From Hyphomicrobiales bacterium (GTDB lineage: Bacteria; Pseudomonadota; Alphaproteobacteria; Rhizobiales; Rhizobiaceae): a stretch of DNA of 49,894 nt. Position 1 is the first letter of the stretch; every line of letters starts with the position of its first letter. The notes below the pieces were generated by a model. That model was not told where the DNA came from. It saw nothing but the letters and a program-made list of their open reading frames with translations, and did not search any database. The stretch spans positions 1-49,894 of the forward strand of contig UCOA01000097.1 in the NCBI GenBank assembly GCA_900474095.1. Reading direction: 5' to 3'. The position numbers were made by a program, and so were the translations under genes. This document shows positions 1 to 49,894 of the stretch, in pieces.

Positions 1-272
1 CGGGTATTGGCCAAGCCGTTGTTCTCGGTATTCGGCCGGAGCACACGATGACCGCGGACCCCGGCTTTCCGACTATTCGCGTGGACGTCGCGGACATCGA
101 GCCTCTCGGCCCTCACACACTTGCCATCGGGAAAGCTGGTGCGAGTGCATTTACCGCTCAGATCCACGCCGCATCCCGGGTCAGACCCGAAGACACGATC
201 GAGATTCCGATCGATCCAGAAAAGATGCATTTCTTCCTAAAAAGCACCGGCGAGGCATTAAGGCACAGGTGA
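1..272 (+). CDS. MalK/UgpC-type sugar ABC transporter ATPase, C-terminal end (partial)
   Basis: Open frame from the window edge (reading from base 3) to the TGA at 270-272, about 89 residues. The start matches the conserved TOBE-domain stretch of MalK/UgpC/MsmX ATPases, VLGIRPEH, followed by a beta-rich tail that ends with a typical KMHFFLKSTGEAL segment, where relatives have hlFd..tg.al. The nucleotide-binding domain lies outside the window, so Walker motifs cannot be checked. Such ATPases energise carbohydrate uptake at the inner face of the cytoplasmic membrane. No partner permease is visible, and the next gene is on the other strand, so it is the last gene of an operon entering from the left. 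An ATG at 48 is internal and not a credible start. Confidence 0.72.
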   Translation, partial: GIGQAVVLGIRPEHTMTADPGFPTIRVDVADIEPLGPHTLAIGKAGASAFTAQIHAASRVRPEDTIEIPIDPEKMHFFLKSTGEALRHR

Positions 273-688
273 GCACTTAGCTAACGGCAATCCCTTAAAG
301 GACGAGGCCGATGCGCCGTTTCGGCAATGGGTCTGCGACGCCCATCAAAGCCCGCCTGAGCTAACACGGGCATCGGGCCGGACTTTATGCAAACCACTCG
401 CCTTGTAGTTCGGCGGCGACTTCGATCGGTGGCAGCGCTGCTGCTAAGACCGGACGTCTCGCGCGCTGGCGCGCGGGTGAGACGGACAGGCCCGAGCTTG
501 CTGCCACAGCGACCGACACTTCTTCCTCGGCAGCAGTATAATTGTGGCCGCCGCTGCAGAGACAGGCGAAGCACACTCTTTGCGTTTGCCCTTCGGCCAT
601 GATCGCGCCGAGTCTCAAATCGCGGGGATGCCCGTCTCGCTCGGTTTCGATCCGGCCAGAGCGCACGTCATTTTTGCGTAGTTGATGC
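273..688. other. intergenic stretch, no recognised gene
   Basis: Several short overlapping frames exist on both strands, but none shows a recognisable domain or a convincing ribosome site. An imperfect GC-rich inverted repeat lies at 455-484 (CGTCTCGCGCGC against GCGCGC...GAGACG). It could end transcription of the partial ATPase gene, although it is about 180 bases past the stop codon and has no U-tract. Confidence 0.4.
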
Positions 689-1750
689 CTAGGCATCGAC
701 ATCCCGGATAGAATCCAGCGGCCCGTTCAGCGCCGTTCGCGGATGGACCAGTTCGGGCGGTATCAGGTGAATTTTAACGGCGGGACGGCTTTCCTCGATG
801 AGTTCGAATGCCTTGGCGAGCATGCTTTCGCTATCCTGCCGGATCATGATGACCGGGAAGGCCAGGAACGAGCCGAAGGGGTCGTAGTCGTAGCAGCCGA
901 CGACGATGTCGGCGAAGGTCTCGTGGGGGTGCTGCGCCATGAAGCGGAGCAGGCCTTCGAAGTTGATCGACGAGTTGATGAAAAGCCCGCGTGGCAGCTT
1001 CCCCTCGCGCTCGTAGAAGGCTTCGAAGGCCTTTTGCGTCATATTCGGCGAATAACCCGTCGGTTGGATGCAGGCATCTGTGTCCATGCGGAGCAACGCC
1101 GACTTGATATCGCGAAAGCCTCTTATGCGTTCCCGGCTGGCATGGTCGTTGCGCCCGCCAAACAGGAACAGCTCCTCGGGCTTCAGCGGATCGGCCGGAT
1201 CGAACCGTTGGATGATCGCCTCGGTCAGCATCCGGGCGCCCTGGTAATTGTCGCTGATGACCGATGGCGCCTTCGTCCCCGGCAGGTCGATATTGATGTG
1301 CCGAATTCCGGCGGCCTCGCATAGCGTGTGAATACTATCCGGATCGGTGGCACCGGCAACGAACAACTCATCGATCGAGTAGGAGATCAGCGTTTCGACC
1401 GTGGCTATTTCCTCGCGGGGATCGCGCGAGGCGCTGACCACGACTGGGCATTTGCCGTGGCTGCGCACCTGTGCCTCGAAAGTCTGCGCCATGGACGAGA
1501 AATAGCGGTTGTCGTGAACGGGCAGCAGGAGGCCGACAAGGCCGGAACGGGAATTGCGCAAGCCGCGCGCCTGCAGGTTGGCGGTATATTGATGCTGTTC
1601 GGCAAGGTTCTGGATGAGTTCGGCGGTGCTTTCCTTGATGCGTCGCTTTCGCCAAGTACCGTTCAGGACAGCGCTGACTGTCGAGGCGGAGCAGCCGGAC
1701 AGGATCGAAAGATCATAGATCGTCGCCTTCTTTTTGCCTTGTTGCTTCAT
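689..1750 (-). CDS. LacI-family transcriptional regulator of the adjacent sugar operon
   Basis: A 353-residue protein with the LacI layout. An N-terminal helix-turn-helix (residues about 9-31, ATIYDLSILSGCSAS then TVSAVLNG) is followed by a hinge segment (LQARGLRNSRSG) and a periplasmic-binding-protein-like effector domain from about residue 70 (LVGLLLPVHDN). The frame is open to 1807, but the ATG at 1750 has a GGAGG seven bases upstream, so I chose it. It diverges from the sugar ABC operon beginning at 1994, and the gap between them holds two copies of a LacI-type operator half (1819-1859). It most likely represses that operon until the imported sugar or a derivative is bound. The effector is unknown. 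Family assignment is firm; target assignment is inference from position. Confidence 0.9.
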   Translation of the reverse strand: MKQQGKKKATIYDLSILSGCSASTVSAVLNGTWRKRRIKESTAELIQNLAEQHQYTANLQARGLRNSRSGLVGLLLPVHDNRYFSSMAQTFEAQVRSHGKCPVVVSASRDPREEIATVETLISYSIDELFVAGATDPDSIHTLCEAAGIRHINIDLPGTKAPSVISDNYQGARMLTEAIIQRFDPADPLKPEELFLFGGRNDHASRERIRGFRDIKSALLRMDTDACIQPTGYSPNMTQKAFEAFYEREGKLPRGLFINSSINFEGLLRFMAQHPHETFADIVVGCYDYDPFGSFLAFPVIMIRQDSESMLAKAFELIEESRPAVKIHLIPPELVHPRTALNGPLDSIRDVDA

Positions 1751-1818
1751 GCCATCCTCCATCCGTTCTTTAGCGCCAATTTCCTCTTGACGAAAGTTTA
1801 AATCCAAAACATATTATT

Positions 1819-1859
1819 TGCACCATCGATTGTGCACTCAAGAAATATCGATTGTGCAC
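1819..1859. promoter_or_regulatory. probable LacI-type operator pair
   Basis: A near-perfect 18-bp palindrome TGCACCATCGATTGTGCA (1819-1836) with central ATCGAT is followed, 22 bp further, by a second copy of its right half ATCGATTGTGCAC (1847-1859). CG-centred palindromes of this form are typical LacI-family operators, and the two-helical-turn spacing suits cooperative binding on one face. It lies between the LacI gene and the ABC operon and may act on both. Confidence 0.7.
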
Positions 1860-1993
1860 ATCAAGGGTCCGCTTGAGGAGGCGGTGAATTGGAGGATGCG
1901 ATTTCCCGCGTCGACTTGAACTGAACTGACAGGGACCGCCAGCCGGGCGGCCCGGGTGTTTCCCTGCGCGGAAACGTTTGGAGGAGGAAGAAT

Positions 1994-2971
1994 ATGAAGA
2001 AGTTTATGATTGCAGCGCTTGCTGCATCGTTGGCGCTTGGCGTCTCGTTCGCGGCGTTGGCCGCCGACAAAGTTGGCGTCGTCGTCAAGATTGGCGGCAT
2101 TCCGTGGTTCAACGCCATGGAAGCCGGGATCAAGGAACAAGGGGCCAAGCTCGGGCTCGATGCCTTCATGATCGGCCCGACCAGCGCGGATCCGGCGCTG
2201 CAAGTGCGCGCCATCGAGGATCTGATCGCTCAGGGCGTCAAGGTTATCGGCGTCGTCCCGAACGATGCCAAGGTGCTCGAACCCGTGCTCGCCAAGGCCA
2301 AGGCGGCGGGCATTTTCGTCATCACCCATGAATCACCGAGCCAGAAGGGTGCCGACTGGAATTTCGAACTGGCCTCGTCGACCGGTTTCGGCGAAGCCCA
2401 TGGCAAGCTGCTGGCGGAGAAAATGGGCGGCAAGGGCGAATATGCCGTGTTCGTCGGCTCGCTGACCGTTCCGCTGCACAATGCCTGGGCCGATGCGGCG
2501 ATCGCCTACATCAAGGCAAACTATCCAGAGATGAAGTTGGTTGGCGAACGCTATGGCGTGGCCGAAGACGTCGACAAGAGCCGTTCCACGGCGCTTGACC
2601 TCATCTCGGCGCATCCGGACCTCAAGGGGTTCCTGGCCTTCGGCAGCCAGGGCCCGATCGGTGCCGGTCGCGCCGTCGAAGAACGCCGCAAGACCGGTGA
2701 AATCTTCGTCCTTGGACCTTTCTCGCCCGGGCAGGGCCAGAAGTTGATCAAGTCGGACGCTATTTCCGGCGGCTTCATGTGGAATCCGAAACAGGCCGGT
2801 GAAGTCTTCGTGACTATGGCCGATCGCTTGATCAAGGGTGAGAGCGTCAAGGACGGCGACGACATTCCGGGTCTCGGCGTGATCAAGCCGGTCGGCAACG
2901 ATATCATCGTCGATCAATTGCTGCCGATCAACAAGGACACCGTGGACGAGCTTGCGGCCATGGGCCTGTAG
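1994..2971 (+). CDS. sugar ABC transporter periplasmic binding protein (RbsB/LsrB-like)
   Basis: A 325-residue type I periplasmic binding protein. The first 23-24 residues form a signal peptide (KK, hydrophobic core, FAALAA cleavage region), and the mature part begins DKVGVVVKIGGIPWF, a ligand-pocket strand typical of RbsB-like proteins. A strong GGAGGAGG site (1980-1987) precedes the ATG. The fold is closest by eye to LsrB. However, the positions that bind autoinducer-2 in Salmonella LsrB (Asp116, Asp166-Gln167, Pro220) read Glu, Pro-Leu and Gly here, so AI-2 is unlikely. It delivers an unidentified sugar to the ATPase and two permeases encoded immediately downstream. First gene of the operon, under the LacI operators. 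Confidence 0.9.
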   Translation: MKKFMIAALAASLALGVSFAALAADKVGVVVKIGGIPWFNAMEAGIKEQGAKLGLDAFMIGPTSADPALQVRAIEDLIAQGVKVIGVVPNDAKVLEPVLAKAKAAGIFVITHESPSQKGADWNFELASSTGFGEAHGKLLAEKMGGKGEYAVFVGSLTVPLHNAWADAAIAYIKANYPEMKLVGERYGVAEDVDKSRSTALDLISAHPDLKGFLAFGSQGPIGAGRAVEERRKTGEIFVLGPFSPGQGQKLIKSDAISGGFMWNPKQAGEVFVTMADRLIKGESVKDGDDIPGLGVIKPVGNDIIVDQLLPINKDTVDELAAMGL

Positions 2972-3002
2972 TCTTTTCCGCAACGCGTTCTCCCGGGCTG
3001 CT

Positions 3003-3022
3003 GGGCTGGCTTCGGCCGGCTC
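3003..3022 (+). promoter_or_regulatory. UUCG-capped stem-loop between binding-protein and ATPase genes
   Basis: GGGCTGGC-TTCG-GCCGGCTC folds into an eight-pair stem (two G-U pairs) closed by a C(UUCG)G tetraloop, 32 bases after the binding-protein stop. No U-tract follows. Position and form fit an RNA-stabilising or attenuating hairpin that raises binding-protein expression over the membrane components. Confidence 0.5.
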
Positions 3023-3055
3023 GGCGGTGCCTGGTGATTTTCACAGGTTGATGCG

Positions 3056-4570
3056 ATGACTGAACGTGCGAGCGTGGAGAGCGGCCATAAGCCGCTTCTA
3101 TCCCTGCGCAACATCAATATGACCTTTGGCGGCGTCAGCGCTCTGAAGAACGTCAGCTTCGACGTGCTGCCGGGTGAGGTGCATTGCCTGGCGGGTGAAA
3201 ACGGCTCGGGCAAGAGTACGCTGATCAAGATTATCACCGGTGTCTATCGCCCGCAGGACGGCGCAGTCATCGAGTATGACGGGCTGACCTATTCGCATAT
3301 GTCGCCTGTGACGGCTCAAGCCGCGGGCATCCAGGTCATCTGGCAGGACCTTGCCTTGTTTCCGGAAATGACTGTTGCCGAAAACATTGCTTTCCAGACC
3401 GTTCTTGGCCGTTGGCCGCGCGTCGTGAATTACAACAGCATGCGCGAGACGGCCGAAAAGGCGCTGGCGCGGCTTGGTGTCACGCTTGATGTCGACCGGC
3501 CGCTGAAGGACTATCCGATCGCCCAGCGCCAGATCGTTGCGATCGCGCGTGCGCTGATCGGTGAAGCCAAGCTGGTGTTCATGGATGAGCCGACCGCATC
3601 GCTGACGCAATCGGAAACCGACTATCTGCTTGATATCGTCCGGGCACTGTCTGCATCCGGCGTCGCCGTCGTGTTCGTCAGCCACCGGCTGGCCGAAGTG
3701 CTGGAGATTTCGAGCCGGCTGACGGTGCTGCGCGATGGCGCGCTGGTCGGTATCTATTCGACCGAAGGCATGACCCAGTCGCGCATCACCGAGTTGATGA
3801 CCGGCAAGACCTTTGACCACACCATTCGCGCCCGCGATGTCAGCGCCAATCCGGTTGTTCTGGAGGTGGAGGGGCTCTCCCGCCAGGGACAGTTCGAGGA
3901 CATTTCTTTCACCGTGAGGCGCGGCGAAACGCTGGGCATCACCGGACTGCTTGGGGCAGGGCGCACCGAACTTGCGCTGTCGCTGTTCGGCATGCTGAAG
4001 CCGCGCTCCGGCAGCGTCAAACTCGAAGGCAAGCCGGTCCATTTCTCCTCCAACCGGGACGCCATCGCCGCCGGTATCGCCTATCTGTCCGAGGACCGGC
4101 TGTCGCTCGGCCTTATCCAGCCGCAGTCGATCGCCGACAATCTGGTGATCGCATCTCTCGACAGGATCATGGCCGGCGGGCTGTTGTCGGATAACAGCAA
4201 GCGGGATTTGGTTGCACGGTGGATCGTCGATCTCGGCGTCAAGATCGGACAACAGGGCGATGCTATTTCGACGCTGTCCGGCGGCAACCAGCAGCGCGTC
4301 GCCATCGCCAAGTGGCTGGCGACCGATCCGAAGCTGCTCATTCTCGATGCGCCGACCGTCGGCGTCGATGTCGGTGCGCGTGCCGGCATTTTCAATATCG
4401 TCGCGAAGCTTGCCGACACCGGCCTTGCGATCATCCTGATTTCCGACGAGGTGCCGGAAGTCTATTTCAATGCCGACCGCGTGCTGCACATGGCGCAGGG
4501 GCGCATCGTCAACCAGTTCACGCCATCGGAATGCGCGCTCCAGGATATCGAGGCCTCCGTCTATGCGTAA
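3056..4570 (+). CDS. sugar ABC transporter ATP-binding protein with two NBDs (RbsA/XylG type)
   Basis: 504 residues, the usual length for RbsA-type double ATPases. The first domain has Walker A GENGSGKST (about residue 45) and Walker B LVFMDEPTAS, with a degenerate signature. The second has a degenerate Walker A (GLLGAGRTEL), an intact signature LSGGNQQR, and a Walker B reading LLILDAPTVGVDVG, where the catalytic glutamate is alanine. So each domain keeps only part of the canonical set, as is common in this family. It powers uptake with the binding protein before it and the two permeases after it. Its last eight bases overlap the next gene's start, which suggests coupled translation. Confidence 0.93.
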   Translation: MTERASVESGHKPLLSLRNINMTFGGVSALKNVSFDVLPGEVHCLAGENGSGKSTLIKIITGVYRPQDGAVIEYDGLTYSHMSPVTAQAAGIQVIWQDLALFPEMTVAENIAFQTVLGRWPRVVNYNSMRETAEKALARLGVTLDVDRPLKDYPIAQRQIVAIARALIGEAKLVFMDEPTASLTQSETDYLLDIVRALSASGVAVVFVSHRLAEVLEISSRLTVLRDGALVGIYSTEGMTQSRITELMTGKTFDHTIRARDVSANPVVLEVEGLSRQGQFEDISFTVRRGETLGITGLLGAGRTELALSLFGMLKPRSGSVKLEGKPVHFSSNRDAIAAGIAYLSEDRLSLGLIQPQSIADNLVIASLDRIMAGGLLSDNSKRDLVARWIVDLGVKIGQQGDAISTLSGGNQQRVAIAKWLATDPKLLILDAPTVGVDVGARAGIFNIVAKLADTGLAIILISDEVPEVYFNADRVLHMAQGRIVNQFTPSECALQDIEASVYA

Positions 4571-5564
4571 GATCGTTCAATCCCACGCGACGGAATTTGC
4601 GCTGCTCGCCGTCATCGTGATCATCAGCCTGTTCCTGTCCGTCATTACCGATCGCTTTTTTTCTCTCGGCAACGCGTTCGATCTGCTCAACACCAGCTCC
4701 GTCAACATTATCTTCGCCGTCGGTCTGCTGGTCGTGCTGATCGCCGGTGGCATCGACATCTCGTTCGCCGTTGCGGCGTCCGTGGTGCAATATGTCACGG
4801 CTGTCGTGCTTGGATGGATGGGCGGCGGCGGGTGGATCAGTGGGCTGCTGATCGCAGGCGCGCTCGGTATTCTGCTCGGGGCCGTCAACGCCCTCCTGAT
4901 CCACAAATTCCGAATCATCTCGATCGTCGCGACCATCGCCACCTTCAATATCTATTTCGGGCTGCTGATGTTTTTCACACGCGGTGTGTCGATCTACAAC
5001 CTGCCGGACTGGCTGACGACGCGCGTCATCCTGTTCGAGCATGAGATGGCGGACGGCAGCTGGATCGAGATCACGCTGCCAGTACTCGTCATGTTGATCT
5101 GCGTCGTCGCCACCTGGGCCTTCATCACCCGCACGACCACGGGACGGCAGCTCTATGCCTTCGGCGACAATCCAGAGGGCGCGCGTCGGTTCGGCATCAA
5201 TATCGGCGCGATGCAGTTTATCGCCTTCGGTTGGCTCGGCCTGATGGCCGGGATCGGTGGGCTGATCCAGGCGCATTATGCCCAGGAAGTCGTTCCCAAT
5301 GCATTGTATGGCCGCGAACTGGATGTGTTAGCCGCCGTGGTGCTCGGTGGGGCCCGTCTCGGGGGTGGCAAAGGTTCAGTGCTCGGCTGCGTGCTCGGCG
5401 TGCTGCTGATCTCGATCACCCAGAATGGCCTCAATCTCGCGGGGGTCTCGCCCTATGCCTTCAAGATGATCGTCGGCGCCATCATTCTGGTTGCCATCAC
5501 GCTCTCGAACACCAGCATCGAAAAGCTGTTGCCGTTCATGCGCCAGGACGGAGACCGCAAATGA
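4563..5564 (+). CDS. sugar ABC transporter permease 1 (RbsC family)
   Basis: 333 residues with about eight to ten hydrophobic helices, beginning MRKIVQSHATEFALLAVI. It carries the RbsC-family loop AFGDNPEGARRFGI and the later AVVLGGARLGGGKGS segment that contacts the ATPase. The frame is open upstream to 4470, but that region lies inside the ATPase gene. The ATG at 4563 overlaps the ATPase stop and gives the normal family N-terminus. Together with permease 2 it forms the transmembrane channel. It ends in an ATGA overlap with the next gene. Confidence 0.92.
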   Translation: MRKIVQSHATEFALLAVIVIISLFLSVITDRFFSLGNAFDLLNTSSVNIIFAVGLLVVLIAGGIDISFAVAASVVQYVTAVVLGWMGGGGWISGLLIAGALGILLGAVNALLIHKFRIISIVATIATFNIYFGLLMFFTRGVSIYNLPDWLTTRVILFEHEMADGSWIEITLPVLVMLICVVATWAFITRTTTGRQLYAFGDNPEGARRFGINIGAMQFIAFGWLGLMAGIGGLIQAHYAQEVVPNALYGRELDVLAAVVLGGARLGGGKGSVLGCVLGVLLISITQNGLNLAGVSPYAFKMIVGAIILVAITLSNTSIEKLLPFMRQDGDRK

Positions 5565-6556
5565 CCGCCCTCGTCAATCGCACCCGGGCTTTCCTCGGGC
5601 CGGAAATGGCCGGGCCGGGATTTGCCTTACTCGGCGTCCTGGTGGTCTTCAGCCTGATATCGCCGCAGTTCCTGAGCCGCGCCACTTTCGGTTCCGTCGC
5701 CTTCCAGTTGCCGGAACTGGGGCTTCTGACGCTGGCCATGCTGTTGCCGGTTCTCACCGGCGGGCTCAATCTCGCCATCACCTTCACCGCCAATCTCGCC
5801 GGCCTGACGCTGGCCTGGGTGCTGCAGCAGAACGGTGGTGTGGATGCGGGACCGGGCGCCTTTTTCCTCGGCTGCGTGCTGGGCATCGGCGTCGGCGCTC
5901 TCAGCGGTGTGGTGATGGGGTTGGTCATCGCCTATACCCGCGCCCATCCGATCCTCGTGTCGCTGTCGATGATGATCTTCCTGCGCGGGCTCGGCGAATT
6001 CCTGACGCGCGGTGGCGATGTCTCGGGCTTTCCTGCCTTCCTTCAGCCGCTCGGTCACGGCAGTATCTTCGGCTTTCCCGTGCCGTTGCTGGTCTTCATC
6101 GGCTGCGTGGCGATTTGGCATCTGCTTCTGACGCGGATGAAGCTCGGCTTCAACACCTACATGATCGGCTCGAACATCGAGGCGGCGCGCTATTCCGGCG
6201 TCAACACACGCAAGGTCCTGGTGCTGGTCTACACGCTGTCAGGCGCCATGTGTGCGGTCGCCGGCATCATCATGCTCGCCCGGTTCAATTCGGTGCGCGT
6301 CGGCCACGGCGAATCCTATCTGCTGATCACCGTGCTTGCCTGCTTCCTTGGCGGCGTCAATCCATTCGGAGGCTTTGGCCGCGTCATTCCCGTGTTCGTC
6401 GCGCTCGTCGTTCTGCAGCTTCTGGCATCCGGCCTCAACCTGATGGGCGCCAACCAGCATCTGGCCACGGCCGTCTGGGGCATCCTGCTCATAGCCGTGA
6501 TGATCCTGCGCTTTGCCGCGGGCCACCTCAAATTTCTCAAGCGAAAAAAAGGATAA
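5561..6556 (+). CDS. sugar ABC transporter permease 2 (RbsC family)
   Basis: 331 residues, strongly hydrophobic, with the family loop MIGSNIEAARYSGVNTRKV and the C-terminal ACFLGGVNPFGG..V segment equivalent to the coupling region of RbsC. It pairs with permease 1 as a heterodimer; two distinct permeases are typical of rhizobial rhamnose/LsrCD-type transporters rather than the RbsC homodimer. Start ATG 5561 overlaps the stop of permease 1 (ATGA). The frame opens further upstream to 5231, but only through permease 1 sequence. The epimerase gene begins four bases after its stop. Confidence 0.92.
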   Translation: MTALVNRTRAFLGPEMAGPGFALLGVLVVFSLISPQFLSRATFGSVAFQLPELGLLTLAMLLPVLTGGLNLAITFTANLAGLTLAWVLQQNGGVDAGPGAFFLGCVLGIGVGALSGVVMGLVIAYTRAHPILVSLSMMIFLRGLGEFLTRGGDVSGFPAFLQPLGHGSIFGFPVPLLVFIGCVAIWHLLLTRMKLGFNTYMIGSNIEAARYSGVNTRKVLVLVYTLSGAMCAVAGIIMLARFNSVRVGHGESYLLITVLACFLGGVNPFGGFGRVIPVFVALVVLQLLASGLNLMGANQHLATAVWGILLIAVMILRFAAGHLKFLKRKKG

Positions 6557-6560
6557 AGCC

Positions 6561-7409
6561 ATGGAAGGTTTTGGGGTTCATACCAGCATGTGGACTATGA
6601 ACTGGGACCGTGCAGGGGCGGAAAAGGCGATTGCCGCCGCCGTCAAATACGAGATGGATTTCATCGAGATCGCGCTGCTCAATGCACCGGCGGTGGATGC
6701 GGACCATAGCCGCAAGCTGCTTGAGAAACACAAGCTGCGCTCGGTCTGCTCGCTCGGCCTGCCCGAGCATGCCTGGGCCTCGGTGCATCCGGAAAAAGCC
6801 GTCGAGCACCTGAAGGTTGCCATCGACAAGACGGCGGACATGGGCGCGGAAGCGCTGTCCGGCGTCATCTTCGGCGGTATCGGCGAGCGCACCGGCGTGC
6901 CGCCGACCGAAAAGGAATACGACAATATCGCCCGTGCCCTGCAGGCGGCGGCGAAACATGCAAAGACGCGCGGTATTCAGCTGGGCGTCGAGGCGGTGAA
7001 CCGCTACGAGAACCATCTCATCAACACCGCTCGCCAAGCGGTGGATATGATCGAGCGTGTCGGCGCCGACAATGTCTTCGTGCACCTCGACACCTATCAC
7101 ATGAACATCGAGGAGAAGGGCGCCGCCAACGGCATTCTCGATGCGCGCGATCACCTGAAATACATCCATCTTTCGGAAAGCGATCGCGGCACGCCGGGCT
7201 ACGGCAACATCCCCTGGAACGAGGTCTATGCGGCGCTGGCCGCCATCGGCTTCAAGGGCGGGCTGGCGATGGAAAGCTTCATCAACATGCCGCCGCAGGT
7301 GGCCTATGGCCTAGCTGTTTGGCGTCCGGTGGCGAAGGACGAGGCGGAAGTAATGGGCAATGGGCTCCCGTTCCTGCGCAACAAGGCGCGGCAATACGGC
7401 TTGATCTGA
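6561..7409 (+). CDS. ketose 3-epimerase / sugar isomerase of the D-tagatose 3-epimerase family
   Basis: 282 residues forming a TIM barrel of the xylose-isomerase-like superfamily. The four metal-binding and catalytic positions of D-tagatose/D-psicose 3-epimerases are all visible: Glu144 (GVEAVNRYEN), Asp177 (HLDTYHMNIEE), His203 (IHLSESDRG) and Glu238 (AMESF). The DRGTPGYGNIPW loop after His203 is typical of this family. It probably inverts C3 of the imported ketose or a derived sugar so that the downstream kinase and aldolase can act. Encoded four bases after the permease gene. The real substrate cannot be read from sequence; aldose-ketose isomerisation is an alternative. Confidence 0.88.
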   Translation: MEGFGVHTSMWTMNWDRAGAEKAIAAAVKYEMDFIEIALLNAPAVDADHSRKLLEKHKLRSVCSLGLPEHAWASVHPEKAVEHLKVAIDKTADMGAEALSGVIFGGIGERTGVPPTEKEYDNIARALQAAAKHAKTRGIQLGVEAVNRYENHLINTARQAVDMIERVGADNVFVHLDTYHMNIEEKGAANGILDARDHLKYIHLSESDRGTPGYGNIPWNEVYAALAAIGFKGGLAMESFINMPPQVAYGLAVWRPVAKDEAEVMGNGLPFLRNKARQYGLI

Positions 7410-7473
7410 CGACAAGGGCCGTTTCCGGTGGCGCGGGAATGGCCGCACGGGCAGGCAGTTTCGGGATAAGGAA

Positions 7474-8937
7474 ATGGCGGACGGGCATAGGATTGATCGA
7501 AGGGACGACGTGCAGCCGGCGACTGTCGTGGTCCTTGATGTCGGCAAGACCAATGTGAAGCTCAATGCCGCCACGGCATCGGGCACCATCCTCGAAACGC
7601 TGTCGGTGCCCAATCCGGTGGTTGAGGATGGGCCATGGAAACATCACGACCTGCATACCCTCAGTGATTGGGTGTTCGACACTCTTGCGACGCTCTCAAG
7701 GCACCATCCGCTATCGACATTCGTCTCCTCCGGTCATGGCTCCGGCGGTGTTCTTGTCGGCTCCGATCCTGATGCGGGTGACGGGGCTGCCCTACCGATG
7801 ATCGACTACGAGCAGGCTCTGCCTGACGATATCCGCATGCGTTATACGCCATTGTCCGGCTCGTTCTTCGACCGTGGCAGCGCGATGATGCACGGGGCTA
7901 CCCATCAGGCGCGGCAGATGTTCTGGATGCAGCAGGCAGCGCCTAAGGCGTTTTCGCGGGCGCGCTGTTTTCTGGGTGTGCCGCAATACTGGGCGTGGCG
8001 GCTGTCGGGTGTTGCCGTCTCGGAGACAACGGTTCTCGGTGCACAGTCGCATCTCTGGAACGTCGCGGAAAAACGCTGGTCGCCGATTGTCGGTTCGCAG
8101 AGCTGGGGAGATATCTTGCCGCCGTTCGCCAAGGCTTGGGAGGTGGTCGGAACCATCCGTCCGGCAATCGCCAAAAGACACGGGCTGCCCTCAAACATGA
8201 AAGTGCTGGCCGGCATTCATGACAGCAGTGCGAATTTCTACCGCTATCAAGCGGCCGGGTTCGATGACGCGACGGTCGTATCGACCGGCACCTGGATCGT
8301 TGCGCTTAGCGGTAAAACGCCGCTTGAGCGACTGGACGAACATCGTGGAATGACCTGCAACAGCGATGTTCACGGCCGACCGGTTGGCGGCGCGCTGACC
8401 ATGGGTGGGCGGGAATTCACGCATGTCACCGGCCGTGACGATGCTCACCGCAACGCGGACGCCAGACTGATCAGCCGGATGATCGGGCAGGGCACCATGG
8501 CCCTGCCATCCTTCGGCGACGACGACGGATTGTTTCCCCATAGTGCCGGCAAGGGCCGGATCGCAGGGCCAAAGCCTGCCGATGCTGCCGAGCGCAAGGC
8601 CTTGGCGGTGCTTTATACCGCGCTGTTGACGGTGGAATGTCTCGACGCCTTGGGAAGCAGCGGCCGGGTAATTCTCGATGGCATTTTTCTACGCGATCCG
8701 CTTTATGCGGCGCTCGTCGCTGCGCTGCGCCCACGGTGTGATACGGTCTCCAATCTCGATACTTGCGGTGTGGCGTCCGGCGCTGCACTTCTCGCGCGCC
8801 ACGGATCCCCGCCGGCCAGCGTGGCGATCGCTCTCGAAAAGCCACGGGTTTTCCATTACCCACCGGCCGAACTGGCTGCCTATGTCCGCAGCTGGCAGGC
8901 AGCCGCCAGACAGTCTTCAATGCGAATTTCAACGTAA
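7474..8937 (+). CDS. FGGY-family carbohydrate kinase (fuculokinase/rhamnulokinase-like)
   Basis: 487 residues with FGGY-kinase landmarks: the N-terminal phosphate-binding loop LDVGKTNVKL (residues 21-30), the second-domain GIHDSSANFYRY (about residue 247, containing the catalytic-base type Asp) and STGTWIVAL (about residue 270). It should phosphorylate a ketose, probably at C1, producing the substrate of the class II aldolase encoded next. Start ATG 7474 has GGATAAGG just upstream; a GTG at 7510 is possible and would remove twelve poorly conserved residues. It sits between the epimerase (64 bases before) and the aldolase (19 bases after) in the same operon. Confidence 0.88.
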   Translation: MADGHRIDRRDDVQPATVVVLDVGKTNVKLNAATASGTILETLSVPNPVVEDGPWKHHDLHTLSDWVFDTLATLSRHHPLSTFVSSGHGSGGVLVGSDPDAGDGAALPMIDYEQALPDDIRMRYTPLSGSFFDRGSAMMHGATHQARQMFWMQQAAPKAFSRARCFLGVPQYWAWRLSGVAVSETTVLGAQSHLWNVAEKRWSPIVGSQSWGDILPPFAKAWEVVGTIRPAIAKRHGLPSNMKVLAGIHDSSANFYRYQAAGFDDATVVSTGTWIVALSGKTPLERLDEHRGMTCNSDVHGRPVGGALTMGGREFTHVTGRDDAHRNADARLISRMIGQGTMALPSFGDDDGLFPHSAGKGRIAGPKPADAAERKALAVLYTALLTVECLDALGSSGRVILDGIFLRDPLYAALVAALRPRCDTVSNLDTCGVASGAALLARHGSPPASVAIALEKPRVFHYPPAELAAYVRSWQAAARQSSMRIST

Positions 8938-8956
8938 TGCAGGAAAGGTCCATCCC

Positions 8957-9661
8957 ATGAGCAATGAACACGCCGACATAACCGCCCTGCGCCGGGAATT
9001 GGTCGATACCTGCCGGCGGATGAATTCGAGTGGCATCAACCAAGGGACGGCCGGAAACGTGTCCGTGCGGGCAGGTACCGGTTTTCTCATCACACCGTCA
9101 TCCTTGCCTTATGACACGATGACACCGGATGATCTGGTGGAGATGGATTTCGATGGCACCTATCTCGGGCGCAGGCCGTCATCCGAATGGCGCTTCCACC
9201 GGGATATCCTGAAGAACCGAGCAGATATCAATGTCGTGCTGCACTGCCATTCGATCTACGCGACGACCCTCGCCTGCCACCACAAGACCATTCCGAGTTT
9301 CCACTACATGACCGGAATTGCCGGCGGAACGACGATCCGTTGCGCCGAGTATGCGACGTTCGGCACGCAAGCCCTGTCGGATCATGCTTTGGTGGCGTTG
9401 AAGGACCGGCTTGCTTGCCTGCTCGGCCAGCACGGTCAGATCTCGCTCGGAAAGACACTGGAAGCGGCTCTGTGGCTGGCGATCGAGATCGAGACACTGT
9501 CGCGCATGTACGTGCAGGCCCTGACGCTCGGCGAGCCGCCGGTACTGCCCGACGATGAAATGGCGCGGGTGATCGAACAGATGCGCAAGATGAGCTACGG
9601 CCATGCGCCGGACGCGGAAGGGATCAACGACGTGGCCCGGCCGCGGGCAACCGCGTTTTGA
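8957..9661 (+). CDS. class II aldolase (L-fuculose/L-ribulose phosphate aldolase family)
   Basis: 234 residues, the usual length. Zinc ligands are recognisable as His96 and His98 (LHCHSIYAT) and His159 (GQHGQISLG); the catalytic acid is Glu77 (SSEWRFHRDI). The N-terminal GNVSVR and TPSSLPYDTM phosphate-binding segments are also present. It would cleave a ketose 1-phosphate into dihydroxyacetone phosphate and an aldehyde, finishing the pathway of this operon. The frame is open from 8678, but that overlaps the kinase; ATG 8957 with AGGAAAGG upstream gives the family N-terminus. A 4-epimerase function, seen in AraD, cannot be excluded. It is the last gene of the operon. Confidence 0.9.
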   Translation: MSNEHADITALRRELVDTCRRMNSSGINQGTAGNVSVRAGTGFLITPSSLPYDTMTPDDLVEMDFDGTYLGRRPSSEWRFHRDILKNRADINVVLHCHSIYATTLACHHKTIPSFHYMTGIAGGTTIRCAEYATFGTQALSDHALVALKDRLACLLGQHGQISLGKTLEAALWLAIEIETLSRMYVQALTLGEPPVLPDDEMARVIEQMRKMSYGHAPDAEGINDVARPRATAF

Positions 9662-10233
9662 ACGAAAGACCGCAAGTGCCGGCGCGTGCCAGCATGAGCG
9701 GCCGGCATGGCCTGACGTCTTTTCGAGGTCTCCCCGTTCTCGTCCATAACATAAGTCTTGCGCATTCTCGGTGACGGTAAAGCACGTAACAGTTAATCGG
9801 CGACGCACTGATCAGTGTCCGCTGTCGGTGCAAAGCGTTCCCGATCTGTGCTCGCAGGATCGCATAATGCCTCCTCAGGAACCGCAATGCCGCCGCGATC
9901 CGATGACAGGAAGCCGAAGGACCGACCGTCCGCTGCCGGCGCTAACTCACTTTATGATTCTCTAATCGAGGTGCAACAGTGGAATCCGTTGAAAACCGCG
10001 GAGCGCAAATATGGCGGGGAAACGGCCGCTCATTACGGTATAGACGAGTGACCGAATTGACCCGGGATCAGTAGGTCCGCTTGAGGCGCAGTGAAGAACG
10101 ACTGCGGACGTTGATCCACGATCCGGTGTCCTGAGCGACTTGGATGCCGCCCTTTATCAGCCCTTTTTCGCTGCCCGATAGCCGAAATTCACCGCAACCA
10201 GCGTTAGGCGGTCATCTGCAAGGAAGATGACGG
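9662..10233. other. intergenic region, no supported gene
   Basis: About 570 bases without a recognisable gene. Short frames at 9771-9965 and 9815-10051 have no domain, no good ribosome site and atypical composition. Composition is more mixed than in the flanking operons, which suggests decayed DNA. No clear terminator hairpin with U-tract was found after the aldolase gene. Confidence 0.4.
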
Positions 10234-10259
10234 TCCTTCCTTCCTTCCTTCCTTCCTTC
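10234..10259. repeat. TTCC tetranucleotide tandem repeat (about 6.5 units)
   Basis: TCCT/TTCC repeated without error over 26 bases, just past the stop codon of the HxlR-type gene on the minus strand. Such tracts are slippage-prone; here it lies outside the reading frame, so it could affect only transcript end or readthrough length. Confidence 0.8.
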
Positions 10260-10267
10260 GGGGCTGT

Positions 10268-10702
10268 TCAGCGCCGCCGGGCAACTACGTCGGCGACGTC
10301 GACCGGGGTATTCCCGTCGGCGAGGCGCAGTTGCAGCTCGATCGGCTGGTCGTCGGCTCCGTTGCGGAACACAATGGGGCCGGGACGCACCCATTTGTCG
10401 CCCCATGCGGTGAGCGTCATAATGACCGCCTTCAGCTCTAACCCCTTCTGGGTTAGCAGGTAATCCGCCTGCCCGCCGGAGATCCCCGGTTGCCGATGTT
10501 CCATGAGGCCGGCGGCAACAAAATCTTCCAGGCGCTTTGCAAGGATGTTGGGGGCGATTCCCAGGCTTTTCTGAAACTGCAGGAAGCGCGTGTAGTTGCG
10601 GAACATCGCGTCGCGCAGAATTAGTAGGCTCCAGCGTTCGCCGACCAGTTCCAGCGCCCGGGCGGCGGAGCATTCCTGATTTTCGTAGAGGCGTCCCAGC
10701 AT
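10268..10702 (-). CDS. HxlR-family transcriptional regulator
   Basis: 144 residues with the HxlR winged helix. CSAARALELVGERWSLLILR is the diagnostic N-terminal segment (here with Ser after the conserved Cys), followed by a recognition helix around SLGIAPNILAKRLEDFVAAG and the wing (YLLTQKGLEL). HxlR proteins are dimeric and often sense thiol or electrophile stress through this Cys (residue 11 here). It is transcribed divergently from the SDR gene at 10921, with a long inverted repeat between them, so it probably controls that gene and itself. The ATG at 10702 fits the family start. Function as repressor or activator is not visible. Confidence 0.9.
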   Translation of the reverse strand: MLGRLYENQECSAARALELVGERWSLLILRDAMFRNYTRFLQFQKSLGIAPNILAKRLEDFVAAGLMEHRQPGISGGQADYLLTQKGLELKAVIMTLTAWGDKWVRPGPIVFRNGADDQPIELQLRLADGNTPVDVADVVARRR

Positions 10703-10728
10703 AAGCCCAAAAATAGGCTATTTACTTT

Positions 10729-10762
10729 CATCATGCAAGCGTGCATTGATGCTTGCATGATG
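10729..10762. promoter_or_regulatory. inverted repeat, likely HxlR operator
   Basis: Perfect 12-bp arms CATCATGCAAGC (10729-10740) and GCTTGCATGATG (10751-10762) separated by 10 bases; part of the arm (GCAAGC) is repeated again just after. It lies 27 bp upstream of the HxlR start and 159 bp upstream of the SDR start, as expected for an autoregulatory operator. Confidence 0.6.
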
Positions 10763-10920
10763 CAAGCTAATGGGGCGATTATCTCCGCCGAGAAGGGCGC
10801 GGATGGCACGATCTCAACGCACCACATCATCATCGGGACCAAAGGGTCGTCCCGCCGATGTAAGCCCACTGACGGCGCGCTCTTCGGCCGGTGGGACCAC
10901 CCAATACAGGGGAACGAGTA

Positions 10921-11709
10921 ATGCTCAGGAATAAGGTTGCAGTGATCTATGGAGCAGGAGGGGGGATCGGCGGCGCAGTCGCTCGTGCTTTTGCGCTCGA
11001 AGGGGCGACAGTTTTTCTCACCGGCCACAGGAGGGCGTCCGTCGAAGCTGTCGCCGAGGAAATCGTCTCCGCCGGCGGTTCCGCCCAGGCGACGGAAGTG
11101 GATGCTCTCGATGAGCAGGCTGTGGATCAGCATCTGCGGTTTGTGATCGAAAAGGAAGGCCGCCTCGATATTTCGTTCAACGCGGTCGGCATTCCCAATG
11201 GGAAGATCGTAGGCGTCCCCCTTGCCGAGCTGGATGTTGCGCAGTTCTCCTTGCCGATGACGACCTACGTCAATTCATACTTCCTGACCGCACGTTTGGC
11301 CGCCCGGCGGATGATCGCCAATAAATCTGGAGTGATCATGACTATCTCCGCACTCCACTCGCGGATGGGCCTCCCATTGGTAGGGGGCTACGGCCCGGCG
11401 CAGGCCGCCAAGGAGGCGCTCACTCGAGACCTATCCGCTGAACTCGCGCCTCACGGTATTCGCGTCGTTGGACTCAGGCCACAGGGCATGCCAGAGACAC
11501 GCACGATCAGGGACGCTTACGGGCCTCGCGCCAAGGCATCGGGATTGTCCTGGGAACAGTGGCAGGAGCTGCTCGCCAGCCGGACCCACCCGCGACGGCT
11601 TATGACGCTCACGGAAATGGCCAACGTGGCGGCCTTCATGGCTTCCGACAAGGCAAGTGGCATGACTGGAACCATCGTCAACTTGACGATGGGGAGCCTG
11701 GACGATTAG
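10921..11709 (+). CDS. short-chain dehydrogenase/reductase-like protein lacking the catalytic Lys
   Basis: 262 residues with a classical SDR Rossmann fold: VIYGAGGGIGGAVARAF (nucleotide-binding glycines at 11-17) and a C-terminal HGIRVVGLRPQG segment. Ser143 and Tyr157 occupy the active-site positions. The Lys expected four residues after Tyr is Gln161 (YGPAQAAKEAL); the next Lys is at +7. It may therefore be a weak or repurposed SDR, or the helix may be shifted. The ATG at 10921 is preceded by AGGGGAACGAG; the upstream ATG at 10891 lacks a site. Divergent from the HxlR regulator, which likely controls it. Substrate unknown. Confidence 0.85.
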   Translation: MLRNKVAVIYGAGGGIGGAVARAFALEGATVFLTGHRRASVEAVAEEIVSAGGSAQATEVDALDEQAVDQHLRFVIEKEGRLDISFNAVGIPNGKIVGVPLAELDVAQFSLPMTTYVNSYFLTARLAARRMIANKSGVIMTISALHSRMGLPLVGGYGPAQAAKEALTRDLSAELAPHGIRVVGLRPQGMPETRTIRDAYGPRAKASGLSWEQWQELLASRTHPRRLMTLTEMANVAAFMASDKASGMTGTIVNLTMGSLDD

Positions 11710-11810
11710 CTCAACAGCATTGTCTTCAGCAGTCCGGTGGCACGGAACGAAAGTGTACCGAGATCGATGCGTCGGATCGTCTCCTCTTGGCACGACACGC
11801 GCGCAGTATT

Positions 11811-12848
11811 CTATCCCAGGACGATGCGTTCGCCGCTTGCTGCCGATTGTTTAACGGCCGTGATGACCTTCAGCGTGTTCAGCCCTGCGCGCCCGCTGAC
11901 CCGCGGCGCTTCTTCACCGCGGATCACCTTGCAGAACTGTCGGATCTGCAGCACCAGCGGGTCTTCGGCCTCAACGGCGACGCGGCGCTTTTCGAAGGGC
12001 TCCCACCAGCTGCGTTTTATGCCATTCTTCCACACGTCGAGCGCAGGGATCGTCAGGGATCCGTGTGTCCCTCCGATCATGTAGCATGCCTCTTCCGATT
12101 TCGGATAAGCTGGGTTTTCGCCCGTCGTCATCTCCCAGCTCCAGGGTGCGACGACGGCATCCGAAACGGAGGCAGTGGCGAGAAGACCGCTTTCGAATTC
12201 TATCAGGATCACCGAGGTCTCCTCGACGGCATTGCCGCGGACGGCACTGGATTCGCGCGCCTGGACGCCAACGATTTCGCCGAACAGGTAGCGCAGATTA
12301 TCGACGTCGTGGATCAGGTTGAGGAAGACAGGGCCGGCCCCGGCCTGGCGCCGCCAGTCGATGTCGAAATAGTCGTCCGGCTTGAACAGCCAGAACATAG
12401 CATTGACCACGAGGATGCGGCCAAGCTCGCCACTGTCGATGATCTCTTTTGCCTTCTGGATCATCGGATTGTGGCGGCGGTGGTGGCCGACCAGAAGCGG
12501 AACGCCAGCGGCTTCCGCCGCACCGATCAGCTTTTCACCGGCCGCTATATCGTCGGCAATCGGCTTTTCGATCAGCGCCGGCACCCCGGCGGCAACGGCT
12601 TCGAGACCGTTGGCGACATGGACCTGGTTGGGCGTCGCGACGATGACGCCGTCGGGGCGATCCGTCTCGATCATTGCCGCAAAGCTCGGGAACCATTTAG
12701 CGCCCGATTTCTGCGCGATCTGCTGCCCGAGCGGCATCGGATCGACGACAGCCAGAAGTTCCGCCTGCGGCTCGGCAAGCACGTGCTGGATATGTCGCCT
12801 GCCGATCAGGCCGGCGCCGAGCACCGCAAGCTTCACCTTCTGATCCAT
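11811..12848 (-). CDS. Gfo/Idh/MocA-family NAD(P)-dependent oxidoreductase
   Basis: 345 residues. The Rossmann motif VLGAGLIGRRH sits near the N-terminus, EKPIADD carries the conserved Lys of the EKP motif (about residue 97), and the alpha/beta domain has GHHRRHNPMIQKAKEII with the DVDNLRY segment around the catalytic His region. These enzymes oxidise or reduce cyclic polyols and sugar-type substrates. As last gene of the minus-strand shikimate/quinate-type operon it could oxidise quinate, shikimate or a related cyclitol acid. Its start lies 16 bases after the dehydroquinase stop. Function beyond family is inference. Confidence 0.88.
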   Translation of the reverse strand: MDQKVKLAVLGAGLIGRRHIQHVLAEPQAELLAVVDPMPLGQQIAQKSGAKWFPSFAAMIETDRPDGVIVATPNQVHVANGLEAVAAGVPALIEKPIADDIAAGEKLIGAAEAAGVPLLVGHHRRHNPMIQKAKEIIDSGELGRILVVNAMFWLFKPDDYFDIDWRRQAGAGPVFLNLIHDVDNLRYLFGEIVGVQARESSAVRGNAVEETSVILIEFESGLLATASVSDAVVAPWSWEMTTGENPAYPKSEEACYMIGGTHGSLTIPALDVWKNGIKRSWWEPFEKRRVAVEAEDPLVLQIRQFCKVIRGEEAPRVSGRAGLNTLKVITAVKQSAASGERIVLG

Positions 12849-12864
12849 GCCGACGCCTTCTCCA

Positions 12865-13314
12865 TCACTTCTTCTCGGCAGACGTGATCAGGCTTGCCAC
12901 CCGGCGGATCGCAAGCTGATAGCCTTCGGTTCCAAGACCGGCGATTACGCCATCGGCGCGGTGCGAGACGAAGGAATGATGGCGGAAGGCTTCACGCTTG
13001 TGGACGTTGGAAATATGCACTTCGATGACCGGCTGCTCGAAGGTGTTCAACGCGTCGAGAATGGCGACGGAGGTGTGGGTGAAGGCGGCCGGATTGATGA
13101 CAATGCCGGCCCCGTCCTCGCGCGCTTCATGGATCCAGTCGATGATCTCATATTCACGATTGCTCTGGTGAAAGCGGATGTCGTGACCGAGTTCAGAGGC
13201 GAGCCGGCGGCAATCGGCTTCGACATCAGCGAGCGTCTCGTGGCCGTAGATGTGCGGCTGGCGCTTGCCAAGCAGATTGAGGTTCGGGCCGTTGAGAACA
13301 TAGATCAGGCTCAT
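12865..13314 (-). CDS. aroQ: type II 3-dehydroquinate dehydratase
   Basis: 149 residues, the typical length for type II dehydroquinase. The N-terminus [18 protein letters not shown] contains the flexible lid with Arg and the catalytic Tyr. Also present are the [16 protein letters not shown] block (substrate Asn and catalytic-His region), [17 protein letters not shown], and [10 protein letters not shown]. It interconverts 3-dehydroquinate and 3-dehydroshikimate. In this operon it probably serves catabolism of imported quinate-like acids (the QuiB/QutE role) rather than aromatic amino acid synthesis. The longer frame to 13599 is upstream read-through; ATG 13314 has an AAGGAAGAA site. Lies between the tautomerase and oxidoreductase genes. 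Confidence 0.93.
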
Positions 13315-13342
13315 TCTTCTTCCTTTCGAGTTCCCGGAATGC

Positions 13343-13711
13343 TCATGGCAGTGTGGTCTCGTGGATCGCAAAATCGGGATCCGACTGAATAAGATCAGCA
13401 CGCAGGCCGCAGCGCCCCTCATCGAGCGCCGGACGTACGATGCTTTCGGCTGCGTCATAGACCATTTGCAATATCGCTCGCTTTTCGGCTGCAGAGCGTC
13501 CGGGCGCGATCCGCAGAATGATCTGCACGAACTGATTGGCAGAATGCTCGTCGGCGACCAGTGAGTGCGTAGCCTCGCGCGCAAAGGTGCGCACGGCATT
13601 CGGCTTCACCGCGCCGCTGTCACGTACGCTGCGATGAACGACCTTTACCAACGCCGGCATGTCGATCCGACTTCCGGCTCCCTCGCTATATTCGATCACA
13701 ATGTGTGGCAT
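13343..13711 (-). CDS. 5-carboxymethyl-2-hydroxymuconate isomerase-like tautomerase (CHMI/HpaF family)
   Basis: 122 residues. Met is followed by Pro2, the catalytic base of the tautomerase superfamily ([13 protein letters not shown]). The rest fits [41 protein letters not shown], and a conserved basic C-terminal half. CHMI moves the double bond in 2-hydroxymuconate-type ring-cleavage products. It is embedded between shikimate dehydrogenase and dehydroquinase genes, while the matching hydratase and aldolase are in the divergent operon at 20486-22044, indicating both operons serve one aromatic degradation route. The homoprotocatechuate extradiol dioxygenase and semialdehyde dehydrogenase that normally accompany HpaF are absent. 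Confidence 0.87.
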
Positions 13712-13736
13712 CCTGTTCCTCCTTCGCCAGCCTGGA

Positions 13737-14612
13737 TCAGGAGGCTCTGCACAGTTCGGTGAAATGGGTGCTCATGCGTTCGGCGTCGGGTTCGATACCG
13801 CAGAACAGCTTGAACGCGGCCGCCGCCTGAAACACCGTCATTCCGCCTCCGGGCAAGGTGCGGCAGCCAAGGTGGGTGGCAAGCGCTAGAAGCTCGGTCA
13901 CCAGCGGCATGTAGACTATGTCGGCAACCCAATGATGGGATTCCAGCCAACTTTCCTCGATCGGCAGCCCGGGATGGTTCTTCATTCCAGTCGGCGTCGC
14001 GTGGATGAGGCCATCAGCGGTCCGCATCGCTTCACCGACATCGGTGATCGAAAAAGCCCGTTCGGCGGAAAACCGGCGGTTCAGATCTTCGGCCAGCTTT
14101 GTCGACCGTGCAATATCCTGATCGAAAATCGCGAGATGCTCGATGCCGAGTTTCATCGCGGCATGTGCTACCGCGACCCCGGCGCCGCCGGCGCCCAGAA
14201 GGACCGCCCGATGCCGCGGGATGTCAGGAAGGCCGCGCCGAAAGTTTTCATAGAAACCGTACCAGTCCGTGTTGTGACCGGTCCGCTTTCCATCCTTGAA
14301 CACGACCGTGTTGACCGCGCCGAGCATGAGCGCATCCTCGGACATATCTGTCAGATGCGGAATTACCGCCTGCTTGCAGGGGTGGGTGATGTTGCTTCCG
14401 GCAAAGCCACGCGCTTCCTCCTCCGCAAGGAGATCAGGCAGGGCGGTAGCCGGGAGGCCGCGCTCTGCAAGGTCGAGGAGTTCATAGCGATAGTCGAGGC
14501 CTTGAAGCGTGCCCTCGCGCTCGTGCAGGGCAGGGGACTTCGACATCTGGATATCCGCGCCGATCAGTCCCACCAACACAGCGCGTTTCGTCGTTTCGTT
14601 TGAAACAGTCAT
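13737..14612 (-). CDS. aroE: shikimate/quinate dehydrogenase family protein
   Basis: 291 residues. The substrate-binding SxS region is IQMSKSPALHE, the catalytic Lys-Asp pair is seen in GSNITHPCKQAV and HNTDWYGFYENF, and the NAD(P) glycine loop is LLGAGGAGVAVAHA. The C-terminal GGGMTVFQAAAAFKLF is typical of AroE/YdiB. It interconverts shikimate and 3-dehydroshikimate (or quinate and dehydroquinate). Residues after the glycine loop (AIFDQDIARS, with an acidic residue) suggest NAD rather than NADP, consistent with a degradative role; that reading is tentative. It sits 12 bases upstream of the ABC ATPase stop in an operon with dehydroquinase, so it is probably a catabolic paralogue. Confidence 0.92.
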   Translation of the reverse strand: MTVSNETTKRAVLVGLIGADIQMSKSPALHEREGTLQGLDYRYELLDLAERGLPATALPDLLAEEEARGFAGSNITHPCKQAVIPHLTDMSEDALMLGAVNTVVFKDGKRTGHNTDWYGFYENFRRGLPDIPRHRAVLLGAGGAGVAVAHAAMKLGIEHLAIFDQDIARSTKLAEDLNRRFSAERAFSITDVGEAMRTADGLIHATPTGMKNHPGLPIEESWLESHHWVADIVYMPLVTELLALATHLGCRTLPGGGMTVFQAAAAFKLFCGIEPDAERMSTHFTELCRAS

Positions 14613-14624
14613 GTGCGGATTGCC

Positions 14625-15386
14625 TTAATGATGGGCCAGGATTTCGCCGAGAAAGGCCTGGGTGCGCGGATGCGACGGATTGCGGAAGAATGTTTCCGGG
14701 GGCGCTTCTTCGATGATCTCGCCGGAGGCCATGAAGATCACGCGGTCGGCCACCTGCCGGGCAAAGCCCATTTCATGGGTGACGCAGATCATCGTCATGC
14801 CGTCCCTGGCCAGACCGATCATCGTGTCGAGGACTTCCTTGACCATTTCGGGATCAAGGGCGCTGGTCGGCTCATCGAACAGCATGGCTTTGGGCTCCAT
14901 GCAGAGCGCGCGCGCAATGGCTACGCGCTGCTGCTGCCCGCCCGAAAGCTGGGCCGGGAATTTGTCGGCCTGGTCGAGAATGCGGACGCGCTCAAGATAT
15001 TTGCGGGCGATTTTCTCGGCATCCGCCTTGCTGGTGCCGCGCACCCGCATCGGCGCGAGCGTGCAGTTTTCCAGGATCGTCATATGCGGAAAAAGGTTGA
15101 AGCTCTGGAACACCATGCCGACTTCGCGCCGGACGGCATCGATCGACTTGCCGCTGTCATCCAACTTTGTCCCCTCGACCATGATCGTGCCCTTCTCGAT
15201 TTTCTCGAGCGCATTGATACAACGGATGAGCGTGGACTTGCCGGATCCGGACGGCCCGCAAAGGACGATCTTCTCGCCTTTGCGAACCGTAAGGTTGATG
15301 TTCTTCAACGCATGGAATGCGCCGTACCATTTATCTACGGCTTCCATAGAAAGCAGCGGGCTTTGAGTGTCAGCGGCGTGCGGCAC
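14625..15386 (-). CDS. polar amino acid-type ABC transporter ATP-binding protein (GlnQ/HisP family)
   Basis: 253 residues with complete ATPase motifs: Walker [12 protein letters not shown] (about 39-49), Q-loop in [14 protein letters not shown], signature [15 protein letters not shown], Walker [16 protein letters not shown], and the H-loop in CVTHEMGFA. HisP/GlnQ-type ATPases act with two permeases and a family-3 binding protein, all encoded directly upstream in the same operon. The company of shikimate dehydrogenase, dehydroquinase and a tautomerase suggests the importer carries a cyclic carboxylate such as shikimate or quinate rather than an amino acid. That substrate is inferred. Confidence 0.94.
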
Positions 15387-15411
15387 GGCGATCTCCTGCG
15401 CAGAACTTGGA

Positions 15412-16254
15412 TCAGTTGATGGTGAAGGGGATGTTCGGAATGGATTCGGGGAACGTCGGAACCTCCACCTTCATCCATTTCGCGTAGACCTTGGCGTGCT
15501 CTCCGTTCGCCAAGATCTTGTCGAGGAAGGCGTTGACGGCTTCATTCCAGTCCTTCTCGCCAAGCCGTGTTCCGACGCCGTTGTACGTCGTCAGGAAATC
15601 GATCTTGCGTTCATATGTGCCGGCACTGGCTGCTTCCAGACGGTCGAGGTAGAACTGGTTGCCGCCGACCGCCTGCACCTGGCCGGAAAGCAGCGCCTGG
15701 ATGGACGCGGCATCATCGTCGAAACGCCGGACGGTCGCCGTATCGCCGACAGCGGTGGTCACCGCCTTATCCTGCGAGCTTGACTTTGGAACGCCGATCT
15801 CCAGGCCTGCGAGATCGCCGATTTCGGCCATCTTCTTGTCCTTCGGTCCATAAAGCGAAATTGTATTGCCCGCATACGGCTTGCTGTACTGGATCGACTT
15901 GGCGCGTTCCTCGGTCATCGCCATGGTGGCAAACAGGATATCGACCTTGCCGGTGACGAGAGCCGGGATGCGATTAGCGACCGCAAGCGGCGCGAATTCG
16001 ACTTCAACGCCCAGTTCTTTGGCGAATAGCTTGGCGACATCGGCGTCGAAACCGTCCTGAACGCCGCTCGAATTGAGGAAACCCCAGGGTGCGTTGTCGC
16101 CCTGAATGCCGACGACGATCTTGCCCTTGGTCTTGACCTCCTCGACCGTTGCAGCCTGTGCAGACATGGGCGATAGCCACGGGGCCATCATCAGGGCTGC
16201 GGCTGCGAACAGAATTCCACGGCGCTTCAGGCCGGTCTTGAAGCTGCTGATCAT
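15412..16254 (-). CDS. family-3 ABC transporter periplasmic binding protein (candidate shikimate/quinate-type acid binder)
   Basis: 280 residues. Signal peptide of about 34 residues ([16 protein letters not shown], then a hydrophobic core ending SAQA), then a type II binding fold: [51 protein letters not shown] and [14 protein letters not shown]. An AAGGAGGAGA site precedes ATG 16254. Family-3 proteins normally bind polar amino acids through an Arg-Asp pair (here [10 protein letters not shown] retains the Arg region). It serves the two permeases encoded upstream in the same operon. Ligand is unproven; the enzymes around it point to a plant-derived cyclic acid. Confidence 0.92.
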
Positions 16255-16305
16255 TACCTTCTCCTCCTTGGTTGATAGAGCTTGTGCGTTCGTTGGATTG
16301 CCAAC

Positions 16306-16971
16306 TTACCGGGCGGCCTTGGCCATCCGTTTTTCGAGCTGGGCCCCATAGAGAGAAAGGGGCCAGCAAATGACGAAGTAGATCGCGCCGACGATGCCGA
16401 AGACCAGCAGCGGCCTGTAGGTCTGGTTCGAGACGATCTGTCCGGCGCGAGCGAGTTCGATGAAGCCGACGATAGCGGCAAGCGACGTGCCCTTGATGAG
16501 CTGGACGAGAAATCCGACGGTTGCCGGCAGCGAGACCTTTAAGGCCTGTGGAAGAACCACGTCCTTCATCCGCGAGACGTAATGGAGACCCAGCGCATTG
16601 GCGGCCTCACTTTGTCCCTTGGGTATCGCCTGGATACCGCCGCGCCAGATCTCGCCGAGAAATGCGCTGGCATGCAGCGTGAAGGCGATGGCGACGGCCA
16701 CCCAGGCCTCGATGCTGACGCCGAGAAGGGCAATGCCGTAGTAGACGACGAACAGCTGCATCAGCAGGGGCGTGCCCTGGAAGACGGAGATATAGCCCGC
16801 CGCCGACTTGCGGAGCGCGGAATGTGCAGACGTCCTGGCAAGCGCGATGATGAGCCCGAATAAGCCGCCACCGATGAAGCCGATCGCAGATAGAAGCAGC
16901 GTCCACTTCAGGCCTTGCAGCAGGAAAAGCAGTTCGTTTTGGCCGATAACACCCATTGTCCTGCTCCTCAC
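16306..16971 (-). CDS. polar amino acid-type ABC transporter permease (HisM/GlnP family)
   Basis: 221 residues with about five transmembrane helices (GLKWTLLLSAIGFIGGGLFG near the N-terminus) and the conserved permease loop EIWRGGIQAIPKGQSEAANALGL, the EAA motif that docks on the ATPase. The PLLMQLFVVYYG segment is also typical. It starts four bases inside the end of the neighbouring permease gene (overlap 16968-16971), so the two are translationally coupled and likely form a heterodimer. Part of the importer with the binding protein downstream. Confidence 0.92.
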   Translation of the reverse strand: MRSRTMGVIGQNELLFLLQGLKWTLLLSAIGFIGGGLFGLIIALARTSAHSALRKSAAGYISVFQGTPLLMQLFVVYYGIALLGVSIEAWVAVAIAFTLHASAFLGEIWRGGIQAIPKGQSEAANALGLHYVSRMKDVVLPQALKVSLPATVGFLVQLIKGTSLAAIVGFIELARAGQIVSNQTYRPLLVFGIVGAIYFVICWPLSLYGAQLEKRMAKAAR

Positions 16972-17636
16972 CGCATCGGATAGTTGAAGAAATGACGGGA
17001 GATCAGCGCAAACAGCCCCATCATCATCCAGGAGATGGCGAGATACATGAGCGTGATCGTGAAATAGACCTCGAAGCTGCGGAACGTATCGGACTCGATG
17101 ATCTGTGCGACGGAGGTCAACTCATAGGCTGCGATCGACGTGCAGACCGATGTCGTCAGCGTCAGCATGATGAATTGGCTGGTCAACGAGGGGTAAATCG
17201 CTCGAAGCGCCGGTTTCAGCACGATCAGGCGAAACACCTGCGCCTTGTGCAGGCCAAGGGCGAGGCCTGCTTCAACCTGACCCTTGTGGACGCTGTCGAC
17301 CCCGCCGCGAATGATCTCGATCGCATAAGCGCCGCCGTTGATGGCCAGCGCGATGATCGCCGTGACCGTGGGGTTGAGGCGAATGCCCATCATCGGTAGG
17401 GCGAAGAAAATGAAGAAAATCTGCACCAGGAAAGGGGTATTTCGGACCACTTCGACGAAGGCGATGACGGCCGCGCGCAACGGACGGATATTCGATGTTC
17501 GGGCCGCGACCCCGATGACGCCGATCACCAGCGCCAGCGACATGCCGGCCAGTGCCAAGCCGATCGTCGCCAGAGCCGCCACCAGCAGGTCGGGCATCTT
17601 TTCGAAGACAACGCTGAAATCCAGCACGTAATTCAT
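16968..17636 (-). CDS. polar amino acid-type ABC transporter permease (HisQ/GlnP family)
   Basis: 222 residues starting MNYVLDFSVVFEKMPDLL. Several hydrophobic helices and the EAA-type loop EIIRGGVDSVHKGQVEAGLALGL mark it as the partner permease; NTPFLVQIFFIFFALP is the other family hallmark. The frame is open to 17702, but the first 22 residues are polar and unlike the family; ATG 17636 fits. Encoded 77 bases after the TIM-barrel gene and overlapping the second permease by four bases. Confidence 0.9.
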   Translation of the reverse strand: MNYVLDFSVVFEKMPDLLVAALATIGLALAGMSLALVIGVIGVAARTSNIRPLRAAVIAFVEVVRNTPFLVQIFFIFFALPMMGIRLNPTVTAIIALAINGGAYAIEIIRGGVDSVHKGQVEAGLALGLHKAQVFRLIVLKPALRAIYPSLTSQFIMLTLTTSVCTSIAAYELTSVAQIIESDTFRSFEVYFTITLMYLAISWMMMGLFALISRHFFNYPMR

Positions 17637-17713
17637 GGCAATATCTCTCTCCCGCCGACGGGCTCCTCTGCCTGTCTTCGTGTGTGGGTATCCGTTTTGC
17701 ACTGGGCTTCTGG

Positions 17714-18544
17714 TTAGCCGGTCAACGCTCGGGCGGCATCATGAAGGTGACGCAAATGCTCCTCCGGCGCCTGGCTGGAATGGATCGGCACCTCCACCGA
17801 GACCGCAGCGCCTGTCGGCAACACCCTCATCAGGCTCGCAACGGGAAGCTCACCCAGCCCCGGCGCAAAACGCCCCGTTCTGGCCTCGCTGACCATTTGA
17901 TCCGCCGTTCTCGGCGCGGGTCCGCGGGCGTCGCAGAGCTGAATGCTCCTGATCATACCTTGGGGGGCAGCAGAGACATCCTTGGCTTGGCCGCCATTGC
18001 GGAAGAAATGCAAAGCATCTACTAGCGCACCGGCATTGCCCCGTTCCGATTCCTGCGCGATCGACAGGCTGTCATCAAAGCTGGCGACGGTGCGCCAGCC
18101 CATGTTCTCAAGATCAACCCCCATGCCGAAGGAGGCCGCGAGGTCGCAAAGCGCCGCGAAATTGGCGACAAGGCGCCCCCGATCCGAGTCGTCGCCGCAA
18201 ACATTGAGACGGCGCGCCCCAAGCGCGCTGGCGGCTTCAAGCATCGACGTCAGAGCAGCGGCATCGAAGTCCGGGCCGATGACGACGAATTCGATGTCAT
18301 AGAGCGAGATTCCTTCACCATCCAGCCGTGCTCTTACGTCGCGAGCAGCGTCGCTTCCCACCGGCAGCTCATAATAAGGAGCGCCAGGAAATGCCGGATG
18401 AAGGCGTAGGCCAACCGATGAAAAACCGGCTGCGGCTGAGAGCGACACGAATTTTGCCGGCTCGACGTCGATCGCTGAAAAATGCGCGACCCCCAGCGAA
18501 GGCACAAAAGTCTTGGGTGGGATTGTTTCCTCCCCGGGCTCCAT
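17714..18544 (-). CDS. sugar phosphate isomerase/epimerase-like TIM barrel (candidate 3-dehydroshikimate dehydratase)
   Basis: 276 residues of the AP-endonuclease-2/xylose-isomerase-like TIM-barrel superfamily. Metal-site candidates are the Glu in VDLENMGWRTV, Asp and His in LVDALHFFRNGG, the IQLCDARGP strand (Gln-Asp where many relatives have His), and Glu in VSVEVPIHS. Bacterial 3-dehydroshikimate dehydratases of the AsbF/QuiC type belong to this superfamily, and the operon encodes shikimate dehydrogenase and dehydroquinase but no other dehydratase. Conversion of 3-dehydroshikimate to protocatechuate is therefore the leading guess, but an isomerase role is equally allowed by sequence alone. 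Its ATG directly follows the regulator's stop codon (TGAATG). Confidence 0.75.
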   Translation of the reverse strand: MEPGEETIPPKTFVPSLGVAHFSAIDVEPAKFVSLSAAAGFSSVGLRLHPAFPGAPYYELPVGSDAARDVRARLDGEGISLYDIEFVVIGPDFDAAALTSMLEAASALGARRLNVCGDDSDRGRLVANFAALCDLAASFGMGVDLENMGWRTVASFDDSLSIAQESERGNAGALVDALHFFRNGGQAKDVSAAPQGMIRSIQLCDARGPAPRTADQMVSEARTGRFAPGLGELPVASLMRVLPTGAAVSVEVPIHSSQAPEEHLRHLHDAARALTG

Positions 18545-19282
18545 TCAGGCGATCCCCTTTTCCGCGAGATGCTTTCGCAGATTTGTTCCGGTGCGATGAA
18601 TGTGTTCGCGAAGCCGGTCGCAGGCATAGTCCATATCCCGCGACACGGTGCCCTGTGCGATTTCGCTGTGTTCAACTCTGACATTGCGGTCGCCGGATGT
18701 GCGGGTGAGAAAGGTGCGCCGGTAGCGGTCGTTCAGGTTCAGCATGGTCTTGCAGAAACTGAGAAGCAGCGGTTTGCGGCAGCCGGAAATCAATGTGAGA
18801 TGAAACTCCCGGTGAACGGCCTCCCATTGCTCGAGCGTTTCGGGTTTGGAGGCATCCCGCTCCGTGCGGTTCAGGCGGTGCAGCGCGCGCATGACATTGC
18901 CCTCCCAATCGACATCGCCGACGCGCATGGATTCTCGCAGCGCATAGGTTTCGAATTCCTCGCGCAAACTGGTGATCTCTTCGAGGTTCGACAGCGAAAC
19001 GGGCGATACGCGGTAGCCGCGATTGTCTTCGAACTCGACGAGCCCGTCCGAAATCAGACGCGCCAATGCCTCGCGCAAAGGACTGAGGCTGACGTTAAAA
19101 CTCTGTTTTGCCCGATCGAGATTGATCTTGCTGCCTGCCTCGAGCTGGCCGGAAATGATCGCCTCGCGCAAGCGCGAAACAAGCTGGCTGGCGATCGTGT
19201 TCTTGCCGTCATCCAAAAACGAGGGGGGCGTTACCGCCTCCGCGCCGCTCTCCAAAATCAGGCTTCCAGGCCCTGATCGCAA
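18545..19282 (-). CDS. GntR-family (FCD) transcriptional regulator
   Basis: 245 residues. An N-terminal winged helix (QLVSRLREAIISGQLEAG, then FNVSLSPLREALARL and a LVEFEDNRGYRV wing) precedes an all-helical FCD effector domain with metal-ligand-type residues in EEFETYALRES and REFHLTLISG. The start is a TTG at 19282 with GGGAGG seven bases upstream; no in-frame ATG near it gives a full helix-turn-helix. It is first gene of the minus-strand shikimate-type operon and faces the divergent ring-cleavage operon at 19571, so it probably governs both. FCD regulators usually respond to carboxylic acids, which suits this pathway. Confidence 0.9.
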   Translation of the reverse strand: MRSGPGSLILESGAEAVTPPSFLDDGKNTIASQLVSRLREAIISGQLEAGSKINLDRAKQSFNVSLSPLREALARLISDGLVEFEDNRGYRVSPVSLSNLEEITSLREEFETYALRESMRVGDVDWEGNVMRALHRLNRTERDASKPETLEQWEAVHREFHLTLISGCRKPLLLSFCKTMLNLNDRYRRTFLTRTSGDRNVRVEHSEIAQGTVSRDMDYACDRLREHIHRTGTNLRKHLAEKGIA

Positions 19283-19570
19283 TTGACATCCTCCCAGATG
19301 CTTTCGCCGCGTTTTCTGACGGCGGATTTCATTATCGACGATCGGTATAATAAACGATTATTAATGTCAAATAGTTTTGGTGCGACTGGCGTCAATCTTC
19401 AGAGGGTAAGCGACCTGATGTAGTTTTAATCCAATTAAATCAATATTATAATTTCGGATCTCGATGGAGACATGCGTATTCCTTCGAAATACCCTCCTTT
19501 TGCGCGGAGGTTGAGCTTGACAAATAATCGATGATTTTTCAAAACAGATGCGCCCACAGGGAGGTGTGAG
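19283..19570. promoter_or_regulatory. divergent promoter region with GntR-type operator candidates
   Basis: Two AT-rich motifs share AATAATCG. One is ATAATAAACGATTAT (19347-19361, inverted repeat ATAAT/ATTAT), next to the minus-strand operon start. The other is AATAATCGATGATT, directly overlapping a TTGACA (19517-19522) that could be the -35 box for the dioxygenase operon. No clear -10 box follows. Both sites fit binding by the FCD regulator encoded at 18545-19282. Confidence 0.5.
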
Positions 19571-20464
19571 ATGGTAATACGGACCCAAGAAGATGTGACG
19601 GCGGCTGTTTTGAAGGTTATGCAGCAGACCTCAGACGATCGGCTTCGCGAGATTCTGACGGCATTGGTGAAGCATCTTCACGCATTTGTTCGCGAAGTCC
19701 GTTTAACGGAGCCGGAATTTCGCGATGCCACGGCGGTCCTTAACGAAATCGGCCAGTTGCAGACGGGCAGCCACAACGAGTTCGTCCTGATGTCGGGTTC
19801 GTTGGGCGTTTCAACGCTGGTCTGCCTGCTCAATAACGGCGATCAGGGCCAGACCGAAACGTCCCAGTCGCTGCTTGGTCCCTTCTGGCGCCTTAACTCG
19901 CCGCGCGTTGAAAATGGCGGCACTATTGTCCGGTCCGATACGCCGGGTTTCCCACTTTTTGTTCACGCGCGGGTGGTGGATGGGCACGGCAGGCCCATTG
20001 CTGGTGCCGAAGTGGATGTCTGGCATGCGTCGCCCGTCGGTCTCTACGAGAACCAGGACCCCGATCAGGCCGAGATGAACTTGCGGGGCAAATTCACCAC
20101 GGACGCAGACGGACGCTTCTGGTTCAGCACGGTCAAGATGGTGGGATATCCGATCCCGGTGGACGGTGTCGTCGGTCGACTTTTGAAGGCGCAAGGACGT
20201 CATCCCCATCGCCCGGCCCATCTGCACGCGCTGATCTTCAAGCAAGGATACAAGACCCTTATTTCGCAGGTCTTCGATCCCAGCGATCCGCATATCAATT
20301 CCGACGTGCAGTTCGGCGTGACGTCCGCGCTGACGGGCGATTTCGTGCAGCACGACGAACCACATCCGGACGATCCAAATGTGAACGTTCCCTGGTTTTC
20401 ACTTGAATACACATACGTGATGGAACCGGGCGACGCGGTTCTGCCGCGCGCGCCAATCAAATAA
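19571..20464 (+). CDS. intradiol ring-cleavage dioxygenase (catechol/hydroxyquinol 1,2-dioxygenase family)
   Basis: 297 residues. The N-terminal helical dimerisation domain typical of catechol and hydroxyquinol dioxygenases is present (about residues 20-95), followed by LLGPFWR and the catalytic beta-barrel. Non-haem Fe(III) ligands are Tyr159 (PVGLYEN), Tyr193 (MVGYPIP), His217 and His219 (RPAHLHAL). It cleaves between two hydroxylated ring carbons. The presence of the helical domain argues against a protocatechuate 3,4-dioxygenase. The next two genes encode a hydratase and aldolase normally found after extradiol cleavage, an unusual pairing. ATG 19571 follows AGGGAGGTG. First gene of the plus-strand operon facing the GntR gene. 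Confidence 0.93.
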   Translation: MVIRTQEDVTAAVLKVMQQTSDDRLREILTALVKHLHAFVREVRLTEPEFRDATAVLNEIGQLQTGSHNEFVLMSGSLGVSTLVCLLNNGDQGQTETSQSLLGPFWRLNSPRVENGGTIVRSDTPGFPLFVHARVVDGHGRPIAGAEVDVWHASPVGLYENQDPDQAEMNLRGKFTTDADGRFWFSTVKMVGYPIPVDGVVGRLLKAQGRHPHRPAHLHALIFKQGYKTLISQVFDPSDPHINSDVQFGVTSALTGDFVQHDEPHPDDPNVNVPWFSLEYTYVMEPGDAVLPRAPIK

Positions 20465-20485
20465 ACAAACGGGAGAACCACATCC

Positions 20486-21268
20486 ATGTTGACGGGTGAA
20501 GAACGACGCAGCGCGGCGCAGTCCTTGTTGGACGCCGAGGAAAGCCGGGTGCCGATCCCGCAACTCAGCAAGACCTTTCCCCAGATTGAGATCGAGGATG
20601 CCTATCGCATCCAGGATCTTTGGGCGGAGGGCAGGATTGCCAAAGGCGCGCGCGTCGCAGGCCACAAGATCGGCCTGACGTCGCGGGCCATGCAGATGGC
20701 ATCGCAGATGACCGAGCCGGATTACGGGCGCATCCTCGATGATGCTCTGTTCAACGATGGCGCCCAGATCAGGGCCGACCTCTTCATCAAGCCGCGCCTC
20801 GAAGTCGAACTTGCCTTCATCATGGGTGAGGATCTCGAAGGCCCGAACACCCGCATATACGACGTCATGCGCGCCACCGAATTCATCGTGCCGGCGCTCG
20901 AAATCATCGACTACAGAACCGAGGTTCCCCGCGCGATCACCGATACCATCGCGGACAACGCTGCCTTCGGCGCCATTGTCATCGGAGGCCGGGTCATCCG
21001 CCCGATGGATGTCGATATCAGGTGGATCGGGGCAACGCTCTCCAAGAATGGGATCATCGAGGAATCCGGTGTATCTGCCGCGGTCATGGGGCATCCGGCG
21101 GCGGGCGTCGCCTGGCTTGTCAATAAGCTTCATGCGGTGGGCGGCAAGCTGGAGAAGGGGCAGATCGTCCTGGCCGGCTCGTTCACGCGGCCCGTCGATA
21201 TTGCCGCCGGCGATGTCATCCAGGCGGATTACGGACCGATCGGCGCGCTCGGCGTTTCGTTCCTATAG
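20486..21268 (+). CDS. 2-oxo-hept-3-ene-1,7-dioate hydratase-like (HpaH/MhpD family)
   Basis: 260 residues with the fumarylacetoacetase/hydratase fold. Metal ligands appear as Glu-X-Glu in LEVELAFIMGEDLEG and a further Glu in PALEIIDYR. GHKIGLTSRAMQ and the C-terminal LVNKL...GQIVLAGSFTRPV are shared with HpaH. HpaH adds water to 2-oxo-3-enedioates after tautomerisation of a meta-cleavage product. Here it stands after an intradiol dioxygenase and before an HpaI-like aldolase, while a CHMI tautomerase is in the facing operon. GGGAG ribosome site at 20471. Chain-length preference (C6 or C7 diacid) cannot be told from sequence. Confidence 0.9.
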   Translation: MLTGEERRSAAQSLLDAEESRVPIPQLSKTFPQIEIEDAYRIQDLWAEGRIAKGARVAGHKIGLTSRAMQMASQMTEPDYGRILDDALFNDGAQIRADLFIKPRLEVELAFIMGEDLEGPNTRIYDVMRATEFIVPALEIIDYRTEVPRAITDTIADNAAFGAIVIGGRVIRPMDVDIRWIGATLSKNGIIEESGVSAAVMGHPAAGVAWLVNKLHAVGGKLEKGQIVLAGSFTRPVDIAAGDVIQADYGPIGALGVSFL

Positions 21269-21276
21269 GTGGTGTC

Positions 21277-22044
21277 ATGAATCATCCGGAAAACCACTTC
21301 AAGCGGGCTCTGCGCGAAAAAAGGCAGCAGATAGGTCTCTGGTGCAGCCTGCCGGGCAGCTATGCCGCGGAGATCGTGGCGCCTTCGGGCTTCGACTGGC
21401 TGATGTTCGACACCGAACACTCGCCGAGCGATGTGCTGACGGTCTTGCCGCAATTGCAGGCGGTCGCGGCCTACGACGTCTCGGCGATCGTGCGGCCTGC
21501 CAGCAATGACGCGGTGCTGATCAAGCGGTACCTCGATATCGGCGCGCAGACGCTGCTCCTTCCCTATGTGCAGAACCGTGCGGAAGCGGAAGCCGCGGTT
21601 TCCGCCATGCGCTATCCTCCGGCCGGTATCCGCGGCGTTTCCGGGCTGACGCGGGCGACGCGTTTTGGGCGTGTCGCCGGCTACGCGAAGCGGGCAGAGG
21701 AGGAGTTGTGCCTGCTGGTGCAGCTGGAAACTCGTGCGGCACTCGTGGAGCTTGAAGCCATTGCCTCCGTTGATGGCGTCGATGGTATCTTCATCGGCCC
21801 TGCCGATCTTGCGGCCAGCCTTGGTCACCCGGGAGAGCCAGGTCATCCCGAAGTCGTCGCTGCCGTCGAGGATGCGATCACCCGTCTTGCAGCACTCGGC
21901 AAACCGGCGGGCATCCTGACGCCGAACAATGCATTTGCGGCCCGCTGCATTGAACTCGGAACGACCTTTACCGCGGTCGGCATCGATGTCGGTCTTCTCG
22001 CTCACGGGACCGAGGCGCTCGCAGCCAAGTTCAAGCCACGCTGA
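21277..22044 (+). CDS. HpcH/HpaI-family aldolase (4-hydroxy-2-oxodiacid aldolase-like)
   Basis: 255 residues, the length of HpaI/GarL class II pyruvate aldolases. Conserved parts are LMFDTEHSPSD (catalytic His), AIVRPASND (pyruvate-binding Arg), LCLLVQLETRAAL (metal Glu) and DGIFIGPADLAASLGHPG (metal Asp and substrate loop). It cleaves 4-hydroxy-2-oxodiacids to pyruvate and a semialdehyde. It follows the hydratase by eight bases, so the product of that enzyme is the likely substrate. From a seven-carbon diacid the second product would be succinate semialdehyde; from a six-carbon one, malonate semialdehyde. Confidence 0.91.
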   Translation: MNHPENHFKRALREKRQQIGLWCSLPGSYAAEIVAPSGFDWLMFDTEHSPSDVLTVLPQLQAVAAYDVSAIVRPASNDAVLIKRYLDIGAQTLLLPYVQNRAEAEAAVSAMRYPPAGIRGVSGLTRATRFGRVAGYAKRAEEELCLLVQLETRAALVELEAIASVDGVDGIFIGPADLAASLGHPGEPGHPEVVAAVEDAITRLAALGKPAGILTPNNAFAARCIELGTTFTAVGIDVGLLAHGTEALAAKFKPR

Positions 22045-22083
22045 CCAGCGGGTTTGCGTTCTATTCGGCAGAGGATCGAAAAC

Positions 22084-22812
22084 ATGACCGACGAAATTGC
22101 ACGTTCGCGCGCCGCGCTGTTACCGAAGGGCTATCTGCGTGCGGCGGTCAACCTTGCCAACATTGCCTTGGTGGGAGGCGATCCGGCGACTGGCAAATTC
22201 GAAGGCGTCAGCGTTGAACTGGCCCGGGATCTTTCAAAGCGTCTCGGTTGTCGCGTCGAATTTGTTACATATCCTTCGGCCGCCAAAATCCTGGAAAAGG
22301 TCGATCAGGACGAGTGGGACATCGCCTTTCTGGCCGCCGATCCGGCCCGTGAAGACAGGCTTTTATTCTCGCCTGCCTATGCGCTGATAGAAGGCACGCT
22401 TGTGGTGCGGGAGGAAAGTCCGTACCGCTCCTTTTCTGATATAGATATGGAGGGGGTGAAAGTCTGCGTCACGCGAAACGCTGCATACGACCTCCATTTG
22501 GCGCGGCGTCTCGCTCACGCCAAAATGGTTCATGCGTCAACGCCAGCGAAATCACTCGACCTATTTGTGAACGGCAATCATGAGGCGTCTGCGGGCATAA
22601 AGCAGGCACTTGAGCGCTTTGTCAGCGAGCATGAAGGGTATCGTATTTTAGTCGAACCGTTCCTCATTATCAGGCAAACGATTGCTGTCAGTTGTTCCCA
22701 CTCATCTGCTGGTCTCCTGGTGCGCGCATTCGTCGAGGACGCTCTCCAACAGGGCTTCTCGGAAAACGTCATCCGCGAAGCGCAACGCAATGGCGTTGCC
22801 TTGGCAAATTGA
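22084..22812 (+). CDS. family-3 binding-protein-like protein without signal peptide
   Basis: 242 residues matching family-3 solute-binding proteins in order: LRAAVNLANIALVGG, FEGVSVELARDLSKRLG, DEWDIAFLAADPAREDRLLFSPAYALIEGTLVV. The N-terminus (MTDEIARSRAALLPKG) is charged and has no signal peptide or lipobox, so it is probably cytoplasmic. It could sense or sequester a pathway intermediate, or resemble cyclohexadienyl/arogenate dehydratases, which share this fold; the latter is speculation. The start at ATG 22084 is preferred over a TTG at 22054. Last gene of the intradiol operon, 39 bases after the aldolase. Unlike the minus-strand binding protein it has no dedicated transporter beside it. 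Confidence 0.78.
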   Translation: MTDEIARSRAALLPKGYLRAAVNLANIALVGGDPATGKFEGVSVELARDLSKRLGCRVEFVTYPSAAKILEKVDQDEWDIAFLAADPAREDRLLFSPAYALIEGTLVVREESPYRSFSDIDMEGVKVCVTRNAAYDLHLARRLAHAKMVHASTPAKSLDLFVNGNHEASAGIKQALERFVSEHEGYRILVEPFLIIRQTIAVSCSHSSAGLLVRAFVEDALQQGFSENVIREAQRNGVALAN

Positions 22813-22891
22813 GTCAAATCCTGGTAATAGCGACTGCGGGACCGACGACAACCGCTGCGAGCGCTTGCCCCTGCCGATTCCATAAATCGCC

Positions 22892-23236
22892 TTACACGTG
22901 CGACCACGGGGTCTCCGTATTCATGAGACCGTGAGGCTGCCGCTTATAAATGACTTTCGAGGATACCTTTCTGCGGCCATGCAGGACGCGGACGATTTCA
23001 ATCGCACCGCTACTAAGCCGATAAAGAGTTAGATACTCGCCTGAGGCCAGATGCCGAATGCCAGGCGCAATATCGTCGCGCGCAACTCCCGAGTAGGGGT
23101 GTCGGGCGAGATTGTCCCAGCGTGCTTCAATCGCATCAAGAACACGGTCAGCTGCGGATATGTTCTCAACGGCTATGTAAGACCATATCTCGATCAGGTC
23201 CTCGTCCGCACGATCGGTTCGGATAATTGAAAGCAC
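22892..23236 (-). CDS. parE: ParE/RelE-family toxin
   Basis: 114 residues with the ParE pattern: N-terminal DLIEIWSYIAVENISAADRVLDAIEARWDNLARHPYSG helices, GIRHLASGEYLTLYRLSSG strands and a final EIVRVLHGRRKV. ParE toxins poison DNA gyrase. The antitoxin gene ends two bases upstream, forming a typical bicistronic addiction module. The C-terminus (about 20 residues after the HGRRK motif) is longer than average. It probably stabilises this accessory region or replicon. Confidence 0.9.
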   Translation of the reverse strand: MLSIIRTDRADEDLIEIWSYIAVENISAADRVLDAIEARWDNLARHPYSGVARDDIAPGIRHLASGEYLTLYRLSSGAIEIVRVLHGRRKVSSKVIYKRQPHGLMNTETPWSHV

Positions 23237-23238
23237 GG

Positions 23239-23517
23239 CTAGCCTTCGTGTCGTAGAGATTTCAATCGATGGCGCGCTGCAGCTTTTACCTCTGCCATTG
23301 TCGAGCGCGAACTTGGCCCACTTTCGATGCCTTCCTGCACAAGCGCTCGGAGATCCTCGACTGTGTACCCGAGCAAATCACGTCGCTCTTTCCACTCGCG
23401 GACGGCGTCACGGATGGCTTCACTCGTCGATGCATATTCGCCCGCATCGACCGCGCTCCGCACAAACCCCGCCATCTCCGACGTCAGTGCAATTGTAATC
23501 TTCTCGACCGTCGCCAT
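23239..23517 (-). CDS. parD: ParD-family antitoxin (ribbon-helix-helix)
   Basis: 92 residues. The N-terminal beta strand and ribbon-helix-helix (TIALTSEMAGFVRSAVDAG, STSEAIRDAVREWKERR) bind DNA and autoregulate; the C-terminal half (LRALVQEGIESG) wraps the toxin. The upstream frame extends to 23571, but ATG 23517 gives the family start MATVEKITIAL. Encoded immediately before the ParE toxin gene. The toxin-antitoxin pair separates the aromatic operons from the region of gene remnants to the right. Confidence 0.9.
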   Translation of the reverse strand: MATVEKITIALTSEMAGFVRSAVDAGEYASTSEAIRDAVREWKERRDLLGYTVEDLRALVQEGIESGPSSRSTMAEVKAAARHRLKSLRHEG

Positions 23518-23668
23518 AGTCTTAGCCTCCGACTTACCGGCAGAACGGTATGCGATTAGCGTACCGTACACAAGTAATAAATATCGCAGACTAGCAGCAG
23601 GACAATGTCGGTAACTAATTGATTACGCGTCCCCCTAACCTTCCCGTGGTCGGCGGTTCGCATCTAAT

Positions 23669-23684
23669 CAAGGCGAGCAATTGA
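23669..23684. repeat. 16-bp direct repeat, left copy
   Basis: CAAGGCGAGCAATTGA, repeated exactly at 28386-28401. Both copies are preceded by a GCGGTTCG element a few bases upstream. The pair flanks 4.7 kb of decayed mobile-type DNA. Confidence 0.55.
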
Positions 23685-23866
23685 CGCAGACCGCTTGTGG
23701 ACACGAAGCCACCGTTAAGTGCGTGAAAACCGGGACGCCACGGCCTCGTGCTATCGAGACTTTTCCGCGGCTTTAATAAGTGCATCGAAAAGGCTTTGTT
23801 AATCTTGATCTGTTGCGGCGTTGTCCGGATGGGCCGTCCCGATGCCGATCTCCTCCAGGGCCGCCA

Positions 23867-24012
23867 GCGTTGGTCACCACCATGTCCGGCCATCACCAAG
23901 GCATCAGGGAACTCGGTCGCAACCTAAATATCAGCGCCATAGCTGAAGATGGCATCATCGAGGCAATTGAGTATACGAGGCACCCCGTCGCATTGGGCGT
24001 TCAATGGCACCG
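23867..24012 (+). pseudogene. fragment of a peptidase C26 / PuuD-like glutamine amidotransferase
   Basis: The frame through 23882-24010 reads MSGHHQGIRELGRNLNISA, then EDGIIEAIEY and VALGVQWH. This matches the C-terminal catalytic part of gamma-glutamyl-GABA hydrolases (PuuD-like class I amidotransferases), where the HHQ and GVQWHPE elements surround the catalytic His. Sequence before and after is unrelated, and Pro-Glu after QWH is lost. Only about 45 residues of a roughly 250-residue family remain, without the nucleophile Cys domain, so it cannot be active. Confidence 0.7.
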
Positions 24013-24221
24013 GTTGCGCGGCCGGAATGCGGGAGAACGCAATGCGCAAGGAAAAGATGGTCAGCTTCGACAATCAAATTGGCTGGTGACATTGCGAAGG
24101 AAAAAGGCGTCGTCGTGAGGCTTGAACCCGACAGAGCAATATCAATATCGTCGACAGCAATGTCTGAGGGCACAGATGCAAAGGAAGATTGGAAGAAAGC
24201 GAACCCGGGACTGAAGCAGTA

Positions 24222-24681
24222 GTGACGCTGGCCGCCGGCTTTAGAGCCATCCAACTCATCACAGCAGCCGAAGCAGCAAAGCTGCTGCAATCCCCACTCA
24301 GCAGTTGCACAACTTGGCCATCCATGGCGATATCAGCTATGTGAACGTCGGCATCGGTGGAAAGCGGGAGACGCGCCGCTCTCGCCTGGGAGACGTTCAG
24401 GCCTTCGTTGAAAAGCGCACTCTTACTGGCACCGTGAAGTGGTCTACCCGTCCCCCAATCGAGATCACGGATAAGGACCTTCTGAAAGCCGCGAAGGTAG
24501 TAGCTCTGACCGAAAACGCCGTGAGGGAGAACTCGCTCAGGCGACGTCCGAAGAAAAATGGCGCCAGCAACGGGAGGCAGCAGAGGCCCGGCGGAAGCAG
24601 TGGGAAGAGCAAGCTGTGGTGATACGTGAGCGACTTTTCCTTAAGAGCCTCGAAAAGACCGGTCGAAAGCCTCGCAGGTGA
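24222..24681 (+). pseudogene. excisionase-like helix-turn-helix gene with two frameshifts
   Basis: A GTG at 24222 opens QLITAAEAAKLLQ (frame a). The sequence continues as IPTQQLHNLAIHGDISYVNV and SRLGDVQAFVEKRT (frame b, from about 24290), then as ELAQATSEEKWRQQREAAEA and FLKSLEKTGRKPRR to the TGA at 24681 (frame c, from about 24529). Each switch equals loss of one base. The first part is an excisionase/MerR-type DNA-binding domain; the tail is a charged coiled coil. A small charged frame (KEKGVVVRLEPD) ends just upstream at 24222. Such pairs often precede integrase genes, but no integrase remains. Confidence 0.65.
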
Positions 24682-24920
24682 TGCTGCCGATATAGAGTTG
24701 CATGCAGCGCGCGGCGACGGATGGGAGGCTGGTCTTGAAACTGCCATACCTCTGCTCCATATCCCAATCATTGAACTCGTCTCCAGCATTTGACCACGGA
24801 TGTACTGGCACTTGCTGTTGAGACGAGCCGGAGAGGTCGGGTATGCGCCCGGCCTTTCTTGTTCGAGGCTCACAGAGCCGTTTTTCCTACTTTGGCGACG
24901 TCCTTTAATACTTGACTGTA
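24682..24920. other. spacer without recognised gene
   Basis: No coding sequence is convincing here. The right part (from about 24840) resembles the segment before the gene at 25930, with GGTCGGG, CCGGCCTTT.TTGTT and TTTGGCGA in the same order, so it is part of a duplicated promoter and leader. Confidence 0.4.
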
Positions 24921-24973
24921 ACGTGCGCTGTGAGATCATGCTATCTCTCGGTTGTAGTGCGTAGGAGGCAATC
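24921..24973 (+). promoter_or_regulatory. duplicated leader, copy 1
   Basis: ACGTGCGCTGTGAGATC (24921-24937) and CGGTTGTAGTGCGTAG (24949-24964) precede the ATG at 24974 by nine bases. The same two blocks, same order and same distance to ATG, occur at 25880-25920 before another small membrane-protein gene. The AGGAGG within GTAGGAGGCAATC is the ribosome site. Confidence 0.65.
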
Positions 24974-25342
24974 ATGGATCTTTCGACGACTGATCAGATG
25001 TTGATCGAGCAGCGCGTTGCCGACGACGCGAAGACAAGCGGCGTGGCATATATTCTTTTGCTTTTCCTTGGTGCGCTAGGGGCGCATCGGTTCTACATCG
25101 GTCGCCCAGGCTCCGGCCTCGCCATCCTTGTGTTGATGGTTCTCGGAGTTGTCCTGTCGGCATCTTCCGTTGGATCTCTGTTCCTCGTCATTGGCGTGTT
25201 CTGGGTCGTCGGTGATCTGTTCCTGATCCCCGGCATGATCCAAAGCCAGAACGATGAGGTCCGGGAAAACCTTCTCCGGCAGTTTTCCATCTCAAACCAA
25301 GCCGCGATCGATCAGGATGCCCGCCCTTCGGGACGACGATAA
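24974..25342 (+). CDS. TM2-domain membrane protein
   Basis: 122 residues. The TM2 domain is plain: a first helix SGVAYILLLFLGALGAHRFY with the conserved GxHRFYIG turn (GAHRFYIGRPGSG), then two further hydrophobic helices (AILVLMVLGVVL and GSLFLVIGVFWVVGDLFLI). The C-terminal tail is polar and probably cytoplasmic. TM2 proteins have no settled bacterial function. A GTAGGAGG site lies just before ATG 24974, inside a leader that is repeated at 25880-25920. It stands alone among remnants, so it may be one of the few intact genes of this segment. Confidence 0.88.
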   Translation: MDLSTTDQMLIEQRVADDAKTSGVAYILLLFLGALGAHRFYIGRPGSGLAILVLMVLGVVLSASSVGSLFLVIGVFWVVGDLFLIPGMIQSQNDEVRENLLRQFSISNQAAIDQDARPSGRR

Positions 25343-25879
25343 CCCCAAACGCCATGATGGGCGGTCGTTGCAACTGTGTGAGCGCTTAGCTGGTTACGGC
25401 CACGGCCGCTTATGGATGAGCGTCTGCGAGACGCTGCCCCGCAGGCGCGTGTCAGGCCTCGGCTGGTCTTGACGCGGAAAAACGCCAGGATCGAGCAAGC
25501 GGGCGAGTGGAGCAGGGAATGCGTCGCCAGGAACCAAAGAGTCCGCCACCGGACCCGGTGACGGACTCTAAAATGCGACGCAAATATCGACCGTTTAAAA
25601 ACCCCCACAATACGGAAAGTCGAAAACGCCTTCGCTATGAACGCCGTTCCGGTTTCGGCCAAGGAAACAGCGGGGGAATATTAGGCTCAACTAATAACAA
25701 AGTCCATCCACCAATTGTCCAAGCTGCGACCAGTAGTGTGAATGGAACCGCCAGCTGTTTGACGCTGTATGGTTCTGTTTGATTGTCCTCGACGAAAGGT
25801 CGGGTTTTCACCGGCCTTTGTTGTTTGGGGCGCCGCATATCTACTTCATTTTGGCGATGCTTCTAACCCTTTAACGGCG
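25343..25879. other. intergenic region, one doubtful small membrane ORF
   Basis: No recognised gene. On the minus strand, 25635-25838 could encode 67 residues with one hydrophobic helix (LAVPFTLLVAAWTIGGWTLLL), but its ribosome site is weak and no family was recognised. The part from about 25795 is the duplicated leader seen before 24974. Confidence 0.35.
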
Positions 25880-25929
25880 ACGTGCGCTGTGAGATCCTGA
25901 CCGCCGGTTGTAGTGCGTAGAGGGCGTTC
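25880..25929 (+). promoter_or_regulatory. duplicated leader, copy 2
   Basis: Contains ACGTGCGCTGTGAGATC (25880-25896) and CGGTTGTAGTGCGTAG (25905-25920), nine bases before ATG 25930, matching copy 1 with a spacer two bases shorter. Conservation in the non-coding part exceeds that of the two proteins, which suggests a selected signal or a recent duplication. Confidence 0.65.
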
Positions 25930-26247
25930 ATGGGGACCATTGTCGGGGCGGACAAGCGAAAACGCAGAATATTGGGGACCGCTATTTGGTGGATGTTCTT
26001 GGCCTTCAATGCCTTCATGGGGGTATGGTTTTTCTACGCACACACGGTCGCTTCGGAGACGCGCGGCGAAGGCACAGATGCTGAAGCGCAGGCCGCCGCC
26101 GCGATTACTGCAGGCGTCCTCCTCTGGTTGTGGCCTATCGGTTCGTTGATCCTTGGCTTGATCGTTGCCCTGACCAGGAGAAAGACGGTCAATGCAACGG
26201 CGACGCCCAATCGCCACCCATCCTCGTCGCCGCCGCCCATCCATTGA
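25930..26247 (+). CDS. small two-helix membrane protein of unknown function
   Basis: 105 residues. Two hydrophobic helices (LGTAIWWMFLAFNAFMGVWF and AGVLLWLWPIGSLILGLIVA) are joined by a polar loop, with a basic N-terminus (ADKRKRRI) and a Pro/Ser-rich tail. I do not recognise the family. The gene shares its leader with the TM2-domain gene upstream, so the two may respond to the same signal. The AGGG before ATG 25930 is the likely ribosome site. The end overlaps no neighbour; the next gene starts 31 bases later. Confidence 0.65.
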   Translation: MGTIVGADKRKRRILGTAIWWMFLAFNAFMGVWFFYAHTVASETRGEGTDAEAQAAAAITAGVLLWLWPIGSLILGLIVALTRRKTVNATATPNRHPSSSPPPIH

Positions 26248-26278
26248 CTCCCTGTTGAGCTCAGCAAATCATCTGCCG

Positions 26279-26593
26279 ATGACGGCGACAACTGACTCCA
26301 TCGCAGAACTGTTCCGAGCGGCCAACGAGGTCGGCAAGCTGACTGCGGAGGAAAAGCGCCAAGCGTTTCGAATATTTGATATCAATAAATCTATGGTTGA
26401 TCATGAAAACAATGATATTAAAAAATCCGCTGGCAGACCGGCAACCGGCAAAGGCAAGTTGATCGCCGTTCGGTTACAGGATGACCTTCTGTGTCACCTC
26501 GATGCTTTCGCCAGCACGGCACACCCTCATCCGCTCAACCGGTCAGAAGCAATCCGCCGCATTCTCAGAGAACGGCTGACCGCTCCTAGGTAG
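26279..26593 (+). CDS. ribbon-helix-helix-like DNA-binding protein
   Basis: 104 residues. The N-terminal half is helical and charged (IAELFRAANEVGKLTAEEKR). The C-terminal half fits a CopG/Arc-type ribbon-helix-helix: a strand KLIAVRLQDDLLCHLDAFAS, then LNRSEAIRRILRERL. Such proteins are small transcription factors, plasmid copy regulators or antitoxins. No toxin gene is adjacent, so an orphan regulator is the cautious reading. The frame is open upstream to 26192, but ATG 26279 avoids overlap with the preceding gene. Codons for the middle part (AATGATATTAAAAAA) are more AT-rich than neighbours, perhaps a sign of transfer. Confidence 0.65.
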   Translation: MTATTDSIAELFRAANEVGKLTAEEKRQAFRIFDINKSMVDHENNDIKKSAGRPATGKGKLIAVRLQDDLLCHLDAFASTAHPHPLNRSEAIRRILRERLTAPR

Positions 26594-26603
26594 TCGTCCA
26601 GTT

Positions 26604-26792
26604 TTGGACGGAAGTGTTGTGATGACGACGCCGGCGGTAAAGCTCGCCCGGAAGAATGCCGTCTTCACGCGGCCGATACTCGCCGCCGAGATCGAGTATC
26701 GCGCATGGACGGAAGACGGAAAGCTGCGCCATCCGTCCTTTAAGAGACTGCTGGAAATCAAGGATGATGCGCCGATCTATCAGATCGAGTAG
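26604..26792 (+). pseudogene. C-terminal fragment of a LigD-type ATP-dependent DNA ligase
   Basis: 62-codon frame whose last 40 residues fit the end of the ligase OB-fold of LigD proteins: VFTRPILAAEIEYRAW and EDGKLRHPSFKRL, followed by a short acidic tail. LigD, with Ku, performs non-homologous end joining and is common on rhizobial replicons. Here the nucleotidyltransferase domain and everything before it is missing, so it is a remnant, even though the small frame itself is open. Confidence 0.65.
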
Positions 26793-26998
26793 CCCGCACC
26801 CACAAAAAGAAAAGTCCCCGCCGCGGTTCGCAGAAGGGACTCGTCTTGCCTGGAATTCCACAGGACGGTGCAACTAAACATAGCATTTAGGTCAGGTCAA
26901 CGCGGCGATTTGTCCACCCAGCAGACTGCCCGGGGGCGGGTCCGATGGACTATCAGCGTCGACGGGGACATGAATACGGACTTGGCCGTCATTCCGGG

Positions 26999-27466
26999 TT
27001 ACCCGCGCCCCCCAGTGCGCCGCCCATCGTCATTTGAATTTTCCACTTCTGGGGGGTCTGAGCGTTGGGGGTTTCTTGCAATTCCTTCTTGAGCGACTGG
27101 CTCGGGTGGCCTTCCCCTCTGTTTGGACTCGGGCGCTTCGGCTCCGTTTTGCGGTCCGCCCAACCAATCATCGGTCTCGCCTGTACGCTGCTCATTCCAT
27201 TTAAGCTGGCCCCGAAGATCTTGAGATACTGGCTCGGGAGGCTTTCCCCTGCCTGACCACTTGGAAGGAGGGGCTTCGGCTCCGTTTTGCGGCCCACCCA
27301 ACCAATCTTTTGTGCCTGCAGTCTCCTTCGCCTGATCACCGGTTCCGGTTGGTGCTACGGCGGTCTGCCCGTTCTGTTGATAAGTGGCTTCACCGGGGGC
27401 AGCCGCGTATTCGGGGGGGTCTTCGATTGTCTTCTTGGCGGGAGGAATCTTAGAGCTTTCGGTCAT
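26999..27466 (-). CDS. low-complexity repeat protein of unknown function
   Basis: 155 residues, very rich in Pro, Gly, Glu, Gln and Lys, with no hydrophobic core and hence probably disordered. It contains a tandem motif DWLGGPQNGAEAP-S-K occurring twice about 46 residues apart, each followed by a basic/Pro-Glu linker (GKPPEPVSQ, GRPPEPVAQ). The repeats are also visible in the DNA (27135-27169 and 27273-27307). Start ATG 27466 has GGAG ten bases upstream; the longer frame to 27538 is unlikely. I do not recognise a family. Such proteins in rhizobia are sometimes stress-related, but nothing here proves it. Confidence 0.55.
   Translation of the reverse strand: MTESSKIPPAKKTIEDPPEYAAAPGEATYQQNGQTAVAPTGTGDQAKETAGTKDWLGGPQNGAEAPPSKWSGRGKPPEPVSQDLRGQLKWNEQRTGETDDWLGGPQNGAEAPESKQRGRPPEPVAQEGIARNPQRSDPPEVENSNDDGRRTGGRG
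27135..27307. repeat. two 35-bp direct repeats inside the low-complexity gene
   Basis: Copies at 27135-27169 and 27273-27307 share GCTTCGGCTCCGTTTTGCGG and then CCCAACCAATC, differing at two positions. They encode the repeated DWLGGPQNGAEAP motif on the minus strand, 138 bp apart (46 codons). Confidence 0.8.
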
Positions 27467-27865
27467 GACGATCTCCACTGTTGCGCGTTGTTGGATTGGG
27501 TAAGGCGGACCCCAGAAAATTATCAGACCGATGGACAAAAACTACCCTAGGATTTAATGGTACACGCCGCTTTACCGTCGCAAGTTGCAGTTCAAGATCC
27601 GATTGTCGTTTGGCACTTCTGTGGTTGCCGCCCGTTTTGCAAGAAGTTTCTGACCTTTTGTGCGTGTGACCGAATGCGGTCTTCTGTCAGGCCCTTCGTT
27701 GCGGCGCTTCCAAAGGCCGCCGGCCGGTATGGTGATCTGCGGAGCGGGTCCAAATCTTAATCCCGAGCTTGCAAGCTCAAAGTGCCAAACTGGTTTTCCC
27801 GTTCCCGATCGGTTCGATCATGCGCCCATTCTGGTCATTGCCTTCTCACACCCCGTTTCCCGGCG
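27467..27865. other. intergenic region, no recognised gene
   Basis: No supported coding sequence. A perfect 14-bp palindrome GAGCTTGCAAGCTC lies at 27765-27778; it has no partner in the window and no obvious role. Confidence 0.35.
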
Positions 27866-27990
27866 TTAAGCCATGGCCAACGCCGGAACTCGATAATTTT
27901 CACCCTTCGCCAGCATGGCCCAGATCGCCCGCGCCATCTTGTTGGCGAGAGCGATCGCCACCAGCGCGCCACCGAGCCGTGATCTCGCCT
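27866..27990 (-). mobile_element. remnant of an IS110-family transposase (C-terminal end)
   Basis: The minus-strand frame ending at the TAA (27866-27868) reads ALVAIALANKMARAIWAML then GENYRVPALAMA. This is the conserved C-terminal end of IS110-family transposases (ALANKMARI.WA....GE.YR). Only about 40 of roughly 340 residues are left; the DEDD and serine catalytic parts are absent. It marks past insertion-sequence activity in this decayed segment. Confidence 0.7.
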
Positions 27991-28231
27991 GTCAGTAGAT
28001 TGATGGTGAGGAAGTGTGGGGCAGCGATTTCAAGTCGGAGGTAAGTGCGCCGGTCACGTAGGCAATATCAAGGGGCAGCTTTCGCCCCGGAATGTCGACG
28101 TTCGTCGCCTCGCGTCACCGCACCGAAGCCGAGAGTGGCCGAACGACGACTTCTAAGAATCGTGTGCAACCCATCGATAGCGCGCCAGCCGGTCCTCGTA
28201 TTCCTCGAGGGTGGCACTGAACCCAAAGCCA

Positions 28232-28347
28232 TCGCCCGGAACTTCGGATTCCCGCGAACGACCGGCGCCAGGGCTTCGGGCAAGAAATATGTTCGTGCCG
28301 GATCTGCAATCGATACGCTGAAGATCAAAAGCCGGAATTTTCAGTGA
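28232..28347 (+). pseudogene. dnaE2: C-terminal tail fragment of error-prone DNA polymerase DnaE2
   Basis: Starts with the 23-bp sequence shared with 49052-49074 and reads SPGTSDSRE, then RNMFVPDLQ. After a one-base frameshift near 28297 it continues IDTLKIKSRNFQ to the TGA at 28347. The ending (PDLHIDTLK-KSRNF-) is the signature C-terminus of DnaE2. It lacks all polymerase domains. The preceding part of the same gene end is at 48751-49074, so the gene is split and permuted. Confidence 0.75.
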
Positions 28348-28385
28348 TGCCGAAGGCAGGCAGACTGGGTCTGCGGTTCGAATCC

Positions 28386-28401
28386 CAAGGCGAGCAATTG
28401 A
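28386..28401. repeat. 16-bp direct repeat, right copy, beside a tRNA T-arm-like sequence
   Basis: CAAGGCGAGCAATTGA as at 23669-23684. It follows GGTTCGAATCC, the exact tRNA T-loop consensus, but no tRNA can be folded around it. Possible old attachment site or chance. Confidence 0.45.
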
Positions 28402-28579
28402 GCGCTTTGGCCCAATATGTGAACAGAGTGATAGAGCATAGGACCGTTCTCCCGCAGCGGCCGAAGCGCGCGGTCATAGATCAACAGTGAACAGCACATA
28501 GATTGCACGATCGCCGGGCGCGATTGAAGCGCCGTGCTTCACATCGCTGACGACGGCCGGCACGCCAGGGGCGCTATGT

Positions 28580-28826
28580 CTAAAACAGCGCGACAGTGAG
28601 CACCCACACCGCCATCAAGATGACAATGATGGATCCAATCGAGTAGAAGGTGGCCCGCACCTCGTGTTTCTGCGCGGTGGTATAGGCGAAGGTGTGTGCT
28701 AGCCGTAGTCTTCGTCATCAGTGCCACTGTCACCCAGCCTTGTACCATGATCTTGAGGATCATAAGCGCGGCCGCGATGGCGTAGGCCGCAAAGACTGGG
28801 TTCTCCAACGAAAGAGCAGAGCTCAT
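28580..28826 (-). pseudogene. MAPEG-family membrane protein remnant, internally deleted
   Basis: The frame from ATG 28826 reads MSSALSLENPVFAAYAIAAA then LMILKIMVQGWVTVAL, the N-terminal helix of a MAPEG (glutathione/eicosanoid membrane) protein. A second minus frame ending at TAG 28580-28582 reads FAYTTAQKHEVRATFYSIG and IVILMAVWVLTVALF, like the last helices. The two are out of phase by one base, and together give about 80 residues against the usual 130-150, so there is an internal deletion plus frameshift. Confidence 0.6.
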
Positions 28827-28953
28827 GTCGAACGTTCTCCGGCGGTGCATTTCCACCCGATCATCCTAGCACGACGGCCCGGCATATTGGCGCCAGCGTC
28901 ACGACCGCCAGCAACGACCCCTAGCTTAATTGCTTCGGACCGGTGCCACGCGA

Positions 28954-29127
28954 TCAAGGACCCGACATGATCGCGTAAAGCATTAGGACCGAGTAAATCA
29001 AAAAGGCCGCTACCGTGAGAACGCCGACAATCATCATCGCCCCGTCCGGACCGACGATGATCTTTCGTTTTTTATCGGCTGGCTCTGCCACCAGCCCAAA
29101 GCGCGAGGGAGCTTTATCGGTGTCCAT
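28954..29127 (-). CDS. small single-helix membrane protein
   Basis: 57 residues from ATG 29127, which has a GGAG eight to ten bases upstream. A polar, charged N-terminal half (PADKKRKIIVG) is followed by one hydrophobic helix (AMMIVGVLTVAAFLIYSVLM) at the C-terminus, a tail-anchored arrangement. The frame continues to 29388, but that extension has no recognisable features. I know no family. It lies alone downstream of the apionolactonase gene and may be under its own promoter. Confidence 0.5.
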   Translation of the reverse strand: MDTDKAPSRFGLVAEPADKKRKIIVGPDGAMMIVGVLTVAAFLIYSVLMLYAIMSGP

Positions 29128-29510
29128 TGGTGTCAGCTCCAATGAAGTTTGAACGACATCTACATGCCGCTCGAAAGCCTGTCGCTGTATTGCCGCCTCT
29201 GGAAGTCCGAGTTTAAAAACCCTGGGCAAGCGGGTCACAGCAATATTGAAAGCGGCTTTGGCCGGTGGACGGGCGGTTACGGATTGCTGTCCCAGTTGAA
29301 AAAGAAAGCGAGAGCTCACCAGCCATCCCAACCGCAGCCTGTCGCAGGGCAGCGGAGCCTTTGCCGCAGAGGCGATCAATCTCGGCAAGCTACATTGAGA
29401 AAATCAAGGATTCTTGGCTTTCAAGCCACATGACCTTTGCCCGTAGGCTTGTCCCACATGTCAACGGCAGTGCCAAAAAATGGGGATACCAAAGATGGCT
29501 CAAGGAAATG
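29128..29510. other. intergenic region downstream of the apiose operon
   Basis: No recognised gene on either strand. Short plus-strand frames (29149-29433, 29265-29555) lack domains and partly run into the apnL gene. No clear terminator hairpin was found after apnL. Confidence 0.35.
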
Positions 29511-31460
29511 TCACGAGGTGTGGACACGGGCAACGGCAAAAGGCGAAAGCCTTAGTCGTGCCCTAACGATTCCAACCGACTTCACACCGGATTTCGTCGC
29601 TTTTCTCATTGTGTCCCCGTCAAGCACATTCAGTTGAGCGCGCGCTGAATTAACCACCTCGCTCATATCCACCGTTAGTGCTTGAGTGCTGAGATTGACG
29701 ATCCACAGAGTGGCCTCCTTTTCGGCTTCCGTCCTGAAAGACAGGACTTTTTGCGGATGGGAGGCAACGACGGTACGGCACTGCTGCCCTGCCAGTTCCG
29801 CCAGGCCGGCCACAATGTGAAAGAGCGGTCGTCTTCCGCCTTCGGTGATCGGCTCGTCTTTTCCAGCAAAGACGCCGAACGGTCCGGTGAAGGCTGATAG
29901 CGTCAGTGTCTCGATACCTGAATCCAGCACTGACGCGACGTAGCCGGTGGCGAAGGCGGCGGCGAACAGACCGGTGTGGCGGGGATCACGGTTGGCCATC
30001 GGGATGCGGCTACTATCTGGGTTGTCCATCGTGCGGCTGCCATAGGGGTTTTGTCGCATGGCGATGGTGGAGGGACCGAGCCGGTAGGGCTTGTCGCCAT
30101 AAATGGCACGGACCGACCTTGTGATGAAGGGCAGCGCTTCAAGTGTCTGCATGATGCTGAGATCGTCAGCCGCATGCACGATGGGACTGGTGCAATGGCT
30201 GATGAAACCGAGGTTTCCGGCTGGAATGCGTTTGCGGTTCAGTTCGGTGAAATAGGAGAGCATGCCGCCGCCGAGGCGAATGCCGGGAAACGCGTTCAAT
30301 GCGGCTGCGTAGACATCTTCGAGCGGTGGACAATCCGGCCATTCGCCACCGGGCGGGGTCGATTGGCGATCGACAGAGGGGCAGACCATGATGGCATTAG
30401 GTGCGAAATTTGCGGCGCGCATCCAGGCGGCAATCTCCAGCATTTCCTCGTCCAGCGGGCGTTGGCAGGGGACGGCGAATTCGAGCGTTGTCGTGCCGCC
30501 GTGGATGGCGGCGATCTCGGCAAAACCCTTGAACACGGCGGCGTCATGACCAGCTGCGGGGTCGAAGTGGAAGAGCAGGTCCTGAACCCTTGGCGTATTC
30601 TGCAGCGAGAGGGCTGCGAGACTGGCTTTGACTTCCTCCGGGGTAATCACCAGGCTGATGGCGGGCATCTTGCCGGACACTGTCCCGGGCGTGAGCCGGA
30701 TGACGCTGGCGTTTTCGGCCGATGCGGGGCGATCGCCCGAAGCTTTGGCGCGGGTGTCGATGACCGTCAGGGTGATTTGCTGGAGGATGGGCTCGTTTGC
30801 CGGTATCTGATAGGGCCAGGGCAGGGCCAACGGGCGGACATAGGTCTTGTAGGAGGCGTCCGACCAGTTGCGTTGGTCTTCCATCTCGAATGTGTCGCCT
30901 TCCATGCGGCATTCGACGCTGACGCCGGCAAGCGCTGTATGGGTGATGGCGCGCATGTTTTTGACGGGCTGCCAGGGATCTATAAGATCAGGCAGTTTGG
31001 TGCTCTCGATCTCGCCACCGACATGCTCGACGGTGATTGGCGTTCCGGCGACGCCGACGATGGGATGCAGAATGCAAAAGCCGCAGCGATTGGTCTCGAA
31101 GCCTGTGGCGGTACGGGCGCTGCTCTTGAACGTCAATTTGCCACCGGCACCTGCTTCGATCGTTGTGTCTATGTCGAGGACCGTGCCGTTCGGGCCGTCG
31201 CAGCGGGCGCCGTAGGAGACGGTGAAGCCGCTCTCCGTTTCGGTGACAGCAAGGTTCGACAGCGTGGGGTCGTAGGTACCCCAGTCGTGGTCGCGGACCA
31301 CATAGGAAATGGCGCGCAGGACTTCGACGCCGTCGTAAGTGATGGCACGAAGATTGCCGCCAGCGAGTTGTGCCGTCAGTTTTCCGGCCCTCAGGAGACG
31401 CGGGACGGGTTCGGCCTGGATGGTTCCGTAAAGCCGGAAGGCAATTGCCGTGTCGCTCAT
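29511..31460 (-). CDS. apnL: D-apionate lactonase (D-apionolactonase)
   Basis: 649 residues, the length of the ApnL family. I identify it by overall family resemblance and by context; no short catalytic motif is well known to me. It begins MSDTAIAFRLYGTI, with a beta-rich N-terminal part (VEVLRAISYVVRDHDWGTYDP) and a barrel-like C-terminal part (IRLGGGMLSYFTELNRKR). In D-apiose catabolism ApnL hydrolyses D-apiono-lactone to D-apionate in the cytoplasm. It overlaps the D-apiose dehydrogenase gene by four bases (ATGA), the enzyme that makes its substrate, and is the last gene of the long minus-strand operon. Confidence 0.85.
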   Translation of the reverse strand: MSDTAIAFRLYGTIQAEPVPRLLRAGKLTAQLAGGNLRAITYDGVEVLRAISYVVRDHDWGTYDPTLSNLAVTETESGFTVSYGARCDGPNGTVLDIDTTIEAGAGGKLTFKSSARTATGFETNRCGFCILHPIVGVAGTPITVEHVGGEIESTKLPDLIDPWQPVKNMRAITHTALAGVSVECRMEGDTFEMEDQRNWSDASYKTYVRPLALPWPYQIPANEPILQQITLTVIDTRAKASGDRPASAENASVIRLTPGTVSGKMPAISLVITPEEVKASLAALSLQNTPRVQDLLFHFDPAAGHDAAVFKGFAEIAAIHGGTTTLEFAVPCQRPLDEEMLEIAAWMRAANFAPNAIMVCPSVDRQSTPPGGEWPDCPPLEDVYAAALNAFPGIRLGGGMLSYFTELNRKRIPAGNLGFISHCTSPIVHAADDLSIMQTLEALPFITRSVRAIYGDKPYRLGPSTIAMRQNPYGSRTMDNPDSSRIPMANRDPRHTGLFAAAFATGYVASVLDSGIETLTLSAFTGPFGVFAGKDEPITEGGRRPLFHIVAGLAELAGQQCRTVVASHPQKVLSFRTEAEKEATLWIVNLSTQALTVDMSEVVNSARAQLNVLDGDTMRKATKSGVKSVGIVRARLRLSPFAVARVHTS

Positions 31461-32491
31461 TTCAGCAAGGTTCCGATCTCGACGGTCGCCTTGGAGGCGG
31501 CGCTTTCATAGGCGGCTTCGACGAGGGCGAACGTCTTCAGATTGTCGGCGCCGGAGGTGCACGTTTCCTCTTGGCGGCGGAGGCAATCGGCCCAGTGCTG
31601 CTGGATGGCAAAGACGCTTTCCTGGATATTGTGCCACGGCCGCGAAGCCCAGGGCAGCAAGATTGGCGCGACGTCGGTGTTCGTCGTTCCCTCGGCATTG
31701 GTGACCTGCAGCTCGTAGCCCCGCGACAGGCGCAGCGACCCTTCCATACCGTCCAGCTCAATCAGCGTTTCGGGGAAGGGCTCGATGGATTGTCTGGTTG
31801 CATAGCTGACATCGACGATGGAGGTCGCGCCGTTGTCGTGGTCGAGCAGGATGGTCGCCACGTCCTCGCCGCGGATTTTCGGATTAACGCGCGTTGTTCG
31901 CGCGGACAGGCTTGTCACGTCGCCGAGAATGTAGCGGGCGATATCGAGCGTATGGATGCCGAGGTCCTCGATGATAAAGCGCTTGCCGTCCGCCAGGTAT
32001 GGTTGGCCGGAGAAAACATCGTAGCCGGAGCGGAAGGAGAAGCGGCCCCAGAAAGGCGTGCCGATTGCGCCGGAATCCAGCGCCTTGCGGACGGCCTGGA
32101 TGGACGTCTGCCAGCGGAAATTCTCGTGGATCATCAGGGGGATTCCCGCGATATCGCAGGCTGCGACCATGGCTTTTGCGTCGGCAAGTGTCGGAGCAAA
32201 CGGCTTCTGGCAAATCGCCGGAACCTTGTGGGTGGCGGCCATCTCCACCAGTGTGCGATGACTGTTTACCGTGGTCGCGATGTCGACGAAATCGAAACCG
32301 CCATCGGCGAACATCTGCGTTGCATCGGTGTAGCGCCGCTCGACACCGAACTGGTCGCCGACGAGCTTTAGCCGCTCGGGGTCGCGGTCGCAGATGGCGA
32401 CGATGGACACGCCTTCGACATCGTTCCAGCCGTGCATTTGGTTGACGGCGAAGAAGCCGCAACCGACCAGGGCGCCGCGCAGTTCCATCAT
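31457..32491 (-). CDS. apsD: D-apiose dehydrogenase (Gfo/Idh/MocA family)
   Basis: 344 residues. Rossmann motif ALVGCGFFAVNQMHGW at the N-terminus, the conserved Lys of the family in ICQKPFAPT (Cys-Gln in place of the usual Glu), and the C-terminal dehydrogenase domain with MIHENFRWQ and DLGIHTLDIARYIL, the latter holding the catalytic His. In the published D-apiose pathway a protein of this family oxidises D-apiose to D-apionolactone with NAD. Its neighbours (lactonase, apionate oxidoisomerase, RuBisCO-like protein) support that exact role. It starts four bases after the permease stop. Confidence 0.85.
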   Translation of the reverse strand: MMELRGALVGCGFFAVNQMHGWNDVEGVSIVAICDRDPERLKLVGDQFGVERRYTDATQMFADGGFDFVDIATTVNSHRTLVEMAATHKVPAICQKPFAPTLADAKAMVAACDIAGIPLMIHENFRWQTSIQAVRKALDSGAIGTPFWGRFSFRSGYDVFSGQPYLADGKRFIIEDLGIHTLDIARYILGDVTSLSARTTRVNPKIRGEDVATILLDHDNGATSIVDVSYATRQSIEPFPETLIELDGMEGSLRLSRGYELQVTNAEGTTNTDVAPILLPWASRPWHNIQESVFAIQQHWADCLRRQEETCTSGADNLKTFALVEAAYESAASKATVEIGTLLK

Positions 32492-32495
32492 CTTC

Positions 32496-33560
32496 TCACC
32501 CCTTCCTTGCCAACTGCATCAACGTCACCTGCTGCTGCAAGCGGCGCTGGGCCTGGTCGACCACCACCGCAACGATGATGACGATACCCTTGATCACCAT
32601 CTGCCAGAAGGAGGAGACCCCCATCATCACCAGACCGTCTGACAGAATACCGATGACGAAGGCGCCGATGATGGTGCCACCGATCGTGCCGCGACCGCCG
32701 GACATCGAGGTGCCACCGAGGACGGCTGCGGCAATGGCGTTAAGCTCGAAGGAGTTGCCGGTGGCCGGATGCGAGGCCATCAGCTCCGACGAAATGACAA
32801 TGCCGACGATGGCGGCGCAGAAGCCGGAGAACATGTAGACGAACATCTTGACGCGATCGACGCGGATGCCCGACATGCGGGCGGCTCGCTCGTTGCCTCC
32901 GACGGCGAAGATCTGGCGGCCGATCGGCACGTATTTCGCGACATAGGCGGCGGCGAGCGCAACGACGATCAGGATCCAGATCGATACCGGCAGGCCGATG
33001 ATGCGGCCGGAACCAAGGAAGCCGAAGCCGGTCGTTGCTAGCTCCGGCTTGCCGACGAGGTTCGGGAACGTCTGGCCGTCCGAGGAGAGCAGGGCGAATC
33101 CCCGGGCGACGTAGAGCGTGCCGAGCGTAGCGATGAAGGGGGCGACATTGAGCTTGGTGATCAGGAGACCGTTCACCGCGCCGATGGCAACGCCGACCGC
33201 GAGCGTGATCAGGCAGACCTCGACGACATTGAAATACATCGTATAGCCGAACTGCAGATCGATGCCGTTGAGGATCAGACCGCCGGCGACCATGCCGCAG
33301 AGGCCGACGATCGAGCCGACCGAAAGGTCGATGCCGCCGGTGATGATGACGAAAGTCATGCCCATGGCGAGGAAGGCATTCAGTGCCACATGCTTCGACA
33401 TCAGGATGATATTGGCCGTCGACAGGAAGTTCGGCGCGAAGATCGAGAAGAAGGCGATGACTGCAAAGAGCGCGATGAACGTCCTGAGCTTCATCAGCGT
33501 TAAAAGGATGGAGCCGCTATCGGTTGCCGGTGCTTTTTCGGTCGCGGTTGCGGTGATCAT
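32496..33560 (-). CDS. D-apiose ABC transporter permease (RbsC family)
   Basis: 354 residues with roughly ten hydrophobic helices and the RbsC elements GGIDLSVGSIVGLCGM, VGGNERAARMSGI and AAAVLGGTSMSGGRGT. A single permease gene suggests a homodimer, in contrast to the two-permease system at 4563-6556. The gene shares one base with the ATPase stop (TAATG), so translation is coupled. The C-terminus (VVDQAQRRLQQQ) is charged, cytoplasmic. Substrate assignment comes from the surrounding apiose enzymes. Confidence 0.92.
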   Translation of the reverse strand: MITATATEKAPATDSGSILLTLMKLRTFIALFAVIAFFSIFAPNFLSTANIILMSKHVALNAFLAMGMTFVIITGGIDLSVGSIVGLCGMVAGGLILNGIDLQFGYTMYFNVVEVCLITLAVGVAIGAVNGLLITKLNVAPFIATLGTLYVARGFALLSSDGQTFPNLVGKPELATTGFGFLGSGRIIGLPVSIWILIVVALAAAYVAKYVPIGRQIFAVGGNERAARMSGIRVDRVKMFVYMFSGFCAAIVGIVISSELMASHPATGNSFELNAIAAAVLGGTSMSGGRGTIGGTIIGAFVIGILSDGLVMMGVSSFWQMVIKGIVIIVAVVVDQAQRRLQQQVTLMQLARKG

Positions 33561-35116
33561 TACGCAGTTTCCCCAGTGGTTTTGTGTTCGGCCGATTTGT
33601 GTCCCTCGGACGCAGCCTTGACGATGAGCTCTTCGGTGGCATCCGCCCTGTTAAGGATCATGGTTACCCTGCCGTTGCTCATCACGGCGATGCGGTCGGA
33701 GAGCGCCATGACCTCGTCGAGGTCGGAAGTCGAAAACAGGATGGCGAGCCCTTCACCAGCGAGCCTGCGCATAGTGCGGAAGACATCAGCCTTGGCGCCG
33801 ACATCGATGCCGCGGCTCGGCTCGTCCATTAGCAGCACCTTGGGGTTGGTCATCAGGGCCTTGCCGATGACAACCTTCTGCTGGTTGCCACCGGACATCG
33901 AGGTAACTTCGAAATCCGGATTCGGCGCCTTGATCGAGAGGTTGCGGACCTGTTCCTTGATGGCCGTCTGTTCGCGGTCGCTGGCGATGTGGAAACCGAA
34001 CTTCACGAATTTCTCGAGGCTTGCCAGAGTGAGGTTAGAAGCGATCGACAAGACCTGCACGAGGCCTTCCCGCTGCCGGTCTTCCGGGATGAGCGCAAGG
34101 CCTTTTCGGATACGGGTGGAGGTGTCCTTAGCGAAGATCTCTTCGCCCGAGACGAAGATTTGGCCGGTCGAGTGCGCGTGCTGGCCGATGACGCATTCGA
34201 AGAACTCGCTGCGGCCGGCGCCCATGAGGCCGTAGATGCCGAGAACCTCGCCGGCCCTGACCGAGATAGACAGGTGATCGACGGCAAGACCGCCCGTCCT
34301 GCGCGGCAGGCAGATATTCTCCGCGCGGAAGGCTTCACTGCCGAGCTTGTGGTCAACGGATTTGGCAAAATCCTTGGCATCGGAACCGATCATCGAGCGG
34401 ACGATCCATTTGGTGTCGATATCCCGAACCATTGCCTGGCCGGTGATCTGGCCGTCGCGCAGCACGGTGATGTAATCGCCGATGCGCATCAGCTCTTCCA
34501 GCCGGTGCGAGATGTAGACAATGGCGACGCCCTGCGCCTTCAACTCGCCGATGACCTTGAAGAGGATATCGACTTCCGCGGCCGACAATGCCGAGGTCGG
34601 CTCGTCGAGAATGAGGATACGGGTATCGAGCGAGATCGCCTTGGCGATTTCCACAAGCTGCTGTTGACCGATCGGCAGGTCCTCGACCATGGTTTCGGCG
34701 CTGATGCCAGCGTCAAGCTTGTCGAGGAAATGATTAGCCTTTTCGACTTGCGCCTTGTGATCGATGCCACGAATGCGGCGGGTGATCTCGCGGGTGGCGA
34801 AGATGTTTTCGGCGACCGAGAGATTGCCGAACAGGTTCAATTCCTGGAATACCATGCCGATGCCATGCCTCTGCGCATCGGCCGGGGAGTTGAACTCGAC
34901 CTCCTTGCCGTCGAGCAGGATGCGGCCGAGAGAAGGTTTCTCGACGCCGGCGATCATGCGCATCAGCGTCGACTTGCCGGCGCCGTTTTCGCCGACGAGC
35001 ACGTTGACCGCGCCGCGCTTCAGCTCGAGGCTCGCATGCTTGACTGCAACGATGCCCGAATAGACTTTAGTGACGTCGTCGAGCTTCAGGATGGTCTCAT
35101 GTGTCTCGGCTGCCAT
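33560..35116 (-). CDS. D-apiose ABC transporter ATP-binding protein (RbsA type)
   Basis: 518 residues with two ATPase domains. Domain one: Walker A GENGAGKSTLMRM, Walker B ILILDEPTSAL with a weak signature (LPIGQQQLVEIAKA). Domain two: degenerate Walker A (GLMGAGRSEF), signature MSGGNQQKVVIGKAL and Walker B VLLMDEPSRGIDVGAK, with the catalytic Glu intact, unlike the ATPase at 3056-4570. It works with the permease at 32496-33560 and the binding protein at 35836-36777. It starts one base after the DUF2291 stop codon region, in a compact operon. Confidence 0.94.
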   Translation of the reverse strand: MAAETHETILKLDDVTKVYSGIVAVKHASLELKRGAVNVLVGENGAGKSTLMRMIAGVEKPSLGRILLDGKEVEFNSPADAQRHGIGMVFQELNLFGNLSVAENIFATREITRRIRGIDHKAQVEKANHFLDKLDAGISAETMVEDLPIGQQQLVEIAKAISLDTRILILDEPTSALSAAEVDILFKVIGELKAQGVAIVYISHRLEELMRIGDYITVLRDGQITGQAMVRDIDTKWIVRSMIGSDAKDFAKSVDHKLGSEAFRAENICLPRRTGGLAVDHLSISVRAGEVLGIYGLMGAGRSEFFECVIGQHAHSTGQIFVSGEEIFAKDTSTRIRKGLALIPEDRQREGLVQVLSIASNLTLASLEKFVKFGFHIASDREQTAIKEQVRNLSIKAPNPDFEVTSMSGGNQQKVVIGKALMTNPKVLLMDEPSRGIDVGAKADVFRTMRRLAGEGLAILFSTSDLDEVMALSDRIAVMSNGRVTMILNRADATEELIVKAASEGHKSAEHKTTGETA

Positions 35117-35117
35117 G

Positions 35118-35762
35118 TCAGCCGCCGATCGTGATGGTGGCGGGGGTCAGCAATGCCGGCTGGCCGTTGAACGGCAGCGGATAGGCGCCGAGCGCTTCCA
35201 CGTTTTTGCCTTCGAGGCCTTCGCGCGGTAGCTTTTCGAGGGTCAGGCCGTTGACATGGATGTTGAAGGCCTTGCCGAATTCAGCCCACTGGATCTGGTT
35301 CTTGAATTCGTTGAAATTGACGAAGTCGAGGCTGTCGCGGATCGCGGTGCCCTTGATGACCGGGCCGATCTGGACGCGCACATCCGCCTTGCCGTCGCCA
35401 TCGACATCAGTGTCGAGGTAGGCAGCACGGGATTTCGTTTCGGCCTTGACGATCGTGCCGGAGACTTTCGCGGCAAATGTCCAGGGGGCCGTGCCGTCCT
35501 TTTCCTTGTGGCCGTATTTTGCCGCGGCGGCATCGAGATCGGATTTCGACAGAGCGGAAACCTCCTGGAAGGTTCCGGCGCGCGTTTCCAGGAACGGAAT
35601 GACTTTTGCTTCCCATACTTCCGCGACCTGGCGATCGGGATTGAACCCGCCGCTTGCAGCTTCTGCGGCCTCTTCGGCCGTCGGCGTCTTGATGATCTTG
35701 CAACCGGGCAGGGCCAGCACGATGGCGAGCGAGATTGCGGCGGCTGTCACGACGTTCGGCAT
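35118..35762 (-). CDS. DUF2291 putative lipoprotein of RbsABC-type operons
   Basis: 214 residues from ATG 35762 (GGAG ten bases upstream); a GTG at 35780 would add six residues. The N-terminus is a lipoprotein signal (hydrophobic stretch, then LALPGCKIIKT with the lipobox Cys). The rest matches DUF2291: EVWEAKVIPFLETRAGTF, DVDGDGKADVRVQIGPVIKG and FVNFNEFKNQIQWAEFGKAF. DUF2291 proteins are often encoded beside RbsA-like ATPases and are presumed periplasmic accessory factors of sugar uptake. It stands between the binding-protein and ATPase genes. Confidence 0.85.
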   Translation of the reverse strand: MPNVVTAAAISLAIVLALPGCKIIKTPTAEEAAEAASGGFNPDRQVAEVWEAKVIPFLETRAGTFQEVSALSKSDLDAAAAKYGHKEKDGTAPWTFAAKVSGTIVKAETKSRAAYLDTDVDGDGKADVRVQIGPVIKGTAIRDSLDFVNFNEFKNQIQWAEFGKAFNIHVNGLTLEKLPREGLEGKNVEALGAYPLPFNGQPALLTPATITIGG

Positions 35763-35791
35763 GGAATTCTGCTCCGGCACGTGGAAATAAA

Positions 35792-35818
35792 CGCAGGGCG
35801 GAGTCTGTCCGCCCTGCG
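35792..35818 (-). promoter_or_regulatory. strong stem-loop after the binding-protein gene (attenuator-like)
   Basis: Perfect 11-bp arms CGCAGGGCGGA (35792-35802) and TCCGCCCTGCG (35808-35818) around a five-base loop, followed on the minus strand by TTTATTT. It lies 18 bases past the binding-protein stop. It could stop most transcripts or protect the upstream mRNA, giving binding protein in excess of membrane parts. Confidence 0.75.
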
Positions 35819-35835
35819 CGCATTCTTTGGGAGGA

Positions 35836-37684
<1,849 letters not shown>

Positions 37685-37725
37685 TTTTCCTCGCGTGTGT
37701 CTGGGTTGGCGACGACTATAGCCAA

Positions 37726-37739
37726 CTGGTATAATGAGT
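37726..37739. promoter_or_regulatory. putative operator motif, copy upstream of apnO
   Basis: CTGGTATAATGAGT, identical to 41726-41739 upstream of oiaC and the GntR gene. Followed by CAATCAGTATATCAG, another similar half. Candidate binding site of the divergent FCD regulator. Confidence 0.5.
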
Positions 37740-37821
37740 CAATCAGTATATCAGTAGATCTACGAATTTTTGTGCTTACTGAGAAAAGAAAATTCAGCGG
37801 CATCGCAGTCCGCTTACTCGG

Positions 37822-38259
37822 CTACTTAACCCTGTCCAGTCGGTTGATGGCCTCAACATTATCGGCCGACGCGCCCTTGGGGTCGAAGTCGGATTCCAGC
37901 CACTTGTCGACGATCCTCTTGGCAAGTTCCGGGCCGATGACACGGGCACCCATCGTGATGATCTGCGCGTTGTTAGACTTCGCCGCGCGTTCAGCCGAAT
38001 AGGTGTCGTGGGTCAGAGCGGCGCGGATGCCGGGAACCTTGTTGGCCGAAATCGCTACGCCGATGCCCGTGCCGCAGATCAGAATGCCGCGCTCGTTCTG
38101 ACCATCGATGATGGTCTGCGCCAGCGCCAGCGACAGGTCGGCATAGTAGCCGGATTGGCTGAGGTCGCTGACCTTAAGGTGCGGCCGGGTGGCGAGGTGG
38201 GCGGCTATGACGTCGAGCAGCGGCTTGCCCGCGCTGTCTGCTCCGATCGCGATATTCAT
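37822..38259 (-). CDS. derI: RpiB/LacAB-family isomerase, probable D-erythrulose-4-phosphate isomerase
   Basis: 145 residues, the length of RpiB. N-terminal [14 protein letters not shown] (His of the usual DHAG is Ser), catalytic-Cys motif [23 protein letters not shown], and [21 protein letters not shown]. RpiB-type DerI/EryI enzymes convert D-erythrulose 4-phosphate to D-erythrose 4-phosphate, which enters the pentose phosphate pathway. The triosephosphate-isomerase-like gene next to it would make the substrate. Both are the last genes of the oiaC-led segment. The pairing of TIM-like and RpiB-like genes is the same as in erythritol catabolism (EryH/EryI). Confidence 0.85.
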
Positions 38260-38289
38260 GGGGTATCCTTCCGTTTTTCGTGGCCTGGT

Positions 38290-39051
38290 TCAGGGGAGCG
38301 CCTTGGAGACGCGGCCGAGAATGTCGAGATAGCCGGAAACCGCCCAGGCCGAGCGGCCGATGAACAGTCCGTCGATATGGCTGCAGGCGGCGAACTCCAC
38401 GCAATTGTCTGGATTGACGCTACCGCCATAGAGCACCGGGATTTTTCGCCCGAGCACGGCTTGCGCGGCTTCAGAGATCGTCGCATGGCGCGCATCGGCA
38501 TAGTCCGAGGATGCCGGAATACCCTTGACGCCGATCGCCCAGACTGGCTCGTAGGCGATCAGGATGTCAGCATTCCTAGCCTCGCCTTGAAGCCGCCCAA
38601 GAGCACCTTCGACCTGCGCCTTCAGCACCGCATCCGCCAGCCCGCTCTCGCGCTCGACAAGCGTCTCGCCGATGCAGATCAGCGGAATCAAAGCATGACG
38701 CACGGCGCTCTCGACCTTCAATCCAACGGTCTCGTCCGTCTCGCCGAAGAATTCTCGGCGCTCGCTATGGCCAAGTTCGACCAGATCGAGCCCGCAATCG
38801 ACCAGCATCGGCGCAGAGATCTCGCCGGTCCAGGCGCCGGTATCGTCCCAGTGCATGTTCTGGGCTCCAATCTTCACCGAGGTACCCTTCAGCGCCGCCT
38901 TGACCTCACGCGCGGCGGTGAACGGCGGGATGACAAAGCGCTGAATGCGCGCATCGCGCGCGGCATCCGTAACGACAAGAGCATTCGCAAAGGCGAGAGC
39001 CTCTGCGAGCAGCTTGTTCATCTTGAAGCTCGTCCCTACCCAGAATGTCAT
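38290..39051 (-). CDS. lerI: triosephosphate-isomerase-like L-erythrulose-1-phosphate isomerase
   Basis: 253 residues with all triosephosphate isomerase landmarks: Lys10 (GTSFKMNK), His95 (ELGHSERREFFGE), Glu168 (IAYEPVWAIG) and the phosphate loop VLYGGSVNPDN. The context, with a RuBisCO-like decarboxylase that releases L-erythrulose 1-phosphate and an RpiB-like enzyme that takes D-erythrulose 4-phosphate, points to LerI/EryH rather than a glycolytic enzyme. It starts with ATG 39051; the Asn of the canonical N-K-H-E set is Thr-Ser (GTSFK for GNWK), typical of such paralogues. Confidence 0.87.
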   Translation of the reverse strand: MTFWVGTSFKMNKLLAEALAFANALVVTDAARDARIQRFVIPPFTAAREVKAALKGTSVKIGAQNMHWDDTGAWTGEISAPMLVDCGLDLVELGHSERREFFGETDETVGLKVESAVRHALIPLICIGETLVERESGLADAVLKAQVEGALGRLQGEARNADILIAYEPVWAIGVKGIPASSDYADARHATISEAAQAVLGRKIPVLYGGSVNPDNCVEFAACSHIDGLFIGRSAWAVSGYLDILGRVSKALP

Positions 39052-39069
39052 CGTTTCATTCCTCCTCGA

Positions 39070-40410
39070 TTACGCCTGCTCGCCGTCTCGGATCTGCGAG
39101 AAATAGGCATCCGAACCCACCTGGCCGCCCTTCAGGGCGATCTGCAGACCGTTCGTCGCGGCGTGCGTGCCATGGGCTGTACAGAGGGGGGAACCGGGCG
39201 TCTGGGGCAACGGTAGCAGGGTCGTCAGCGCCTCCACGTTCAACTCCCGCAGCGCATGGCTTGATGTGTCACCGCCCGCGATGACGACGCGTTTCAGGTG
39301 CTGTTCCTCAGTGAGGCGACACAGGATTTTGCCGAGCATTCGGCCGAGGCGATGGCGGCTACCGGCAATCCTGTCGATATCGCTGCCGCGGTCAGCGGAT
39401 GGGCCGAGTGCAGTGTTGAGGATGACGCTGCTGCCCTGTTGAAGACATTCGATGCCCGCGGCGACGGCACGTTCCAGCGCAGCGTTACCATTCTCGCCGA
39501 GCAGTTCCATCGGCTCGAGGTTGATGCCGGCAAAGCCATTTTCGGTGGCGTGGCGGATCTGGCGCTCTGTGGTGGGCGAGACGCTGCCGGAAACGACGGC
39601 GATGCGATGAGCCCTTCCGGGGAGAGGAAACGTCCCGCGTCCCGACGTCAGCCCGGCTTGCGACCAGGCGGTAAGGAGCGCGTATTCGACGCCAGAAGAA
39701 CCCGAGACGAACCAGCCGTTGCCGGGCTTCAGCCGGAAGAGCTGGCGACCGGCATTGATCTGGCTTTCGGTGCTATCGACGTCGAAGAGTACCATGCCGT
39801 CTGCGCGTTCGCAGAGGGCATCGATCTTGTCATCGGCGTCTTTGGCGGCCAGCATCGGTAAATCGGCAAGCCGTGTCTCAAGCGCCGTCTGTTCCTTGAG
39901 GTGCAGACGCAGGTCAGCCTCGGCCATGGGGGTTACAGGGTGGCGGCTCATCACCGGGTGTCGGTCGATGCGATAGACCTCGCCCCGATAGGCAGCGAAG
40001 AGGTGTCCAAAGGCTGTATAGCGTTTCAGCTGCGGCGCGCCGACGACGAGAGGAACATAGGCCTGATCGAACAGTTTCTTTCCGATCTCGACTGCCTTGC
40101 CGATGTTGCCGATTTGCGGGCTCGAGTCGAAGGTCGAGCAAACCTTGTAGTGGCAGATGGCGGCATTCAGGCTTTTCAACCAAGCAAGGGCGAGCGTGAG
40201 GTGTTCATCCATCCAGTCCGGGGTTTCACTGCGGCTCGTGCCGGCAAGACCAATCCCGCGGCAATGGCTGAAGCGATGCAGAAGACCTTCATCCGGGATG
40301 TCCATGAACAAGACGGTCTCCACGCCGTTAGAGGCGAGCGCTTCCATCACATCGGTGGAGCCGGTGAGGTCGTCGCCATAATAGGAAAGGAGTAGATCGG
40401 GTTTCGTCAT
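39070..40410 (-). CDS. oiaK: 3-oxo-isoapionate kinase (DUF1537 four-carbon acid sugar kinase family)
   Basis: 446 residues. The N-terminal DUF1537 motif YYGDDLTGSTDVMEAL (Asp-Asp for substrate binding), the central VSGSVSPTTERQIRHA, and the C-terminal nucleotide-binding VVIAGGDTSSHALREL are all present. Members phosphorylate acid sugars; OiaK phosphorylates 3-oxo-isoapionate at O4. The open frame extends to 40641, but through the RuBisCO-like gene; ATG 40410 lies five bases after that gene's stop and gives the family start. It makes the substrate for the RuBisCO-like protein encoded immediately upstream. Confidence 0.87.
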   Translation of the reverse strand: MTKPDLLLSYYGDDLTGSTDVMEALASNGVETVLFMDIPDEGLLHRFSHCRGIGLAGTSRSETPDWMDEHLTLALAWLKSLNAAICHYKVCSTFDSSPQIGNIGKAVEIGKKLFDQAYVPLVVGAPQLKRYTAFGHLFAAYRGEVYRIDRHPVMSRHPVTPMAEADLRLHLKEQTALETRLADLPMLAAKDADDKIDALCERADGMVLFDVDSTESQINAGRQLFRLKPGNGWFVSGSSGVEYALLTAWSQAGLTSGRGTFPLPGRAHRIAVVSGSVSPTTERQIRHATENGFAGINLEPMELLGENGNAALERAVAAGIECLQQGSSVILNTALGPSADRGSDIDRIAGSRHRLGRMLGKILCRLTEEQHLKRVVIAGGDTSSHALRELNVEALTTLLPLPQTPGSPLCTAHGTHAATNGLQIALKGGQVGSDAYFSQIRDGEQA

Positions 40411-40415
40411 GGCTC

Positions 40416-41669
40416 TCACTCGCCTTTGCCGAATTTTTTGAGCGACGCCGCCAACTCCGGATGGTCCTCGGCATAGGTTTCGAGCGGGATGTCCGCAACC
40501 GCTGCTTGCCAGGCCTGCTGCACGGCATGCACACCGGCGACGGGGCCACCTGGATGACTGACGATACCGCCGCCGCACAGATAGAGAAGATCCGTCGTGC
40601 GGCCGGTGCGGCGGTAGGTTTCGGGCGCTTGCCCGCCCCATTGACCGGAGCCTGCAACGGGAAGCGCGCAGTCGGACGCGTCAAACAGTGGCGTAGTGAC
40701 AGCCTTGAAGGATTCGACGAAGCTCTCGTCCGGTTCCCAGTATTTGACTCCGATGCCGTTGATCTGGAACTGGTCGACGCCGAGCAGACGCCAGAACTGC
40801 TGCCAGACCTTGAAATCGAAACCAATGCCGGGATGACGCGTCAGCACGTCCCAACCGTTGCGATGAGCGTGCAACACGAGGCCAGAGCGTTTGCGCAAAA
40901 ATGCCATGGCGCCCATGCCGATGGAGTTGATGTTGACGACGGCGCAGTTGCCACCCGCCTTCAGAACGAGGTCGTGGTTTCGCATCATCTCGTCCGGATC
41001 AGTGTGGGAGATGCCGAACGCATACATCACCTTTTTGCCGGTCTTCTGCTCATGATCGAGGATCTTGGGCATGATGGCGGCAACGCGTTCCTCGAGCGGA
41101 GAATAGACCGGGCTCATCAGTTTCTCGTCGTCTTTGATGAAATCGACGCCAGACTGGATGAGTTCGCCGACGAGTTCCGCGGTTTCCTGCGGACGCAAGC
41201 CAAGCGCCGGTTTGACGATGGTGCCGATGATCGGGCGGTCGTAGACGCCGGTGAGCCTCCGGCTTCCGGCAAGACCGAACTGCGGGCCGGGATAGGCGCC
41301 GCGATAGGCCTCCGGCAGCTTGAGATCCACAACCCTGAGGCCGGTCAGGCCGCGAATGGAAAAGATGCCGCCGACAGCAATGGTCATCAAGGCAGAGAGA
41401 TCGGTGCCAATAGCATCGAGCGGGAAGGCGATATCTACTTCGGCGCGGTGTATGATGCCGTGCCCCGCCGGTGCCTCCGGCCAGCTTGGGAACGGCGCAT
41501 CCGGAAGGGGACGAATGGCGAGCACATGAGCGGCGACGCGCGCCTTTAGCTCCTGCGTCTCCCCTGGAACCGGTACGAATGTGCCTGTCGATTGATCGCT
41601 GGCGATCTTTTCCGCCATGCCCTCGGCGCTGCCGGGCGTTTCAATACGGTAGGTGACGGTGATCATCAT
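40416..41669 (-). CDS. oiaC: RuBisCO-like protein, probable 3-oxo-isoapionate-4-phosphate decarboxylase
   Basis: 417 residues of the RuBisCO large-subunit superfamily. Active-site equivalents: Lys153 (GTIVKPALGL; the second Lys of KPK is Ala), the metal cluster Lys179-Asp180-Asp181-Glu182 (FIKDDEKL) with a carbamate-type Lys, His269-Arg270 (LHAHRN), Lys309 in loop 6 (GIGVKYW), Ser341 (SGQWGG) and Gly366-368 (LCGGGIVSHPGG). Two RuBisCO-like outcomes are known for this substrate: OiaC (decarboxylase) and OiaX (transcarboxylase/hydrolase). The presence of LerI and DerI genes, which process the L-erythrulose 1-phosphate released by OiaC, favours OiaC. First gene of the operon, divergent from the GntR gene. 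Confidence 0.85.
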   Translation of the reverse strand: MMITVTYRIETPGSAEGMAEKIASDQSTGTFVPVPGETQELKARVAAHVLAIRPLPDAPFPSWPEAPAGHGIIHRAEVDIAFPLDAIGTDLSALMTIAVGGIFSIRGLTGLRVVDLKLPEAYRGAYPGPQFGLAGSRRLTGVYDRPIIGTIVKPALGLRPQETAELVGELIQSGVDFIKDDEKLMSPVYSPLEERVAAIMPKILDHEQKTGKKVMYAFGISHTDPDEMMRNHDLVLKAGGNCAVVNINSIGMGAMAFLRKRSGLVLHAHRNGWDVLTRHPGIGFDFKVWQQFWRLLGVDQFQINGIGVKYWEPDESFVESFKAVTTPLFDASDCALPVAGSGQWGGQAPETYRRTGRTTDLLYLCGGGIVSHPGGPVAGVHAVQQAWQAAVADIPLETYAEDHPELAASLKKFGKGE

Positions 41670-41847
41670 GAATTGTCCGTTGCTCCTTTATGCCAACACG
41701 TTTATTGATGACGTCACCTCATGAGCTGGTATAATGAGTATTCCAATTCGTGCAAGATGTTTTAGGCTGTTCCTGGAAAGTTTTCGGGTCAAAACGGCGA
41801 CTGGATCTTTCCTTGCCAGTTCGCTCAGGACATAAGGAGGGGAGACC
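41670..41847. promoter_or_regulatory. divergent oiaC / GntR promoter with shared operator motif
   Basis: Holds CTGGTATAATGAGT (41726-41739), identical to the motif before apnO. On the plus strand it contains a perfect TATAAT (41730-41735) with TTGATG 19 bases upstream, which could drive the GntR gene; binding there would cause autoregulation and control of oiaC. Confidence 0.55.
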
Positions 41848-42570
41848 TTGATCCAGCGAGTGAGCATGAGCCAGCCAGTAGAGCAGATCGTGAGGCGCAA
41901 ACTCTCCGATGAAGTGTTTGACCGTCTTGAGCGGATGATTACATCCGGCGAGTTGAAGCCGGGCGACGATATGCCGTCGGAACGTGTTCTCATGGAGCGC
42001 TTTGGCGTGGGGCGCCCTGCGATACGCGAAGCGATGCAGTCACTAGCGAACATGGGCCTGGTCGCGATTTCGCACGGCGAGCGGGCGAAGGTTTTGGAGT
42101 TGACCGCGCAGTCCATCTTCCGGCAGGTCAATTCAACCGCAAAGATCATGTTGTCGCGATCATCCGACTCGCTGGAACATCTGAAAAACGCGCGTATTTT
42201 TTTCGAGCGGGGAATGGCGCGCGAAGCAGCCGCAAAAGCCACGGAACGGGATGTCGAAGAACTGCGCGAAATCCTTGAACGGCAGCGGCGATCGTTGGGA
42301 AAAGCCGAAGAATTCATTTCCGCCGATATGCAATTTCACACCCGCATCGCCCGGATCTCGGGCAATCCGATCTTCGTTGCAGTCAGCGAGGCAATGTTAG
42401 CCTGGCTCAAGGAATATCACACCGACATGCTCATTTGGACCGGCAAGGAAAAGTTCACGCTTGTTGAACACGAGAAGATAGTAGATCGACTGGCAGCAGC
42501 GGATGCCGATGGGGCCGAAGTCGCAATGTTGGTGCACCTTGAGAGATCAAGCGCACTGTATGTGAAGTAG
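41848..42570 (+). CDS. GntR-family (FCD) regulator of the apiose/apionate operon
   Basis: 240 residues. Winged helix at the N-terminus (KLSDEVFDRLERMITSGELK, PSERVLMERFGVGRPAIREAM) and an FCD effector domain (ARIFFERGMAREAA, DMQFHTRIARISGN, VEHEKIVDRLAAAD) with the His residues that usually bind metal. The start is a TTG at 41848, seven bases after AAGGAGG; the first ATG (41866) is too far from that site, so TTG is preferred. It is divergent from oiaC, with a motif repeated before apnO, so it probably controls the entire catabolic set. The ligand is likely an acid of the pathway, which is inference. Confidence 0.9.
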   Translation: MIQRVSMSQPVEQIVRRKLSDEVFDRLERMITSGELKPGDDMPSERVLMERFGVGRPAIREAMQSLANMGLVAISHGERAKVLELTAQSIFRQVNSTAKIMLSRSSDSLEHLKNARIFFERGMAREAAAKATERDVEELREILERQRRSLGKAEEFISADMQFHTRIARISGNPIFVAVSEAMLAWLKEYHTDMLIWTGKEKFTLVEHEKIVDRLAAADADGAEVAMLVHLERSSALYVK

Positions 42571-42993
42571 CCGTGGGTGTATTTCCCTCCTATGGCCGAC
42601 TCTTGTTAAACGATCTATCGCAACTCCGTATTCCCCAGTCAGCCGCATCGGCTGGTCGTCACCGAACATGACGGGTGTTCCGGAGCTACGCTCGATGACA
42701 TGGGCTGTCCTACTAAAGCTCGTAATCATCCCGATGCAAATCGCCTGGTGCTGGCTCAACCGCCACACAATTAGTGTATGAGCGGGCTTCTTGTCCCTTG
42801 CGACTCATTACGCAGAAAGAGACGTTGAAGGACGAGGTTTGACGACCGTATGCATCAAGCGAGCTGCTTGAACCGATGTTCGGTCCCGTCGCCGCCAATG
42901 TTGCGCCTTCTATCAGCCGAGGTGAAACTGGCGTCGATTGGGTCTACCTAATGGTGCGGGGTACACACCGAAAAGCTCTCGCTCATTTCGGCA
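42571..42993. other. intergenic region, no recognised gene
   Basis: Short minus-strand frames at 42547-42768 and 42713-42898 are open, but I recognise no family in them. Given the decayed genes to the right, they may be remnants too. Confidence 0.35.
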
Positions 42994-44250
42994 TCAGCTC
43001 GAATATCTCGGTATCGAATCGATTACGCTGCCGCCCCTGTATTCGACGAGTGCAACAACATGATCAGTTCTGTGAAGGGAGATTGGCGTGATACCCGTTC
43101 TAACGAGCGCAACCAATTCTTCGATTGGCCGAACAGGAATGGCACTTTGTCGGAAACGTTCAAGCAAATCCCCGCGTCTCGGGTTCACGGCGATCCCGAC
43201 TTCTGTCACGACGACATCAACGTCTTGTCCGGGAGTGACGCAACAGAGAACGCTATCCACGATCTTTGGGTGACCGCCGGCTCTCAGTCGCGAAGTGACG
43301 ATCGTCAGTTTTGCTCCAGCAGCCGTGTCGGGGTGACCGCCAGGCCACCGATTAACGCTCCATTGCTTCCGGTGGCCACATTGACGTTGAAATTCTTGTC
43401 TACTTCAGCTGCGCCGAGAACGACGACGTCCAGGCCATTCACGACAGGATCCGGGTCAATGGGAGATGCGTAGCGCGACGCAGACATTGCGACATGCGCC
43501 AGGTTCCGTTCATAGGACCGGACCGCCTCAAGGTCGAAGCACTGAACGTCGTAAATCCGATCGAACAGCCCGGCTTCCAGAAGCGCAACATGACCTCCTG
43601 CAATCCCTCCAGATATAAATCCGCCCTTGACCCCAGTCTCAGCAAGGAGGCCCACCCAATTTGCTGGCGACGCCGAGAGAAATGCTCCCAGCTCCAGTCT
43701 GAAACGAAAAGCCGTCTCGCACGAGGCCACTAGAGCGAATTACGTCAAGCGTAAGACTGACGATCGCCAGACTTGTAGGGTCCGTAGCGATTGTGGTGGC
43801 TCCCGACAAGATCCTTCGATTGTCGCCGAGGGAAGGCACTTGAACCAGAAAATCAGCCTTGCCCGGTGCGATCTCGTGTCGACGCAACCCGTTAGCCGAG
43901 ATTTCCTCGGTCAGCAATATGACGTTCTTGGCATAATCCGTATCCACCATAGCGTAACCAAGTGGCCCGCAAGAGGCCCGTCCGCCAGCTCCACTTGCAC
44001 TGCCATCTCGATTCACCCGCGGCGCGCCCAAGAATGCAGCGTCTTTAGTCAGCTGCCCACTCGAGATGACGCGCGCGCGACCTCCGTGAGTTTGAAGTAC
44101 GGCCGGCTGCGGTAGCATGCCTTCCATGATTGCGCTGGCAACCGGACCTTTAACGTAGTCAGATACAATGCGACCTACGACACCGTTCGCAATGTGTGCA
44201 AGTGGTGCGTGCACGGGAAATATCGAGCTTGGGGTGGAACAGCCTTCCAC
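42994..44250 (-). pseudogene. citF: citrate lyase alpha subunit (citF), frameshifted and 5'-truncated
   Basis: Three minus-strand frames give successive parts of CitF. The first (44250-43639) has STPSSIFPVHAPLAHI, THGGRARVISSG and CGPLGYAMVDTDYAKNV. The second (about 43690-43347) has ASPANWVGLLAETGVKGGF and GGIAGGHVALLEAGLFDRIY. The third (about 43350-42994) has GHPDTAAGAKLTIVTSRLRA, DVDVVVTEVGIAVNPRRGDL and a complete C-terminus VALVEYRGGSVID. The switches need two frameshifts, and about 70-100 N-terminal residues are lost. The beta and gamma subunit genes are absent. CitF transfers CoA/ACP thioesters in citrate cleavage; this copy cannot be made as one protein. Confidence 0.8.
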
Positions 44251-44350
44251 GTCACCATCGCGAGGCGCCGTCTACCGGAAGCGTAATCTGAAAGAGGAAG
44301 CCGCCTGATGGATGATATTCGCTTACAGTCGGCATCACAGAATCGGGGCG

Positions 44351-45414
44351 TCAGAGGCTGGTGTTCAAACGACGCTGGATATCTTCGACCAACAGGGCTG
44401 CTTCCTCCGCGATTGCCAAGATTGTGCCCGACCGTCGCGAGATCGCGAAAGGCAGGCCCGCAAAATATACGCCTGGGATGCTCGCGACCCCCTTCTCGTG
44501 CAATGGCTGGCCTTGCGCATCGAGCACATTGGGAACGCGCACCCAACCGAAATCCCCTTTGAACCCGGTGCACCAGATCACCGTTGTGATCCCCCGCGCG
44601 GCGAGATCAATTGATCGCACTGGTGGATTCGGCAGAAGCGCGTCAATCACCTCTGCGGAGTCCGGCACAGCTCTCGGGGCATCGATCCCGTTGCGGGCGA
44701 TGTACTCGTCGATCAGGCTGCGAACCAGAGCGGAGCCCTCATCTGCATGGCGAACATGCTCTTCTGCATCGTCGCTGAACGACAGGCGGCCGTCGTCGAC
44801 GCCCGTGAGCCGGCCCAGCAGGACAACGCCTTGCGCGCTGAGGGACTGCAGGCTGATCGTATGGAGCGCTCCTTGCAGCGGCCTTCCAGGGATGGCCCCC
44901 TGCTGAAGAATTTCCTGGCGAGTTATATCCATCCGCCCGCTAAGAACCAGCCAGACACTGATGTGACGACCTCGGTACATTCGCGGCAGCCGGCCGACCC
45001 GGCCCGTTGCAAGAAACACAGTCCGCCCTGCCTGGACCAGGTCCTCGGCGATCTGGCCCCCCGACTGGGCGCTACCCACCACCAGCACGGCTCCACCGCC
45101 GAGACCGAATGGGTTGCGGTAGGCTGATGCATCAATCTGTTGTACTTCGGATGGCAACAAAGCAGAGAAAGGCGGGCGTGTCGGGCAATTCTGGTTGCGG
45201 GGCCGACATAGGTATCGCCGGGCATGATGGTTTGGATGTTGGGTGTGTTTATCCGAAACGAGTCCCAGCGCTGGGTCCGCCAAGTCTCACCGATGCGACC
45301 TCGCTCCAACACTCTGTGACGCAAACCGCTCTGCGTCAGCGCATGACTGACGCCTAGCCCCGCCCAACCGGCACCGATGACGACGGCATCCAGAATGTCC
45401 GTTCCGCTCGTCAT
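44351..45414 (-). pseudogene. flavin-containing monooxygenase, frameshifted with internal deletion
   Basis: The 5' frame (from ATG 45414) shows the FAD fingerprint AVVIGAGWAGLGVSHAL and the next conserved part ETWRTQRWDSFRINTPN. It then loses phase; the other frame continues LPSEVQQIDASAYRNPFGL, AVLVVGSAQSGGQIAEDLV (NADPH-binding GxGxxG-like) and VIWCTGFKGDFGW to the stop at 44351. Between them about 60-80 residues of the family are missing. The product could at best be a C-terminal fragment. It lies upstream of the citF remnant on the same strand. Confidence 0.8.
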
Positions 45415-45666
45415 TTCGTTCCCCTCTGATTGTCACCCTAAGGTATCTTGTAAAATGGGTAAATGGTCCACTTTCCAGTACGGCGTTGCTCTCACGCATG
45501 ACAAAATCGAAGACGACAGTGGCGAGGCGATGACTAAGATGTCGCGTCTCGTGTAAGCCGCGCCTCTATGGCCTTCTATCAACTGAACGTCCGCCGTTGG
45601 CGACGCGGAGCCGCCGAGGGGTTCGGCCGGAGTGGGCCCATTTCGGACTCCGAAGTCCGCGAGTGC
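45415..45666. other. intergenic region, no recognised gene
   Basis: About 250 bases with no coding sequence that I can support on either strand. Confidence 0.35.
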
Positions 45667-46563
45667 TTAACCGCGCGACGTCATCCACACGCCCACCAGT
45701 GTCACCGCCAGCCCCGCGAACATTGCCATTGTCAGAGGTTCTGAAAACAGCATCCAGGCCCACAGCATCGTCACGGGCGGGCTGAGACAGATCGCTGCGC
45801 TCACCTTGACGACGGGGAACAGCCGCAGACTGGTGTAGTAGACGGCGTAGGCTAGGAACGTCGCTATCAGGACCAGCCAGATCATCCCGACCGCGAAATC
45901 ACGGGTCATCGGTGGCGCTAGGCTGCCCTGCGTCAACGCGCACAGGCCGAAGAGAGCCGAGCCCATCAGTGTCTGGATGCAAAGACTCTGATGGACAGGC
46001 ATATGCTGCGTCTTGCGTCTCCTGTGCAGGACCGAGGCGACAGCGAAGATCAGCATCGAACCCACCGTCAGTCCGTATGCCCAGACCGGGGCCGTTCCGA
46101 AACTGAGGCTGTCGAAGGACACGATCAAAACACCGACGACGGCAATCGCGGTTCCCTGCCATTGCCGTGCGGTCAGCCGTTCACCGAGGACGGGTTGTGA
46201 AAGGGCGGCGATCGCCAGCGGAAGAAGGTCGGCGATGAGCGCGACCAGCCCCGTCGGCACTTTTTGCTCGATAGCCAGGGCGAAGCCTCCCAGATACAGG
46301 AACACGGCCATGATGCCGAACAGGGCCTGATCTCTGACCGCACGCATGGATATGCTCGGCCCGATCGCCAACGTGAAGGGCAGAAGGATCAGTCCCGAAA
46401 GCAATGTCCGCCAGAACAGCAGAAGCATGACGCTCGCCTCCTGGTTCGCATACCGGATGCCGACGAAGCCTGAGCTCCATCCGATGATCAGGAGAGTGGC
46501 GAGCAATGGCCATAGCAGAGGATGGCGGCTCGCGGTGGCGGAAGGAAGAGAGATGTCGGTCAT
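45667..46563 (-). CDS. EamA-family (DMT) transporter
   Basis: 298 residues with ten hydrophobic helices in two five-helix EamA halves: the first starts LLATLLIIGWSSGFVGIRYA and ends with VLGERLTARQWQGTAIAVVG; the second ends with AWMLFSEPLTMAMFAGLAVT. The repeated E-(R/P)-L-T motif before the last helix of each half is diagnostic. Such proteins usually export amino acids or metabolites through the inner membrane. It is divergent from a LysR regulator, with a palindromic site between, the common LysR/exporter arrangement. Confidence 0.92.
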   Translation of the reverse strand: MTDISLPSATASRHPLLWPLLATLLIIGWSSGFVGIRYANQEASVMLLLFWRTLLSGLILLPFTLAIGPSISMRAVRDQALFGIMAVFLYLGGFALAIEQKVPTGLVALIADLLPLAIAALSQPVLGERLTARQWQGTAIAVVGVLIVSFDSLSFGTAPVWAYGLTVGSMLIFAVASVLHRRRKTQHMPVHQSLCIQTLMGSALFGLCALTQGSLAPPMTRDFAVGMIWLVLIATFLAYAVYYTSLRLFPVVKVSAAICLSPPVTMLWAWMLFSEPLTMAMFAGLAVTLVGVWMTSRG

Positions 46564-46639
46564 TGAGCGCTCTGGTGCGAGGAATACGGTCTACCAATAG
46601 GCAGATCGCACTAAGCTCGCACATGACAAATTTCGATGG

Positions 46640-46668
46640 TTGCATGACATTTCGCAAATTTGCGTCAT
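46640..46668. promoter_or_regulatory. palindromic site in the EamA/LysR divergent promoter
   Basis: The 12-bp perfect palindrome CGCAAATTTGCG (46653-46664) is framed by ATGAC and GTCAT, giving ATGAC-ATTT-palindrome-TCAT. It fits a LysR-type binding site (interrupted dyad with AT-rich centre) for the regulator encoded at 46718-47611. Confidence 0.55.
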
Positions 46669-46717
46669 GGCTGGCGTAGTTCGTGATAAGTTTCTCTCTG
46701 GAGAGAACGAAACGGAT

Positions 46718-47611
46718 ATGGCCATGAATGAACTCAACAGTCGCCGCCTCGAGATTGACGCTTTGCGGGCACTTTCCGCAATCCGCCAGCATGGCGGCAT
46801 TACCAGAGCAGCGGTCGCTCTGGGCCTTTCACAGTCCGCCGTGAGCCATAAGATCAAGCGACTGGAAGTCAGCCTCGATTGCGAGCTGCTCGGCCGGAAG
46901 GCGGGCGGTCTGATGTTCACCGCTGCGGGAGAAGACTTGCTCGATTACGCCGGGCGTATCCTCGGTCTGCATGACGAGGCTCTGCTCAGCCTTTCGAAGA
47001 CCCCGCTCGCGGGTAGGCTTGCCCTCGGCCTCACCGAAGACACGGCGTGTACCGACCTCGCCCGTATTCTGGGGCGGTTTCGGCGTCTGCATCCGAATGT
47101 CTCGGTCCGTACCAAGGTCCGTATGAGCCTCGTCCTGCGCGCCATGCTCGAACGTGGCGAACTCGATGCCGCCATCGTTCAGGTCTTCGGCCATGAGGTG
47201 CGACCGGCCGACATTGTCCTCTGTCGTGAAGACCTTCACTGGGTGAAGCATCCGGATTTGGCGCTGCCGCAGGACGGCCCGATTCCGTTTCTGTCGTTTG
47301 ACGACGAGTGCTTCTACCGTCAGTGGGCGCTCGACATCGGCCAGGACGATGCGGTTCTCGAGACCGTCTTCGAGTGCTCGAGTGCCGCCGGCATCGTTTC
47401 GGCCGTCAACGCGGCCATGGGCGTGGCGCTCCTCAGCGAGCGCCATATCGGTGGCGAGATGCGCGTTGTCGTTGAACGACTGCCTCGGCCGCCAGCTTTG
47501 GCGTATGTTGTCCGCCGCGCAAGGAAATCGAGGAACCCAGCGCTGGACAGCCTGGTCGGCGAGATTGAAAGGGACATTGGCCGACACGGAAGTTTGGCTC
47601 TCGCCGGCTGA
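46718..47611 (+). CDS. LysR-family transcriptional regulator
   Basis: 297 residues starting MAMNELNSRRLEIDALRAL. The N-terminal winged helix is canonical (AIRQHGGITRAAVALGLSQS, AVSHKIKRLEVSLDCELLGR) and the effector domain follows (GRLALGLTEDTACTDLARIL, ELDAAIVQVFG, SSAAGIVSAVNAAMGVALLS). The frame begins at a TTG (46640), but the extra 26 residues are not family-like; ATG 46718 has GGAGAG upstream. It is divergent from the EamA gene and likely activates it when its ligand is present. Confidence 0.9.
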   Translation: MAMNELNSRRLEIDALRALSAIRQHGGITRAAVALGLSQSAVSHKIKRLEVSLDCELLGRKAGGLMFTAAGEDLLDYAGRILGLHDEALLSLSKTPLAGRLALGLTEDTACTDLARILGRFRRLHPNVSVRTKVRMSLVLRAMLERGELDAAIVQVFGHEVRPADIVLCREDLHWVKHPDLALPQDGPIPFLSFDDECFYRQWALDIGQDDAVLETVFECSSAAGIVSAVNAAMGVALLSERHIGGEMRVVVERLPRPPALAYVVRRARKSRNPALDSLVGEIERDIGRHGSLALAG

Positions 47612-47820
47612 TGGCATGACGCAACTAAGAATGGCATATGCCGTTTGGAGAAATCCTGGGCGCTTCGGTTGCCGACAGATATGGCCGCTCTTGGCGCGCT
47701 TCCCGACCGAGGCGTGGTCGCCAATCGACTCAAGGCGGCCAGCGAAGCCCCAAACCGACATAAGTAACGTTCACTTCGTGTTCTATTGTGATAGTCTCGC
47801 ATAGGCAGCGACATTCGGGG
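47612..47820. other. intergenic spacer
   Basis: No feature recognised; a promoter for the downstream gene must lie here, but no clear -10/-35 pair stands out. Confidence 0.3.
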
Positions 47821-48669
47821 ATGGAAGTGTCAGATCAGAAGAGCAAGTTCCAGCGTTTCAAGGCGTTGCATGCGGTTGAGCGCGCCTTTGTCATTCCCAA
47901 TCCTTGGGACGCAGGTTCAGCTCGCCTGTTGGCGAGCCTCGGCTTCGATGCATTGGCGACTACGAGTGCAGGCTATGCTTTCTCGAAAGGAAAGCTCGAT
48001 TCGTTTGCCAGCCTTGAACGCGGCGAAATTCTTGATAATGCGGCCGAGATCGTCGGCGCGACGGACTTACCCGTGTCAGCCGATCTTGAGGACGGTTTTG
48101 GGGCTGCGCCCGAAACATGCGGCGAAACCATTCGCCTCGCCAGTCAGGTTGGACTGGTCGGCGGCTCGATTGAGGATGCGACGGGCGACCCGGCCACACC
48201 AATATATGATCTGTCTCAGGCGATTGAGCGTGTTCAGGCGGCAGCCGAAGCTGCGCGGAGCCTTCCTTTTCTACTCACTGCAAGGGCCGAGAACTTCCTT
48301 TGGGACAGGCCCGATCTGGAAGACACAATCAAAAGGCTGCAAGCTTTTTCTGCCGCAGGAGCGGACGTACTCTATGCGCCGGGATTGCCGGACCTGGACG
48401 CCATCCGAACCGTCTGCGCCGCTGTGAACAAACCGGTGAATGTAGTTATGGGGTTGAAGGGTCCAAATTTTTCCGTCGCCGAATTATCGGCTGCGGGGGT
48501 GCGTCGTGTAAGCGTCGGGGGATCGTTCGCGCGGGCCGCGCTTGGTGGGTTGATGCGGGCTGCCAAAGAGGTCAAAACCACAGGCACATTCACCTATGCT
48601 GCCGATGCACTACCTGCCAGCGCAATTGCCACCCTGATGTCACAGGAAAAGCGTAGCGCGATCGAATGA
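47821..48669 (+). CDS. isocitrate lyase / PEP mutase superfamily protein
   Basis: 282 residues, with the PEP-mutase/isocitrate-lyase order: VIPNPWDAGSARLLASLGFD, TSAGYAFSKGK, LPVSADLEDGFG (metal-binding Asp-Glu-Asp), GGSIEDATGD and LTARAENFLW. The Cys of the KKCGH lyase motif is absent, as in the oxaloacetase/PEP hydrolase-like group. It probably cleaves or forms a C-C or P-C bond of an oxoacid in the cytoplasm; exact chemistry is not predictable. ATG 47821 is preceded by a weak GGGG site; the ATG at 47788 lacks one. It stands alone after the LysR gene. Confidence 0.85.
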   Translation: MEVSDQKSKFQRFKALHAVERAFVIPNPWDAGSARLLASLGFDALATTSAGYAFSKGKLDSFASLERGEILDNAAEIVGATDLPVSADLEDGFGAAPETCGETIRLASQVGLVGGSIEDATGDPATPIYDLSQAIERVQAAAEAARSLPFLLTARAENFLWDRPDLEDTIKRLQAFSAAGADVLYAPGLPDLDAIRTVCAAVNKPVNVVMGLKGPNFSVAELSAAGVRRVSVGGSFARAALGGLMRAAKEVKTTGTFTYAADALPASAIATLMSQEKRSAIE

Positions 48670-48750
48670 GCGGGCGTTGCCCATCAGTCGAACCGATACG
48701 ATCAAAGCAACACATGTTTTCTTCTTCTGTCGCGAGGGCGACCATCGGCT

Positions 48751-49089
48751 AACGGCCTGGTGCTGGTGCGCCAGCGGCCGGGCTCGGCAAAGGGCGTGAT
48801 GTTCATCACCATCGAGGATGAGACCGGCGTCGCCAATATCGTCGTCTGGCCGAAGCTCTTCGAGCGGTCGCGCCGAGTGGTGCTCGGCGCCAGCATGATG
48901 GCGATCAACGGCAGGATCCAGCGGGAAGGCGACGTGGTTCACCTGGTCGCTCAGCAGCTCTTCGATCTTTCTGCCGATTTGTCCAGCCTCACCGAGCGAG
49001 ACGGAGCATTCCCGGCCGCCGACCGGCCGCGGCGACGAGTTCGCCCATGGTTCGCCCGGAACTTCGGATTCCCGGGAAGGCCGATTTAA
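48751..49089 (+). pseudogene. dnaE2: OB-domain fragment of error-prone DNA polymerase DnaE2
   Basis: The frame from about 48757 reads LVLVRQRPGSAKGVMFITIE, then DETGVANIVVWPKLFERSRR and GRIQREGDVVHLVAQQLFDL, the C-terminal OB domain of DnaE2. After a one-base shift before 49025, the next frame gives GRGDEFAHGSPGTSDSRE, and then homology stops at about 49074. All polymerase domains are missing. The end carries the same 23-bp sequence from which the DnaE2 tail at 28232-28347 continues. DnaE2 serves mutagenic lesion bypass with ImuA/ImuB; this copy is not functional. Confidence 0.78.
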
Positions 49090-49230
49090 GCCCAACAAAT
49101 ATCTTCGAATCAACCGTCATGGCGCCTCTATGGCAACGGACAGCACAACATCTTGGGGGCCTGTTACCCCTGCTGTGTACGTGCAAGACTTTTTCTTGAG
49201 ATCGGGAACTCGGAATGCCGGCGCAGCTCA

Positions 49231-49404
49231 TCAGAGCGCGGCCGAGTTTGATAGATCAGGTTCTCGCCTGCCGCTGACGTAGTTGCCGTAACGACGATCA
49301 CCCAGACCCGCGCGGCGAGCCACCTCGGCATTTGAGATACCTAGTTGTTCAGCGCGTTGTCGCAAATTGGTTGCAAAGGGCCCCATTCCCCACAGTTTGT
49401 TCAT
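49231..49404 (-). pseudogene. truncated XRE-family helix-turn-helix regulator
   Basis: The frame contains ATNLRQRAEQLGISNAEVAR and RAGLGDRRYGNYVSGRREPD, a Cro/CI-type helix-turn-helix. After EPDLS, family members continue with LVRIA..L; here the frame runs into a stop within five residues. Start likely ATG 49404 (MNKLWGMGPFATNL) or the ATG at 49449. Lacking its C-terminal helix or effector domain, it is probably inactive. Confidence 0.55.
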
Positions 49405-49606
49405 GACAAACCACACGGGTCCAGCCTGGGGATTCCACATGAAGCGCACCTATGAAAAGCCTGTGCTGGTCAAGCGTGAGCGTCTTTCGAAAGTGACGGC
49501 AGGTATTGTCGTCTTACTCACGGATTAGCGCTCGAGCGTCGAATGGGTCAAACCCGGCATCCCGGCGCGTGGACTGAAACAATGGACCGGGAGTGATTGG
49601 GGAACT
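49405..49606. other. intergenic spacer
   Basis: No recognised feature between the truncated XRE gene and the end of the next minus-strand gene. Confidence 0.3.
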
Positions 49607-49894
49607 CTACTTCTTGGCAGGGTTCGTATTCCAAATATCCCGATGCAGTCGCCATTCGCCGTCGGCACCCTTTTTCCAGACGACAATGTATTTGCCGATT
49701 TCCTCACTGGTCTTGCCGTCACTGCCGGGAATCTTGATAGAGTAGGTGCCCTCCTCATACGCGAGAGTCCCACTCTCCTCGACCTGCGCCGCTTTCAGGG
49801 TCAGATCGGCCAATCCTGCATCGATCCAGTTCTGCCACATCTTCTGAATGCTTTCGCGGCCGGCGATCCGCTCTTCGTTGGGAGGAAACGCTAC
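49607..49894 (-). CDS. SnoaL/DUF4440-like NTF2-fold protein (partial, runs off the window)
   Basis: Minus-strand frame open from the window edge to the stop at 49607, 95 visible residues. It begins VAFPPNEERIAGRESIQKMW, the typical start region of DUF4440/SnoaL-like proteins (...P.G....G+e.I...w), and ends with strands GKYIVVWKKGADGEWRLHRD and IWNTN, the family's C-terminal signature. A shorter product from ATG 49840 is possible, but the upstream match shows the gene begins beyond the window. Such NTF2-like proteins are small enzymes or binding proteins; substrate unknown. Confidence 0.75.
   Translation of the reverse strand, partial: VAFPPNEERIAGRESIQKMWQNWIDAGLADLTLKAAQVEESGTLAYEEGTYSIKIPGSDGKTSEEIGKYIVVWKKGADGEWRLHRDIWNTNPAKK

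Follow-up and report, generated by a model that had tools for sequence, protein, structure and literature searches.

A conserved rhizobial gene cluster predicted to degrade gallate through an intradiol-family dioxygenase and homoprotocatechuate-family enzymes

The window analysed here is a stretch of 49,894 nucleotides from a Hyphomicrobiales bacterium (contig UCOA01000097.1, positions 1 to 49,894). It carries an intradiol ring-cleavage dioxygenase (IDO) gene followed by genes of the HpaH hydratase and HpaI aldolase families, with a CHMI-family tautomerase gene in a facing operon. We propose that the IDO probably cleaves gallate to 4-carboxy-2-hydroxymuconate (the enol form of 4-oxalomesaconate), and that tautomerase, hydratase and aldolase would then produce pyruvate and oxaloacetate. 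A gallate-type substrate had been a side remark in the original prediction, which preferred pyrogallol; it is now the best reading of the gene content.

Results

Gene content of the window

The IDO gene (19571..20464, + strand; PF00775, PF04444) is followed on the same strand by an HpaH-like hydratase of the MhpD/FAA family (20486..21268, +), an HpaI-like class II pyruvate aldolase (21277..22044, +) and a solute-binding-protein-like gene (SBP_bac_3, 22054..22812, +; PF00497, 49.7 bits), the latter found in 46 of the 50 HpaH-bearing flanked loci defined below. Both the hydratase (TIGR02312, 363.8 bits for a cut-off of 351.5) and the aldolase (TIGR02311, 382 bits for 368.8) exceed the curated cut-offs of their families, and they match the solved proteins 2eb4 (280.8 bits) and 2v5j (289 bits) respectively. 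On the opposite strand lie a divergent GntR/FCD regulator (18545..19282, −; PF00392, PF07729), a xylose-isomerase-like TIM barrel (17714..18544, −; PF01261), an AroE-like shikimate dehydrogenase (13737..14612, −; NF009201, 441.8 bits, cut-off 235), the CHMI-family tautomerase (13343..13711, −; PF02962, 76.7 bits, cut-off 26.5), a type II 3-dehydroquinate dehydratase, AroQ (12865..13311, −; TIGR01088, 191.2 bits, cut-off 169.85), and a Gfo/Idh/MocA oxidoreductase (11811..12848, −; PF01408/PF22725, nearest solved structures 3q2k/3q2i). The tautomerase reached 28 of 215 bits with the model of the homoprotocatechuate pathway equivalog (HpaF), below the cut-off, despite its match to PF02962.

The same strand encodes an ABC transporter (14625-17702), with two permeases (16968..17702, −; PF00528, 62 bits, 43/50 loci; and 16306..16971, −; PF00528, 66.3 bits, gene order conserved), a periplasmic solute-binding protein of the amino-acid type (15412..16254, −; TIGR01096, 132.1 bits, under the cut-off, 44/50 loci) and an ATPase of the amino-acid type (14625..15386, −; GlnQ model, 317.2 bits, under the cut-off, 43/50 loci). 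Transporter, regulator, TIM barrel, AroE-like protein, dehydroquinase, Gfo/Idh/MocA protein and the solute-binding-like gene had all been absent from the original prediction.

Among the 40 window ORF translations scanned with Pfam (6 had no match; the remaining ORFs, mostly small, lay outside the scan), none contained an extradiol dioxygenase or aldehyde dehydrogenase domain, and neither HpaD nor HpaE was found in the cluster. The gene content described initially was confirmed, as was, among the scanned ORFs, the lack of these two enzymes. If HpaH and HpaI are to act on the IDO product, this product should be of the 2-hydroxymuconate type, as had been proposed.

The dioxygenase differs from hydroxyquinol 1,2-dioxygenases

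By its sequence, the IDO is a member of the intradiol ring-cleavage dioxygenase superfamily. It is a single-domain protein in which the iron ligands Y159, Y193, H217 and H219 are all present, as they are in 86/86 aligned rows of its clade. Its closest solved relatives are PnpC and the hydroxyquinol 1,2-dioxygenase 1tmx, and a maleylacetate reductase was found in 23 of the 37 genomes searched, including the host. The protein could therefore be a hydroxyquinol or catechol 1,2-dioxygenase of the usual kind that lies near HpaH and HpaI by chance, but we regard this as highly improbable. Asp83 and Val251 of 1tmx (numbers taken from the alignment with the IDO), which we take to be pocket residues of hydroxyquinol 1,2-dioxygenase, are replaced by G76 and Q247 in all 86 clade rows, whereas hydroxyquinol-type relatives have Asp and Val/Ile/Leu at these places. 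Rows were grouped on their percent identity with the window protein, with L101 added; Asp occupied position 76 in 22/22 rows below 46% identity, 12 of which are near a maleylacetate reductase. In a 54-row tree, a branch with SH-aLRT 99 separated the 26 rows with the Gly/Gln pair from all others. No maleylacetate reductase of at least 45% identity was detected at any of the 66 flanked IDO loci, and that of the host sits beside another, Asp-type dioxygenase. Pocket, tree and gene context all led us to reject hydroxyquinol 1,2-dioxygenase as the identity of the IDO, in line with the earlier remark that maleylacetate would not suit the hydratase.

The cluster is conserved in many genera

The locus comparison used the best 80 of 152 loci. 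Out of 85 loci counted, 19 with short flanks were excluded, leaving 66 flanked loci. Fifty of these bear HpaH; L107 and L041 are the same place, as are L110 and L023, and the 50 correspond to 49 distinct loci. Gene presence was scored with an identity threshold chosen for each gene (for example AroQ 50%, TIM barrel 34%, HpaH 65%, Gfo 45%). HpaI and the TIM barrel were present in all 50 loci, GntR in 49, AroQ in 48, CHMI in 44, AroE in 43 and Gfo in 41; either Gfo or AroE was nearby in 47, and neither in 3. The joint conservation anticipated for the dioxygenase, tautomerase, hydratase and aldolase families is therefore observed, in root-associated and other Proteobacteria, and a gene order kept over many genera argues against chance juxtaposition. 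The TIM barrel is nevertheless not universal, as just 4 of 9 plasmid loci have it.

The facing operon points to a dehydroshikimate-derived substrate

The facing operon holds the 3-dehydroquinate/shikimate genes AroQ and AroE together with a TIM barrel that resembles dehydroshikimate dehydratases, and this content suggests that the substrate is carboxylated and derived from dehydroshikimate, in preference to pyrogallol. In profile searches, and in Foldseek with a model of pLDDT 94, the nearest matches of the TIM barrel were Lmo2234, QuiC1 and IolI. Its residues E146, D176, H179, Q202, R225 and E251, invariant in 22 sequences, align with Glu134, Asp165, His168, Gln191, Arg210 and Glu239 of QuiC1, a set that IolI-type isomerases largely share; the score against the QuiC model is 27.7 of 1200 bits. 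The TIM barrel may enolise or dehydrate dehydroshikimate and, as it keeps the QuiC1 metal-site residues, may simply make protocatechuate. The window AroE seems to retain canonical shikimate-dehydrogenase motifs, judged by motif inspection of the residues named in PMC7752791, and should be a poor gallate-former, which weakens its candidacy for that step.

These observations also fit a ring-cleavage substrate other than gallate, which could be another trihydroxybenzoate or a non-aromatic enediol produced by the TIM barrel. They further fit a division of labour under one regulator, AroE, AroQ and TIM barrel leading to protocatechuate while IDO, HpaH and HpaI would serve an imported gallate-like compound. 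The TIM barrel in 50/50 flanked loci with its QuiC1-like metal site, the lack of a universal oxidoreductase, and IDO genes adjoining pca genes in Bradyrhizobium all speak for this group of explanations. We nonetheless consider it unlikely: a full-length QuiC and an AroE paralogue encoded elsewhere in the host would make a second protocatechuate route redundant, and protocatechuate cleavage yields no 2-oxo product for HpaH.

Away from the cluster, the host genome has separate sets for QuiC with AroE, for a second HpaH (49%) and HpaI (51%), and for maleylacetate reductase with its dioxygenase. It gave no match to the LigB family of gallate dioxygenases (PF02900, E<=1e-5; 4 of 14 control genomes were positive) nor to LigJ-type 4-oxalomesaconate hydratase (E<=1e-60; 6 of 36 genomes matched). 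The separate sets and the absence of PF02900 matches speak for the gallate proposal. A LigB protein search gave no hits but had no positive control and was given no weight.

Other neighbourhoods of the dioxygenase

The Agrobacterium plasmid pAt CP048549 has the arrangement CHMI-GntR / IDO-hpaH-hpaI-SBP, and no homologues of TIM barrel, AroQ, Gfo or AroE were detected within 28.9 kb (tblastn, E<=1e-4). The set is adjoined there by LigM (854 bits, cut-off 580; 819 bits with solved LigM), together with purU, hydroxycinnamoyl-CoA genes and a gene annotated as methylenetetrahydrofolate reductase. LigM is a vanillate/3-O-methylgallate O-demethylase. If dehydroshikimate feeds some loci and O-demethylation others, gallate would be the product common to both routes that yields a 2-hydroxymuconate on intradiol cleavage. 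It counts against this that LigM makes protocatechuate too and that its linkage was looked at on a single plasmid. Of 101 genomes, 12 had LigM above cut-off; among the 8 whose IDO reached 55% identity or more, 2 did, which is no clear enrichment.

A Bradyrhizobium metagenome-assembled genome (L071) has the order FAD dehydrogenase-AroQ-unknown-IDO, followed by a 4-oxalomesaconate tautomerase (536 bits, cut-off 440), a hydratase (721.5 bits with 2gwg) and a LigK aldolase (406 bits, cut-off 304.5). We gave these lig genes moderate weight, because they may be part of an operon for protocatechuate 4,5-cleavage like that in G841. Most Bradyrhizobium IDO genes are neighbours of pcaF and lack the cluster HpaH, and LigJ is frequently missing, which counts against gallate; the pca or lig genes beside these homologues are still indicative of a carboxylated ring. 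LigJ and LigK of Methylobacterium G846 were rejected as a sign of IDO-made 4-oxalomesaconate, since a glyoxalase-family (PF00903) dioxygenase-like gene and a tannase-family gene are present at the same locus.

The original prediction had the IDO cleave pyrogallol to 2-hydroxymuconate, which tautomerase, hydratase and aldolase would convert to pyruvate and malonate semialdehyde. Two neighbourhoods suit this six-carbon route as well or better: in Caballeronia (L179) the IDO is followed by hydratase-like (335 of 350 bits) and DmpH-like decarboxylase (214 of 350.55 bits) genes, an oxalocrotonate type of end game, and a Bosea plasmid (L177) has malonyl-CoA synthase and decarboxylase genes nearby. 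In addition, PMC9204233 describes a catechol-type intradiol dioxygenase that turns over pyrogallol, the assigned product being 2-hydroxymuconate. Overall, however, the six-carbon route is disfavoured and appears quite unlikely, as the cluster showed neither a recognisable pyrogallol source nor a recognisable gallate decarboxylase, and AroQ/AroE/TIM, LigM and pca/lig neighbours suggest a carboxylated ring.

Discussion

Gallate is widespread among plant phenols and is related to shikimate; the chemistry proposed here is inferred throughout. In the gallate proposal, the cluster would degrade gallate, some of which the cells would make themselves from shikimate or quinate. AroE and AroQ would convert shikimate and 3-dehydroquinate to 3-dehydroshikimate, whose two-electron oxidation to gallate could be due to the Gfo enzyme, to the FAD dehydrogenase in some relatives, or be spontaneous. 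The IDO would open gallate between C3 and C4, the CHMI-type tautomerase would ketonise the resulting 4-carboxy-2-hydroxymuconate, the HpaH-like enzyme would hydrate it to 4-carboxy-4-hydroxy-2-oxoadipate, and the HpaI-like aldolase would split the latter. These three enzymes would take the places of GalD, GalB/LigJ and LigK without being related to them.

A wider claim, possible but held more tentatively, is that of a complete bacterial pathway from shikimate/quinate through gallate to pyruvate and oxaloacetate, combining in-cell dehydroshikimate oxidation, a dedicated intradiol gallate dioxygenase (the G76/Q247 clade) and homoprotocatechuate-family replacements of GalD, GalB/LigJ and LigK. 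On plasmids, its dioxygenase-hydratase-aldolase module might be attached to different upper pathways (O-demethylation by LigM, aromatic hydroxylases).

Two features of the loci count against gallate: no universal oxidoreductase leads to it from dehydroshikimate, and the TIM barrel, present in every HpaH-bearing flanked locus, has no necessary step in the route. Also adverse are the activities of a yeast catechol dioxygenase, 0.02 U/g on gallate and 0.59 U/g on pyrogallol (PMC9204233). In favour of gallate, PMC7752791 reports its formation from dehydroshikimate, by oxidation with plant DQD/SDH enzymes and spontaneously at high pH. PMC10512348 reports that in Aspergillus flavus gallate gives 4-carboxy-2-hydroxymuconate and pyruvate, ascribed there to an extradiol enzyme. 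Titles and abstract beginnings in an open-access library, in partly narrow searches, yielded no intradiol gallate dioxygenase or such cluster.

If correct, the gallate proposal would describe an unusual way for bacteria to open the gallate ring, with an enzyme of the intradiol type, and would account for the use of shikimate-derived and tannin-derived phenols by many rhizobia and agrobacteria around roots. It would also offer a set of dioxygenase, hydratase and aldolase usable in lignin and syringyl upgrading, a field in which PMC6628648 lists as future work a dioxygenase whose cleavage of the vicinal triol pyrogallol gives a usable product.

Compared to known systems, the predicted 4-oxalomesaconate, 4-carboxy-4-hydroxy-2-oxoadipate and end products are those of the gallate pathway GalA(DesB)-GalD-GalB/LigJ-LigK of Pseudomonas putida and Sphingobium, but ring opening would be of the intradiol family instead of Fe(II) extradiol, and tautomerase, hydratase and aldolase come from other families. 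The CHMI, HpaH and HpaI families are shared with the homoprotocatechuate (4-hydroxyphenylacetate) meta-cleavage pathway HpaDEFGHI, whose HpaD and HpaE were not found in the cluster; the host's second HpaH/HpaI pair lies elsewhere. With the hydroxyquinol/resorcinol pathway the likeness is limited to the dioxygenase sequence family, the pocket residues and the linkage to maleylacetate reductase being different. Quinate/shikimate catabolism (AroE-type dehydrogenase, AroQ, QuiC) shares with the cluster AroQ, AroE and a TIM barrel resembling dehydroshikimate dehydratase, but here the TIM barrel is single-domain and weakly QuiC-like, and the linked ring cleavage is not pca. Finally, yeast Acdo1p, as described in PMC9204233, also opens a vicinal triol in intradiol fashion, cleaving pyrogallol to 2-hydroxymuconate, while the substrate of the cluster is predicted to be carboxylated and dedicated hydratase and aldolase genes are linked to the dioxygenase.

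A conserved catabolic cluster around the intradiol dioxygenase

The original prediction had singled out an intradiol dioxygenase (19571-20464, + strand), an HpaH-like hydratase (20486-21268, +), an HpaI-like aldolase (21277-22044, +) and a CHMI tautomerase (13343-13711, − strand). All four genes are present as claimed, and family matches agree: the dioxygenase matches PF00775/PF04444 (Pfam), with PnpC and hydroxyquinol 1,2-dioxygenase as its closest solved relatives, the hydratase and aldolase score above the curated HpaH and HpaI cut-offs, and the tautomerase matches PF02962 but is distant from the HPA-pathway equivalog. Further genes had been overlooked. On the facing strand, these are a GntR regulator, a xylose-isomerase-like TIM barrel (17714-18544, −; hereafter TIM), an amino-acid-type ABC transporter, an AroE-like shikimate dehydrogenase, a type II dehydroquinase (AroQ) and a Gfo/Idh/MocA oxidoreductase (Gfo); a solute-binding-like gene lies 3′ of the aldolase.

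Species genomes were scanned for relatives of the dioxygenase, and the best 80 of 152 loci (72-95% identity) were kept. With five further loci the set came to 85, of which 66 included at least 8 kb upstream and at least 3 kb downstream of the dioxygenase. The cluster HpaH was found in 50 of these 66 flanked loci (49 distinct), together with HpaI and TIM (50/50 each), GntR (49/50), AroQ (48/50), CHMI (44/50), AroE (43/50) and Gfo (41/50), Gfo or AroE being present in 47; the four families initially proposed thus do recur together. Most loci from Shinella, Sinorhizobium, Ensifer, Mesorhizobium and Rhizobium keep nearly the full gene set, and a smaller core is found in Methylobacterium, Microvirga, Paracoccus and Aminobacter. 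The single-strand order GntR-TIM-AroQ-Gfo-dioxygenase-HpaH-HpaI-solute-binding gene was seen in a distant locus (L101, 60% identity) and on a Sagittula plasmid (L175, 62%). HpaH is missing from 16 flanked loci, most of them from Bradyrhizobium, with pcaF adjoining in 13 of the 16; among those inspected, pcaH is next in L084 (379.7 bits), and L076 has two further intradiol-family genes. No description of this cluster was found in the open library searched. We conclude that it is a genuine, conserved catabolic cluster.

Elsewhere in the window, positions 689-9661 hold a distinct sugar/polyol catabolic cluster (LacI regulator, sugar ABC transporter, second TIM barrel, FGGY kinase, class II aldolase). 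Positions 31457-45283 (−) carry Gfo/Idh/MocA, sugar ABC transporter, PGDH_C, triosephosphate isomerase family and DUF1537-type kinase genes, a RuBisCO-like protein (PF00016, 252 bits) and a citrate-lyase-alpha (CitF) match, a set which we take to resemble four-carbon-acid/apionate catabolism. A PEP mutase family gene (PF13714, 250.5 bits) is found at 47788-48669.

Two pocket types among dioxygenase relatives

Asp83 and Val251 of the solved hydroxyquinol 1,2-dioxygenase 1tmx align to Gly76 and Gln247 of the window enzyme. These positions were compared in 122 non-identical related sequences, grouped by identity. Gly76 with Gln247 (GQ) occurs in 86 of 86 sequences of at least 68% identity, L101 being added to this group. 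Below 46% identity, Asp with Val, Ile or Leu is found in all 22 sequences, 12 of which have a maleylacetate reductase within 6 kb; Asp with Val occurs in 6/6 sequences at 46-50%, and the eight intermediate sequences have G and Q in three cases and Asp in five. All sequences inspected that have HpaH, AroQ, LigM or DmpH-like neighbours are GQ, as are Bradyrhizobium sequences without those neighbours and three isolated ones (L102, L130, L131). Asp sequences have different neighbours, including beta-keto-acid cleavage enzymes (BKACE) in L106, L132, L176 and L178. In a 54-sequence tree, produced by a quick search without bootstrap and rooted on presumed outgroup sequences that do not themselves form one group, all 26 GQ sequences lie on one side of a single branch (SH-aLRT 99).

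Sister groups of the dioxygenase (L103, L104, L106, L126, L132, L133, L176, L178; 47-61% identity) have Asp at position 76, and several of their loci are linked to SDR, BKACE, quinone oxidoreductase or cupin genes; they may serve a hydroxyquinol route without a classical maleylacetate reductase. At L102 (338-4318, genome G091), the GQ-type homologue (55%) adjoins putative tricarballylate-utilisation genes TcuB and TcuA, identified by reading; the TcuA-like gene matches FAD_binding_2 and the TcuB-like gene has no Pfam match. A tricarboxylate there would fit a gallate-type product.

Outside the cluster, the genome of origin (GCA_900474095.1) encodes a two-domain QuiC, whose 692.9 bits fall short of the model cut-off of 1200, accompanied by an AroE paralogue and TRAP-type genes, the latter identified by reading. 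It also has another HpaH/HpaI pair, and a maleylacetate reductase that adjoins an Asp-type intradiol dioxygenase. Because of these other gene sets, the window cluster does not seem to be needed for protocatechuate, homoprotocatechuate or hydroxyquinol. Neither a LigB-family dioxygenase (E≤1e-5) nor LigJ (E≤1e-60) was found in this genome.

Alternative neighbourhoods of the dioxygenase

In a plasmid collection, the dioxygenase was found at E≤1e-100 in 84 records, of which Agrobacterium contributed 43. On the pAt plasmid of walnut isolate Kin003, CHMI-GntR and dioxygenase-hpaH-hpaI-solute-binding gene are followed by a LigM-type O-demethylase gene (854 bits for a cut-off of 580; 819 bits against solved LigM), an arrangement inspected on this one plasmid, equally long plasmids having the dioxygenase at an identical coordinate. 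Past LigM come a gene annotated methylenetetrahydrofolate reductase and purU and, farther along, p-hydroxycinnamoyl-CoA hydratase/lyase, acyl-CoA synthetase and aldehyde dehydrogenase genes; TIM, AroQ, Gfo and AroE homologues are absent from the 28.9 kb analysed. Two Bosea plasmids have dioxygenase-hpaH-aldolase flanked by folD and purU, with an FAD dehydrogenase and a gene annotated 4-hydroxybenzoate 3-monooxygenase on one, and malonyl-CoA synthase and decarboxylase on the other. An FAD monooxygenase precedes dioxygenase-HpaH on pSWIT02 of Sphingomonas wittichii RW1. The Caballeronia locus (L179, 57%) has a two-domain QuiC (904 of 1200 bits) in place of TIM, then LysR, the dioxygenase, pentenoate-hydratase-like and DmpH-like genes (both under cut-off), an MFS gene identified by reading, AroE and AroQ. 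By tblastn, TIM is present in four of nine plasmid loci (missing from L170, both Bosea, RW1 and Caballeronia) and AroQ in Sagittula and Caballeronia only. This variation suggests that TIM and AroQ form one interchangeable upper half attached to a constant dioxygenase-hydratase module.

A Bradyrhizobium MAG (L071) has the order FAD dehydrogenase-AroQ-unknown gene-dioxygenase, then 4-oxalomesaconate tautomerase, hydratase and LigK aldolase. A conserved protein of ~220 residues is encoded between AroQ and the dioxygenase in L071 (7592-8266), where it has no Pfam or NCBIfam match, and between AroQ and TIM in a second Bradyrhizobium MAG (L095, 7087-7740).

A gallate-like locus in Methylobacterium (L166, 5288-13065, genome G846) includes LigJ and LigK along with MFS, tannase-family (PF07519, 452 bits) and glyoxalase-family dioxygenase-like genes. 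The glyoxalase-family gene is possibly a VOC-type gallate dioxygenase; a LigB-family enzyme was not found in that genome at E≤1e-5.

Predicted substrate and route

HpaH/HpaI chemistry requires a 2-oxo/2-hydroxy-dienoate, and therefore the ring needs a third hydroxyl beside the cleaved diol; to judge from the two families, the class of chemistry first predicted holds. Its substrate was taken to be pyrogallol, cleaved to 2-hydroxymuconate and ending at pyruvate and malonate semialdehyde, and here we depart from it, as the dehydroshikimate (AroQ, AroE) and LigM neighbourhoods point to gallate. Gallate is dehydroshikimate minus two hydrogens, LigM converts 3-O-methylgallate to gallate, and gallate opened by intradiol cleavage yields 4-oxalomesaconate in its enol form. 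Gallate would thus arise from dehydroshikimate by loss of two hydrogens or, as an alternative supply, from 3-O-methylgallate via LigM, and be cleaved to the 4-oxalomesaconate enol, in a seven-carbon route predicted to end at pyruvate and oxaloacetate.

Against gallate, no dehydrogenase is universal among the cluster loci, and Bradyrhizobium homologues are surrounded by pca genes, LigJ or the cluster HpaH being frequently absent. LigM is weakened as a pointer by vanillate, another of its substrates, and its genome-wide enrichment alongside the dioxygenase was not clear. It is also awkward that TIM, whose nearest folds are IolI, QuiC1 and Lmo2234, occurs in all 50 HpaH-bearing flanked loci and retains the QuiC1 metal-site residues listed in PMC7442255. 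The Caballeronia and Bosea 685 neighbourhoods would suit the 2-hydroxymuconate of the pyrogallol route equally or better, and a catechol dioxygenase from yeast was active on pyrogallol and hardly on gallate, as described in PMC9204233. We nevertheless consider gallate the more likely substrate. For its formation from dehydroshikimate, the FAD dehydrogenases of L071, L095 and L173, similar to ketosteroid and oxocyclohexene-carboxylate dehydrogenases, would be a fitting type of enzyme; plant enzymes convert dehydroshikimate to gallate, which also forms from it non-enzymatically at high pH, according to PMC7752791.
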